64,000 nt of DNA. Source: Neelides folsomi (taxonomy: Eukaryota; Arthropoda; Collembola; Neelipleona; Neelidae). The translations under genes and the position numbers were made by a program. Positions 1 through 64,000 of this stretch are shown one piece after another. The DNA is taken from positions 1 to 64,000 of the forward strand of contig JAQGBZ010000324.1 in the NCBI GenBank assembly GCA_034687125.1. The letters run 5' to 3'. Numbering within the stretch: position 1 is the stretch's first letter; every line of letters starts with the position of its first letter. The notes below the pieces were generated by a model that had not been told where the DNA came from, made no database searches, and was given only the letters and a program-made list of their open reading frames with translations.

Positions 1-3000
1 GGGGCAATATAGACGGGAAAAAAGGTCATTTTCTGGAGGGTGGTTCCTCCCACAATTTCGCAGTTGGCTTGGATAGGATGATATGACAAGTTACGCATAA
101 TAAGTACATAGGTTTGATATAAGAAATAATTAGAACTATAGATTAGAGACTTTACAGATAAATATAATCCTCATAATAATATACCCTATTCATATTATAA
201 ATTAAACAATTAGTAACAAATCCATTAAAGCTTAAAAATTTTAATTTACATTATTATTACTGGGTGTATGCTTAAAATTGAATAAAAGTGATTAGTGATA
301 AATGAACTTATTGAAATTTTAAAAATATGCTGTCTTTGCACCTAATTTTAAATATGTATAGCTAGATATGTTTGATCTTAATACACAATATGTACATTAT
401 ATGATTTGTACATATATGTACAGGGTTCGTTAAATGTTTCTTCTTTTTCATGTGATTGTTTATTTTAAAAAGAAGAAAAATTTGGCGCTCCCTGTACATC
501 TGTATTAATAGCTTTTTTTATATTATCCTTACCTTTAGCTAATTTCCAAACTGTTTTACTTGAATTAGACGTAAAACGTGCATGAATAATAAAATAAATG
601 TCGTATACAATGTAGGATAATATAAACAACCTTAAGATCGTTAAAAATATGTTGAATGCATTATAATTTTTAAAATACTTGAGTTTCAAGTTTAATTCAG
701 AGAATTCATTCGTGATAAATATTCTTATCTTTCTAATTTCATTAAGATACTTACCGTGTCATTTAAAGAGGTTGTTTTTAACAAAGACCTTTATTTACTA
801 TCAGTACATGCATTTTAAAGTTTACACCTTTACTTACTTATTTACAAACATTATTTTTTTTCTTATACCATATGCAATACCATACAAGTACATATGACCA
901 AATGTATTAACTTTATTAACTTGCTCAACTTGGTCAAATTCATAATTACTTAAATCTAAATGTAAGAAAACTAACGAGATGATAAAATGCAAATTCGCAC
1001 AAAATGTAAAGAGTCAAAGAGTCAAGGTATTTGTACTTGCAAGAATATTAAAAATGCATTTGGAATATGAATCTTGTTTTTTGCTAATTGCTCGTAGAAT
1101 GGAATTGCGAGTGATGAGACTCATCAAATTCTTAATCGCTTTTGCCGCTTCTTAATTGCCAATTGACAGCAAATGCACATGTGGAAATTGAACATCTTTT
1201 GTTTGTAACTCGCAATGTTAAGATTGGAGTCTTTGAAGTGACTTTTTTATTAGAAGTTTTATCATACGCAAAAGAGAAGCGGAGATTGAATAGAATGTAC
1301 ATAAGAGAATGAATGACCATTTGCATATTTTATTTATATAGTGATTATATAGGAATATTCGTAACGAGTCGTGACTATTGAATTTGACCCATATCACTTT
1401 CACTCATTTTAAACTCCAACCTTCCTGATCTTCATGCAAAATAATTGAAGAATGAATCGAGGACATTTTTGCATACTCGGCCGATTAAAATACCTCAAAA
1501 TCCCTCAATGCCGCGTGTCAACATGGAAAGGAAGATGAGTCTGAAAGATTAATTGGATATGCATTTAAACAATTATTGTAATTACGAACGAGTTTACCTC
1601 ATTTCCTTTGTTTACACACAAAATAAAACTCAAACTCCTTGAAAAATTTTATCTTTCTGATATTCCTATTTTTTAGCAAGAAAAATTCATGGACAAAGAT
1701 AACAATTTAACAATTAATATTCATTTTTGTAAATCGATAGCTCATCTTGATCCTAATAATAAATAACAATTAATTTTAATTAACCACGATTTTAACGAAT
1801 ATTAAAATTAAACATTTTGATTAAATATTGATTAGCCAAATTAGCCAAATAAGGTAAGTTCAAATTTAGGCTTATGGTGACAAAATGATGATAATTTGGG
1901 AGATTTGATTCTATTAAAGGTAAGTGGTGAGAATTGAAACCTCACCATAAATCCAAGTGTCAAAAGAAGGAGAATATTATTATGCACACGCAACGGTCAA
2001 AATTGTAATGAACAAAGATGTTGCAATTCCTGACATATTAATTCCATTTAATTCCCGACGCGTTCCATCGTTAGTTTCATTTGTCAATTTGATCTCCCAA
2101 AGACTCAAATTAATCACCTTCGCATTAATTAGTATCCTCTGACTGAGTTTGATGAATGGATCGAATTCCAAGTCGTGATAAAAAAGATCCTATACATAGG
2201 TACTGTATGTAAGTCATTATTTTAAATTGATTCATCTCTTAATGTCAATAAGAAAAACACATTGGATATACCAACCATTATACTACACATATACCATACA
2301 TAATATAATATATATACAGATACTTTCATTAAATTTTTATATAATATAGTATATAAAGTGTACCTCTACAACTAATACGTACTGTATAATTTATTATATC
2401 ATTTATAATAGAGTATTGATACAATAATGAGCATTGTAAGAACCCAAATCGAAGACATAATTGAATGATGAAATATTCAGAAGAATTATCTGACATCACA
2501 TAGAATAAAGAAATAATAAAAAGATGAGTCAATTGAGTTTGGTCGGAATGAAAAAATAACCTTTGATTTGATCTCTTTGCCCAACGGAATTAATTGAGAG
2601 TTTGTGGGAGACCATTTGGGGATTTATTATTCATAATGGGAAGAAATAATTTAAGTACCTTATAAAGTACATACATAATATCATTATTTATTAACTCTGT
2701 TTCAAAGGACGGGAAAGGTTGAGAGTTAGAAGGTAAAGAAGAAGGTAAAAAGTGACTCATTATGCGACTCGTGAGGATCCGCTTACAATTATGCTTTAAT
2801 TCAACACGATTAAATCTAATCGCTTCTTTTACTTCACCGAACTCACAATGTCAAAATGTAAAACATTATAATATTATACTAATACATATCCTATATATTA
2901 TTATTACATACCTATTATACCTAATACAATATACTTGTATAATGTATAGGATACTCTACTTACAATCAACGAACGAAAAGATGGTCAGATATCCTATGAT

Positions 3001-5814
3001 ACAATGTAAATCAGTTCGGATTGGGATCTGAAGTGATTCAGCTCAGATTTTTCAGCTCGGATTGACATCAGCTCAGATTGAGAAATAAAATAAAAGTTTT
3101 CTTATAAATTTATAAATATAAATATTTATTTATAGTGGACTATATAGGGAGACTCAAATCAATTGATATTAGAGCGAAGGAACGCGTAATGTATTTATAT
3201 TGAAAAATGTAAAACGTTTTCTCTTATACTGAAATATATATAGAGTATATAGAGTATAAAATAATAAGTGAGTAAAGTATAGGCGGAAGATGTATAGTGG
3301 ATGATGTATAGTAAGGATTATATATAGTATGTCGAAAGTATAGTTGGAAAATTTATATACAATAATATATATATACAATAAAGCTATATAATAATATATA
3401 TTATTATAATTTCATTTAGGCCAACTATACTTATTCTATACAATAAGCATCTATACAATTGCTATACTTTGTTTCACTATAGACAGCTCTAATTATACAA
3501 TTGTACCACTACCACTATACATAATCCTCACAATACATCATCCACTATACGTCTTCTGCCTATACTTTACTTAGTATACCTTTTCCTGCAACGTACATAT
3601 GTATAGGCAAGGATAATAAAAGAGAGATATAGGTATATACATTATTAGCTCCGCCCTTGCTCCTCCTCCTCCTACCTGCCAAAGCTATAAAATTCCAACG
3701 TGAGCTGAGGTAAGAGATGAACATAATGTTAAAGCCCTAGGGTTTATATCTTGATTCAAAAACCAACGTTTTAAGTCAGATCACTTTTCGTTCATTGGCT
3801 TACATGGATTTGTATTTGGAATAATTTTTATGTATTTAAATTGTTAAAGATTGAATATAATTCCGCTTATGGTTTTTATGATCTTTTTATTGATTTTAAT
3901 GATAATTATTTTTGTTAATAATATGAATTTATTTTCATGGCTTTTATTTGTACCTACATAGAATTCATAATGTTTAAATAGGTAGGTATAAATCTTTCAT
4001 AAATTACAAACAGTGATTTAGCAATCTAAACAATAAGCACACTTTTAATTCCTAGAACAAAACAGAGGTTGTAAAACAAGGAGATATAAATCTCAAATCT
4101 CAAACCAAGTATTTATCATTTCTCATACAACTAAGATTTACAAAGGTAGTTATAGTCAACACTTTAATTCCATGTCATTACATTAATAAGAGAGAATTAA
4201 GCTTCCGGGAATTTGAATGAGCCGATTAGCTCTCTGAACCAAATGTTTATTTTCATAGATGGAAAGATGGACATAAATAAGATTCAGAGAAAGCGAAGTT
4301 TTCTAAACACAAGTGCTCATTTGTTCATTTACACAAAGCCATTACCGAACATAAATCTCTCCATGCTTGCATTCACATTAAATAAATAATAAATAAATAT
4401 TGCATAAAGATGGTTAATTATAACTTAAGATGTTTAAAATGCACTTTACCATTAAATAAACAGCAATTTTAATAAGACAATTTTCGGACGATTATTTATT
4501 ATTTTCCATTTAAGCATTTTGTATTTGCAAATGAAATGAATTGAATTGATGTTTACAACATTTAATTTTAAATGTAAATTGCTTTAACGTCTGATGACTT
4601 TGATTTTGAGTAATGAACAATTTTACGAAATTTTACATGATTGTTATTGTGATGCTTTTAGTTAAATTAAACTTTATATAAACAAAGCAGGACATGTGTT
4701 GTTAAAGCAAGTGTGAGTTGCATGATTTCATGTGTGGATTTGTGTTAAAAATTGAGTTACATTTTGGTGATTATTATCGTTTGGCATTGTACCGGGTTGG
4801 GCGGCGACCTTGATACCCCCGATGTCATTAATCAAGAGGTGAAGGAAGAACCAAACGACCAATTCCCTCAAACTCCTACTCAATTCAAATATATGTCAAA
4901 TAACTTTTTCCCATAATGAAATTGATCCTATAAAGAAATCTACCAAAATAATATTCTAATAATACTATTACCTTATTACCATCAGTATATACCTATATAC
5001 CATACCATACCATCAATGTATTTTGATAGTCTATATCCTATATGTACTAGGTATATCATATATATGCATTCTCATCCCACATCAACTATTAAATAATGAC
5101 TAACTTTGGCGCACCTGGAAATTATATTACAAGGAACGACCAAACATTTAATACATTAGAGTTATTAGCCTATTAACTTACATTTATAGTATATAGAGTA
5201 TAGGTAGTATGTAACATGTATAGTTGGTATATAAAATATGTACTATGTGTAATGATTAGTTAATGTGAAAATGTTACAAGACTTGTGTAGAACACGTTGT
5301 CTTTGTCGTAATGCCTTTTATTATTAAAAGATCTAAACATGAAAAAATTCCCATTTAGATGTCTTATTGTTAGCAGAGTTTATATGCATAGTTATTTTCC
5401 ATCGGACTTATGTTGTTGGGTATAAAAAGAAATGTGTTGAGAAGAGAAAAAGCCACTCGACTTACGGAGCTTGATAAAATAATAATTCGGAGGAAGTGTT
5501 TAAAAACCTCTTTACATTTACTTCCTAGTTTCTTATTATTGATGTCTGCTGCATTTTTAATCCCCTCCTTTTCTCGATTATTGACTTGGCCTTTTATTAG
5601 TTCAAATCAAAATTTACATAAATACAATTTATCCTATTCAAGTTTCAATTGAAGTAATATTCAATTTAACTATTGAGATATAATAAACTATGTAAAATTT
5701 ATCCAACTCTAGAAATTTCACTATTACGATTCTTTACCTGAATTTATAAAATTACAAAATCAAATACAATAAATTATAATAATACATTAAATACAGTTTC
5801 TTTACTTTTATTAA
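1..5814. other. Gene-poor AT-rich region
   Basis: No convincing coding exon is seen on either strand. The open frames are short, low-complexity and show no domain or coherent splice chain. Several short stretches are rich in TATAC/GTATA words (about 2870-3000, 3230-3600, 4970-5060, 5170-5240). A short GC-richer patch lies near 4790-4880. The region could be an intron or intergenic DNA of the gene at 5848; the sequence does not decide. Confidence 0.5.
3271..3571. repeat. Imperfect inverted repeat, TATAC-rich
   Basis: A left arm at about 3271-3338 (agtaaagtataggcggaaga and following) is matched by the reverse complement of about 3505-3571 (tcttctgcctatactttact region) with a handful of mismatches over roughly 65 bases. 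A second pair of words (aaagtatagttgg near 3336 and ccaactatactt near 3421) pairs inside the loop. No target duplication was recognised. It may be a decayed MITE or an expanded TATAC satellite folded back on itself. Confidence 0.55.
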
Positions 5815-5847
5815 GTTTTTTATATTTTACGGCAAAAATTATTAAAA

Positions 5848-7074
5848 ATGGAGAATGAAATTGAAGAGGATTTATACATGAAAATGATCCAATCCCCATT
5901 TAGTGATTTTCTCCAATTTATATTTGAATCAAAAAATAAAAAATCTTTTTTATTAAGATCCCATTTGAGCCTCAACAGTTCAACACGGAAATTGACAAGC
6001 GAAGCTTCGGCTTTTAGTCATTTGGATCTACAAAGTTTTTTAAACTCGTCTTGTCCAACTCTCGTCACTTTACAATCCGGCAATGAAAAATCAGTTAAAA
6101 CAATTCCATCAAAGTGCGGCAATTCCCAGACCAATTTATCAACTATGAGCGAAAATCAAAAAACCTCGATTAATTCCCATTTAAGTAATTTAACTCATTT
6201 AAGTCATTTAACTAATTTAACTAATTTAACACAAAACTCTGAAGTGAGTAATAAAAGCAATAAAAGCAACAAAGGCAACGCAAGTATCATAAATTCACAA
6301 TGCAGCCAAATGCAGTCGAGCATTAAAAGTATTAAAACTCCTTCGCGTCTCGTGCCCATAAAAGAAGAAAAAATCCGGTTGGCATCTTCCAAATGGTATT
6401 TCTACAACAATTTCTCAGCTCCGTCCACGAGGTTAAGGTCAACGAGATTTGACGCGGAAGACGAAGACTCTTCATTGATATTCAAAAGATCCAAACGACT
6501 TTCTCGATCAGTTCCTATAAATTTAAACTCATACCAATTTCCACAAAACTGTAAGAAAATTAATGAAGATCAAAATAATGAGGAAAATAATGATGAAAAA
6601 ATTAACGAAGTAAATAATGAAAAAATCGACCAAGAACATATTGAAATATCCAACGAAGAAAAAATGAAAACAACAAATTCACAAATTTCACAAAATTCGC
6701 AATCAATCCATACGTTAAGTATTCCAAGCTTAAAGTCATCAACATTAGAGAGAAATTCAACATTAGAAAAAAATTCGCCATTAGAAAGAAATAATCATTT
6801 TCTTACATTGAGTGACATTGAGAATGACATGGGCCAAAGGAGTGGAAATTCAAAAAGGATCCCTTCAACTTATTACGAAATCCCCAATACTCCGATGTAT
6901 CGCTCAATGAGCAAAAGAACACAAAAATATTCCCCATTAGAGAAAATCTCATCGTCGAATACAATCATTGGAATTGAACCGATGACTCCTTTAAGTGCAA
7001 GTCACAAGGTGACAATTTCAGTTATACTAAATGCCGCCCAACGGTCCCAACCCGCCACGCCAATTGTAATTTAA
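5848..7074 (+). CDS. Ser/Asn-rich disordered protein, possibly one large exon
   Basis: I do not recognise this gene. The 408-codon frame is much longer than chance here and reads like protein: a hydrophobic N-terminal patch (DFLQFIFESKN), then low-complexity Ser/Asn/Leu repeats (LTHLSHLTNLTNLTQ near residue 115; SNKSNKSNKGN; STLERNSTLEKNSPLER near 300), a Glu/Asn stretch near 235-275, and proline-directed Ser/Thr sites (NTPMYRS, KYSPLEK, PMTPLS, SQPATP) in the last 60 residues. No domain, signal peptide or membrane span is visible. The frame is open upstream of the ATG to a possible acceptor at 5814-5815, and possible donors lie near the end (AAG/GTGACA at about 7009, ATT/GTAATT at about 7066). 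It could therefore be an internal exon, for example a long cytoplasmic loop of a receptor. That reading is speculation; I found no TM exons nearby. Confidence 0.55.
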   Translation: MENEIEEDLYMKMIQSPFSDFLQFIFESKNKKSFLLRSHLSLNSSTRKLTSEASAFSHLDLQSFLNSSCPTLVTLQSGNEKSVKTIPSKCGNSQTNLSTMSENQKTSINSHLSNLTHLSHLTNLTNLTQNSEVSNKSNKSNKGNASIINSQCSQMQSSIKSIKTPSRLVPIKEEKIRLASSKWYFYNNFSAPSTRLRSTRFDAEDEDSSLIFKRSKRLSRSVPINLNSYQFPQNCKKINEDQNNEENNDEKINEVNNEKIDQEHIEISNEEKMKTTNSQISQNSQSIHTLSIPSLKSSTLERNSTLEKNSPLERNNHFLTLSDIENDMGQRSGNSKRIPSTYYEIPNTPMYRSMSKRTQKYSPLEKISSSNTIIGIEPMTPLSASHKVTISVILNAAQRSQPATPIVI

Positions 7075-8206
7075 ACATTATTGTAAAAATGTGCATGGAA
7101 TGCTAAGCTAAATTAAGCGCATGGTAAGAACATTATTTAGCATATGAACATTATAGTGGGAAAATGGGAATAAATTAAATAACTTTTTGACATTTTCTGC
7201 ATGTGATGAAAAACGTTAGAAACGTTGCGAACTGTACAGTTGTGATAAATGTGTGAAATTGATATGAATGAAATGAAAGGAGTTTTTTTCTTCACAAGGT
7301 CGTCCAAATGCTCGTCATCAATGAAGAAGGCGATGAGTGAAACAAACAAGTTGGGAAAAAATATAAAAAAATGAAGAAGACACTTGTTTGGATGACCTGC
7401 ACAATATTTGGATATTCAAAAGGAGCATCTTCATTTTATATGTAATTTGAAAGATCATTGAGATTTGGAGTTGAAGATTGTAACAAGGAAACGTACTTGA
7501 CTATATTTACATAGATTACATATTTATATTACACTTACCATTAGTATTGTAAGTGTAAATATAAAATTAGTTAGCCATACATTATACTTATACTATAGTT
7601 AGTTAAATCACTATATGTTAACTAGGTTTAATATTTAATTTAATATTTAATATGTGAATCACTAAAAATAGAAATTCGACATTTAAAAATTCAAATCAAT
7701 ATCTATAAAATATTTATAAGCGTGAGAGATAAGGAAGTATTAATACTTATATTAAATCCATTATGTGCGACTTTCATGTTTGTGATAACAATTAATTTGA
7801 AAGGTCGACCCTTGATGTAAAAAATGGAATAAAATTTAAATATTTATATTGTTTCATGGTGCACTTGAAGCATTGTAAAAGTAACATCTTGGCGAATTTT
7901 ATTCACGCGCATGTAAGAGTAAAATTGTAATTTATAAACATAACACTTTATTGTAGATGGATCATCAATTGAAGATAAGGCAATTAATTGTAAAATCATC
8001 TTCATTTCAAACTACAACTTCATTTCTTAAGAGGTCCAAAGAAGTTGATAAGGAATTGAGGAATAATAAAACAGAGGATTTTTCTTAATGACTCCTTTTA
8101 CTGCCTCGATTTCCTTGAAAATTTTCGACATCACTTTTCACTTTTTATATTATAAGACATTTTTACAAAGAGATTCGGATTCCCTGCTTGGTACATTAAA
8201 TATATG
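7075..8206. other. Gene-free stretch between ORF and hairpin element
   Basis: AT-rich DNA with no supported exon. The short minus-strand open frame at 7137-7349 lacks any recognisable feature. Confidence 0.4.
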
Positions 8207-8214
8207 GCTATATG

Positions 8215-9673
8215 GGTTAACATTTCCTTATGCTGTAAAATTGAGCCTCCATGGAGCACCATGGTGCTCCATACTGAAAATTTTCGCTCCATAGAGTTTT
8301 TAGTGTAAATTTTCCTATGTTAGAAAACATTGCTCCATGTAGCTTCATAGAGTGACGCTCCATGGTGCTGCATGGAGCACCACCCAAAAAAGCTCCATGA
8401 TTACCAAAATCGCTCCTGAAACTCCATGGTGCTCCTGTTTTCGCTCCATGGTGCTCCTGGTGCTCCATGGTGCTCGAAATCTTACATGGTGCTCCATGAA
8501 GAGCAGGAAATAGAAAATTGAGTCTAAAAATTTCTCAAACTTCCCTTATTTCTAAATATCATTTAAATTAGCTAAATTTGTAAGTTTTATATAAATAAAA
8601 TGTAGAAAGTGATGAAATAGGTACAAGCTTATAAAATGTTATTTCAAATGACTCTACACTATACTACATTACATGTCCAATCTTTATTTATCTTTTATTC
8701 CTGAAATTAAAATAATGTTTTCATTTAATTTAACGAATGCACTGATTTATCCAGGAAAGTATGCGGATCCTGATAAGTATAAGTTCTTTTTAATTAAAAA
8801 AAACTCCTGGTAACTACGATTTCATTAACCTTTTAGAATTCCCTTTAAATACATTAACTAGTCATTTAAATACCAAATACTGATAAATTAATAATATACT
8901 AATACTCATGATAATGATTGATTAACTCAAATAATATAAAGGTTAGTTTTAGGTTAATATAAAGGTTAATTTAGTTTAAATTTATTTTATAATAAGACAA
9001 TTGAGAATAATTTAATAAATATTTTTAATATTTGAGTATGTATACATATTTTTATCATGAGCATTATTAGTTCATTTATGTTTGTTTAATGTATAAATTA
9101 ATATTTAATTACTATTTGGCATTTAAATGGGTAATGTATTTAAAGGGAATTCCATAAACACAATATTAATCTTTATATGGCTCATCCTGTAGTACATTTA
9201 TTATATTAAATAAAAACATTATTTTAATTTAAGAAATAAAATGATAAATACAAATCGGACATTTGCGTAGTACAATCTAGTTATATTGTATAATAACGTT
9301 GTTTTAAAAGTTTATTTTCATCGCTTTCTACATTTTATTTATATAAAACTCACAATTTTAGCTAATTTAAATATTTAGAAATAAGGGAAGTTTGAGAAAT
9401 TTTTAGACTACATTTTCTATTTCCTGCTCTTCATGGAGCACCATGTAAGATTTCGAGCACCATGGAGCACCAGGAGCACAATGGAGCGAAAACAGGGGCA
9501 CTATAGTTTCAGGAGCAATTTTGGTTAACATGGAGCTTTTTTGGGTGGTGTTCCATGGAGCACCATGGAGCGTCACTCCATGGAACTACATGGAGTGATA
9601 TTTTCTAACATAAGAAAATTTACGCTAAAAACTCCATGGAGGCTCAATTTTACAGCATAAGGAAATGTTAGCC
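8215..9673. mobile_element. Large hairpin (foldback) DNA transposon, non-autonomous
   Basis: The two ends are long inverted copies: the left arm starts ggttaacatttccttatgct at 8215 and the right arm is its reverse complement ending ...aaggaaatgttagcc at 9673. Homology runs inward for about 650 bases, to near 8910 on the left and 9050 on the right, so the element is almost one giant palindrome with a small loop. It is flanked by identical 8-bp direct repeats gctatatg at 8207-8214 and 9674-9681, which are target-site duplications. Eight bases is the size made by hAT and P superfamily transposases, but the termini do not match a hAT consensus I know. The outer 300 bases of each arm are built from short copies of a ctccatggtgctcc word that is itself palindromic (CCATGG). 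No transposase frame is present. Confidence 0.88.
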
Positions 9674-9681
9674 GCTATATG

Positions 9682-12600
9682 TATCTGAATAGGAATGTCC
9701 GAATTTAATCAAAATCCATAAATTAATTAAAGATTTATAGATAACTTTCATTTTGAGATTTTACAATTTCGATTCACTTACAAATCGCCTAAAACACTTT
9801 GGAAAATTCAAATTATCACGTTAGAAAAGTAATTAAACTATAGGTAATTATGTATGTATGTAATTATAATTAAAGTACAACCTAAAATCAATCCTTGCAG
9901 AGCGCAGAGCTTTGTATAGTTGTATTTAAACATTTGTTAATAACGTTCATTTTTATTTACTTAGGACAAATTTTCAATTGACCTTATTAATATTCTTATT
10001 ATATTTATTTATTTACATAAATGAAACGCGGAAATCTCCAATTGGAAAGTGAGTAAATATGGGCAAGAGAAAAATAAAAATAATTTTACCCTTATCATAT
10101 CATTATCATTCACAATCATATTTATGATTTGGCTGAAATAATTATATAAAATATGGGTATAAAGATTACTCATAGACAATCCAAATTAGACATCCTTAAC
10201 TTTTTTCATCAACATTCATAAATGGGTTGTATTTAATCGCATCGATCCAAATCAAAGAACACAATTTAATAACCCAAGGCTAAAATGATATTGATCTCTA
10301 TATCTTTACTATTTATCAGTGTATAAATATCTTGTTCGTAACTAGCTGAATCAATGAAGTCAATGATGCACGTTAGATTAAATCTAATATTACTAATATT
10401 GGTATAATGCTTAAATTCGATTTTAATACATTTATTAACTTATTCGTGTTCTTATTGTATTTACACATATTGATTGGATATGGAGACATTTTCTTCAGAA
10501 TAAAATGAACAAGTTGTAAATATTTTGATCATTTGATAACATATTTATAAATGCAGTATTGCAATATGTAGAGGAAAAGATTAATTGAGTTTATGCATGC
10601 TAGAATGATTTGATTCTTCTATGTTAAACACGCTTCACATATTTACCTGTCATGGTTTTGACACGGTGCGTATTGAAAGGATCAATCAAATTAGATATAA
10701 ATACACTATGTACCAGAGATATATTACCATATATTCATTGTCACACATATTCACATATCACATATTATATCACATTAACACCTTACACCTATACATATTT
10801 AGTTAAGTAACATATATAAAATTATAAATTTTAATAATTAATGTCATTAATTGTATTATTTATCTGTATATGTATCATATGATAAAATTTATATTGGAAT
10901 TTCACATGAGTTGAATTGGTCATTTCATTCATTAAAATTGTAAGTGTATAAATATCGAACATATCGCCCTTTGTTTCTTTGTGATCAACTTTCCTTTTAA
11001 TCGTCAATACTCGATTGTGACGCTTTGGATCATTCTTCATCTCATTAGTGTCAATAGATGATTAGTAATCTCATTTTGGTTATTTAATAACACATTAGAT
11101 TTAGTCATTAGATTCGTATCTTTCCCTACCACTTTATTCAGTTGGTTGTCGCAAGATTTAGTCTTGAGTCCTGAGCTAGTCTAAATTAACAAACAATGGT
11201 TAAGTGTAAATTTTGTCTAATTCCATGTTTCATAATTTCATAAATCCCATAATTGTTAGGATTTAAATAAAGAAAACTTCTTGGGTGTTTAATAAAATCC
11301 TTCATTGTTCTCTTCATCTCTTTCTCAATTCTATAAAGAACTGAATGAAATCTCCCATGTGAAGATTTCCTTATAAGATCTCAAGACGACCATTTTTATG
11401 TGCAATAATGGTAAAAAAGATATTTGAGTGTTTGTAGGGTCATTCCATTCCTCAATTCCTCTCTTCTTCTCCTATTATGCATTAAGAACAATTATGATAG
11501 GGGAGAATGGCTCAGAATGGGATGTAAAAAGATGTAAAGTTATAAAAGACATTCTCACTTTCATAATCCTTTTCCCACCTGTGTGTCGTCCCAGTGCTTG
11601 TCCTATTAAACATCCACCCCAGACACTTTCTTTTTCATTGATATTTCAAGTTCTTTGTAAATGGGACAAAGTGGACCTTTGCATTAATTAACATTTTACA
11701 CTCAAACTTAATTTAAATAATTAATTGTAAATTTTTATTATTTTCAACATTATTAATTAAAACAGATTTGGTCATTCTTAGTACTGACATTGAGTATACT
11801 GTATAGTATATCATAGTATCAGTATCAGGTATAAATATATTAACAAATCTGATCCGTAAGTTTAAAACATATGCTGAAACAAATTATTACAGTTTTATTT
11901 TCTTTCTTTAAAAAAATAGTAAAATGATAAGTTAGAATGAAAATGAAATTGTGTAGTGTAGAAGGATGTTTTATTATTATTTATTTTACACCTATCATTA
12001 GTTTCATTAGCTTCCACGCTTCCATTGAGCTTTATTGATTTAATGAACGGAATGAAATAAAATGGACCAAATGGAACATAGGAATTTTCCTCAAAATGTT
12101 TTATTTCTCACGAGCATCAATTTTCATTCTGTTCAACACCGAACATTTTCGACCTTCGTCCTACCTCAATTTTAATGTAATTCCATATTCTGATGAATCT
12201 GATGTTACATCTTTCCAACATAAAAGGTGTACTGAGGTCCACTGATTCATAAAATCCAATTGTTCCTTTCTAATATGCAGGTAGGTGAAGCTACCTACAC
12301 TTTAAAAGTCATTTTATTATGATTCATGACAATGGCGTAATTTTAGGGAACGATTTTGGAATATTTATTAAATATATTTAATAAGAAAATATTCAATGTG
12401 TGTTTATATTAAGAATTTAAGAATAAGATAAATATTAACTTTTAATAAGAAATCTGACCCAGTCGAACATTTTCCCATATTAAGCATTTTTAATGTTCTG
12501 AGACAACAAAGAGGCTGATTACGATTGCTAACTATTATGAATGTATAGAATATGGAAGAAGCGTCTTTGACTCGTGGGTTTGTCTTTTGAGTTTAATAGG

Positions 12601-15600
12601 AAGAAGTGTTTTGGTTGTTTTGAGGGCCGTCGTGTATTAGAGGAGAGTGAACGGAAGCTCAGCGGGGGTCTTCTTAAAAGAAGATGAAAATGATGGTCAT
12701 CTCATTTTCCCTCTCACTATTAGAAGTCGAATCTTCTCCTCACTCCGTTCCTTGGTTCATCCATTAAGTGATTCGCTCAGTGATCCCTCACCTCTCGTGT
12801 CATTACAAACAAATGCTCATGAAGTTACACAAAACATCTTAAACAAAAACTTGGACCTTTAAGGTAATTCTTTTTAAATTAAATTCATTTTAATTAGATA
12901 GTTAACCCTGTAAAGTTAGTGAATAATTTGGACAATATATTCCAATACAAATGTACTTGTATCACTATACTCTTCAATTTGTTATAAATAATTCTAGGAC
13001 TTACAATTAGTTAATTAATTAATTCTAAAATATTGTTTTTATCCGCAAGTTATTATTGAAAAAAATTATTTTATTAAATCTCATTCATTTTAATCAAAAG
13101 TTAAGTTTGTTTATTCAATTTATGATTTTCAATTTTTTTTATAATTTATTCATTTCTAATTAAAAAAATTCAATCATTTGTTTAAAGTTAAATTAATGAT
13201 TTTAAATTTACCTTAGTGTAAATTTAATTAAATTTAATTATTTTTTTACGATATTTAAATTACGCATTTTTTGTATTTTTGACTTTTTTGAATTTCAAAT
13301 TGTGCAAAAATAAATAATGATGTTGCTAATTATCTTTGACCATTTGCAAGATTAAATAAAACGCAGTAATAAATCTATTGAAGAAGAGAGGGAAATTGTG
13401 GTGTGATGAGATGGCGTATAATAATAATATGCAAAAAACGAGTTGTAAAGGAACGGTAGTTGTTGTTTGGACGTCTATATGCATTTCCACATCCTTTGTA
13501 TCAATCCCTATTCTAATGAGGAATGTATGCAATATTGGTCAGCGGGTATTCCATTCCCTTTATTTCATTCATTCATTGAGATTTCTTATAAAGCACATTT
13601 TCCAAATCTTTTCAATATTCAAGAAAGACAGTCGAACGAGAGCTTTAAAGCCACATTGAAGGTGGTGAGGTAATTATCAAATAATTATGTTTTATTTCAA
13701 TGAAAAACCACTTAATGCTGAGGAGATCTCGTTGGAAGACCAACAGGTTTCAGTTCTGCTGCAATGATCGTGACAAAGTCAATGTTGGGATCATCATTAA
13801 CAAAAACATCCCACGTAATTATATTATTAAAAGGGAGTTTGATGCCCAATTAAGGGATTATTTTCATATTATCCTTTTTTACCATGGCTCAATTTCATTT
13901 TGTTGCAGTATATGAAATGGATGAAACATTTTACTTTCCATTAGCGAAATAACAGTAGAATTTTTAAAGAAATATTTTAGAAAAAAATAGATGTTTAATT
14001 ATTTATTAAAATTCAAAGCTAAAATTTGAAAATTTGATAACAAAATAACAATTAAATATGTATATCTTAAATATATTATGTTAATAAATACTTAATTATA
14101 TAGTTATTAATTATATATTCATATAGTGTGATTAGTGAGTAAAATGTAATATCTATACAATTATGTTGCCCTCGAATGAATTTTTTAAACTTATAAAATT
14201 AACTAATTGTAAGAATCCTAACTAACTTTAAGTATTATAAGAATATGTAAAGCTAATAACTAAATGAAACTTATGATAATAAAAGATCTTGAAGCTGGAA
14301 CTTACAATTAGAACCTTTTTTCTGGACGTTAATTTTGATAATCCTCTCCTTATTAACTTTTTTTTATAAAACCTCGCCCAAAGCGAGGAGAATCTTCTTA
14401 TATTGGTAGTTGTAGTTTGGTAGGTGTGTAGACAGGTGGGTATATTTAAAATGGTCACTTTACTCACTTTATAACTCTGAAGTTAAAAACATTTATAAGT
14501 ATCAGATAATGTTTCTGGGGGCATTTTTACGAGACGACGTTCTTAAATGTAATTAACTGCTATGTTTAATAACTTGAATTATTTGCATTGATGAAAAACG
14601 AGCTTTAAACCAATTAGATTTAAAGTCCCATTGTCTTTCTTTCGCGGATGTGGAGGAGATGCGGAGGAGGACACGAAAAATAAAAGGCGCATTGAAGGAC
14701 ATCGACTTGAAAGTCTTTGATTCCTTATTTTCAACACACGCTTGGAAAAATCCTTCTCCAAATATTTTATTCGCAATCTTCCAATTAATTTATAATTAAT
14801 CATTAAACGTTACAAACTTGAAAAAAACATTAAAAATATTTAAATGACAAATTTCCATTATTTTATATTTACAATATTTAGAAATTAACTAATAAAGGGA
14901 GATTTTTAATCCTCAAAATAAATACAAATAGAAGTTAATCTAGAAGTAAAAGTAGGTAAATATGAAATAATTGTTATTTATTTGAATGATAAAACGATAA
15001 CAATCTTGTTGTAATCTTTAATTACGATTTATTTATTATGGGAAAGGATATTTAAATTTAATTACCAAGATGTAATCAACAAAGTGTTATCTTTAGGGTG
15101 TTGAGTTCTCGGAATAATGCACGCGAGCTTTTCTTCAATTGTGTGACATTGCTACCTAATTGTACTAATTTGGTCATTGAATTAGGCGTCTGATAAGAAC
15201 CAAATAGGGCCCAAATGGGGAATCATAATGAGAGGAGCTTTTTTAAAATGGCAATGGATTGGACAGGTTGGGATGATCAATCAATCCCCAATCTCTCACC
15301 CATAAAGTGCAAAAATCATTCCGAGGGGAATTTCCAATCAACTTGGCCATCTTTCTAATTACACACAATAACAAGTGCAAGAGTCATAATAATTATTTAT
15401 ATATGCACATGCATATATGTATGAGTATAACCTAACCTATGTCTATGTATTGCATGGATTCATAATGCATAGATTCATATGAATTTATGTAATATCAAAA
15501 TGTCATAATAATTTGAAGTCAATATAAGGAATAATATTGAAACGCTGATCACATTAAAAGTTACACATCCCTTCAATTTTAAAACACGGTTCTTATAATT

Positions 15601-16299
15601 CTCTCTGACTTGAATGGGAAAAAGAGAAGAGGATTAAAATGAACGTTGGCTCCTATTGAGAGAGTCGCCCACATAGCAACTCCCGAGACCTTATAACACT
15701 TAAATATAATAGACAATTTTTTTTATTAATTATCCTTTACGACACACCTCTGACTCGTTAAAATTCCGATTTACGAACTAACTTTTAAATCCTATTTAAT
15801 ATCTTAATTAATCCCCTCAAGAAATTCATTATCAAAATGGTAAAATATTATTAACATGAAATAACATGTTTAATTATTAATTATGGTACATAGGTATTTT
15901 ATGCTAGATTTATTTATTGCTATTTCTATATTGCTATATGAAAAATTCTCTATTTAAAAAGTTCCATTTATGAAAAAATCATTAAATTGCCAATTAGAAT
16001 TAAATGTTTATTTTATTAATTTTAACAATGTAATGATAATTATATAATAATTTTATTTAAGTTTCAATAAAAATCTTTTAATTTTGAATATTTACAATAT
16101 GGTTTATAAATTATTTTAACAATTTTAAGCCAACAATTTTAAAATACCCAATGCGTATAATTACATGTTAAAACTTATATGGTCAAAGATCTCATTGTTC
16201 TGTTATTCTTAAGGGACCTTCTGATGTCCAAACTTTAATTTTATCTGATTCATCATTTCCTATTTCAGACTTGTGACTTGTGGGGATCCCGCAAGCAAA
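9682..16299. other. Gene-poor AT-rich region upstream of ZP gene
   Basis: No supported coding gene. A GC-richer segment at about 12590-12863 has a plausible acceptor (tag at 12640) and a good donor (ACCTTTAAG/GTAATT at about 12863), so it could be a non-coding 5' exon. Another GC-richer patch lies at about 11430-11650. Neither contains a recognisable protein, and no partner exon could be joined with confidence. Confidence 0.4.
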
Positions 16300-19200
16300 A
16301 TGAGGAAAGTCCTTCTCCTCCTCCTTGTCCAATTGGTAAGAAAAAATGCTCAAACTCAAACAGTTTAAATTGCAATTTAACAATGCTTCATCTCCTTAAT
16401 GTAAACATTTAGAACTTGATGATTTATGAAGATTAAAAAATGTTATAGCTTACATGTAATGCAATGCAAATGTAAATGTAATGTAGTGTAAGTAATAAGA
16501 TCTGGTTAATTTACAAACTTTAATCTTAATCTTCTGAGTTTTACCTTGAAAGGTCCTAAAGAGTTCAAAGTGGACCTTTAAAGTGAACTTAAGGAGAATC
16601 TTCATAATTTTCCATATAAAGTCCATTTGCAAAGTTGCGCCATGAAATGTCTCATTTAGCCATCCTTTCATTTTGGAACTTCTTCTCATTTAAAATAACA
16701 TTATTTCACATAGTGGAAACACTTGAAAGTGGAAGTGATGCAAAAAGGTTGTGGGAGAAGAAGAAGATTCACTGGGTCATTTGTTGAAGAGATAAATCTC
16801 AAAGTTTGACACGTCACAATTGGCCATCACAATTATCCCGTGAACACAAGGCGTACAATTAAATATAAGTTATAAGTTGAAGCCGCATGGTTATAATTTA
16901 TTCTCTTGTATGTCAAATTGCTCAAGTAGCACCTTTCCCAAACCTTCGTGAGCGGCAAAGAGTTCCCAAAGTGGTTGCCTACTTTTCAACATCTCCAACG
17001 GCGGATCTCCCCACTTAGCCTCTAATTAATACTTCAGCTCTTTATTTATTATGCTCAAAAGATGAGTCAAATTAACGTTTTTTAATATCCTTTAACAATG
17101 CAAAATCTTTGCACAACTTCCGCATAAAACTTTTATTTTTAATAAATGAAATTCATATAGCTATAAGCCATAATGTTCCAACTTAATACTCTTAAATGAA
17201 CAATATATTGAAATGCATTTTGATATATTGTATATATAAATGCATTTGTATTGTAGTTGAGTAAATAGAAACCCATGTACATTAAATTAATTGTAAATTG
17301 TAAAATAAAGTAATTTTAACTAACTCTTTTTCATGTGAATAGATTTATCCTTTATTTAATTTTTATAATATAATAAGTTTTTTGGACAAAGTGTGCTTAA
17401 GTTTAAAATACATATGTTGTAGTGGTAAGGTATAGAAATTTGTTAATAAAAAGAGTTGAATAGAAAAGAATGATTTATCGTATGCTAGAGATTTGAATGA
17501 CGTGACAACTCTCACTTATCCTCATAATTTGAACTCGAGTTGTCATTTAACGAAACATGATTTTACACCTCTCCCGTTACTAACAAACCGCTTGAAACAA
17601 TGGGGGAGACGTAAGCGACACAAAACCATATTTATTATCTTGGTAGATTAAACCCAATGCTAATTCCACTAATTTCATAAATTGGCGCGTAAGGTTTACC
17701 AGTTTCACTTTGCTCATAATTTAATTAATTAAAAATATTTCTATTAAAAATATTCTTCTTACTTTAACTCTCTGTAATTATATATATATATAATTATTTT
17801 ATTCATTTGTTTAGTTTTTAATTCTATATAATATATTTATAAAAATTTCATTTATTTACAATTCCTATACATTAAAATGATTTAATTAGATTTTAAATTA
17901 AATTATTTACGTTAATTTGCACTTATAAATAAAACTTGACACAAATAAATGTAAATAATTTATATATACGCATGCTTGTAATGAATATAATAGGTCAAAA
18001 GCTATCTGAAACAACCCCAAGATGTTTAGTATATAAGCAATTAATTATTTTATAGTTGTTTTATTTGTTGTTTTAATTCCTAAAACGTGTTAAATGGAAT
18101 TGCTAATTTTTATAGGGCAATAAAATGCGGTTGGTCCAACTTTGTGCGTTAAGTGAATTGTAGATAACGTGAAATGTTCTAAATATTCCGTGCATATAAT
18201 TAAATGCGCATAAAATGTATCTTATAAATAAAAGCTTTTAATTATTACATGGGTGAAAATTGAAAGTCTTGTCAATCAAATTAAGATAAGAAATTACTAT
18301 TTAGCTCTACTTATTATGTAACGTTACAGTTAAGATATCCGCCAGACAGATCCCATTAATAAAAGGAGACGTGTAATGTCAGAAATGTGTGAAACCGCAA
18401 GGCCGCCGTTATTTACCCCCGTGAAAATATCTGACAATGAAAAAACAATTAAAATTTGTTTCATCGATGAATCCAACATTTAACAAATTCTCGATCCACA
18501 ACACGCACCATGGAAAGCTATAAAGTTATTTAACTAGTTGACCTTGGACCTCTATTAGTTAATTAACATTTTGGAATAGTAAAATAAGAATATGAATAAG
18601 TTTTATCCATAATGGCCTACTTTACTAATATGGATTAAATAGGAATTATTTTTCTTCCGTTTTATATGTTACCATTTTATTTATTAACTAATATTAATTG
18701 GCTAATTGTATTTAGATAGTTAATATAATTGATGTTATTGCTATAGTAAATATTGTTTTGCTTTTAATTTCTTAGATTGGTTCGTCATTTGGTCAATATG
18801 ATGACTATGACTATCATGCAGTTGAAGCAACAAATTTGGAGTTGAAGAAAGAAAATCACCAACATCATCATGCCAAGGTTGAGAGTTTGAATGCCAAATG
18901 CTCAAGATCGGGTTTAACTGTTGATGTCAAATTTGATAGTCCTTTTAATGGAATCATTTACAGCAAGGGGCATTTTTCAAATCCAAACTGCAGGTAAATC
19001 ATTATGAATAAATATTTAATTGAGGATAAAGAAAATTCTCGTTAAAAGTTCAAAAAATTAAATTAAAGAAAAAATTCTTATTAAAACATTTCAATTTTAG
19101 ATATCTTGAAGCCAATTCAGGAACTGAAAATTTCAATTTTAAAGTCCCCGATGGCGACTGTGGAACTGAACATTCGGAAAGTTCAAATTCAATTAGTAAT

Positions 19201-22200
19201 GTTATTATTTTCCAATCGGACGATTTGGTCCAAGTAAGATTTTATTCAATCATTTTGGCATTGTTAAAATATAATATTATATTTTAATTGTATTTATATT
19301 TTAATGATTATTTTCATTAAAGTGCTAAATTTTTAAACAAAGGAAATTTGGGACGTTGCCAAAAAGATCTCATGTGACTATGGTGGAGAAGAAAAAGAGC
19401 GCCAAGGAAAAATGGTTGTTTTTAAACCATTAACTGTTGGAATGCTAGATGTGATGCATCAGCCATTTAAAAGTAGTTCGCTTGATTGTTGGATGGACAT
19501 TCAAAAAGGAACTTTCCCAAATGTATAATTTCAATATTAAAAAAATCATTTTAGTCGTAATTCCTAATATCCTAATTAAATTAGAGTAGAGTTAACAATT
19601 TTACAATATCCTTATAGACAGTTCCTATTGGCGGCCAAATTGAAATCGGAGAAGAGCTTACAGTTTTAATCTATTTAAAAGATGAAAATAAAAAGTATGA
19701 CGTGAGCGTCAAAGATTGTTGGGCTTTTGATCGGGAAGATTTTGAAGGGCCGAATACAAGCAAGGTCCAATTGACAACTTTTGACGGATGTCCAAGGTAA
19801 ATGTTTACATTTGGTAGACTTAATATTTAATATGGAAAATTACATTAACTATAATAATTATTTTTAATTATTTTAATAATAATAATATTCCCAAATTTTA
19901 ATAATAATAATAATATCATTATTATTAGAAAAAAGAAATTGATTGGGCAATGGGCAAGCACGTTCGAGACTGGAGACACCGGAGCTACAACAATAGCTTT
20001 TACCAATATGACGGCCTTTAAATTCCCCGATACGGATAATGTTCATTTAACTTGTAACATAGAAGTAAGAATAAACATTATAATTGTATATAAAAGATCT
20101 AACAAATAACACACATGGTATATGTAATAATTAATGATAATTAATATAATATTTCCAGTTGTGCAGAGATAGATGCGAAAACACGTGCATGGCAAACTCA
20201 GAAGGTTCGTCAGTAGAAAGAAGAACAACAAGCAGACCAAGAGTTGAATCAACAACCAGAAGAGGAAACTCACAAGGACAACAGTTTGAACAATTTGAAC
20301 ATGAACAAACCACACGACCTAAATTATGCTATCCAGGTAATTAATTATTATATCAAACTATCTCAATTGATATTAAATTTTTGAAGAATAAATTAAATTT
20401 AAGATTAAATAATAATTCCCAATCTCGTTAATTTGTTAAAGGTCAAATTGATCCAAATTGTCCTCCTGTTTGTGGACCAGGTATAATTCAATAAAATGAA
20501 TAATTTAATGTGATTGATATATGTGATACATTAAAAATTAAACAATTGTGATTTAAATGAAGTTAATTAAAATCTGTAATTTTTAAAGGTTCAACTGACC
20601 GAAGATGTTCTCAGCCCACAACTTCTCCTCCAAGAAGAATCGAAACGACTTACAGACCACCAGTCGAATACACAACATCAAGAAGAATTACAACACAAGC
20701 ACAACGAGAATACGAAACAACTTCACCAAGATGTTATCCAGGTGCGATTGATCCAAGATGTCCTCCAATTTGCACTCAAGGATCAACTGATAGAAGATGC
20801 CAACAAGAAACGCCTTCACCTACCCGAGGACCAGTTTGCTATCCTGGTAATTAAATAATTTAAAATTTGACTACATAGTTTAATATGCAAATTATAATTA
20901 TAAAGTATAACTAATAACTAATTTATAATTACTGTGTAGAATTAAATTTAAATTAAAATAAAATAATTAATATAAAATAAATTAGCAATATAATTATGGT
21001 TTTTTATGTTTAAGGTTCAACTGACCCAAGATGCCCACAGGAAACAACATACCGTCCAAGAATTATTCAAAAAACTACACCGCCAATTGAATACACAACT
21101 CAAAGGATTATCAACAACGAACATGAAATCGACACAGGTTCAGTCAGGTGTTATCCAGGAGCAATTGACCCAAGATGTCCTCCAGTTTGCACTCCCGGAA
21201 GCACTGACAGGAGATGTTCACAACCAACAACTTCTCCGCCAAGAAGAGTCACAACAACTTACAGACCAATTGAAACCACACAACGAAGGATTGTAACTAC
21301 CCAACGACCGGTTGAAACAACTTCAGCAAGATGTTACCCGGGAACTATCGACCCGCGTTGTCCTCCTGTGTGTACTCCTGGAAGTACAGATAGAAGATGC
21401 CAACAAGAAACTCCTTCAACACGTGCTCCGGTTTGCTATCCCGGTAAATTTAAATAATTTATTCTTGATTTTTTGCTTAAATTAAAATTTATCAAAATTT
21501 TAAATATAGAAATTATCTAATAAATAAATTTAAAATTCTTTATATTAATTATAGGATCAACGGATCCAAGATGTCCACAAGACACAACTCCGAGAAGAAG
21601 AGTGGAAACTACAACTTATAGACCAATAGAATACACAACAACAAGAAGAGTTTACACAACTCAACCTCCTGTTGAAACAACGTCAGTTCGATGTTATCCG
21701 GGAGCTATTGATCCAAGATGTCCACCAGTTTGCACTCCTGGTTCAACTGACAGAAGATGTTCACAACCAACAACTCAACCACCACGGAGAATTACAACTA
21801 CAACTTATAGGCCAATAGAAACAACAAGAAGAATCGTAACAACTCAGCGGCCATATGAAACTACTACAGCAAGATGCTATCCCGGAGCCATTGACCCAAG
21901 ATGTCCTCCTGTTTGCACTCCAGGAAGTACTGATAGGAGATGTCAACCAGAAACTACAAGAGCACCAGTTTGTTATCCTGGTAAATATTCTTTATAATTT
22001 ATATTTGTAAATTTTTAAAGCTTAATTTTATCCTGTATTAAATCTTATGTTAATATTAAATTCAACTTAGATTTTAATACCGAGTAATTATTATAATTAT
22101 TATCAAATAATTATCTAAATAATTTCTATATTGTTTAAGGTTCAACGGATCCTAGATGTCCACAAACAACCCAACCACCAAAAACTCGACCAACCACAAG

Positions 22201-25200
22201 ACCAACTGAATACACAACACAGAGAAGAATTGTAACGACTCAAAGGCAAATTGAGACAACTTCTGCAAGATGTTATCCAGGAGCCATTGATCCAAGATGT
22301 CCTCCAGTTTGCACTCCAGGAAGCACAGATCGGAGATGCCCTCAGCCAACAACTCCTCCTCCACGAAGGATTGAAACTACAACAACTTATAGGCCAATTA
22401 CAACCACAAGAAGAATTGTAGCAACACAAAGACCTACAGAAACAACTTCAGTGAGATGCTACCCGGGAGCTATTGATCCAAGATGTCCTCCTGTTTGTAC
22501 CCCTGGGTCAACAGATAGAAGATGTTCACAAGAACCGACAACAACAAGAGCTCCAGTTTGCTATCCAGGTACAGTTATATAAAAATAATTTTATTCAACC
22601 TTATCAATAAAGATTGATAATTATAAGTTATTAACTGTAAACTATATTTTATACATAGCAATACAACATTAATAATAACAATTAATATTTAATAATTGTT
22701 AATAATTATCTTCAAAAATTTCAAGGTTCAACTGACCCACGTTGTCCACAAGACACAACTCGAAGGAGAATCGATACCACAACTTACAGACCAATAGAAA
22801 CCACCCGGAGAATTGTAACAACTCAACGGCCATACGAAACCACATCTACGCGATGTTATCCGGGAGCTATTGACCCGAGATGTCCACCTGTTTGCACTCC
22901 CGGAAGCACGGACAGAAGATGTCCACAAGAACCAACAACAACAAGGGCACCGGTTTGCTATCCTGGTATTTAAAAAAACTATATTTGTTATGCTCTTTTA
23001 TTTTTTTGAGTATTAATAAAAGTTAATTTTATGATACAAATATTTCTCTTTAAGGTTCAACTGATCCAAGATGTCCACAAGAAACAACACGAAGAATTCA
23101 AACCACTACTTACAGACCGATAGAAACTACAAGGAGAATTGTCACAACTCAAAGGCCATACGAAACCACATCAGTTAGATGTTACCCGGGAGCAATTGAC
23201 CCGAGATGTCCGCCTGTTTGTACTCCTGGGTCAACTGATAGAAGATGCCCACAAGAACCGACAACAACAAGACTTTCAATTTGCTATCCAGGTAATTACT
23301 AAAAATATTAACAATTAGTAATCAATATTCAATAACTACAGTAATCAATATTTAGAATTAGAATTTAATTTTAGCATTTAATATTCCTAATTAAAATTAG
23401 TTAATTCTGATAAAATGTGTTCAAATTTAAAAACGTTAATTAATTGTATTTAATTTAATTATTTTTTAAGGTTCAACTGATCCAAATTGTCCTCAAGAAA
23501 CTACCCGAAGAAGAGTTGAAACAACAACATATAGACCTATTGAATACACAACACAAAGACGAGTTGAGACAACTCCCAGATGCTATCCAGGAGCTATTGA
23601 TCCGAGATGTGCTCCAGTTTGCACTCCTGGTTCAACTGACAGAAGATGTCCACAGCCTACAACTCCACCACCAAGGAGAGTCGAAACGACGACATACAGA
23701 CCAATAGAAACAACCAGGAGAGTCGTTACAACACAAAGACCTTACCAAACCTCTACAGCAAGATGTTATCCAGGAACAATTGATCCAAGATGTCCACCGG
23801 TTTGCACACCGGGAAGTACTGATAGAAGATGTCAACCAGAAACTACAAGAGCACCAGTTTGCTATCCTGGTAAAATTTAATTATTTTAATACGTTTATTT
23901 AAAATCCGATATGAAAATTATAAATTAAAATCTTAACTATAATAACAATTTTAATTTATTAATTTAAATTTTTAAGGTTCTACTGATCCAAGATGTCCAC
24001 AGACGACAACTCAAAGACGAATCCAAACAACAACATATAGACCAATTGAAACAACTCAAAGAAGAATCGTCACTACACAACGACAATATGAGACAACTTC
24101 CACACGTTGTTATCCAGGAGCAATTGACCCAAGATGTCCTCCAGTTTGCACCCCGGGAAGCACTGACAGAAGATGTCCACAACCAACAACTCCTCCACGA
24201 AGGGTCGAAACAACAACTTATAGACCGATAACAACAACAAGGAGAATTGTGACAACTCAACGACCTGTAGAAACAACTACATTTAGATGCTATCCAGGAA
24301 CAATTGATCCAAGATGTCCACCTGTTTGTTCTCCAGGTAGCACAGATCGCAGATGCCCACAAGAGCCATCAACAACTCGAGCACCTGTGTGCTATCCAGG
24401 TAATACCTCGAATGAAATTTTTTATTCATTATATATTAATTTAAATACAATAGTGTATTAATTAAATAATTATGTATAATAATAAATAAATAATTAATTA
24501 ATTTAAAATTAATTTTACTTACATATTATATTAATTATAGGATCAACGGATCCAAGATGTCCACAAGACACAACTCCGAGAAGAAGAGTGGAAACTACAA
24601 CTTATAGACCAATAGAATACACAACAACAAGAAGAGTTTACACAACTCAACCTCCTGTTGAAACAACGTCAGTTCGATGTTATCCGGGAGCTATTGATCC
24701 AAGATGTCCACCAGTTTGCACTCCTGGTTCAACTGACAGAAGATGTTCACAACCAACAACTCAACCACCACGGAGAATTACAACTACAACTTATAGGCCA
24801 ATAGAAACAACAAGAAGAATCGTAACAACTCAGCGGCCATATGAAACTACTACAGCAAGATGCTATCCCGGAGCCATTGACCCAAGATGTCCTCCTGTTT
24901 GCACTCCAGGAAGTACTGATAGGAGATGTCAACCAGAAACTACAAGAGCACCAGTTTGTTATCCTGGTACATAATCAATAATAATTTTAATTAGCTTTAC
25001 ACATTTTTTATAATTATTAGGTAATTAACTTTAATGAAAATTATAATTTAAGTAATAATACTTATTTTATTATTTATTTTTATTTTTTATATTTTTTTTA
25101 AATTCTAGGTTCAAATGACCCAAGATGTCCACAAACAACAAGAAGAGTTGAAACAACAACATATAGGCCAATTGAATACACGACGCCAAGGAGAATTGAA

Positions 25201-25818
25201 CCAACTCAAAGGCAAAATGAATCTACTTCAGTTAGATGCTATCCTGGCGCAATTGATCCAAGATGTCCACCTGTATGTACACCTGGTTCAACTGACCGAA
25301 GATGTCCACAACCAACAAATCCTCCACCGAGGGTTGAAACAACTTATAGACCAATTGAATACACAACACCAAGAAGAGTCCAAACAACTAAAAACTATCA
25401 AAATCCATGTTATGAAGGCAAGTTAAATCCAATGAAGTTTTTTCAATGCTCTACAATAATTTTTTAACAATAATTATATTTACATATGCTAGTATTTATT
25501 TATTAATTAATTATTATTATATTTATAAATTAAAGGTTCACAAGACCCGGAGTGTCAACCACAAACCACAACCACCCAACGAACTCGGATTTGCTATCCA
25601 GGACAAATCAGCCCATATTGTCCTCCGGTATGCACTCCTGGTTCAACTGATAAAAGATGTTCAAATAATCAAGAATCAAGTGGTAATTATTTCAATTAAA
25701 AATTTTAATCGTGTTTAGAAAAGAAAATATTGAAAGGGGATATTTAGTGAAATTCATTAATTAAATAATATTTTGCTTTATAGAAGGATATGTCTATCAA
25801 CGTGGCCATGGAATCTAA
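16300..25818 (+). CDS. ZP-domain secreted matrix protein with long Thr/Cys repeat tail (20 exons)
   Basis: Spliced exons, all phases consistent: 16300-16335, 18776-18993, 19101-19233, 19343-19522, 19618-19796, 19929-20064, 20159-20336, 20442-20480, 20589-20846, 21015-21443, 21555-21980, 22140-22568, 22726-22965, 23055-23291, 23471-23869, 23977-24399, 24541-24966, 25109-25417, 25536-25682, 25784-25818; 1618 residues. Exon 1 encodes only the signal peptide (MRKVLLLLLVQL). Exons 2-7 encode a zona pellucida domain, about residues 45-310: AKCSRSGLTVDVKF opening, VKDCWAFD and LTTFDGCPR in the ZP-C half, AFKFPDTDNVHLTCNI then an LCRDRC...C end as in arthropod cuticular ZP proteins. From exon 7 on, about 27 CYPG modules (CYPGAIDPRCPPVCTPGSTDRRC type) alternate with Thr-rich RPIETTRRIVTTQRP linkers that are likely O-glycosylated. 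ZP proteins polymerise in apical extracellular matrix and cuticle. No furin-plus-TM tail is seen, so it should be fully secreted; it ends EGYVYQRGHGI. Confidence 0.9.
16336..18775 (+). other. Long first intron of the ZP gene
   Basis: The 2.4 kb intron begins GTAAGA after the signal-peptide exon and ends TTTCTTAG before IGSSFGQYDD. It is far longer than the other introns of this gene (mostly 90-180 bases), the usual position for regulatory elements, although I recognise no specific site. No independent gene is seen inside it. Confidence 0.65.
21540..21983 (+). repeat. Exon copy A, identical to copy B at 24526
   Basis: The 426-base exon at 21555-21980 and the one at 24541-24966 read as identical base for base. 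Identity extends 15 bases into the upstream intron and 3 into the downstream intron, then stops, while the neighbouring exons of the same family differ at many positions. This is a very recent exon duplication or a gene-conversion tract. Confidence 0.85.
24526..24969 (+). repeat. Exon copy B, identical to copy A at 21540
   Basis: This is the second member of the identical pair; it contains three CYPG units and two Thr-rich linkers. The flanking introns are unrelated beyond the shared 15-base acceptor tract and the first three donor bases. Confidence 0.85.
25418..25535 (+). other. Probable GC-AG intron in the ZP gene
   Basis: Exon 18 ends TATGAAG and the intron starts GCAAGT, the strong GC-donor consensus (AG/GCAAGT). 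Only this donor keeps phase 1 into the following exon at 25536 (GTTCACAAGACCC), where the Cys-rich repeat resumes (CYEG then SQDPECQ). A GT donor that preserves the frame is not visible nearby. Confidence 0.75.
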
Positions 25819-26005
25819 AATTCATTGAACGGATGAATACTTAAATTAAATTTTCCTGAAAACAATTTTACACTTTTATATTGATTTTTATATTGAATAT
25901 TAACAAATACATTAGTTTGTTTGAATTTCAGGAATTAACATTAAAAAATATTTATATAAACATAACAGAAAAAGACAAATGAAATTATATATATACATAT
26001 ATATA

Positions 26006-26590
26006 CAGCGAGCGTCAGAAGTAACGGACACATCTAATCCGTTTTTATTTCCGAAACTATTAAACTTAGGATATTCTAACTAACTGGATCTTAAAGACAA
26101 AGGTCTAAAATAGATTTAGCCAAATTATGAAAAATATCGGTTAAATATTAAGGTTAGTTTATTTCAATTCAGCGCAAAAATTCAAATACATGGGATTTGG
26201 CATTTCTCCTATTGCTAATTTTATCATCTATAATAAATATCTGAACATTTAATGTGAACAAATTAATAATTAAAAATGTAATTATTTATAAAAAGTGTAA
26301 TTAAATTTATGTTATTTGAACTCCACTGATTTCAACAATCCTCTGAAGTCATGGTGAAAGTTCCGCGCATTCTAGCAAACAGTTTTTCAATATGAAGCTT
26401 ATCTCTATCTTTTTCCATGTATTTGAATTTTTGCGCGGAATTGAAATAAACTAGCCTTAATATTTATTCGATCTTTTTCATAATATGGCTAAATCAATTC
26501 TAGACATTTGTCTTTAAGGTCCACTTAGTTTGAATATCCTAAGTTCAATAGTTTCGGAGATAAAAATAGGTTCAATGTATATACTGACCT
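26006..26590. mobile_element. Decayed Tc1/mariner-like element
   Basis: The left end follows TATA and starts cagcgagcgtcagaagtaac, typical of Tc1-type termini. The next 190 bases are present in inverted orientation at about 26405-26580 (for example tttccgaaactattaaactt against aagttcaatagtttcgga). The right terminus itself is degraded, so the exact end and the TA duplication there cannot be set. The 200-base middle has only a weak resemblance, on the minus strand near 26310-26400, to a Tc1 transposase C-terminus, with stops. It is non-functional. Confidence 0.75.
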
Positions 26591-27403
26591 TAAATTGTTT
26601 TTCTAATAAAAATCGTAAATTTTATTCTATTTATTTTTATTATTCAAAGTTCATATTTTTGATGGTATGCTAAATAATAATAATGTTATTGATGACATTA
26701 AAATAAATTTAACCGTAAACTAATTTTATGTTTTAATTTTACAATTTATGAATAAAATATAAAATAGGATTATTGATCATGATTAATACTATATGCTTAG
26801 AAAAATAATTATTTAGTAATGATTAAATTTTAAATGTCAATACAAACATAGTATTGTATAAAAATTATTTGACATGGTAAACTAGTTAATAATTTAATAA
26901 AATAAAAGAATAACATAAATTACTTGCATATATTTGTATGTATTAGAGTATTTGCATTGTATATCAGTAAATGCAACTGCAAATAATTTTTGTATGGATA
27001 TAATATTTAATATATGGTATATAAAATATACCTATTAGAATACATACCATGCATACCACAAATGACAAAAGTTATAAAACCAAATATTATTTAATCGATT
27101 TTATTTTTAATTAAGCCATAGAATGAGGAAGTAAATAGTTATTTATTTATTTTCCCATAAAATTAACAATAAATCATTTTCTACTTTTCACCATATATAA
27201 AATTTCTCAAAATGAATAGTTTTTAATATAAAAAATGTTGATTTTACAATCTTATTTGCCGAGTTGAAGTAAATTTTCATAAATTTTCATAACACCCAAC
27301 CTTAACTTAAAGAGTCTAAAGGTAAATATTTAAATAGAATTATTAATATAAATTTTAGCCATTTTTCAGATTCAAAACTATAACCAATACAATTTTGTTT
27401 CAG
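26591..27403. other. AT-rich intergenic stretch
   Basis: No coding exon is supported. The end may contain a non-coding 5' exon and short intron of the next gene, because an acceptor (TTTTGTTTCAG) ends exactly at the base before its ATG. Confidence 0.4.
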
Positions 27404-28558
27404 ATGTTTGTTAATTACAGAATAATTTACTGTTTGTTCACTTTGTTTTTGTTGACCATTGAACAAGAAATAACCACCACAACAACTCTAACAACTGCTG
27501 CTTCAGAAATTACAACAACTCTAGCAGCTTCGACAGCAGAAACTACAACAACAAATCCAGGAGCCCGAACTGCAGAAACTACAGCAACAACTCCTTCAGG
27601 TCCAACAGCAGAAACAACAACTCCTTCAGGTCCAACAGAAGAAACAACAATAACTCCTTCAGATCCAAAAGCAGAAACTACAACTCCTGGACCTCCAGGT
27701 CCAGAAGTTATAACAGAAGGTGCCCAAACACTTCCTGCAACAACAATAACCACAGCATTGCCACCAAGTGGGTCAAATGGTGACGTCCCTGCACCACAAG
27801 AACGAAATAATGATGGAATGATTAGAACAACAGAGCCACCAAAATCAACTGAAAGTCCTCCGGATGCAGGAACAACAGAAGCCCCAAGAGAGGGAAGTAT
27901 CCCCCCAGGACTTGAATTTGAAAATACTGCGTGGAAAAAACTTGCAGTGGACCTTTCAAATACTCCGGTAGAAGGAGAACCAAATTACAAAAAAGTACGT
28001 AAAGACTGGGAAGAGTCTAAAACATGCACAACATTAAGAAGAAAACGACCAACTGGAGCAACTGGAACTGGAGGAAGTGGCGGTGGAGCTGAAACAACAC
28101 AAGCAAGTGGAGCAGGTGGCGGTGTAACAGAACCACCATTGGGTGGAGCGAGTGGCGATGGAGCAAATCCACCATCAAATGGAGACACTCCCAGTGGAGG
28201 AGCCAGAAGAAAGCGCCATCTATTAGGAAAAAATCAAAAGACATATCAAGCAATATACGAAGCATGCATCAGACTTGGACTGTGGGATTTAGAAAAGCCC
28301 TTACCTTATCCATTAACTACAACAACAACTCAATCCCCTCATTATTCAGTTCCGCCAAAAACCGACGCTGAGAAGAATATTGCTATAAAGAAGTATGGCC
28401 TTGCGTGCAAAGGTTTGAGAAGAGTCACCAACAAACCAAACCCAAAGAAAAAACGACAAGCAAAGACACAATCACATTTACAAGAATTGCTCAAATATTG
28501 TCAAGCTATTGGAATTATTAAAGATGTGAATTCAGTGCCAGTTGCCAGTGGCAGTTAA
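27404..28558 (+). CDS. Secreted mucin-like protein with basic cleavage sites
   Basis: The frame encodes 384 residues from the ATG at 27404, which directly follows a TTTTGTTTCAG acceptor; the 5' leader is probably spliced. A hydrophobic signal peptide (about residues 1-21, IIYCLFTLFLLTIEQ) precedes a Thr/Pro/Ala-rich region to about residue 165 with repeats of the type PSGPTAETTT, expected to be heavily O-glycosylated. A Gly/Ala-rich spacer at about 215-265 lies between two basic clusters (RRKRP near 212, RRKRH near 268), and a third (KKKRQ) is near 347; all resemble furin-type proprotein sites. The C-terminal third has Cys in short helical-looking segments (IYEACIRLGLWDL, KYGLACKGL, LLKYCQAIGI). 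I do not recognise the family. The upstream neighbour is another Thr-rich secreted protein, but the two sequences are unrelated outside Thr richness. Confidence 0.78.
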   Translation: MFVNYRIIYCLFTLFLLTIEQEITTTTTLTTAASEITTTLAASTAETTTTNPGARTAETTATTPSGPTAETTTPSGPTEETTITPSDPKAETTTPGPPGPEVITEGAQTLPATTITTALPPSGSNGDVPAPQERNNDGMIRTTEPPKSTESPPDAGTTEAPREGSIPPGLEFENTAWKKLAVDLSNTPVEGEPNYKKVRKDWEESKTCTTLRRKRPTGATGTGGSGGGAETTQASGAGGGVTEPPLGGASGDGANPPSNGDTPSGGARRKRHLLGKNQKTYQAIYEACIRLGLWDLEKPLPYPLTTTTTQSPHYSVPPKTDAEKNIAIKKYGLACKGLRRVTNKPNPKKKRQAKTQSHLQELLKYCQAIGIIKDVNSVPVASGS

Positions 28559-28831
28559 AATATTATTTTGGTCAAAATAGTTTTATCGAATTTAATGAAT
28601 GTTATTTAATTAACTTTTTAATTTCAATTTGTAATTATTCATTTGTTGTATTAACTATTAACTAAAATATTTAATTATTATATGTGCTCTTTGATATGGT
28701 AGGTAGTACGTAAAGTATAGTCCACATACATAGCTATATGTATAGGTATAGTTAAGTTATTTAAGTATAATAATCCCGTTAAATATGATTTGTAAACATG
28801 TTTATTTATTCACTTGCACAAAATAAATTAA

Positions 28832-29395
28832 TTATTCTACACATCTCCCACTTAAAATAGAAGAGAATTTATCATCAACGCGTCGGTCTAATGAAGGATA
28901 AAATCCGCTTCGGAACATTTGGGAAGCTCCGCCGCATCCTTTGTCTTCGAATAAAGTAAAACATTCATTGCCATAAATTTGCAAAGAAGAGACTTGATCA
29001 TTAAAATTGTAATTTAATTGAACACACTTTCCAGATTCAATTAAAATATCCATTTTAGGACCTATAATTCAAAAAATAAATTATTAAATATTTAAAACAA
29101 TAATTGACATTTATTATTAAATTATTACGTTACTAGGTTACTAATATTTATTCAATTAATAATCGTCAGTTTTTTAACAAAATGAATAAGAATTGTTTTT
29201 ACCGTTAAAATTTTTGTCTCTGTATAATTTGGCCTTTGGCATTGTTCTATCGTTATTCATACTTCTTCCATTCAGATCAATTCCTGATCGTGCATTTGAA
29301 AGATAGTTTTCATAATTTCCAATAATCATTTTCCTACAGTTTATTAATTCATTTGAGATAATGACGATAACAATCAAAATACTTTTTATATACAT
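28832..29395 (-). CDS. Secreted single-domain beta/gamma-crystallin-like protein
   Basis: Two exons on the minus strand, 29395-29203 and 29061-28832, joined in phase 1 across AAC-G/GTAAAA...TATAG/GT, give 140 residues. The start has a signal peptide (MYIKSILIVIVIISNELINC). Residues about 54-138 form one beta/gamma-crystallin domain: AKLYRDKNFNG opening strand, ESGKCVQL, YNFNDQVSSLQI, then CFTLFEDKGCGG and a closing DDKFSSI strand. The intron falls just after the first motif. Such secreted single-domain crystallins occur in many invertebrates, often as Ca-binding or matrix proteins. Here the ND..SS type sites are only partly kept, so calcium binding is uncertain. The assignment to the fold is strong. 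Confidence 0.85.
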
Positions 29396-30454
29396 TTTAT
29401 ATAAAGAATGGGGATATTTATTATTGCAAAATGACTGAAATTAAAAACAAAGTTATACCTGATAGCTTTTTAATAATTAATGCTCCAGTAAAATTGAATT
29501 CTTTTATATACAAATGTACATTCATTACAGGATATAGACAATTTTATAAAGAACTTTAAATTTTATTTCCTATTTCTTAGTCATTCCATATTTTTTTAAA
29601 TTCGAAGTTTTACTAATAATTTTACAAATCGATTAACTTTAATTTAAATCAATATGAATGACATTTCTTGTATCACTGAAATATTAAAAGGAAATATACT
29701 CATACAAATGTACATTTATTACTGGATACAGACAATTTTATAAAGAACTTTAAATTTAATTTCCTATTTCTTAATCATTACATTGTATTTAAATTTGGAA
29801 TTTTACTAATAATTTTACAAATCGATTATCTTTAATTTAAATCAATATGAGTGACATTCCTTGTACCACTGAAATATACTCAATCAGGTTTTATTCATCA
29901 AGTATATTAAGAATTTTGACCACAAACAACTTGAAGTTGAAGCTACCCAATAAACCAGGAATCATTGAAATATGGTTAAATAAAGGTATTTCACTTCCTT
30001 AAATTAACGTTGAGAATGTCCGCGTAGATATCGTAGAAATAACATTCACGCTAAAATATGGTTAAATAAACGTTAATTTAACGTTGAATAAAGAAATCGA
30101 TATTGGTTGAATAAACGTTAAATTAATTTTAAATATTCTATTACTTAATAATGCTAAAAATGCGAAATAGGTACCGAATTTGATTATTTTATTTCAGAAT
30201 TATTTTTATTCATTCAATTCAATGTAGGAATAGATACATATTTAAAGGAATTACAATGTAGAATTATAATAGGAACTAAAATACATTTTTTGGTTATAAA
30301 CGAGTTTAGAATTACAAACAAATATTCCTAAATGTGAACTATATAGGATAATTATAAAAAAACTCCTATAATTAATATAAAGTAGCGGGTATATATACCT
30401 CTTTACCTGGTTCAAAATTTGTTTCGAGTAAGTATACTTCTTTTCAGTTATACG
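29396..30454. other. Intergenic region with repeats
   Basis: Contains the 194-bp tandem repeat described separately. From about 29965 to 30130 a loosely repeated word (atggttaaataaacgtt) recurs three times. No coding sequence is supported. Confidence 0.45.
29511..29885. repeat. Two-copy direct tandem repeat, period 194 bp
   Basis: Copy 1 begins caaatgtacattcattac at 29511 and copy 2 begins caaatgtacatttattac at 29705. Both run through acaattttataaagaacttt, ttactaataattttacaaat and atcaatatgaatgacatt with about 90% identity by eye. The repeat lies just 5' of the crystallin gene. Confidence 0.85.
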
Positions 30455-30566
30455 ACGAATTTCGAATTTGTATACCTGTTTTCAGGTATGTATAACTGTT
30501 TCCTGGTATACATGCCCGTTTTCAGGTATGCATGTACCTGTTTTCGGGTATACATACCTGTTTTCA
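30455..30566. repeat. Short tandem repeat of ggtatacatacctgttttca type
   Basis: Four to five degenerate copies of an approximately 20-22 base unit (tacctgttttcaggtatgta and variants) stand in a row. Each unit contains an imperfect palindrome around ggtatac/gtatacc. The array abuts the transposase relic. Confidence 0.75.
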
Positions 30567-30904
30567 CACCCAAGGTCTTGACCCCAACCGACGATCTGCT
30601 AATGTCAACTTCTCTAGAAAGTCTTCTGATTGACGGTTAGTTAAACTGGTCGGTCTTCAAGTGGACGTCTTAAAGCGTGAAGATTTTCTTCTACTCGAAT
30701 TGTTCTTTGTTTTCCAGGAATTTATTTGTTCAAAACACTTCCTGTTTCTTTAAACTTCTTTACTAAATTTCTTATTGTTTGGCAATTTGGAGCCAATGTG
30801 TCAAATGGCCAGTTTTAAACAACTCTTGCTACTTTCTTTTTTTGAGCAAAAACCTCAATAATGTTAACCTTTACCTCTTTACTTAAACGGCGTTGTTTAT
30901 CCAT
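30565..30904 (-). pseudogene. Decayed transposase N-terminus (HTH, mariner-related)
   Basis: Read from 30904 downward the frame opens MDKQRRLSKEVKVNIIEV, then after one stop continues TIRNLVKKFKETGSVLNK, a stop, GKQRTIRVEENL and ALRRPLEDRPV, with further stops beyond. The RNLVKKF.ETGSV...R..R..ENL pattern is the helix-turn-helix region (DUF4817 type) found at the start of many arthropod mariner/Tc1-related transposases. Several in-frame stops and no catalytic DDE region in the window make it a dead fragment. Confidence 0.75.
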
Positions 30905-31975
30905 TTTTAAAGTTGGAGATAAATGAGAAAGATGAAAAGAGAAAAGCAGGGAGACTCAACGAAAAGTCGATGTCGTTTATTTAGGTTTTGAAAATTTCAG
31001 TTTATAGCTTGCCATATAATAATATATTGTATTCCCCATCTTATGAATATCTTAATATCATTTTATCATTAACAATTTTAAGGTTATTATCGATTTAAAA
31101 AAAACCTATCGACTACTGGGCCACTCTGCATAAGGTAGTAAAATGTAATCAGATGTATTATAGTGGTGTTGTATATGAGTTGTAATCTTACTATATCCTG
31201 GCCTATAGGTAAATAAGTCAAAGCAATATTCTGGTCATCGGGTCCCCTATTCGGATAATAAAAAAAAGTTTTCATGCTGCCGATCAAGGTCAAATTAAGA
31301 ATCTAGTGTATCCTATGTTGGGCCGCCTAAAAAGATCCCGCATGCTGGCTAGTGGCAGAAATCAAAATGATCCATGGTTTGTTTCATAGGCATAAAACTA
31401 CTCCGAGTCCAATAGGTAAGTATTCCAAGAAAAGATAATCCTTTTACCTCATATGTTTGGTTTTCCGTAAGGTTGTATAGCACACAAACAATTATAATTT
31501 AAAGAATACAATGGGAATTTTCATAAATTTATAGGCACTCCGGAATGATGGGTGCTATTGACAATCTGACATGTGCCCTTACATCTTATAGACTATAGAT
31601 ACACATAAATACTATACACAATACCGTACATGTAGGATTTTAAATTCTTAAATTATATTAGTGTTTTCTGGTACGTGTGTTTTCACAGTGATAATATACG
31701 TATTTACGGTATTGGTGGGTGAAAGTTTCGATTTAATTAATCTTAAAGGTGAAAAGTACTTTTTATTATACAATGCCATTATTATATAAGATCACATAGG
31801 GAATAATGAAAATCATAGCAAAATCCATGGAAATTTTGTATCTTTATTTACTCTGTGATCTTAAAAAGTCCATTATGTATAAATATATTGTAATTATAAT
31901 TACTTTACGTTTGGAATGAATTTCAGACAATTTAAACCTAATTAATATTAATTTATTGATTTTATTTGATTCAAT
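30905..31975. other. Intergenic/relic region
   Basis: At 31380-31440 on the minus strand a short segment reads LGILTYWTRSSFMPMK, matching the C-terminal segment of the relic at 31976-32951 (VGIFTYWTRRNLMAIL); the DNA word ctccgagtccaataggtaa is shared at 31401 and 32044. It is a second, more decayed copy of the same gene end. Nothing else is supported. Confidence 0.5.
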
Positions 31976-32951
31976 TCAAGGAAAGATAACAAGAATGTTC
32001 GATATGTTTTCAACTGCAAAGGATAAAATCGCCATTAAATTTCTCCGAGTCCAATAGGTAAAAATCCCAACTGGAATAATTAAAGCCCGTGTGCTTCTTT
32101 TTTGAGCTTTCAACTTGTTTAATTTATATTTTATTTTCCAATGAGCTTTTGTGCGATTGGAAATTAAATTAAAGATTTCCTGAGAGTAAAAGTTATTTAG
32201 ATATTTAATACACATTTCTGTAGGCTCAATACAAGTTTTTGAAAAACTAAAAATCGATAATGAACTGATAAACAAGATCATGAATAAGATTATTATTATA
32301 TAGAAACTTATTTCGTAATGATATTTTATTAAGCAAACTGTCGTGAAAATAATACAATAATCAACACAAAATGTCACATAAGCATATACATTTGATAAAA
32401 TTGAAAACAAACGCGTCTTGATTTCATATTTTCTAATCTATAACGGAATGATATAATTCAATGATGACCTTTACTCTCCAGACTCTGAGCCAATGCATTT
32501 CACCGGTTTGAATTTGATTTAGATTTCCTCACTTTTAATTGCTATAGATTAAAATTATAATAATAATTTCCAAATTCTGAAACCCGAGAATTGCATTGGC
32601 TCGACGTCTGGAGAGTAGTTATTTTTATATTATTAGAGAAAATATATTAATTAAGGTACTTTGTAAACGCTTCACAAAACTTCATAAAGGTTAAGCTAAA
32701 CGTTAAAAGAAATAGAGCAAAAAATTGCATCAACAAAAAATTGTAAACAACTGTATAACCATCAATGACAAAAAATATACAAGATAAAATGAAATAATTT
32801 TTTTTGTAAGCAAATTGAAACAAACTCTACGATTGTTTTATAAATGGGGAAAAGAAAAACATTAAAGAAGTCGGAATGCAAAATCTCCAAAAGTTATTTA
32901 TGATGAATTCTTGAAATTGATTTCTTTGTACATCGATTTCTAAATGCTCAC
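31976..32951 (-). pseudogene. Chemoreceptor-like (gustatory receptor type) pseudogene
   Basis: Two exon-like blocks lie in one orientation. The first (32951 to about 32653, after a TATTTTAG acceptor) reads EHLEIDVQRNQFQEF then hydrophobic segments including FAYKKNYFILSCIFFV and LMQFFALFLLTFSLTF, with one in-frame TAG at 32829-32827. The second (about 32440-31976) carries two more hydrophobic segments (CVDYCIIFTTVCLI; SFYIIIILFMILFISSLSIF), a charged loop, and the terminus RALIIPVGIFTYWTRR...ILSFAVENISNIL. The order TM-loop-short basic stretch-final helix resembles insect-type gustatory receptors, whose last helix follows a similar loop. The family assignment is an inference from topology and this C-terminal pattern. 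The stop and a poor donor after the first block argue for a pseudogene. Confidence 0.5.
32474..32615. mobile_element. Short MITE with TA target duplication
   Basis: The 142-bp segment is bounded by TA and has inverted ends of about 30 bases (ctctccagactctgagccaa on the left; reverse complement ctctccagacgtcgagccaa from the right). It lies just 5' of, or within, the chemoreceptor relic. It has no coding capacity. Confidence 0.75.
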
Positions 32952-33183
32952 CTAAAATAATTAATAAATGAATTGTTTTTAAGCTTATTATAGCAATATT
33001 TTGGCCTATTACTATTATTTGGTTTTATTCATTTAAAAGTATAGCATAAGTTATAAATATTAAAATATTCAAATCTTTTTTGAATAGAAAATGCTTAAAT
33101 TTGATCTAAGGAAAAACATTTCGTAATATAGATTTATATTTAACCCTTGAAAGGGTTAATCAATTCTTTTCTTTATTATTTTC

Positions 33184-33962
33184 TTAAACATTTATTTGTG
33201 AAGTATAATCTCCTCTTTCCATTTCATTGATAAAAAAGTAAAGGACCCAAAGCATGTAAATTTCAAAAGTTGCCAGAGCGCTGATGAAGAAAACTTGAAT
33301 ATCGTTTCTATAGCGTGGAAGAAGAATTTCAGCCACCATTGTAAACAGCAAAATCAAAAATGATAAAACAAAACAAATTCGACACTTCAAAATACTTCTC
33401 TAAAAATCAAAAAACGATATAATTATTACTTAATTTTAAACATAACTAATGGATTTAAATTCATCTAAATAATCAATTCTTATAACATTAACTTCTATCA
33501 CTATTATATTTAAAAATTAAAAATGATTTACTTTGATTGCTCCAATAAAAAGTAAAATGTCGAGAATGAATGAGAGAGCAAAGTAAAATAATTGCAAAGA
33601 ATATGCAAATTTTTCTTCAAAATTCATATACAGGTGATGTGCGTGTGTGTGAGCTTTCAAATCCTCAGCTAAAATTTAAAAGGAACGTAATTAATTTTAA
33701 TTTAATTTTAATCACAACACTTACGCATGTCTTCTTCGGTCATCCAAAAAGTTTCAACAACGTTTGTTCTCCCCATAAATTCAATCCCAGTAATTGTCAG
33801 AAATGTAAAGTTCAATATCTAATTATAAAAATCTCTCATAAAATAATATTTTTAAAATATTTTAATATTTTAATAAAAAAAAGTATTTTATACCATTGAA
33901 ATTAGAGACAAAATCTTTGTTCCATTTTGTACGGAAAATCCCAATGAAGGATTCACCAACAT
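33184..33962 (-). CDS. Four-transmembrane small membrane protein (4 exons)
   Basis: The gene is visible only after splicing the minus strand: exons 33962-33894, 33818-33725, 33668-33532 and 33399-33184, joined at phases 0, 1 and 0, all with GT-AG ends (donors GTATAA, GTAAGT, GTAAAT). The product has 171 residues and no internal stops. Four hydrophobic helices are clear: about 17-37 (crossing the first junction), 76-100, 108-127 and 136-156. A short outer loop with GRTNVVETFW and a His-rich patch (KAHTHAHHL) lies between helices 1 and 2, and the tail is acidic (EMERGDY). Helix 4 (FEIYMLWVLYFFINEM) resembles the common arthropod four-TM proteins of unknown function that end in Y..LW.VYS.Y.EL type segments. 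The four open exons make the model convincing; the function is unknown. Confidence 0.82.
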
Positions 33963-34676
33963 TTTATATAATTTAAACTGATTATATGATAATAGGTAGT
34001 AGGAATTAGCAATTCATAAAACTATTTTATTTTAATATTTTATTGTTATTATAATGAACAAAAATATATTCTAAATTACATTAATTATTTATTTAACTAA
34101 AAATTTAAAGATACTAATATTTAAAGTTAATATAGATATTGTTTACTCAATCTCTTAGGTCAATTAGTTCTTTACTAATAGTATCATTAGTTTATAGTTT
34201 TCATTTAAATGACACTTATCATTATGGAATTTGATCTTTCAAATCAAAACTCGCCCTTTTCATTCTGTGGAGAGTTCAAAGAGCACGAAGGATTTTAAAT
34301 GAAGACAAGACAGTTTTAAGGCTTTATAGACATCAAGATGATAAAATCTGTATACCGCTACTAAAGTATATATTACATGGATTGGATTATGTATGTTATA
34401 GAAGTTCACTATATACCAATTACCAACTATAACTACAACATTACGTAATTTGGTTATAAAATTCATTGGTTTATGTTTCTTTATCTAAAATTACTCGATC
34501 AATGTTTTTAACCGATAAACATTCTTTGCAAGGTAAGTTGAGACTTTATTGAGTTGTTCTCTTATACTTTGCGAAGTTAAATCCCAAATACAAAGTCAAA
34601 CTTTCTAATTTTCGCTTTCGATTCTTTCATTTTCAAACATTAAATATTTCTAATTAATTGCTAATAATTAAGGACC
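33963..34676. other. Intergenic region
   Basis: AT-rich, no exon recognised. The sequence just before 34677 (taattaag) could serve as an acceptor for the zinc-finger relic. Confidence 0.4.
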
Positions 34677-35380
34677 GGTATTTCCGATGTGCCAACGATG
34701 GATGCCAAAAGTTTATTTAAACACTCACATCCGACTCCACACAAAAGAAAGACCTTTCAAATGCCCACTCTGCCCAAAACGATTTCTCCAACTCAACGTC
34801 TTAGTGAACCATGAAGTTTACCACACAATGGCAGTTTTCCGATGCAAAATTTGTGAAAAAATATTCAATTATTTTGGCAATTTAGTTAAGCATTCCTTCA
34901 ATTGTACACAAATCTACGAATGCCCGATGTGTTCTTACGAATCACCAAAGTTGAGCCATTTGGAAGATCATACGCGAATCCACACGAAAGAAAAACACAT
35001 TGGATGTCCGATGTGCAAAAAGCTTTTTGCTCATTTTGACAACTAGGCCAAACACATCCGAAACTACACAAAAGAAAAACCTCACATTTGTCAAATTTGA
35101 AAAAAGGGATTTGCCGAAGAGGAGGAATTGGCCGACCATGTGGAAACCCATCCCAGAATCCCATTGAAATGAAATTCCAATGCAAGATTTGTAAGAAGAA
35201 GTTTACGACTAAAAAGAAAATCTCTGAACATTCGATGTCACATCGAAGAAGAAAACAATTCCGTTTGCTGCTTCTGTGACAGAAAATTCGCTTCTTTGAC
35301 GCATTTGAGAAGTCACGCGAAGACTCTACAAGGAAGATCCAACTGTTTGAAACGTACCTGGAAATATTTGAAGGGTCTTA
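34677..35380 (+). pseudogene. Degenerate C2H2 zinc-finger gene
   Basis: An open stretch of about 120 codons starts at 34677 and contains finger remnants and fingers: YLNTHIRLHTKERPFKCPLC, CKICEKIFNYFGNLVKHSF, CPMCSYESPKLSHLEDHTRIH, then CPMCKKLFAHF. It stops at TAG 35044. Finger sequence nevertheless continues in the same frame (HICQI-stop-KKGFAEEEELADHVETH), in another frame (CKICKKKFTTKKKISEHSMSH near 35180) and again near 35265 (CCFCDRKFASLTHLRSH). At least two stops and a frame change break the series. The finger type (HTKERPF linkers) is close to the general C2H2 class and not to the array at 53.5-64 kb. It is either a pseudogene or a truncated gene ending at 35044. Confidence 0.75.
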
Positions 35381-36322
35381 AACATTAATTTTACAAAATA
35401 TTGTAAGTGTCATTTTTTATATTTCTCAGACTAGCTTTACAAGCGTAAAATATAATTTTTGTGTATAGATATAGGTAATAGATTTTATTAATTTTTATTC
35501 ATTCAATTTATCTTGTATCATTCAGAAGTTTTAGGTAAATTCTAAATAAATAGATTCTAAATATGTTGTGAGTTTAATAATTTATAGAAAAGACACTGCA
35601 AATTGTAATATGAACACGTTGTTCATTCTAAATAGAAAATGAATATTTTTGTCAAGTAAGGACCTTGCAGAATCTTAGTTAATTTAATTTTAAAAAGAAG
35701 TGAAATTATTTTTGTCATGAATTTTCTCAAAGTTAAATTTTATGAATAAATCTTATATATTTGACATTTCTAAATATATTACAAACGTTAATCATTTCAA
35801 TCGTATTCTTACATACATGTTTACCTTTTACTACACAAATTAGAACTACTTTCTTACCATTAGTATTTTGTAATTAATATGAACATGAAAATCATGTAAC
35901 AATATAAAGTGAGTAATTATAATAGTATTTCTTATTATAACATGATGCTTAAAATGGCCTTCAAAGGATTTCATAACAGCAGGGTTTTAACATTATTATT
36001 GTGTTTTGTATTTAGACCTTAAATTTACATACAATTTGTATGATACAAATCATGAAATCACCCAAAACCTATTAATAATAAGGATTATTTACTAAAAGGG
36101 ATTTTCTTAGCTTAACACTTATTTACTATTTTTATATCTCAACCAAGAAAGCAGTGATTTGTGTTCCATTCGTAGTTCGTAATGGGATAAAAATACTTTT
36201 AATTTTATTGCAGAAGATTTCTTTCCTTCCAGTATGGGTCAGTCAAATAAAAATTTCCTCCATATTACAAATCACACATGAAATAAAAGTTGTTTAGTTA
36301 AAGTTTCGCCGTTCTTCGTAAC
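35381..36322. other. Intergenic region
   Basis: No exon, RNA gene or repeat was recognised in this AT-rich stretch. Confidence 0.4.
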
Positions 36323-39300
36323 ATGGAGAAGATGACGAGTTTGTTTGATGAACAAGTTCTGGAAGTTGAATCTGTTCCAATGGAATCAGACGAACGAGAT
36401 TGTCCCATAGAAGGAAACTACGCCGACAAGACAATGATCAAATCCATTGTGGAGGATGGATATGAAAAGTTGATGGAATCTTGGGCCTTTTATTCTCATC
36501 CACATCATGTCGTTCTACAGAAATCAAACGCATTTGAGGAATTGTTAAAGGTAATTATAATCTTACAATACAATTTTACTAAAAGGCAATTTTTTTACAA
36601 TTTGTAATAAATTAATTATCGATTTTTATTAAAATAATTTCTATTATCAAGCAACTTTGTTCAATTTAGTATTTTACGTACAAATTGTATTGTATTTATA
36701 TTTAATTTAGTTAACTTTTACAAATACATTCAATAAAAAACAATCTATTGTTTTGTTTATTAGAATTTGATAAATTCTGAAATATTGAAAGAGATTGAAT
36801 GGAGGAAAGAAAAAGAAGAAGAAATCGAAAGGAAAATCCATAAGACCAAATATCTCTTGGAACTTTTCCGAATCAAAGAAGAACCTTTGTTTTTGAACAA
36901 GAATTGGAACAAGAAAGGACAAATAGCGTTTTTTGAATATGAACTCACTGAATTCCTTGGAACTTTGGAAGCGAAAGAAAAAGAACTCCAAAAGTTCAGA
37001 GATCTCAATGAAGAAGCAAAGAAATTGAGTTGGGAACTTGGAGAACCTCCGCTTTGTTTTCCTGTAAATGTCACTTTAATCATTTGAAAAATATCAATCT
37101 CTAGTTTATAAATATGATAAATGATGATTTAGTATGTAATTATGTAATGAATTTTTAGTTGGTGGAGTCACGTGAATCAGAATTAAATGAAGAAATTTTC
37201 GGAACTTTGAACAAATTTATTGATTCGAGGAAAGCTGAAAAGGCAAACCGCGAATTTCACATTAACGAATTGAGGAAATTCGCAATTGAGTTTTTCCAAT
37301 TCCTTGGAACTTCTCCCCTGAATGAACATGAAGTGAAGATTATGACGAGCAAAGGAGTTTTTACTATTCAACTCATTGAGGATTTAAAGGTGATTAACTT
37401 TATAATTTAATTACTTAACCCAATTAAAACCAAATAACAATATTCAGTTTGACCTTAAAATAAGCTAAATTGTGTTTAATTTGCTCAATTTATAATTTGT
37501 TTAATTTAATTATACTTTTTCGGATAAAATAAAATTAATATTATTTTAAAATTTATAAAATAAAATGTTTTTTTCCAGAAACTGAACGATGAACTTGAAT
37601 TGAAATCTCAATCAGTTTCATTCAAAACCTCGGACCGTGACAAACTTTGTGAAGAAATCACTACACTTTCTGCATCTTGTGGAAAACAGGTCGAAGACAT
37701 TCCGAGTGGTTTAACTGCTAAAGACATCAAGGCACTTCGAATCATCATTGCGGATTTGAAGGAACAAAGAAGGATAAATGTTGAAAATTGTATTTCTGCT
37801 GCTGTGAACACAATCAATGAGCTCAAGACGTCTTTGTTCATTTCCAAATTGACTGAGAAACCAAAAGAACTAAATGACGCGGCTCTTACGGCTTTACAGA
37901 GGGAGATTGGAAAACTGATAAAATATTATAAAGAGAACAAAACCATGATTGAACTTGTGAGCCATTTCATTTAATTGAAATGATTGATTTTTAATTCTTT
38001 AATTTTTAAAATATTAAAATTAAACTACGATTAAAATTCTATTTATTTGATAACTACTTAATTACTTATATTTTATTTGACATTTATTTGATGATTATTT
38101 TAATAAATTCAACTGTTAAATATTTTAATTATTGTTGTTTTATGTCAGGTCAATAAAAGAGCAACTGATCGAGCGGAACTTTTGAAATTAGAATTTGACG
38201 ATGGTGTGTGCAATAATGAAGCCGAAGTCAAAGCTAATAAAAGCAAACTTAAAGCTTCGATTCGAAACTCTGAAAAACAACTTCGTGGTTGGAATGGAAA
38301 AATTCACGGCCGACCAATCAATGAAGTTATTAATGAAGACAACCGAATTCTTGCAGAGAAACTCAAGAAAAAGAAAATGTTAATGGATTCATCATTAGAG
38401 AATTTTGAGGTAAATCTCATTTAAAATCTTTCATACTTCTGCATTTTAATGAAACAATGTTTGGTTTTAATCAAATTTAAATATGTATAATAATAATATC
38501 TAAACCAGGTGCAATCTTACATTTATATAAATTCTATTTAAATTCAGAAATCATCATCACTCTCGTTATCAAAAAATCTCAATGAATCCCAAGAGGACAA
38601 AGACGAAGAAGTAATTGAAAAAGAGTTTGATGATGAACTTCAAGTTCAAGTAATCCATAAGGAACCTCAAGTAATGAGAAGTGATACTCAATTGGTTAAT
38701 ATGGAAGCTCAATTATTCAGTGGAGAAACCGAATCACTAAATATGCTAATTCAAATGGAGTGCACGGAAAATAAACTCGAGAATTTGGAAAAGCCAATTG
38801 AAAAAGAATTAGAAGATTCAACTGAATGTGAGATAAAAGAGCAGGGGAATGCAAAAGCAAAACTTTTGTCATTGATTGAAAAAAGAAGAAAGGAAAAAGC
38901 GGAAAGAATACTAAATTCTACAAATCAAAGAATAAAGCGAAAATTTGAAAAAGAAAACCAAAGTGAAATAATTCGGCGTTATTTCACTGACAATGAAAAA
39001 CCCCTTGTGGCTAATAATGAAAATAGCAAAAACGGATCAATTCTCAATGAGGAAAAGGAAATTCAAAATTCAAAACAAATTGAAGCAAAAGAATCTTATG
39101 AGAAAAAAGATCAAAGTTTGAATAAAAGGAAACGGAATTCAAAGGAACAAAAGCCAGAAAGTCCGAAGCGGATCAAAACGAGTAAAAAAGCCAAAATCGA
39201 GAAAAACGACGAAAGAGGCAAATTGACAGACGGAGTTGACGACGTCACTAATTCAGACGACTCAGAAGAAGTCATTGTTAAAAAATCCCAATCCGACATT

Positions 39301-39579
39301 CGTAAAAAATTGGAAATTTCTGAAAATGGGTAAAATTTCTTTATAGAATTATTTCTTTAAATAATTTGACGAAAATTGATAAATATAATATTTATACGCA
39401 TTTGGCGTTAAATCGATGTAAATGATTTTTATAGGAAAAAACCATCTAATCAGCGCCATCGCTATACAAAAGAAAGTGATGTGAAGATGTTGAAAATTAT
39501 CGGAGCATCCAAATGGCACGCTAATGTTAACGGCAATTGGAATTACAAACAAATGGAGGAACATAAAAATGTAAATTAA
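36323..39579 (+). CDS. Divergent PRC1/Ase1/MAP65-like microtubule bundling protein
   Basis: Seven exons: 36323-36550, 36764-37063, 37159-37389, 37579-37956, 38149-38409, 38548-39329, 39435-39579; 774 residues, nearly all junctions in phase 0. Residues 1-475 are helical coiled coil whose layout follows PRC1 motif by motif: YEKLMESW...P then FEELLKNLINSEILKEIEWR (PRC1: LREIW..IGIPE...HIKELLD.MI.EE), KYLLELFRIKEEP, LTEFLGTLEAKEKEL, EEAKKLSWELGEPP (PRC1 spectrin-start Lc..Lg.p), HINELRKFAIEFFQFLGTSP, and DIKALRIIIADLKEQRRINV (PRC1 K.RKALQ.E..RLEELK..N). The tail, about 480-740, is disordered and Lys/Arg-rich (KRKRNSKEQKPESPKRIK), as in PRC1. Family members cross-link antiparallel microtubules in the spindle midzone. 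The match is remembered by eye, so assignment is moderate. The last exon is uncertain: an alternative GTAAAT donor at 39571 could lead to a further exon near 39714. Confidence 0.7.
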
Positions 39580-40626
39580 ACTTACAATCATTAAATATAA
39601 AAATATTTTTTTCTATTTAAATTAGCTTTTCAATTATATTTAACATATATTTATTGATTTTCTAATGAAGGGTTTTCCGGGAAAAAACATACTTAATTAA
39701 TGACCTATTTTAAAGTTTCCATTCTGCCCAATCTCGAAGATTATAATTTATCCCCGAAAGAGATGGAATTATACAAGAAGGGAGAAAAAGGATAACAAAC
39801 GGATAAAACCCCAAAACGAAATTCAATCCTAATTTCGATTCTTACATTTTGTCAGAATAATATAAAATGTAATCATTCTTTGAAATCCATTAAGATAAGT
39901 GTAAAAATGCGAAATTTCTTACAATAAACTTATTTAGATCATTTTTAAATGTTGAATTATGTTATTTAACTATAATTATTACAATTTTATATTGCATCGT
40001 TTTGATAATTATTCTTAACAATATCTCTTTTACATTTTAAAAGCCTCTTATGATTATGAATGCTGTAAATAATTCATAATTTTTCATTCATAAAATTGAA
40101 GGTGTTTTTTCTCAACTTCATTTTTTTACCAGTAAGTCACTTTGTATTCAAAACAGTCAAGTTGAATTCAGTTTAGTTTGGTTTTCGATGTCATAATTAA
40201 ATTCAACTTGTTTGTTTATTATGACTTGGAAGTTGGAATGATTGAATTAATATCAAATTGACTTAATTTGTAATAATTTGAATCCAAGTTTTTGTAGTCA
40301 ATAATGGGGGTAAAAATAAGCTTATGAAAATTATTATAAACTTAAATTTAATTTCTCTTATAAGCTTATTACGCAATTAAAACCTATTTTTAAAACTAAA
40401 TGTTAAATGTCTTAAATCAATTTTTTCATTCATACAAGTTACATTCTTATAACACAAGTTAATTGGGAGATGTATTTAGCTTTAACTATAGTAGTAATCA
40501 AATGCGTCAGAACAATTATTTTTTAAACTTGCCCTGTTTTTAAATTTCTTAATTTATAATTGATCCTAAAATTATTTAAATTATATTGCAATAAAACGTA
40601 ATTCTATTCAAATATCAACTAAAGAG
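39580..40626. other. Intergenic region
   Basis: Possible alternative last exon of the preceding gene at about 39714-39800 (NLEDYNLSPKEMELYKKGEK in one frame). At about 40160-40290 the sequence (caacttgtttgtttattatg, gacttaatttgtaataattt) is shared with about 43095-43165, upstream of the paralogous EB-like gene, so the duplication included upstream DNA. Confidence 0.45.
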
Positions 40627-40634
40627 TATAAATA
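40627..40634 (+). promoter_or_regulatory. TATA box of EB-like gene 1
   Basis: TATAAATA lies about 25 bases before a TTATCAATTC initiator-like start. A short leader then runs to a donor at 40710 (CAAA/GTAACT), and the intron ends TTTTCAG at 40846, three bases before the ATG. Confidence 0.6.
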
Positions 40635-40849
40635 CAGTTTGATTCCTTTTATCAATTCACAAAATTCCTTTCGATCCCAATATCCCAACTATCTTTCAAA
40701 ATATTCAAAGTAACTTTTATCTCAATAAATTATTAAAAATATTAAACTATCTTACAATTATTTTCATAATATAAAATAGTATTTTAAAATAAATTAATTA
40801 TAAAATATCTTAATTCTTAACATTTAATATAACTAATTATTTTCAGAAA

Positions 40850-41272
40850 ATGAAGGGAGTTTGTGGAATCGTTCTTTTTGTTTCTCTCACTTTTGTTTTC
40901 ATTCCCTCCATTGAAGGAGGAGAAAAGATTGGTGACGCGTGTGTCCATACAGGAGATTTTCATAAAGGTAACGACAATAATTGAACGTTTATTCAAATCA
41001 TTAATTTAATATTCATGTTCATTGTACAGTAAATTATAGATTTAACTATTTATAATTGTTTACATATCAAATCTTTTCTAGATTTGGGCGAGGAATGTCC
41101 ACCCCATTCGAGTTCAAGTGAATCTACAGACATTGCTTGCACAAAGGACCACACTTGTGAATGCGTAGATAAATATGAATCCGATGATCACAAGTCGATG
41201 GAAGCCAAAGAAGAACACGTTGGACATCACGAATACAAACCTTCTGATGATCACAAAACATGTCATCATTAA
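40850..41272 (+). CDS. Small secreted Cys-rich protein, EB-like module (paralogue 1)
   Basis: Two exons, 40850-40967 and 41082-41272, join in phase 1 to give 102 residues. The ATG follows a TTTTCAG acceptor, so the leader contains an intron. The signal peptide is MKGVCGIVLFVSLTFVFIPS, with cleavage near IEG/GEK. The mature part starts GEKIGDACVHTG and continues EECPP...IACTKDHTCECVDKY: the G.(K)IGD.C ... C ... C....C.C spacing of arthropod EB-type cysteine modules. The tail is rich in Asp, Glu, His and Ser and ends CHH. AATAAA stands at about 41373. A paralogue with the same exon structure lies 2.7 kb downstream. The function is unknown; an extracellular role is all that can be said. Confidence 0.85.
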
Positions 41273-41634
41273 CAAATAGCCTTAATGTATTCCTTGTATT
41301 CCTTATATCGTGTACATATTTACATAATTGTCACAAAAGATATTTCTTCCAAATCTCCAACTCAAAGAACCAAATAAATGATGAGTTTTAATCCCATTTT
41401 AATTTTAATAATTCATATTCAATTTTTCTTTATTATCTTAAGCATATTCAATACACAAAAATAAATTTGTTAAGTAATTAACAATGCTTAACTTAATTAA
41501 TAAGTAATTAGTACCTACTATATAACAATATAGTGTAGAAAATTAGAATTAATAATTAACAATGTAAAATGTTTGGCCCCTAAATGAAAATCTCTCAAGG
41601 CCCCAAGTTCAGTATCCACGGTACTGATTGTCCT

Positions 41635-42463
41635 CTAAAACATTTTCAATGGTAATGGTCTTCTATTTGGTAATGGTCTTTTATTTGGCCTGTTAATTGG
41701 TTTACCGTTATAGTCTTTAATGCAGCCATATCTGTACGTGTGGCGGTAACCAGTCAAACAGAATAAATTTGATTCTGTGGGTATTCTGCTTTTTGCAATA
41801 AGTCTTTTTGAAATAAGTCTTTTTGCATCGCATTTTGCAACAAAGTCTTTATATTTAAAAATTCCATGAAAGTTTTGATATTCTTCATTAGTTATTGTGC
41901 AATTTGATCCCAGAAATACACATTTATTATTTACATGAACAACCCTTTGGACTTCTTCACCTTGATCTAATAAATTCTGAATAAAACTATGGCAAGGGTT
42001 GGTTTCACAACGGAAGGATTCATCTGCATTTATCACCAACCATTGGTGGGATCTGCAATATGCCTATTAATACAAAAAGAACATTATTTCAGACAAATAT
42101 TATATCCATATAAAATACTTATTTAAAGTTCCAATTAAGAATAAATAATATAGTATACATTGATTTTAAACAATTTACCTGTTCATTAACAAAATAACAT
42201 TGATTTGTATTTGGATGGAAAATGAGTGGAACTTCGCTTATTTTAGAGTCGCAGACACACTTAAATGTGTTCCGATCGTAAATCATATTATTTCCACATC
42301 TGTAGCAAAAAAGTTCAAATCATTTAATTGGATGTTATAAAATAAAAGATTAAATATAAGTGTTAAATGGCTTGGGTTACACTTACTTTGTTTGAAATGC
42401 TTTATTGTTTGCAAAAAACCCAATTAAAAAAATTGCAATGAATTCAACTGTAAAGATATACAT
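41635..42463 (-). CDS. Secreted Cys-rich protein, DUF4789-like
   Basis: Three minus-strand exons, 42463-42387, 42299-42179 and 42063-41635, phases 2 and 0, donors GTAAGT and GTAAAT, give 208 residues. The signal peptide is MYIFTVEFIAIFLIGFFANN. Residues about 27-85 read CG...CVCDSK, then LIFHPNTNQCYFVNEQAYC and WLVINADESFRCETNPC, the C.y.....C..g.WLV......C...PC arrangement of arthropod DUF4789 domains. A second Cys-containing segment follows (NKCVFLGSNC; FCLTGYRHTYRYGC), and the end is basic and proline-rich (RPLPNRRPLP). It lies between the two EB-like paralogues on the opposite strand, so it was either inserted between them or lost from the second copy. The family call is from remembered spacing; function unknown. 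Confidence 0.75.
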
Positions 42464-43459
42464 TTTCTTTTATATTCAGAAATTAACACACAATTAAAGG
42501 TTTGCAAACTGGCATTTATGGTTTATTATTTATATTTGAATAGAATATCCAAGTTTATGTTAGAAAAAAGTTGATTTTAAGATTGCTTTAAATAATTTTA
42601 ATCTAAAACGGGTAACTTTTGATACGTTAAGTTTAAAATTTAAGATTTGTAGTCTGCATTTGTAAACTTTAATTGATTTGTGGGCTTATATACCAGGAGG
42701 AATTTCATTGGCATATTTAAATTAGCAAATTATACTGGTTTAATGAGATCAAAAAACCACATTATAAAAGGAGGTGTTTCTAGGAATAAGAAATAAGAAT
42801 CACTCTTTCAGGTATTTAATCCAAATTACATTTGGGATTTTAATGTAATAAGGTCATAACTACCTGGTAAATTAATTTCAAGAATAAATTTCCCGTTTCT
42901 TCTTACTCTGTTTTCACATTAATGAGATCAATGACAAATATTAATAAAATGTTACCAATTTGAATGAATGAGTGAATAAAGGTTTAATAAAACATTGTGA
43001 AAATCATTTAGATTAACATAATTACATATAATCTAAAGCAATTGAAATTATCGAGTTGAATAGTTAAATTTGGAATCCTGCGTCAGAATTAAATTTAAAC
43101 TCAACTTTGTTTGTTATGACTTGAAATGATTGGCTTTTGACTTAATTTGTAATAATGCGAATATATTCAGGATTTTTGCCAACAAGAAATAAGTTGAAGG
43201 TCTTATTTATAATTATCGGCTCGCGTATTCTTAATTATTTACTTAATTTTAATTGTATTGTTTCTTTTATTGTCGATCTCAATAATTAAAACCTATTTTT
43301 AAATCCAAGATTAAATATATATATATATATTCAAAATTATCTTTCTTTGTATTCTTTCAGTTTTGTCGTTAGCACATTAAAACAATTTACTGCTAAAATT
43401 GTAATACATATAAAAGTATTTCAACTAAAAGATCTAACATATATCCTTGAGTACTTACA
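42464..43459. other. Intergenic region with duplicated upstream DNA
   Basis: AT-rich. Segment about 43080-43170 resembles about 40160-40290, upstream of EB-like gene 1. A short TA run occurs at 43317-43331. No exon is supported. Confidence 0.4.
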
Positions 43460-43465
43460 TATAAA
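43460..43465 (+). promoter_or_regulatory. TATA box of EB-like gene 2
   Basis: TATAAA lies about 24 bases before an initiator-like TGTCAAATC, the same spacing as in paralogue 1. The leader runs to the TTTTCAG acceptor before the ATG at 43540. Confidence 0.5.
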
Positions 43466-43539
43466 CGTATTTCAACTTGTTTGTCAAATCACAAAATCTG
43501 TTAATTTTTCTTAATTTGTTAATCATTTGTTTTCAGAAA

Positions 43540-43987
43540 ATGAAAGGAGTTTGTGTGATCTTTCTCTTTGTTTCTCTCGCCTTTGTGGTTCCTTCCATTA
43601 AAGGAGGAGAAAAGATCGGCGATTCTTGTGTCCATACTGGCAAATTCTTTACAGGCAAGAGAAAAATTTAATTTATTTAGCAATAAAATTTTGTAGTTAT
43701 GCAATACATATGACTAATAAACTCATAAATAAAGTATACACGTTGTCGATTGTTTTTTTTATTAAATGAATAATTTATTAGATTTGGCCAAGGAATGTCC
43801 AACCGAAACGAGTTTAAGCATTTCTTCAAACATTGCGTGCTCGAAGGATAAAACTTGTCAGTGCATTGACAAATATGAATCAGATTCTCCAGTGTCGATG
43901 GAAATCAAAGAACGTCACATTAGAACGGATTTTTATGAACCTGCTTCTGATCTCAAAACATGTCATAAATACTTAATAAGTTATTAA
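43540..43987 (+). CDS. Small secreted Cys-rich protein, EB-like module (paralogue 2)
   Basis: Exons 43540-43654 and 43782-43987 join in phase 1 to give 106 residues. It keeps the signal peptide (MKGVCVIFLFVSLAFVVPS), the GEKIGDSCVHTG start, ECPT, IACSKDKTCQCIDKYESD and the final TCHK of paralogue 1, so all mature cysteines are conserved; the tail has fewer His/Asp residues. The intron appears to start GCAAGA (ACAG/GCAAGA) where paralogue 1 has GTAACG: a GT to GC donor change in one duplicate. If GC is not spliced, translation reads through to a stop at 43669, which would truncate the protein after the first cysteine. Confidence 0.78.
43655..43781 (+). other. Probable GC-AG intron in EB-like gene 2
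   Basis: Donor G/GCAAGA, acceptor ATTTATTAG. The phase and position are identical to the GT-AG intron of the paralogue at 40968-41081. Confidence 0.7.
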
Positions 43988-44136
43988 ATGCTCCTTTTAA
44001 AAATTGTAAATTTATATACTTATTCTTAAATATGCATCTGTATATTAAAAATTATAAGATAGTATATTATTTAAATGAAAATCTTTCAGTATTTAAGCTA
44101 TAAATTCTTACAATACATACTACTATAATGTTTTGC

Positions 44137-44850
44137 ATTAAAAAATTTCAACGTAAAAGCCACTGGCATCCTGAGCCAGAACTTTGACAATTGGAAATCT
44201 GATTATGCAACAACAGTTAGCGAAAATTTCATTGCTTCTTATCACCAACATTTATTTGCTATGCGTTTGGATCTCGACATCGACGGATTGAAAAATATGA
44301 TATATTCAGTAGACATCGTAGCTGCGAATATTCCTACAAATACTCCAGGGAACAAATATGGTCAAGGGTTCGGACCTAAAATGACTAAATTGAACATTGT
44401 GAAAGAAGAGAAAACCAAAACCGATATTACAAAGGAAGATTTTGGTATGTGACCAAACCAGACGCAAAAGATCCAGTGACCGGGACAGATATTGGTTATT
44501 CGTTTGTCCCTCTAAATACAATGCGAATTGTGTTGTATCAAGATAGTCCGCTCATCCCCAAAGCTTCATTTACGCTTAACGACGTGTGGATTACTCGATA
44601 TAAAGAAGATCAGATTTTTGCTGGAGGTTTTTATTTGAATAATTCTGGATTGAACGAGTTTTGTGAAGCAGATTTGAATGGGAATATTGCCAATGAGGAT
44701 ATTGTCCTATTGCACATATTCGGTCTAACCCACATAGTGAGAATTGAAGATTTTCTCATCATGCCAGTAGAAACAATTGGATTCACTCTGAAACCTAAAA
44801 ACTTCTTGAGCGAAAATCCAACAGCGGATGTTCCACCTGTGAAACATTGA
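44137..44850 (+). pseudogene. Copper amine oxidase C-terminal fragment, frameshifted
   Basis: Beginning near VKATGILSQNF at about 44150, the reading frame carries the C-terminal half of the copper amine oxidase catalytic domain: ASYHQHLFAMRLDLDIDG with the HxH copper-ligand pair, GNKYGQGFGPKMTKL, then after a one-base frame change at about 44430-44445 (TKEDFG-stop in one frame, RFWYVTKPD in the next) the second half VGY-like GYSFVPLN, DVWITRYKEDQIFAGGFY, NIANEDIVLLHIFGLTHIVRIEDFLIMPVE with the third copper-ligand His, and NPTADVPPV. The N-terminal domains and the topaquinone motif (N-Y-D/E) are absent upstream. Amine oxidases need that residue, so even without the shift the fragment could not oxidise amines. 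No introns interrupt it. The shift is a mutation or a sequencing error; loss of the 5' half is real in this window. Confidence 0.85.
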
Positions 44851-45194
44851 AATTAAACAAAAAAGAATTTTTCTTATTTATATTCCAAATTTTATGATAA
44901 TTAAATTTAACAACCAATTGTTTATTTTTAAGTTAATGAATTGTTTGTATTGGCAAAACACAAAACTAAACATTTGTATCCATCCTCCACAATGGATTTG
45001 ATCATTTTTTTCATTGTAGTTAATAGTATAGGTTGTAGTTAATTATATTTAAATATGCGAACTTTAATATGTTATAAATTAACAATGGACCTTTTTGTTA
45101 TTTATTCATTATTCAACATAATTTAATCTTAAGTTGCATTATTATAAAATATGGTTAGATAATTTTAAAAATCATAATTTAGTTAGACATTGAA
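44851..45194. other. Intergenic region
   Basis: AT-rich, nothing recognised. Confidence 0.4.
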
Positions 45195-45608
45195 TCATCC
45201 AGTTGTTGGAGTACAATGCAAATTCCCATCACAGGTCACTCCAACATTAATCCCTCCATTGATACATGCCCCCAAAATCAATGTTCCTCGACATGGATTG
45301 CAAATGCATCTCCATTGATATTTCCATCTGTACCATCTTTTTTCACATTTGCCATGCGGTTGCCCATTTCCTGCACAATGACTCCTGCATTCGTCATTAT
45401 TCGGACATCCGCGATCACATGAAACTACAAACAAAATGTACTTTAAAAAACTTTAAAGTCAAAATAAAAAATAATAGCACTTTAATAAATTAAAAATGAT
45501 TTTATGGAGTTTGTATAATTAATAGAAATGAATAAATTGATTACCATTGACAACGATAAAGGCCAAAGTTACCAAAACGAGCCCCCAAATCAAAGTTTTT
45601 GAAACCAT
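45195..45608 (-). CDS. Secreted defensin-like CS-alpha-beta peptide (paralogue A)
   Basis: Minus-strand exons 45608-45545 and 45424-45195, phase 1, encode 97 residues. The signal peptide (MVSKTLIWGLVLVTLAFIVV) is encoded almost alone by exon 1. The mature part has 11 cysteines at about 24, 28, 34, 38, 48, 61, 63, 66, 75, 86 and 92. The core ECRSHCAGNGQPHGKC...RCIC fits the CS-alpha-beta pattern C-x3-C...GxC...CxC of invertebrate defensins. Extra N- and C-terminal cysteines and a 34-residue extension (ending DGNLHCTPTTG) are unusual for a plain defensin. The loop before the CxC is aromatic and basic (KRWYRWKYQWR). A TATAAAA at 45656-45650 stands 42 bases before the ATG. An antimicrobial role is inferred from fold and secretion only; the odd cysteine number leaves room for a dimer or another fold. 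Confidence 0.8.
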
Positions 45609-46406
45609 TTTCAAAGTATGTTAAAGTATTTTAAATTATAGGATTTCTATTTTATAATTTATATGTATTAGATTGTGTATGTTGAAGATTTTTTATTGAA
45701 GCTTTTTTATTGGATTTAGAGGAGATCTCAAACTGATTCCTTTCCCTTTGAAACATGAACATTTTATACTCATTTTCAGTCATGATGAATTTATTTAGAA
45801 TTAGAATCAATATAAATAAATATTTAATATTATAAACAAAAAACGTTATGATATGAGATAATCTGGTTAATTAGATAAACATTGCATATTAAATGTTTAT
45901 TTATAATATGTACATGGTAATTTTGTCAAATATGATTTGTGATAAATATTAAGGTTTAATTATATACATTATTTATTACTAATACAATTAAATACATTTT
46001 ACTTATTAAAAAGTAAATAAAGTAATAAAGTAATGAGTGATACATTTTTATTTCCAAGTAGTCAATTACTGACTTTAGTTACATTAGATAATTGTATTAT
46101 TAAATAATTCAATTATTCTTAAAATCATAAATTATTCATAAATTAGGCATTGGTTTATACCATGGTGCATGAATACATATCACCTTATCTATACGTAAAA
46201 CACAATAATTATCTATTATATCACTTCCTTTATGATTTCGCTTTAATTTGAATACAATTCCCATTTTTATTAATAAAGGGATGTGTGATTTTACGGATTC
46301 TTTTAACCAGATAAATATAATCAAATAATTCTTAAAATTTAATTTTTTAATTGCTGTTTAAATGTCCTAACAATAAGTATAGATAATTTAAAATGCATTA
46401 ATTGAC
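45609..46406. other. Intergenic region between the defensin-like paralogues
   Basis: Very AT-rich. A 62-codon minus-strand open frame (46136-46324) has no signal peptide, cysteine pattern or splice partner and is not annotated. Confidence 0.4.
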
Positions 46407-46816
46407 TCATCCAGCATTGGGAGAACAATTCTGCAAATTCCCATCACACGCAACACCAACATTAATTGAAGTAATGCATTTGCCCAATATCAATTTCCCT
46501 TGGCACGGGTTGCATTTGCATCTCGATTGATATTTCCATCTGTACCAGCGCTTTTCGCATTTGCCATTTGGACTTCCATTTTCAGCACAATGTTTGCTGC
46601 ATTCATCATTATTTGGACATCCGCGATCGCATGAAACTATAAAAAATGAAAGTAATGCATAACACATAATTCTTATATTAATTGTTATCTAAATCAAAAT
46701 GATTATTTTGAAAATTATAAATTATTAAATTGAAATGGTTTAAACAAAATACCATTAACTATAATGTAAAACAGAATGACTAAAGTGAGCGCCAAATTCA
46801 ACGTTTTTGAATTCAT
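46407..46816 (-). CDS. Secreted defensin-like CS-alpha-beta peptide (paralogue B)
   Basis: Exons 46816-46753 and 46636-46407 have the same phase and exactly the same lengths (64 and 230 bases) as paralogue A; 97 residues. The signal peptide is MNSKTLNLALTLVILFYIIV. All 11 cysteines are conserved: VSCDRGCPNNDECSKHC, NGSPNGKC, SRCKCNPC, GKC, VAC and QNC. Differences concentrate in the signal peptide and the C-terminal tail, while the KRWYRWKYQ loop is kept. The tandem, same-strand arrangement 0.8 kb apart shows a recent duplication. Confidence 0.8.
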
Positions 46817-47606
46817 TGTGAAATTTTGATAATTCTTGGGATTTAATAAATCTTATCGTTAATGTTTTGCCAGTTTTGCGTAAATATTAATTTTGTTATA
46901 AGTCAATTTACCAAAAAGAACATGTAACTAAAATTAGGCTAACATTTACACATCATTTTATATATTAAAAATACAAAATTAAGTTATTCTATCAAGAAAA
47001 CTAAAGTTATTCGTTGAGCTTCACGATTCAAGATTTACGATACCTCTATGTTATGTATTCTTCTATGGCTCTATGTTATATGATTATAATATTTATATCT
47101 GTAAATCTTTTATAATGAAAATAAATTCAAATTCAAATATGGTACTATAAGTTTGTTCTTTGAATTATTACAACACTTCTATGTATGTAATTATGTAAGG
47201 TAAACTACGGTATACATACAAAATACAATAGCCATATTACAAAATCTGCTTTGCATTAAATTTATTATGATAGACAGACTTCATATATATTTATTTATGC
47301 ATAAACACGAATCCCAAAAAATTAATTCTCTTTGTAATTGTAATGCAATTTGATGGAAAATTTCTGAATTTTTCCGTGCAATTTGGGAGGAATGTGTAAT
47401 TTTCTACTAATCGTAGATATTAATAGAAAAAACGCTCATTTTTAAATAATTTTCTAGAAAGTACGCATACTCAAAATGATTAGGATTATGGATGGATTCC
47501 ATTTGTCATTTTACATGAATTAATTTAATAATTAATTAACTTTGTAATTAGTTACGAGCAAACATTGAAATGTAGAATTCAATTGAAGGCATATTATTAT
47601 TTCATT
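46817..47606. other. Intergenic region
   Basis: AT-rich, no exon or repeat recognised. Confidence 0.4.
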
Positions 47607-47616
47607 ATTTTTTCTC

Positions 47617-48665
47617 ATGTATAACAAGTTACCACCCAGCACACATCATCTATATATCAACTAGCAGGTCATGGCGTATTTTTGTTAAAAATAAGTCTAT
47701 ATTAAAAAACAAAGATGGCGGATAGGGTTTAGGGTATTATAGCACTGCAGATGCAATTAATAAGCATTTATCAACAGTCAAAAATTGACATTTTTTTCAA
47801 AAAATGGCCGAAATAATTTTTTTTTAAAAACCCAAATTTAAATAAATTTAAAAAACGTTTATATACCCTATCCTAATACATTACATTTTTAAAATGATCA
47901 TTATTTAGTGTTCCCTGAGGCATTCGAACCTGAGGTTTAGCAGACATCTAGGTAAGGCCCATCTAAACAACATGTCCAAATTTGGCAAGGGGCAACGTAC
48001 CCAAATTCAAATAAATTTAAAAAACGTTTATATACCCTATCCCAACATTTTATATTTTTAAAAAGGACAGAATTTAGTGTTCCCTTAAGCATACATTCTA
48101 TCCCAATGTACTAACATGTAAACTTCGCGGTTTTTGTTGTTCCTTGAGACTTTCGAACTTAGTGCTCGGCAGATCAAATAAATTTAAAAAACGTTCATAC
48201 ATAGGTATACTTATAATACGTATAAATCATATTATGATTTAATTTACAAAATAAATAAATAAAACATATTAAAACAACAGCTTTATACCAGAGCAAACAT
48301 GCTCATTTTAAAAATGTAATGTATTGTGATAGGGTATTTTAAATTTATTTGAATTTGGGAAAGTTGCCCCTTACCAAATTTGGATATGTTGTTTAGAAGG
48401 GTCTTACCTAGATATCTACCAAACCCCAGGTTTAAAAGCCTATGGGAACAGGTTTTTAAAAAAAATTATTTCGGCCATTTTTTTCAAAAATGACAACTTT
48501 TGACTGTTGATAAATGCTTATTAGTTGCATCTGCAGTGCTATAATACCCTAAAACTCTATCCGCCATCTTTGTTTTTTAATATAGACTTATTATTAACAA
48601 AAATACGCCATGACCTGCTAGTTGATATATAGATAATGTGTGCTGGGTGGTAACTTGTTATACAA
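47617..48665. mobile_element. Large inverted-repeat DNA transposon with 9-10 bp target duplication
   Basis: The left arm from 47617 (tgtataacaagttaccaccc after one base) and the right arm ending near 48665 are inverted copies for about 400 bases (shared words: ccacccagcacaca, tatcaactagcaggtcatgg, gcactgcagatgcaa, ttatttcggccat). Flanks carry the direct repeat attttttctc at 47607-47616 and 48665-48674; whether 9 or 10 bases are duplicated depends on one ambiguous A. Long terminal repeats with a 9-10 bp duplication are characteristic of Mutator-like elements. The interior repeats taaatttaaaaaacgtttat three times (about 47850, 48010, 48180) and has no transposase. It lies 230 bases upstream of the ionotropic receptor. 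Confidence 0.85.
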
Positions 48666-48895
48666 TTTTTTCTCTTAGGGGTTTTGTTTATTCAATATTT
48701 TATTTACTTTAAAAATTTCTTACGATTTGTTTTTGTGTCCATGGTTGAAGTAACAATATTTATGTTGTCAAGAGAAAACTAATCGTAAGGTATTCCGAAT
48801 TAAATAAAATCCAAATGCATTAGATTTTTAAATACTACATGACTAGGTAATTCAATTAATCTATTAATTAACACAATTAATTCAATTTAATTAAA

Positions 48896-51388
48896 ATGTT
48901 TCGAGGATTTCACAATGTGTGTTGTCTTAGATTTAAATCGAGTTTTAGAATTTTTACGTTGACTTGTAATTTACAGATTTATATGATAATTGTAACTTTA
49001 CGGTTGGTCTTAGCAAACACGAATTTTCATAATTTGGATATTCAAGTTTCAAATTTAGAAACATTTAAAGAAACATCTTATTATTTATCGTCTATGAGAG
49101 CTTGTGAAATTCATTTAATAGAACAATTTCCCTATCATGAAACAGATTATATCGATTTGCTCAACCAATATGTTATTTTTTATTCGCTACAAAAATCCAT
49201 TGTTACATTAAAAACTCAAATACCCAATTTATCAATTCATAGATTCCATAAGAAATATTTAACTTGCAAAGTTATTATTTTTATTAGTAATCAAATAATT
49301 TATTACGACCATCAAATTCAAAATTTACATGATGCAATAGTTCATATGAAAATGACAACTCCATTAGATAAACAAACTTTTTTCATTTTAGCATTTAGTT
49401 GTGATTTGAAAAATATAAAAGATACAGAGCAATGGAAATACAATTATTACAAATTGAAAAGCGTTCCAACTTCTAATTTTAATTTCTACAATAGTATGAA
49501 TTATCCAGCAGATAGTCAATTAATTTATTCAATATCATTAAAAAATAAAATTCCTCCAAGACTCAAAATATTGAAAAATTTCATGAAGTTTTTTAGTGAA
49601 AAAAATCGCAGAACAGTTTATAAACATTTCCTTGCAAATTTAATTCCAATTCCAGAGCTCGACCGTGAAAATTTAAAAGATTTAAAAAATTTGAATTATA
49701 ATGAAATTTGGAATTCTATTTTTTCTCATCTAGATTTATGTGATTTGAATGATTTCGAAGGGGCATTATTAATGCATCCATCATTAAGCTTTATTAAATC
49801 GCTAAAAAATAAACAAGAATCTGATCCTTCTGAATGTCAAATGTTAGCAAAACTTACTCATAGTTCAGAAAAAATTGAATGTTTTTTGATGATCGCCGCT
49901 ATTTATTTAAATTTCACAATTACTAACGAAGACTATAATTCTAAAGATGTGATTAAACGTATTTCACCACGTGTTAATTCACAAGAAATTGAAAGATTAA
50001 ACACAAGAATTCAATATGAATATAACAATTCGCAAATATTTTCTCCCTTATTTTCAACTTTCCCTTCTGATTGGGTTCAATACTCCTATACAAAATATAT
50101 TGATAAATCTACAGTAATTAATTATTCACTTATTTTACTACCATTTGAAATGATTGTATGGACTTTGTTCATAATTTCAGTTTTCATGATTGTAATATTT
50201 CAAAAAATTAATTTCTATTTAATTACTAAATTAATTTCTAACAAAAATAATACAAAAAATTTTAATGGTCCATTTTCAATATTTACAATCTTCTTACACC
50301 AAAGTAATCCAATTTACTTTAAAATACCAAAGGGAAATATTAGTATTATAATTATAGCGAGCTTTTTATTATTAATGGGATTTGTTTTAAGTTCGGCCTA
50401 CAAAGGAAAATTCTTTTTAATTCTTGTTTTTGATCCCCCGCCAAAAATGTACCAAACATTTGAGGATTTGGCCATGAAAGAAAAAAATAAAATTTTTACA
50501 ATTTCAGCAATGATGAGTTATTTTGACAAACGTGAACTTGATAAAATCGATCTAATACATGAAAATATTGAACTATCTTATTATTTCCAAAGAGTTACTT
50601 CATTTTTTGTTAGTCTATTATTGAATGGAAAAACTTCAAAACTGAATATTATTTTCAAAAATTTAAAAAATATGATTTACTTTACTTCTCATCCATTTTT
50701 ATTTTTTATATATAGTATTAAACGTCAAATGTTTTTAATTACAAATAAAGGAAATTTGACTCTCCCAAAAACATTTTATATTCTAGATGATTTGATAATG
50801 TTATCTAACTTTGAAAAATTCATCCACTTTAATTACCCGGATAAATATTTCGTTATTAATCAATTCAAGTTAGAACCAAGATATTCGACAAGGGTCCATT
50901 TTGTGTTTATGTCTAATTCACATTTAAACATTAAATTATTAAATACCCGTACTAAAATTATTGAATCTGGTTTATATGACTTGTGGGGAGAAGGTTTTAT
51001 GAATAACTTCGTTATTTTATCGGCAAATAACCAAAAAGATTATTTAAAATTCAGAAAATGGAACCGAAAAAATTATAATAAAATAAATACTTTTAAAAGT
51101 TTGTGGGCTCCAAAGTTCATATATGAGACGAAAAAATTAAACTTTAAAAAAGTGAAGCCTTTCTTAATAATCGTTATTTATTTAAGTGTAATCTCAATAG
51201 TTATATTTTTTCATGAAATTATAATTTCAAATTACATTAAAACATGGGTTTCTTTAAAACCAATCCAAAATAAATTATTCTCTTATATTAAAAAAGATTT
51301 GATCGTTAATTTTTATCAACAAAATCAAATAAATAGATTAAGATATTTAAAAGATAATCATAAATTGATTATTGTTGAGCCTTGTTAA
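48896..51388 (+). CDS. Intronless divergent ionotropic receptor (chemosensory)
   Basis: A single 830-codon exon. A hydrophobic N-terminal segment near residues 28-41 (IYMIIVTLRLVLANT) is a likely signal peptide; the true start could also be Met30. An extracellular region to about 405 contains the first part of the ligand-binding domain. The channel core follows: TM1 about 411-436 (LPFEMIVWTLFIISVFMIVIF), a pore-like segment (FTIFLHQSNP), TM2 about 480-500 (IIIIASFLLLMGFVLSSAYKG), and the ionotropic-receptor signature SSAYKGKFFLILVFDPPP followed by YQTFEDLA. The last helix (FLIIVIYLSVISIVIFFHE) is at about 756-776, with a 50-residue cytoplasmic tail. Such receptors are ligand-gated cation channels in sensory dendrites. 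Glutamate-binding Arg is not apparent, as usual for divergent members. Lack of introns fits lineage-expanded, possibly retroposed, ionotropic receptors of arthropods. Confidence 0.85.
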   Translation: MFRGFHNVCCLRFKSSFRIFTLTCNLQIYMIIVTLRLVLANTNFHNLDIQVSNLETFKETSYYLSSMRACEIHLIEQFPYHETDYIDLLNQYVIFYSLQKSIVTLKTQIPNLSIHRFHKKYLTCKVIIFISNQIIYYDHQIQNLHDAIVHMKMTTPLDKQTFFILAFSCDLKNIKDTEQWKYNYYKLKSVPTSNFNFYNSMNYPADSQLIYSISLKNKIPPRLKILKNFMKFFSEKNRRTVYKHFLANLIPIPELDRENLKDLKNLNYNEIWNSIFSHLDLCDLNDFEGALLMHPSLSFIKSLKNKQESDPSECQMLAKLTHSSEKIECFLMIAAIYLNFTITNEDYNSKDVIKRISPRVNSQEIERLNTRIQYEYNNSQIFSPLFSTFPSDWVQYSYTKYIDKSTVINYSLILLPFEMIVWTLFIISVFMIVIFQKINFYLITKLISNKNNTKNFNGPFSIFTIFLHQSNPIYFKIPKGNISIIIIASFLLLMGFVLSSAYKGKFFLILVFDPPPKMYQTFEDLAMKEKNKIFTISAMMSYFDKRELDKIDLIHENIELSYYFQRVTSFFVSLLLNGKTSKLNIIFKNLKNMIYFTSHPFLFFIYSIKRQMFLITNKGNLTLPKTFYILDDLIMLSNFEKFIHFNYPDKYFVINQFKLEPRYSTRVHFVFMSNSHLNIKLLNTRTKIIESGLYDLWGEGFMNNFVILSANNQKDYLKFRKWNRKNYNKINTFKSLWAPKFIYETKKLNFKKVKPFLIIVIYLSVISIVIFFHEIIISNYIKTWVSLKPIQNKLFSYIKKDLIVNFYQQNQINRLRYLKDNHKLIIVEPC

Positions 51389-52286
51389 ATTTATTTGAAG
51401 GAAAGTTATCCAACGTACTCTATTTATGAAAATGCATTCATAAATTAGTTACCAATAGATTGCAATTTTAGTTAATGCTTTTATCTACCAATCCCTTAAC
51501 TTTATTGATTAATGAATCATGAACTACACATTTTCTAAAGTTAAAAATCCAATAAACATCATTTTGGTAAATCAAAGTACTTTTCATATTTTTCAAATTC
51601 TAGCAATAAAACCAATTTCACTTTCTATTCTCTTGAACAAATCAGTTGATTTTTGACAGAAAGTTATTATTGTTTTGGTCAATGCTTTTTTATCTAAGTA
51701 ATAAACAATACATTCTGTCCAATTTTTTGTCGTAAACCATAAGAGCATATTTGCATGTTAGAAAGAAATGAAATGAAATGAACTATAGAAATGCTTTTAC
51801 ACAAAATGGCCATGAATCAAAGGGAAAAAATATCAAATAAAAAAATTATAACTTGCTTATGAAATAAGGAGTGTTTTTTACTTAAATTCCAGCCATTGAC
51901 ATTGGTAATATCAAAAAAATTCCATTCTATTCTCGTGCAATCCAATTTATTATGTTGAGTTAAAATCTAATATGAAAAATGACTTGCTTGTACCATATAT
52001 AGTACCATATATACATACAGGTAGGTATATGCATCTAAAATATGTTACAAATGGATATTTTTACCTTTATATAATTCATAATTGATATATAAGAATACTT
52101 TTCGTCAATACTTAGATTTTTATAATTACATTATGCTTCCAATTCTTGACATTTTTTTAATTTGAAGATTCGCCTGCGTCATAAAATAAAAACAAATGAG
52201 AAAAATGTAATTATACAACACATAAATAGTAACAGATACATAATTATGGTAATCAATAACTAAAACCTGTATATAAAAAATGGTTT
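51389..52286. other. Intergenic region
   Basis: AT-rich, no exon recognised. Confidence 0.4.
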
Positions 52287-52294
52287 TATATAAA
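52287..52294 (+). promoter_or_regulatory. TATA box of Asn/Tyr/Ser-rich secreted gene
   Basis: TATATAAAGGG lies 35-40 bases before an initiator-like GTTCATTCC and about 100 bases before the ATG at 52390. Confidence 0.55.
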
Positions 52295-52389
52295 GGGAAT
52301 AAAATTCAAGTTTGTTTGACTAGTGTTCATTCCACTGTCTTACACAAATAGAATTATTAATAAAATTTCTTTAGCGCAAACTTAAGAAA

Positions 52390-53222
52390 ATGAATATTTA
52401 CTTTACTTTGTTAATATTAAATTTAATTAGTTTAAATTGTTATTCGAATGCCGACTCACTCGATTCGATTTTGGAGCAAGAAATAGAAATTGAAAATGGT
52501 AAAAGAATAAAAAAAACTATTTTTATTTATTATTAATAATATTCACATTTTAATTATTATAAAAAAATCATTTAAATGTGTTTAATTATTTTATTTATTT
52601 TATTTAAATTCTTCAATTGATTATAAGACCAGTAAGTAAATTCAATTTTTATATAATTTTAGCCGAATTTTCAATCGACCATGAACTTGTGAGACATCCG
52701 AGATTTCTAAATGTATTCAATCCTTTTCGAATTCTCCGCATGTTCCAACCCAATCAAGGGAGAAATCGAAATACTCGAAATCGTCGGCCTCAGAATTATA
52801 ATAATTATAATTCATATCGAGCTCCTAATTACAACAATGGCTATATGAATCAAAACAGTTATATGAACAATGGATATGGTTACAATCAAGGGAGAGGGAA
52901 TTTCAATTCTGGATATCGCCAACCCCAATATAATAATTATAGATATAATTCAGGCAATGGTTATTCTAATTATAATAGAAGACCTTCTTATTCAAGTGAC
53001 GATTCTTCTTCTCCGAATAATTTTATCACTTCAGACCCATCGTCATATTATGCATCTGATTCTTCTTCTTCGTCTTCATCTTCGTCTTCAGACCCATCAT
53101 CATATTCTTCAAGTTCCTCTTCCGATTCTTCGTCTTCTTCACTCTCTGCCAATCAAGCTCATTATGTTGCACTCAACCCTGGATCAACTACAAATGATCT
53201 TATATTTAACCAAGTTTTTTAG
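52390..53222 (+). CDS. Secreted Asn/Tyr-rich then Ser-rich low-complexity protein
   Basis: Two exons, 52390-52498 and 52663-53222, phase 1, give 222 residues. Exon 1 encodes a signal peptide (MNIYFTLLILNLISLNC) and an acidic stretch; exon 2 begins AEFSIDHELVRHPRF. Residues about 70-140 are Asn, Tyr, Gly, Arg and Gln rich with repeated YNN/NGY words (for example YNNYNSYRAPNYNNGY). Residues about 140-200 are Ser/Asp/Tyr-rich with SDPSSYY words and a run of Ser encoded by tct/tca. It ends ANQAHYVALNPGSTTNDLIF. The composition suggests a structural secretion (silk, adhesive or cuticle coating), but no known family is recognised. AATAAA follows at about 53315. Confidence 0.78.
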
Positions 53223-53537
53223 GATCATAAATGCATATGATAATATTCAGGAATTTAATGCTAATTAAACATAATTGTGATTTTATGAGATTTTAATTGT
53301 TAATTTTGTAAAAAATAAAATTTTGTACAACATTACATATTTACATGTTAAGTGTTTATAATCAGTTTTAGTTGAGTTTTTAATTACAGATAAAATATTA
53401 AAATGCAAATCTAATAATATTACATATAATAATCAAAATTAGAAATGCGTTAAACAAAAATCAAAATAATTTTTAAATAATTCATGAAAAATAAATAAAA
53501 GCAAAGTGTGATAATTGAAAATGTATAATTTGGATTT

Positions 53538-55241
53538 TTAACTATATTTAGTATCAATTTTATGAACATTTTTCTTATGTCTGTCAAGTTTGGATTTAAT
53601 TTTGAATGACGATTGACACAAATGGCAATTAAAGGGTCTATCAGGAAGATGAATCCGCATATGCATATTCAATTCATAATTCTTTTTAAACATTTTTCCA
53701 CAACCTTCGAAAGTACAAGGAATAGTTTTTTCCCCATGAATCTTCATATGAATCTTCAATCGATACGGGGAATGTTCAGTAAAAGGGCAAAATTCACATT
53801 TTAGAGGACGATCATCTGGAGATAAATGTTTCCGTTTTTCATGAATTCTTAAACCATCAATTGTACCTGAAAATAATAAAAACATCAATATTAAGTAAAT
53901 ATATTTAAAATAATTATAAAGCTAATTAAGTAAAATAAATTAATGACTAAGTAAAAAAATAATAATTAAACATATACATAATAATTAAATTAAAAATGAA
54001 TCTTACAAAATGTTTTATTGCAAATATTGCAAGTTTTGTCTTCAACAGACCCCCGATGAACAATGTAAATATGCGAAGTCAAATAAGATTTCGTATAAAA
54101 CACAGCACCACAAGTTTCGCAGATAAAAGTTTCCGATTTTAAATGAACTTGTTTCATGTGAGTTGAAAGAAACGATTTGGTCGTAAAGTTTTTTCCGCAC
54201 AATTCGCACATACATTCGTATCTTCTTTCATGAACTGATTTTTGATGGTGTTTGAGAAGTCGCGACTTTTTGAAGATTTTATTGCATTTGTCACATGGAA
54301 AAATTCCTTCGGCATCGGCTGAACGTTTTTGTTTCGATCGGGGTATACGTGGCTTTGAAGGCTTTGGCTTTTTCTTTATTGGTTCATCGTCACCTTCACT
54401 GTAATCTGTTTCATCTGAATCTGATTCGACTTTATTATTGGTTAAATCTTTATTGTTGGTTAAATTTTTATTGTTAGTTAAATCTGTATTGTTTAAAATC
54501 TTCGGAATTGAATCATTGCCCTCAAGATTGTCATTATTGTCATTGTTAATTTCGTAGTCGGAATCTGCAAAATCGTTAGTGTCGTGAAAATCATCGTTGG
54601 AATCACTGTCTTTATTTTCATTTGTTTCAATTATTTCATTTGGAACTTTTTTCGGCTTTTTCCTCAATTGTCTTTCTGTAGAAGGAACCTCTGGAGAATT
54701 TGTATTTGGCAAAATGGATTGGTCGAGATCTTGAAATTCCTCGGGTTTGTCTAATGGTTCTTCTTTGATTTCAGCGACTTCTTCGTAGATAATTCCTTCC
54801 CTTCTTTTTAGCTCTAAATAAAGGAAATAAAGTTTTAAAATATGTGTTTAATATTCCATGCTAAATTAAAGTAATTATTACAATAGTTTATTTAATTATG
54901 AATGACGATTATGTAATCATGATTTTATATTTAAAATAAATCTCACCTTTAGAAATGACACAAGAAATGTTGGAATTACTTTTAAAATTGGGAATGGAAT
55001 TTGCTGTGTTGTGAATTTGATTCAAAATGTCTTGTTTAAATTCTTCCATGAGTTTTAAATGGTAACGGAGTTTGCTCAGCTTCATTGAACATAACAAACA
55101 AAAAGAAATTGATTTTAATGGGAAAGTGACAAGATTCATTGGAATTGAAAAAATGTCCAATAAGGTCTTTATGTCGAATTGGGGAGGTTGATCGGTGAAT
55201 GTATTGCAACAAATAGAACACGTTTTAGAATTCTTCCCCAT
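53538..55241 (-). CDS. ZAD-like C2H2 zinc-finger protein, array copy 1
   Basis: Minus-strand exons 55241-54947, 54813-54007, 53866-53538, both junctions phase 1; 476 residues. Exon 1 is a 98-residue module with CSICC near residue 8 and FCLLC near 47, then LRYHLKLMEEFKQDIL, the C-x2-C...C-x2-C plus helix layout of the arthropod ZAD dimerisation domain. Exon 2 has an acidic, Asn-rich linker with ELKRREGII...IKEEPLD at its start, a basic stretch (KKKPKPSKPRIPRSK) and three fingers. A fourth finger is split by the second intron (CNICNKTFC/TIDGLRIHEKRKH). Exon 3 has three more, including CTFEGCGKMF with C-x4-C spacing, for seven in all. A DNA-binding transcription factor is the expected role; the targets are unknown. 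Confidence 0.88.
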
Positions 55242-55752
55242 TTCGGTTTTTCGAAAGACTGATGATTTTAATTATACAATTAACATTCAGTTAGATGTAA
55301 TTTAAGTAATTGTTAAAGGTTTTAAAAAGACAAAAATAATGAAATTGGATCGACTTCTGACTTCGGAAAACCAGAAAAAAAGTAAAGTGTTGGATTTATC
55401 CTTTTTGCGCTTTGGGCAAGAAATTTCTATCCCATTGGCTCCTTTAATGTCTCAGAATTACCTCAATTTTAATCTTGGATTTGATGCCAAAAACAATAAT
55501 TGTAATACAAAATGCAAAGATGCAGATTAGATGCAATGTGCAATAGGTAAATTCTGTTTCATCAGATAATGTCACTTAATAATAAAATTTTAATATATTA
55601 AAGCGATTAGATTAAAATAAATATTAAAACAAGAAACCATTTTGTAAAATTGAATAAAATTACTATTATGTTCAGATTAACAAAATTTTTATTTCATTTT
55701 ATTTTCATATTAAGCTATCTATAAATATAAAAAAAATGTTAATGAATTCTTC

Positions 55753-57507
55753 TCACAATTTATTATGAAATCCATGAACATTTTTCCTGTGTCGTTCAAG
55801 ACCGCATTTCATTTTAAACAATGATGAACATAAATGGCATTTAAAGGGTCTCTCAGGGTTGTGGTTTCTCAAATGCGTATTCAAATCAGACTTCCTCTTA
55901 AACATTTTTTCACAACCTTCGAAAGTACAAGGAATAGTTTTTTCCCCGTGAGTCTTCAAATGAATCTTCATTCGATATTGTGAATGTTCAGTAAAAGGGC
56001 AAAAGTCACATTTTAACGGACGATCATCAGCAGACATATGTTTCCGTTTATCATGAATTCGTAAAGCTTCAATAGAACCTTAAAATCAACCAAAACAAAT
56101 ATAAGACAATTGAATCGCTAATTAAAAATGAAGCATTTAAATATTTAATGAATTAATTAAAATAATTATTGATTAAAATATAAATTGATTAAAATTGCAA
56201 AAAACTTACAAAATGTTTTATCGCAAATTTTACAAGTTTTTTCATCAACAGTTCCTCTATGAATTTGGAATATGTGAGTTGTCAAACTTGGCTTAGAATA
56301 AAATACAGCACCACAAGTCTCGCAGATTAAACTTTCAGACTCAGATTTTAAATGGATTTGCTTCATATGATTCGAAAGAAGTTGTTTTTTTGCATAGCTC
56401 TTGCCACACAATTCGCAAACACATTCGTATCTTCGTTCATGGACAGAGAATTTGTGTTGTTTGAGAAGACGAAGCTTTTTGAATGTTTTATTGCATTTAT
56501 CACAAGGAAAAATTCCTTCAGCATCGTCGGCACGTTTTTGTTTCATTTTTTGTTTTTTCTCACGTGTTTTTTTTCTTTCTTTATCGAGAGGTTCTTCATA
56601 TTCGTCGTACATCGTTTCGTTTGAATCGCTTTTATTTGATTTTTGTTCCATCTCAGCATTAAAATCATCACTGTTGTCATTTTCATCTTCATTGTTGTCA
56701 AAGTCATCAATGGAATCGGGATCGTCATTAATGGAGTCGTTTTCATAATTTCCTTCATCGGTGTCAACATCATTAATTACATTCAGTGGTTGGGATTCGC
56801 TAATGATGGATTCTTTAATTTTATTTTTTAATCGCGTTGATCGTTTACTTTTTTGTATTTCACTTTCAGGAATATTAATCTTTTTTGCAGAAACTGACCA
56901 AATTCGACTTGTCGCTTCTTTTTTCAAATTGTTTAATTGTTCTTGTGAATGAGATTCACTTTGTGGAGAATTTGTATTTTCATCAATGGTGTGATCAAGT
57001 TCTTGAAATTCCTCAGGCTCATCTAATGGTTCTTCTTTAATTGACTCAAATTCTTCCAAAACAATTCCTTCCCTTCTTTTTAGTTCTAAATAAACAAAAA
57101 AGAGTTTTAAAACTAACAATCATATTAATATTAACATTATAATTGTACTATTAGTACAGGTATTATTAATTTTCATTGTAATATAATAGTTTCGTTTAAT
57201 TATCAAAATGACCTTTTGAAATGACAAAAGAAATATTTGAATGTCTTTTATTATCTTCAATGGAATTTGCTGTGTTGTGAATTTGATTCAAAATGTCTTG
57301 TTTAAATTCTTCCATGAGTTTTAAATGGTAACGGAGTTTGCTCAGCTTCATGGAACATAACAAACAAAAAGAGACGAATTTTAATGGGAAAGTGACAAGA
57401 TTCATTGGAATTGAAAAAATGTCCAATAAGATCTCTATGTCGAATTGAGGTAGGCGATCTTTGATTGTATTACAACAAATTGAGCACATTTTTGAATTCT
57501 TCCCCAT
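55753..57507 (-). CDS. ZAD-like C2H2 zinc-finger protein, array copy 2
   Basis: Exons 57507-57213, 57085-56210 and 56078-55753, phases 1 and 1; 498 residues. Exon 1 has the same length as copy 1 and is nearly identical over LLDIFSIPMNLVTFPLK and the following FCLLCSMKLSKLRYHLKLM. Its donor is the weak GTCATT, whereas the other copies have GTGAGA or GTAATT, so splicing may be inefficient. Exon 2 begins ELKRREGIVLEEFESIKEEP, has a long acidic Asp/Glu/Asn region and a basic patch (KKTREKKQKMKQKR), then three fingers. The split finger is CKICDKTFC/SIEALRIHDKRKH and exon 3 adds three: seven in total. Confidence 0.85.
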
Positions 57508-58324
57508 TTCGATAAACTGATAATTTATTTATTCAATTAACATTAATTTTAAAATTGTTAAGAAAATTAAGAATGAACGGAGAACGAAAATGAAATTGTG
57601 AAAATTAAAATTAAGAATACAAGTAAAAAGTTAGAACTTGGAACTTTTTCGCAAGAACTTTTCATTGCATTTAGCATTTGTTCCTTAATGTCTCACATTT
57701 ACCTCGTAGTTTATTTAAAGGGGCTTGGAAGTTGGAACAATTTAAGACCATTTAGTTATTTGAACAATAATTAAATGTTTAAATATTACGATTTAGTAAT
57801 ATCACTAAAATTCGGTCAAAGGTGAAGGAAACGGCGTGAAAACGGACAACCATTTTCAGATAATCGTGGCCTGACAACGGGCAATGGTTACCCTAATTCT
57901 GTTGAGAGAAAAATGTCAATTCAAAATGTTCCATGAGACCTTGCATTTAGGTTTTCAATTTCCATTCTCTTATTTCCCTCGATAAATTATTTTATTTGTG
58001 CTTCAACAATGTAATTTCAAATCCTTCAATTGTAAAATATTATGCTGATAGAGTTTCAATTTAATATGAATGCTTATTTAATTTAATTTTTATTCATTAG
58101 ATTGGACGTTACAATGAGATGCTTATTAATTATAGTAGAATATAAATAGAATATAAATAGATACATTGCCTTAGATTGCAATAGCAGGATTAGGGTAGCT
58201 TGCACTATTTATTTGAATGTATGTATAGATATATTGGCACTCAAGTCAAATCTATCAATCTTTAAATATTATATCGAAAAAGGGCAAAAAATGGGAAAAT
58301 GTGTTTGAATAAAAAATGTAGTTT
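57508..58324. other. Intergenic region within the zinc-finger array
   Basis: A segment at about 57660-57710 (catttagcatttgttccttaatgtctcac) recurs about 150 bases upstream of the other array genes (55430, 59075, 61310), a conserved upstream element or duplicated DNA. No exon. Confidence 0.5.
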
Positions 58325-58585
58325 TCATTCACTTTCTGGATTCGAAATAGGGGAGGGGATTGAAGGAGATGGGATAAAATCAAGTTGATTCCTCATTATA
58401 AATTGGAAGATTTCTGGGGATGGAAGTTCATCGCCTTGAGAAGCTAATTCTTGTCGAGCTCCAGCGTCTTCTTGCTGTTGGATCTTTTCCTCTTCGACCC
58501 CTTTCATGTTTTTAGCGTTGCTTGGATCCTCAACATAAGAGTCATCTAATCTCTTAATGAAATAAAAAAATAAATTGGGAATCAT
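58325..58585 (-). CDS. Uncertain acidic exon within the zinc-finger array
   Basis: An 86-codon minus-strand frame; a possible acceptor (TTTTTTATTTCATTAAG) precedes RLDDSYVEDPSNAKNMKGVE. The sequence is acidic and Gln/Glu-rich (EEEKIQQQEDAGARQEL) and ends with proline/serine repeats (IPSPSIPSPISNPESE). It could be the 3' exon of the stub at 58695-58922, but that frame has a stop before any donor, or a separate decayed linker. Its GC content is above the flanks, which favours real coding ancestry. Confidence 0.35.
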   Translation of the reverse strand: MIPNLFFYFIKRLDDSYVEDPSNAKNMKGVEEEKIQQQEDAGARQELASQGDELPSPEIFQFIMRNQLDFIPSPSIPSPISNPESE

Positions 58586-58694
58586 TAGATTTTTATATAT
58601 TCGAGTAAATAGCTCAGCCTATTTATAAATACATTGTTTGTATGTTAACTTTTAATTAAACGATATTTATTAAATGAAAAGAATATAAATACTT

Positions 58695-58922
58695 TTATCC
58701 GGAGGGTTTGGGTTCATCAGGAGTTTCGCCCATGAGCGCATCAAGTTTTTCTTTCAAGAATTTGATCTCTTGGTTTGCTTGGTCAATTTGTTTTCGAAAC
58801 GTTCCGTTTACATTCTTCAACTTTGCGTTCTCATCTCGCAACTCTTGAATTTGCTCAGATTGAGGTGATTGATCGTTGATGTCATTACAACAAATCGAAC
58901 ACGTTGATGAATCCGTCTCCAT
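58695..58922 (-). CDS. Short ZAD-stub plus coiled-coil protein
   Basis: A 75-codon single-exon frame starts METDSSTCSICCNDINDQSP, clearly the same N-terminus as the four long array genes. At residue 21 it switches to a heptad-rich helix (IQELRDENAKLKNVNG, FRKQIDQANQEIKFLKEKLD) and stops after PDEPKPSG; AATAAA follows about 30 bases beyond. The second CxxC, the linker and all fingers are missing. It would lack DNA binding but could pair through the coiled coil. It may be a degenerated copy fused to new sequence or a functional short interactor. Confidence 0.6.
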   Translation of the reverse strand: METDSSTCSICCNDINDQSPQSEQIQELRDENAKLKNVNGTFRKQIDQANQEIKFLKEKLDALMGETPDEPKPSG

Positions 58923-59443
58923 TTTAGTAATAATGCTATTAAAACTTGTTAAATAGTTAAATAATCTTATTAAATTATAACATTAACAATAATTGACTAT
59001 TTTGATAAATTCGGAATTTGCGAAAATGATTTCATCATCTTTCCGCTTTACATTAAATATTTTTATCACATTTGCTCCTTAAATGTCTCACATTACTTCA
59101 AATTATATCTTGTTGATGCAAAAGACAATTCTAAGTAAAGATGCAGAGATTTGTATTAGATGCAATATGCATTAAATTCTGTTTTATATCTATTATAATG
59201 CCACTTTAAACAAAATTTTAATATATTAAAATTATTTGTTTAAAATAATTATCATAAGATTTGTCATGATTTGCGCATTATTATGATTTCTCTTCTATTT
59301 TTCTCTTTGCGCATTATATTTATGAATGTAAAAGTATATATGAGAAATAAGAAAATTAGAAATTATATTAACTCAAATATTAATAAATATATATTTTCAA
59401 TTAAACTGCATTTAATAAATAAATATTTATAATCTCTTAATTA

Positions 59444-61156
59444 TTAATCAACAATTTTATGAAGATTTCTCGCGTGTCGGCGAAGTTTAGATTTTGTTTT
59501 AAATGCTGATTTACATAAATGACATTTAAAAGGTCTTTCAGGATTGTGGAGTATTAAATGCCTTTTCAAATCAGAATTAAATGTAAACTTTTTCTCACAG
59601 CCTTCAAATGTACAAGGAATAGTTTTTTCCCCGTGAATCTTCATATGTCTCTTCAATCGATGTTTTGAATGTTCAGTAAAAGGGCAAAGGTCACATTTTA
59701 AGGGTCGATCCTCCGGGGCCATGTGCATACGTCTATTGTGAAATCGCAAAGTCCCAATACTACCTTAAAATAATATAATAAATTAGCCAAATTTAACAAA
59801 TAATATTTTTATGTGATTTATCGTCAATTAAAAATTAATTATTTAAACCTCATTATTTATTAAAATTATGAAAAACTTACAAAATGTTTTATTGCAAATT
59901 TTGCAAGTTTTTTCTTCAACTGTTCCTTTATGAAATATTGTAATATGAGAAGTTAAGTTAGCTTGAGCATAAAACACAGCTCCACACATTTCGCAGATGA
60001 AACTTTGAGATTTATAGTGAATATGTTCCATGTGATCATCAAGGAATTTTTTTCGTGATAAGGTCTTGCCACACAATTCACAAACACAATTGTATCTTCG
60101 CTCATGAACTAATTTTAAATGGTATTGGAGCCGTGACATCTGTTTGAACTTTTTATCACATTTGTCACATGGAAAAATCCCTTGAGGGTCATAGGCGCGT
60201 TTCTTTACCTGAAGCTTTTTTCCTGGAGTTAACTTTTTCTTTATTGGAACTTCTTCGTAGATCGTTTGGTCAGAATCGCTTTGGTTATCTTCATTGTTAT
60301 GAAAGTCATCATTGTGGTCATCATCTTCAATGTAGTCAGAATCTTCTTTGGTGTCAAAAATATCTTGACCGATGTCATCATTAATTTTTTGGTTTTTGGT
60401 GTCGCTAATAGTGGATGGAATTTTATGTTTTACCCGCTCTGATGATTTCCTTTTTTGTATTTCACATTCAGGGATTTTAATTTTTTGGGCCGAAACTGTC
60501 CAAATTCGAGTTGTCGCTTCTTTTTTCAATTTGTTCAATTGTTGTTGTGAATGAGATTCAGTTTGTGAAGAATTTGTATTTGGTTCAGTGGGTTGATCAA
60601 GTTGTTGAAATTCCACAGGCTCGTTTAATACTTCGATTGGTTCTTCTTTAATTAACTGCAATTCATCGATGAAAATTCCTTCTTGTCTTTTTAGCTCTAA
60701 AGTAAACAAAAGGTTAAAGCTTATTAAGTTTTATAATTGATGATAATAAATCTGTGTTAATTTAATATTTTAACTCTAGCATTAATGTTATTATTCTAAA
60801 TTAGTGTTTACTTTAATTATAGTTTATAATGTAAAGGGTTCATTTAATAATGAAAAATTACCTTTTGAAATAACAAAAGAAATATTTGAATGTCTTTTAT
60901 TATCTTCAATGGAATTTGCTGTGTTGTGAATTTGATTCAAAATGTCATCTTTAAATTCGTTCATGAGTTTTAAATGGTGATTGAGTTTGTTCAGCTTCAT
61001 CGAACATGACGAGCAAAAATGGATCGATTCCAATGGAGAATTGACAAGATCAATTGGAATTGAAAATATGTCCAAAAAAGTCACTATGTTAAATTGTGGT
61101 GATTGATCGGTTAGGTCATTACAACAAATGGAACAAGTTTTTGAATTCCTCCACAT
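59444..61156 (-). CDS. ZAD-like C2H2 zinc-finger protein, array copy 3
   Basis: Exons 61156-60862, 60696-59881 and 59763-59444, phases 1 and 1; 476 residues. Exon 1 (MWRNSKTCSICCNDLTDQSP ... FCSSCSMKLNKLNHHLKLM) again has 295 bases. Exon 2 opens ELKRQEGIFIDELQLIKEEP and shares with copy 4 the block TESHSQQQLNKLKKEATTRI and a stretch ending near VKHKIPSTISD almost unchanged. Three fingers follow a basic patch, the split finger is CKICNKTFC/SIGTLRFHNRRMH, and exon 3 has three, for seven. Copies 3 and 4 are the closest pair in the array and also share 3' flanking sequence (atatattttcaatta region). Confidence 0.88.
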
Positions 61157-62210
61157 TTCGATTAACTGGTCATTTATCTATTCAATTAACATTTATTATT
61201 AAATTGTTAAGACTGAACGGTAAACGAAAATGAAATTATGAAAATTGAAATTAAGAATACAAGCGAAACTGTGAAATGTAGGAACCTTTTCGCAGAACTT
61301 TTTATCTCATTTAGCATTTGTTCCTTAATGTCTCATAATTACCTCATATTGCATTTAAGGCTCAAAGTACCACAAGGTAATTAATTCTAGCTCCAACAAT
61401 AAGTTTCTGGCTCAGTATTTTAGATAACTTCAAATACATAAGTTGTTCAGATTTGGATGATTGAGTCCTCCAGCTTTGTCAATTTTTCCAAAAGTTCTTT
61501 AACGCTTTAAAAATCGTCCCTGAGTTTGACGATTTTCAAATCTTGTAGCTCCTACACCTCGGAATTTACTGCCTTTACCATATACACTTTATATACATTT
61601 TCAATCGGAAATTACCTTTTATAACTCTCCAGCTTTGTGAAATTTTGATTAAACACTTTGTTTAAAAGATATTAACGATAATTAACTATTTGGGTCAATT
61701 ATTGGTCTTGTAATTAGTTGTAATAGTGACATTGTCAAATATTTAAATATTGAAAATTGTCCAAATTCAATAATTTCTTTAGAAACGATAAAGGGGATAA
61801 GAAGTGATAGGATCATTCCTTCTTATAATTTGAAATAATTTGTTTATTTTAATTGTTTGATTTTATGTTTAATCATAAAATAAGTTACATTGGATATATT
61901 GCACCGAAATAACGATTTTTAGAACTTCCCAGCTTAAAGGGAATTGGATCCAATCCGTCCATTTGTTCCTTGAACAATAATTAATTTACTAATATTCATT
62001 TTTTTGGAAATAAGATTTGTCCTTTTATTCACAATCATTATTATCCTGATTTGTATATTATTATGATTTATTTTATATTTATGAATGTAAATGTATAGTA
62101 TATATGTGAAATAAGAAATTTAGACATTTATCAACTCAAATATTTATAAATATATATTTTCAATTACAATGGATTTAAAAAATATTTATTTGTATTCTTT
62201 TAATTAATAA

Positions 62211-64000
62211 TTATTCATCAATTGCATGAAGATTTTTCTTATGTCGACGAAGTCTATATTTTGTTCTAAATGATGATTTACATAAATTGCATTTAAAGGG
62301 TCTTTCAGGATTGTGGAGTCGTAAATGGTCATTCATTTCAGAATTATTCGTAAACTTTTTCCCACAACCTTCAAATGTACAAGGAACGGTTTTTTCTCCA
62401 TGAAGTCTGAAATGCCGATTCATACCAAAATTACTCACAAACATTTTTCCACAACCTTCCAATTTACAAGGAATCGTTTTCTCCCCGTGAGTCTTCAAAT
62501 GAATCTTCATTCGATATTGTGAATGTTCAGTAAAAGGGCAAAAGTCGCATTTTAAAGGACGATCATCAGCAGACATATGTTTCCGTTTATAATGAACTCT
62601 TAAAGCCTCAATAGAACCTTAAAATGATAAAAATTATTAAACATTAATAATTAAATTGAACAAATAAAATACACTTAAAAAATTAAATAATATATAATGT
62701 ATGGTTAACTAAAATTAAATTATTAAACCTATGATTAAAATAATTATTATTAATTATCTTTAAAAATTTGATTAAAAACTTACTAAATGATTTATTGCAA
62801 ATTTTGCAAGTTTTTTCTTCAATGGGTATTCTATGAAAATTGTAAATATGATTAGTCAAATGTGGTTGTGAATAAAATACAGTTCCACATGTTTCGCAGA
62901 TAAATCGTTCAGATTTATAATGAATTTGGTTCATGTGACTTGTAAGATTTAATTTATTTGATAAAGTCTTCCCACACAATTCACAAACGCATTCGTATTT
63001 TCGATCATGGAAAAAGTCTTGATGAGATTTTAAGTTTCGGAACCTTTTGAAAATTTTACCGCATTTGTCACATGGAAAAATCCCTGTAACATCGCGACGT
63101 TTTTTCTTTACTTTAGCTATTTGGAGCTTTTTTTGTGTTGTTGACCTTTTCTTTATTGGAACTTCTTCGTAAATCGTTTGGTCAGAATCGCTTTTGTCAT
63201 CTTCATTGTGGTCATCATCTTCATTGTAGTCAGAATCTTCATTAGTGTCAAAAATATCTTGACCGATGTCATCATTAATTTTTTGGTTTTTGGTGTCGCT
63301 AATAGTGGATGGAATTTTATGTTTTACCCGCTCTGATGATTTCCTTTTTTGTATTTCACATTCAGGGATTTTAATTTTTTGGGCCGAAACTGTCCAAATT
63401 CGAGTTGTCGCTTCTTTTTTCAATTTGTTCAATTGTTGTTGTGAATGAGATTCAGTTTGTGGAGAATTTGTATTTGGTTCAGTGGTTTGATCAAGTTGTT
63501 GAAATTCCACAGGCTCGTTTAATACTTGGATTGGTTCTTCTTTAATTAACTGCAATTCATCGATGACAATTCCTTCCCTTCTTTTTAGCTCTGGAATAAA
63601 AAAAATATGTCAAGAATTTAATTAGCGACAATATATGTGTTAATTTTATATTTAATCTAGCATTAATGTTAATGTTATTCTAAATTATTATTTACTTTAA
63701 TTATAGTTTATAATGTAAAGGTAAAAATTACCTTTTGAAATGACATAAGAAATATTAGAATGTCTTTTAAAAGCTTCAATGGAATTTGCAGTGTTGTGAA
63801 TTTGATTCAAAATTCCTTGTTTAAATTCATTCATAAGTTTTAAATGGTGATTGAGTTTGTCCAGCTTCGACGAACATAACAAACAAAAAGAGATCGATTT
63901 TAATGGGAAATTGACAAGATTAATTGGAATTGAAAAAATGTCCAAAAAAGTCTCTATGTCGAATTGAGGTGATGGTGATTGATCGGTGACATTACAACAA
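62211..64000 (-). CDS. ZAD-like C2H2 zinc-finger protein, array copy 4 (cut by window edge)
   Basis: Exon 1 runs from beyond the window to 63732 (visible part CCNVTDQSPSPQFDIETFLD ... FCLLCSSKLDKLNHHLKLM), exon 2 is 63590-62784 and exon 3 is 62617-62211, phases 1 and 1. The linker is nearly the same as in copy 3. The split finger reads CKICNKSFS/SIEALRVHYKRKH: the junction codon is Ser instead of Cys, but this is not a zinc ligand. Exon 3 has four fingers instead of three, because a CKLEGCGKMF...H finger is duplicated as CTFEGCGKKF...H with the same HGEKT(I/V)PC linker, giving eight fingers. The start codon lies outside the window. Confidence 0.85.

Follow-up and report, generated by a model that had tools for sequence, protein, structure and literature searches.

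ZP-domain proteins usually, if not universally, carry a furin-type cleavage site after the ZP module and a C-terminal transmembrane segment or hydrophobic patch. Gel-forming or integumentary mucins have Thr-rich stretches interrupted by Cys modules, and in this they resemble the tail of the protein described here, but they are not known to have a ZP head, and their Cys modules belong to other families. ZP modules are known to form filaments in apical matrices (PMC7665627, PMC6303098, PMC12456955), and according to the egg-coat section of a 2026 review, no insect ZP protein has yet been characterised whose matrix polymerisation was verified by experiment (PMC13361971).

Among the described cases that we compared, Dumpy of Drosophila has the nearest published history, as far as the consulted parts of the published account go. 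Like the protein proposed here, it belongs to the apical matrix and joins a ZP domain to a very long region of repeats. In Dumpy, this region is under concerted evolution, a single exon holds the repeats, the ZP domain is C-terminal, and a membrane segment is present (PMC2930355). Dumpy is made of EGF-DPY modules, and its one large exon encodes a 102-residue repeat about 40 times over in nearly identical copies. In the protein studied here, by contrast, the ZP module is N-terminal, the repeats are spread over exons with one or two in each and mostly differ from one another at synonymous sites, and a search for a transmembrane-like stretch found none. EGF modules, a feature of Dumpy, gave no match at E values up to 10 in Pfam scans of residues 13-596 and of exons 11-12. 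LET-653 of Caenorhabditis elegans demonstrates that a ZP protein can do without a membrane segment (PMC7665627); it is described with PAN domains and with a furin-type site (RRYR) after the ZP domain, whereas the protein studied here has a Cys-looped tail after its ZP module and no furin-type site was found in it. Trynity of Drosophila has three PAN domains, a ZP domain and a transmembrane domain (PMC6303098). It shares a complete ZP module with the studied protein, which has a repeat tail in place of the membrane segment.

Our data point toward a ZP protein that is secreted into an apical matrix (the cuticle, or the lumen of a trachea or gland) and whose mucin-like tail of Cys loops was built by exon copying. 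We give this reading a probability of roughly 75%.

Gene model and ZP head

The window (the whole 64-kb stretch of DNA that was analysed) carries the gene on its plus strand at 16300-25818. An exon-by-exon rebuild from splice signals and open frames gave a conceptual model of 20 coding exons with a CDS of 4857 bases, encoding 1618 residues with a single stop at the end. In this model, a putative signal peptide is followed by the ZP module and a tail of 1268 residues. The original prediction had given the same number of exons (20), the same lengths of the repeat exons (39 to 429 bases), the same phases and the same end point, and the end that it claimed, 25818, is the last base of the rebuilt stop codon. 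The donor is GT in 18 of the 19 introns and GC (GCAAGT) in intron 18 (25418-25535), which separates exons 18 and 19; the acceptor is AG throughout (19/19), and at least two in-frame stops are present in every intron (19/19). Introns 1 to 6, in the part encoding the signal peptide and the ZP module, have the phases 0, 2, 0, 0, 2 and 0, and introns 7 to 19 are all in phase 1 (13/13).

Exon 1 (16300-16335, 36 coding nucleotides) has a phase-0 donor and would encode the start of the putative signal peptide. Of the listed candidates, we preferred it for its CAAAATG start context, its hydrophobic core and a TTG/GTAAGA donor in phase 0 (the slash marks the splice junction here and below); other upstream candidates were set aside for a poorer donor, phase or start context. 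The product of exon 1, MRKVLLLLLVQL, joined to IGSSFGQ is a plausible signal peptide, and this is the least certain part of the model.

ZP-N and ZP-C are encoded by exons 2 to 7 (18776-18993, 19101-19233, 19343-19522, 19618-19796, 19929-20064 and 20159-20336). In a Pfam scan of residues 13-596, ZP-C was recognised by Zona_pellucida (PF00100) with an E value of 5.8e-12 and 46.3 bits (cut-off, 24.6), and ZP-N was recognised by CUT_N (PF25057) with an E value of 5.5e-9 and 36.9 bits (cut-off, 27). The general ZP-N model PF23344 scored 24.3 bits, slightly below its cut-off of 24.7. A ZP domain had been claimed upstream of the repeats, and the scores of PF00100 and CUT_N, both beyond the Pfam cut-offs, bear this out. 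The head contains 11 cysteines, an odd number. A search of the PDB sequences with the head returned one irrelevant match (ZPR1, E 0.98), and a comparison with its own genome revealed paralogous exons, the best of which outside the gene has an E value of 3.0e-19 at 40% identity. A profile search of the same genome with the ZP-C family gave eight places, five of them above the cut-off, and overlooked the ZP-C of the studied gene itself, which is split by introns.

Organisation of the tail

The tail contains 18 double loops (C-x8-C-x3-C-x8-C) and 10 single loops (C-x8-C), and the starts of successive cores are 60-83 residues apart. As claimed, twelve repeat exons (exons 8 to 19) begin and end in phase 1 (12/12), but the tail copies share descent and the 12 matching phases are thus not 12 independent events. 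The smallest unit is exon 8 (20442-20480, 39 nt), which runs from PG/ to PG/. One double loop is encoded by each of exons 9 (20589-20846, 258 nt; complete), 13 (22726-22965, 240 nt), 14 (23055-23291, 237 nt) and 18 (25109-25417, 309 nt; followed by the GC-AG intron), and two by each of exons 10 (21015-21443, 429 nt), 11 (21555-21980, 426 nt), 12 (22140-22568, 429 nt), 15 (23471-23869, 399 nt), 16 (23977-24399, 423 nt) and 17 (24541-24966, 426 nt). Exon 19 (25536-25682, 147 nt) encodes a diverged last double loop, CYPGQISPYCPPVCTPGSTDKRC, and exon 20 (25784-25818) encodes the C terminus EGYVYQRGHGI and the stop. The original prediction of one to three modules per exon can be refined to zero to two complete double loops, with half-loops at the exon edges.

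Introns 7 to 18 (12/12) cut the glycine of C-x-P/E-[G] in a C-x8-C loop (C-Y-E-G at intron 18), and therefore every one of these splices restores a loop. Intron 19, unlike these, does not interrupt this motif. AAG ends 9 of the 13 tail introns, compared to one of the six introns before the tail, a hint that the tail introns may descend from one intron. When the 13 tail introns were aligned with gaps and compared with shuffles (20 each), z reached 5.4; the top pair was introns 10 and 16, which lie just upstream of exons 11 and 17 and align best partly because of 15 bases that they share. Some weak homology among the tail introns may remain, and the sequences are short and AT-rich.

As a control for chance, we used second-order Markov sequence trained on the 64-kb window. 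The motif C-x-P-G-x2-D-x2-C did not occur in 100 simulations of 6 kb, compared to 45 occurrences of a slightly looser pattern in the real protein. The longest open frame in the simulations had a mean of 90 and a maximum of 164 residues, and hence open frames of 130-160 residues are unremarkable by themselves.

The tail is composed of 20.4% Thr, 16.7% Pro, 14.5% Arg, 7.3% Cys and 0.32% Lys, with a pI of 9.38, a mass of 143 kDa and 92 cysteines in fixed pairs. The content of Thr, Pro and Arg and the paired cysteines suggest O-glycosylated linkers, closed loops and a brush-like structure. An AlphaFold model of an 81-residue tail unit was of low confidence and without a usable fold (pLDDT 58.5, pTM 0.21), and thus speaks neither for nor against the loops; its 14-row alignment omits both units of exon 17, which are identical to those of exon 11, as well as exons 8 and 19.

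Relatives of the tail were sought in several collections. In Pfam, searched with residues 13-596 and with exons 11-12 (289 aa), nothing exceeded the cut-offs for the tail; matches to Optomotor-blind (21.4 bits, cut-off 25.2) and BmKX (13.3 bits, cut-off 24) were below them and were taken as chance. The unit of exon 11 (146 aa) had no match among the PDB sequences at E values up to 10. The search of its own genome turned up no further copy of the tail, since the matches to exon 11, of which the best candidates were scored, all fell within the gene (12/12 for protein, 11/11 for DNA). Viral contigs and contigs of bacterial and archaeal genomes contained no relative, as expected of an animal gene. 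In the literature, no occurrence of the full tail-loop strings was found, and for shorter loop strings CYPGS was the only one among the matches listed, mostly in the sense of CyPG prostaglandins. Texts on exon multiplication, on precedents and on named ZP genes show no such tail among the matches listed, as far as the retrieved portions extend. Within the scope of these searches, nothing contradicts the claim of the original prediction that the architecture is unlike that of described ZP proteins. It may well be, though, that databases already list the family as uncharacterised.

Age of the copies and alternative readings

For 44 of the 45 pairs among exons 9 to 18, pS lies between 0.42 and 0.72 (pN and pS are uncorrected proportions from a codon comparison, and some pairs span just 38-42 codons), and thus the array is mostly old. 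For the 16 inner cores, pN is 0.044 and pS is 0.599, and with this pN/pS of 0.073 the loops appear, at the codon level, to be held by purifying selection. A tree of 17 tail units, which leaves out the first double loop because two introns divide it, has just four pairs with more than 70% support, and two of these are the identical copies in exons 11 and 17.

Exons 11 and 17 are the remaining pair (pS 0). On the plus strand, the tracts 21540-21983 and 24526-24969, each consisting of the exon with 15 bases upstream and 3 bases downstream, have no differences in 444 bases (0/444), and other pairs among exons 9 to 19 reach 84% at most. The identity would be due either to recent conversion or copying or to an error of the assembly; the simplest reading is a conversion tract that was halted by unlike introns.

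How the array came about can be read in more than one way. The proposal that the tail was built by multiplying symmetric phase-1 exons is supported by the phases and by the position of the introns in the loop. That the gene is still "growing", as the original prediction had it, possibly holds for exons 11 and 17 alone; the other 44 pairs speak against it, since these copies look old. Symmetric exons permit gain and loss and two of the exons are identical, and one may imagine an array that actively grows and shrinks and is polymorphic in copy number. We consider this improbable, in view of the pS of those 44 pairs and of the ungapped identity of exons 11 and 17, which reaches no further than 15 bases upstream and 3 bases downstream of the exon. 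An end so close to the exon edges argues against a block duplication, which would have brought introns along. Somewhat less improbable, although still unlikely, is that exon 17 was copied from exon 11 during assembly or polishing and that there was no recent event at all. A tract without a single difference that stops near the exon edges is unusual, all the more as the other exon pairs are so much less alike, but the flanking introns are unlike on both sides past the 15 and 3 bases, and the 64-kb window contains zero N.

The unity of the locus is a related question. Head and tail are unlike in composition and in intron phases, and the locus might be regarded as two neighbouring genes, a ZP gene and a separate gene for a Cys/Thr-rich mucin. 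However, exon 7 (20159-20336) stays open in a single frame from the final cysteines of the ZP module through the post-ZP linker to the first half-loop, LCYP/G, which is followed by a phase-1 donor, and splicing of exon 7 to exons 8 and 9 restores CYPGQIDPNCPPVCGPGSTDRRC. Since exon 7 holds both the end of the ZP module and the first half-loop, it ties head and tail together and speaks against two transcripts, and we regard two genes as very improbable. The claim that the ZP head and the repeat exons form a single gene thus agrees with the splice model, in which exon 7 would bridge both parts and the joins at introns 7 to 18 would restore the loop. A single gene might nevertheless be orthologous to an insect ZP gene that already has a name, zye for example, and whose tail is in the databases, and the odds of this are only a little short of even. 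Drosophila has about 20 ZP genes (PMC6303098), and Zye is an apical extracellular ZP protein (PMC10857433); the accessible parts of the accounts of the Drosophila ZP genes and of Zye mention no such tail, which is weak evidence against an orthologue of this kind. The locus illustrates well how a matrix gene expands by symmetric exons, and it is probably a variant of a known sort.

In our model of a secreted apical-matrix protein, the N-terminal ZP module would assemble the protein into the apical extracellular matrix, and the C-terminal tail would be a mucin-like brush borne on the ZP filament. Its Thr/Pro/Arg-rich linkers, probably O-glycosylated, would be broken at intervals of 60 to 83 residues by paired short C-x8-C loops, which are probably closed by disulphides. 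The tail may have originated by repeated copying of one phase-1 exon with a linker and loops, and some exons may later have come to contain two units. Selection on the loops would have kept the old copies alike, and occasional homogenisation from exon to exon may have affected exons 11 and 17. From the sequence, we infer a single transcription unit, secretion, O-glycosylation, disulphide pairing, a role in the matrix and polymerisation. The gene would then be a natural case of a structural matrix protein that was lengthened by symmetric exons with the intron position fixed within the repeat, in which most copies are old and selected and one identical pair lies in a tract that ends near the exon edges. 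If orthologues vary in exon number, the anatomy of the gene would be linked directly to the physical length of a side chain of a matrix polymer.

Cleavage site, membrane anchor and neighbourhood

The furin-type motif R-x-K/R-R is absent from the whole 1618-residue protein, and R-x-x-R is absent from residues 1-352. No transmembrane-like stretch was detected in the protein with a 19-residue window and a mean hydropathy of at least 1.6, and the highest value for 19 residues beyond residue 310 is 0.18. A protein without a furin-type site and a transmembrane stretch might have an unusual mode of polymerisation and, if this reading is true, would do without the cycle of cleavage and anchoring that is usual for ZP proteins. 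It is imaginable that it represents a lineage-specific class of ZP proteins in which an exon-encoded, length-adjustable and disulphide-looped mucin tail replaces the cleavage site and the anchor, with conversion homogenising the units and exon skipping able to tune the length while the reading frame is preserved. We put this forward as a tentative idea that is more probably wrong than right.

Other ZP loci of the same genome were read from single exons, and absence of a site there therefore means little. Loci L009, L012 and L048 have a furin-type site and a hydrophobic stretch (that of L012 in the neighbouring open frame), and L011 and L013 have a furin-type site. L014 has a borderline hydrophobic stretch only, and L045 has RRRR within the ZP region. 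In the single exon read, L010, L016 and L035 (the latter two are one gene) have no furin-type site, and the single-exon readings of L015, L033 and L039 gave nothing usable on a cleavage site or a hydrophobic stretch. In L016/L035 (G000 C48, about 74.8-76.0 kb), the ZP-C exon runs on into a long Pro/Gln/His-rich stretch of low complexity. The studied gene may thus not be the only one in this genome to join a ZP head to a tail of low complexity and, as that exon of L016 is without a furin-type site, the lack of the site may not be special either.

Several other features were seen in the 64-kb window. Just past the ZP gene, 26030-26193 and 26415-26578 are the arms of an inverted repeat, each 164 bases long and 88% complementary to the other, with 221 bases between them; this may be a small mobile element. 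Just downstream of the gene, a single-exon frame on the plus strand (27404-28558) encodes a Thr/Pro/Gly-rich product with a hydrophobic N terminus and, by eye, RRKR twice; it had no Pfam match at 0.01. A short frame on the minus strand (28835-29068) is possibly beta/gamma-crystallin-like, with a Pfam score of 18.4 bits, below the cut-off of 25, and 29174-29440 may be a second exon of this crystallin-like frame, judged by eye. An exon of a copper amine oxidase is located at 44389-44850 on the plus strand (Pfam, 101.4 bits). The second half of an 835-aa frame at 48881-51388 (plus strand) weakly matches a ligand-gated ion channel with an E value of 0.021, below the cut-off, and the product is perhaps an ionotropic receptor. 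This weak match and the zinc-finger genes named next are signs, though no proof, of an insect-type animal. Finally, the minus strand at 53538-63609 carries a series of similar C2H2 zinc-finger frames, three of them recognised by Pfam and the others by eye.
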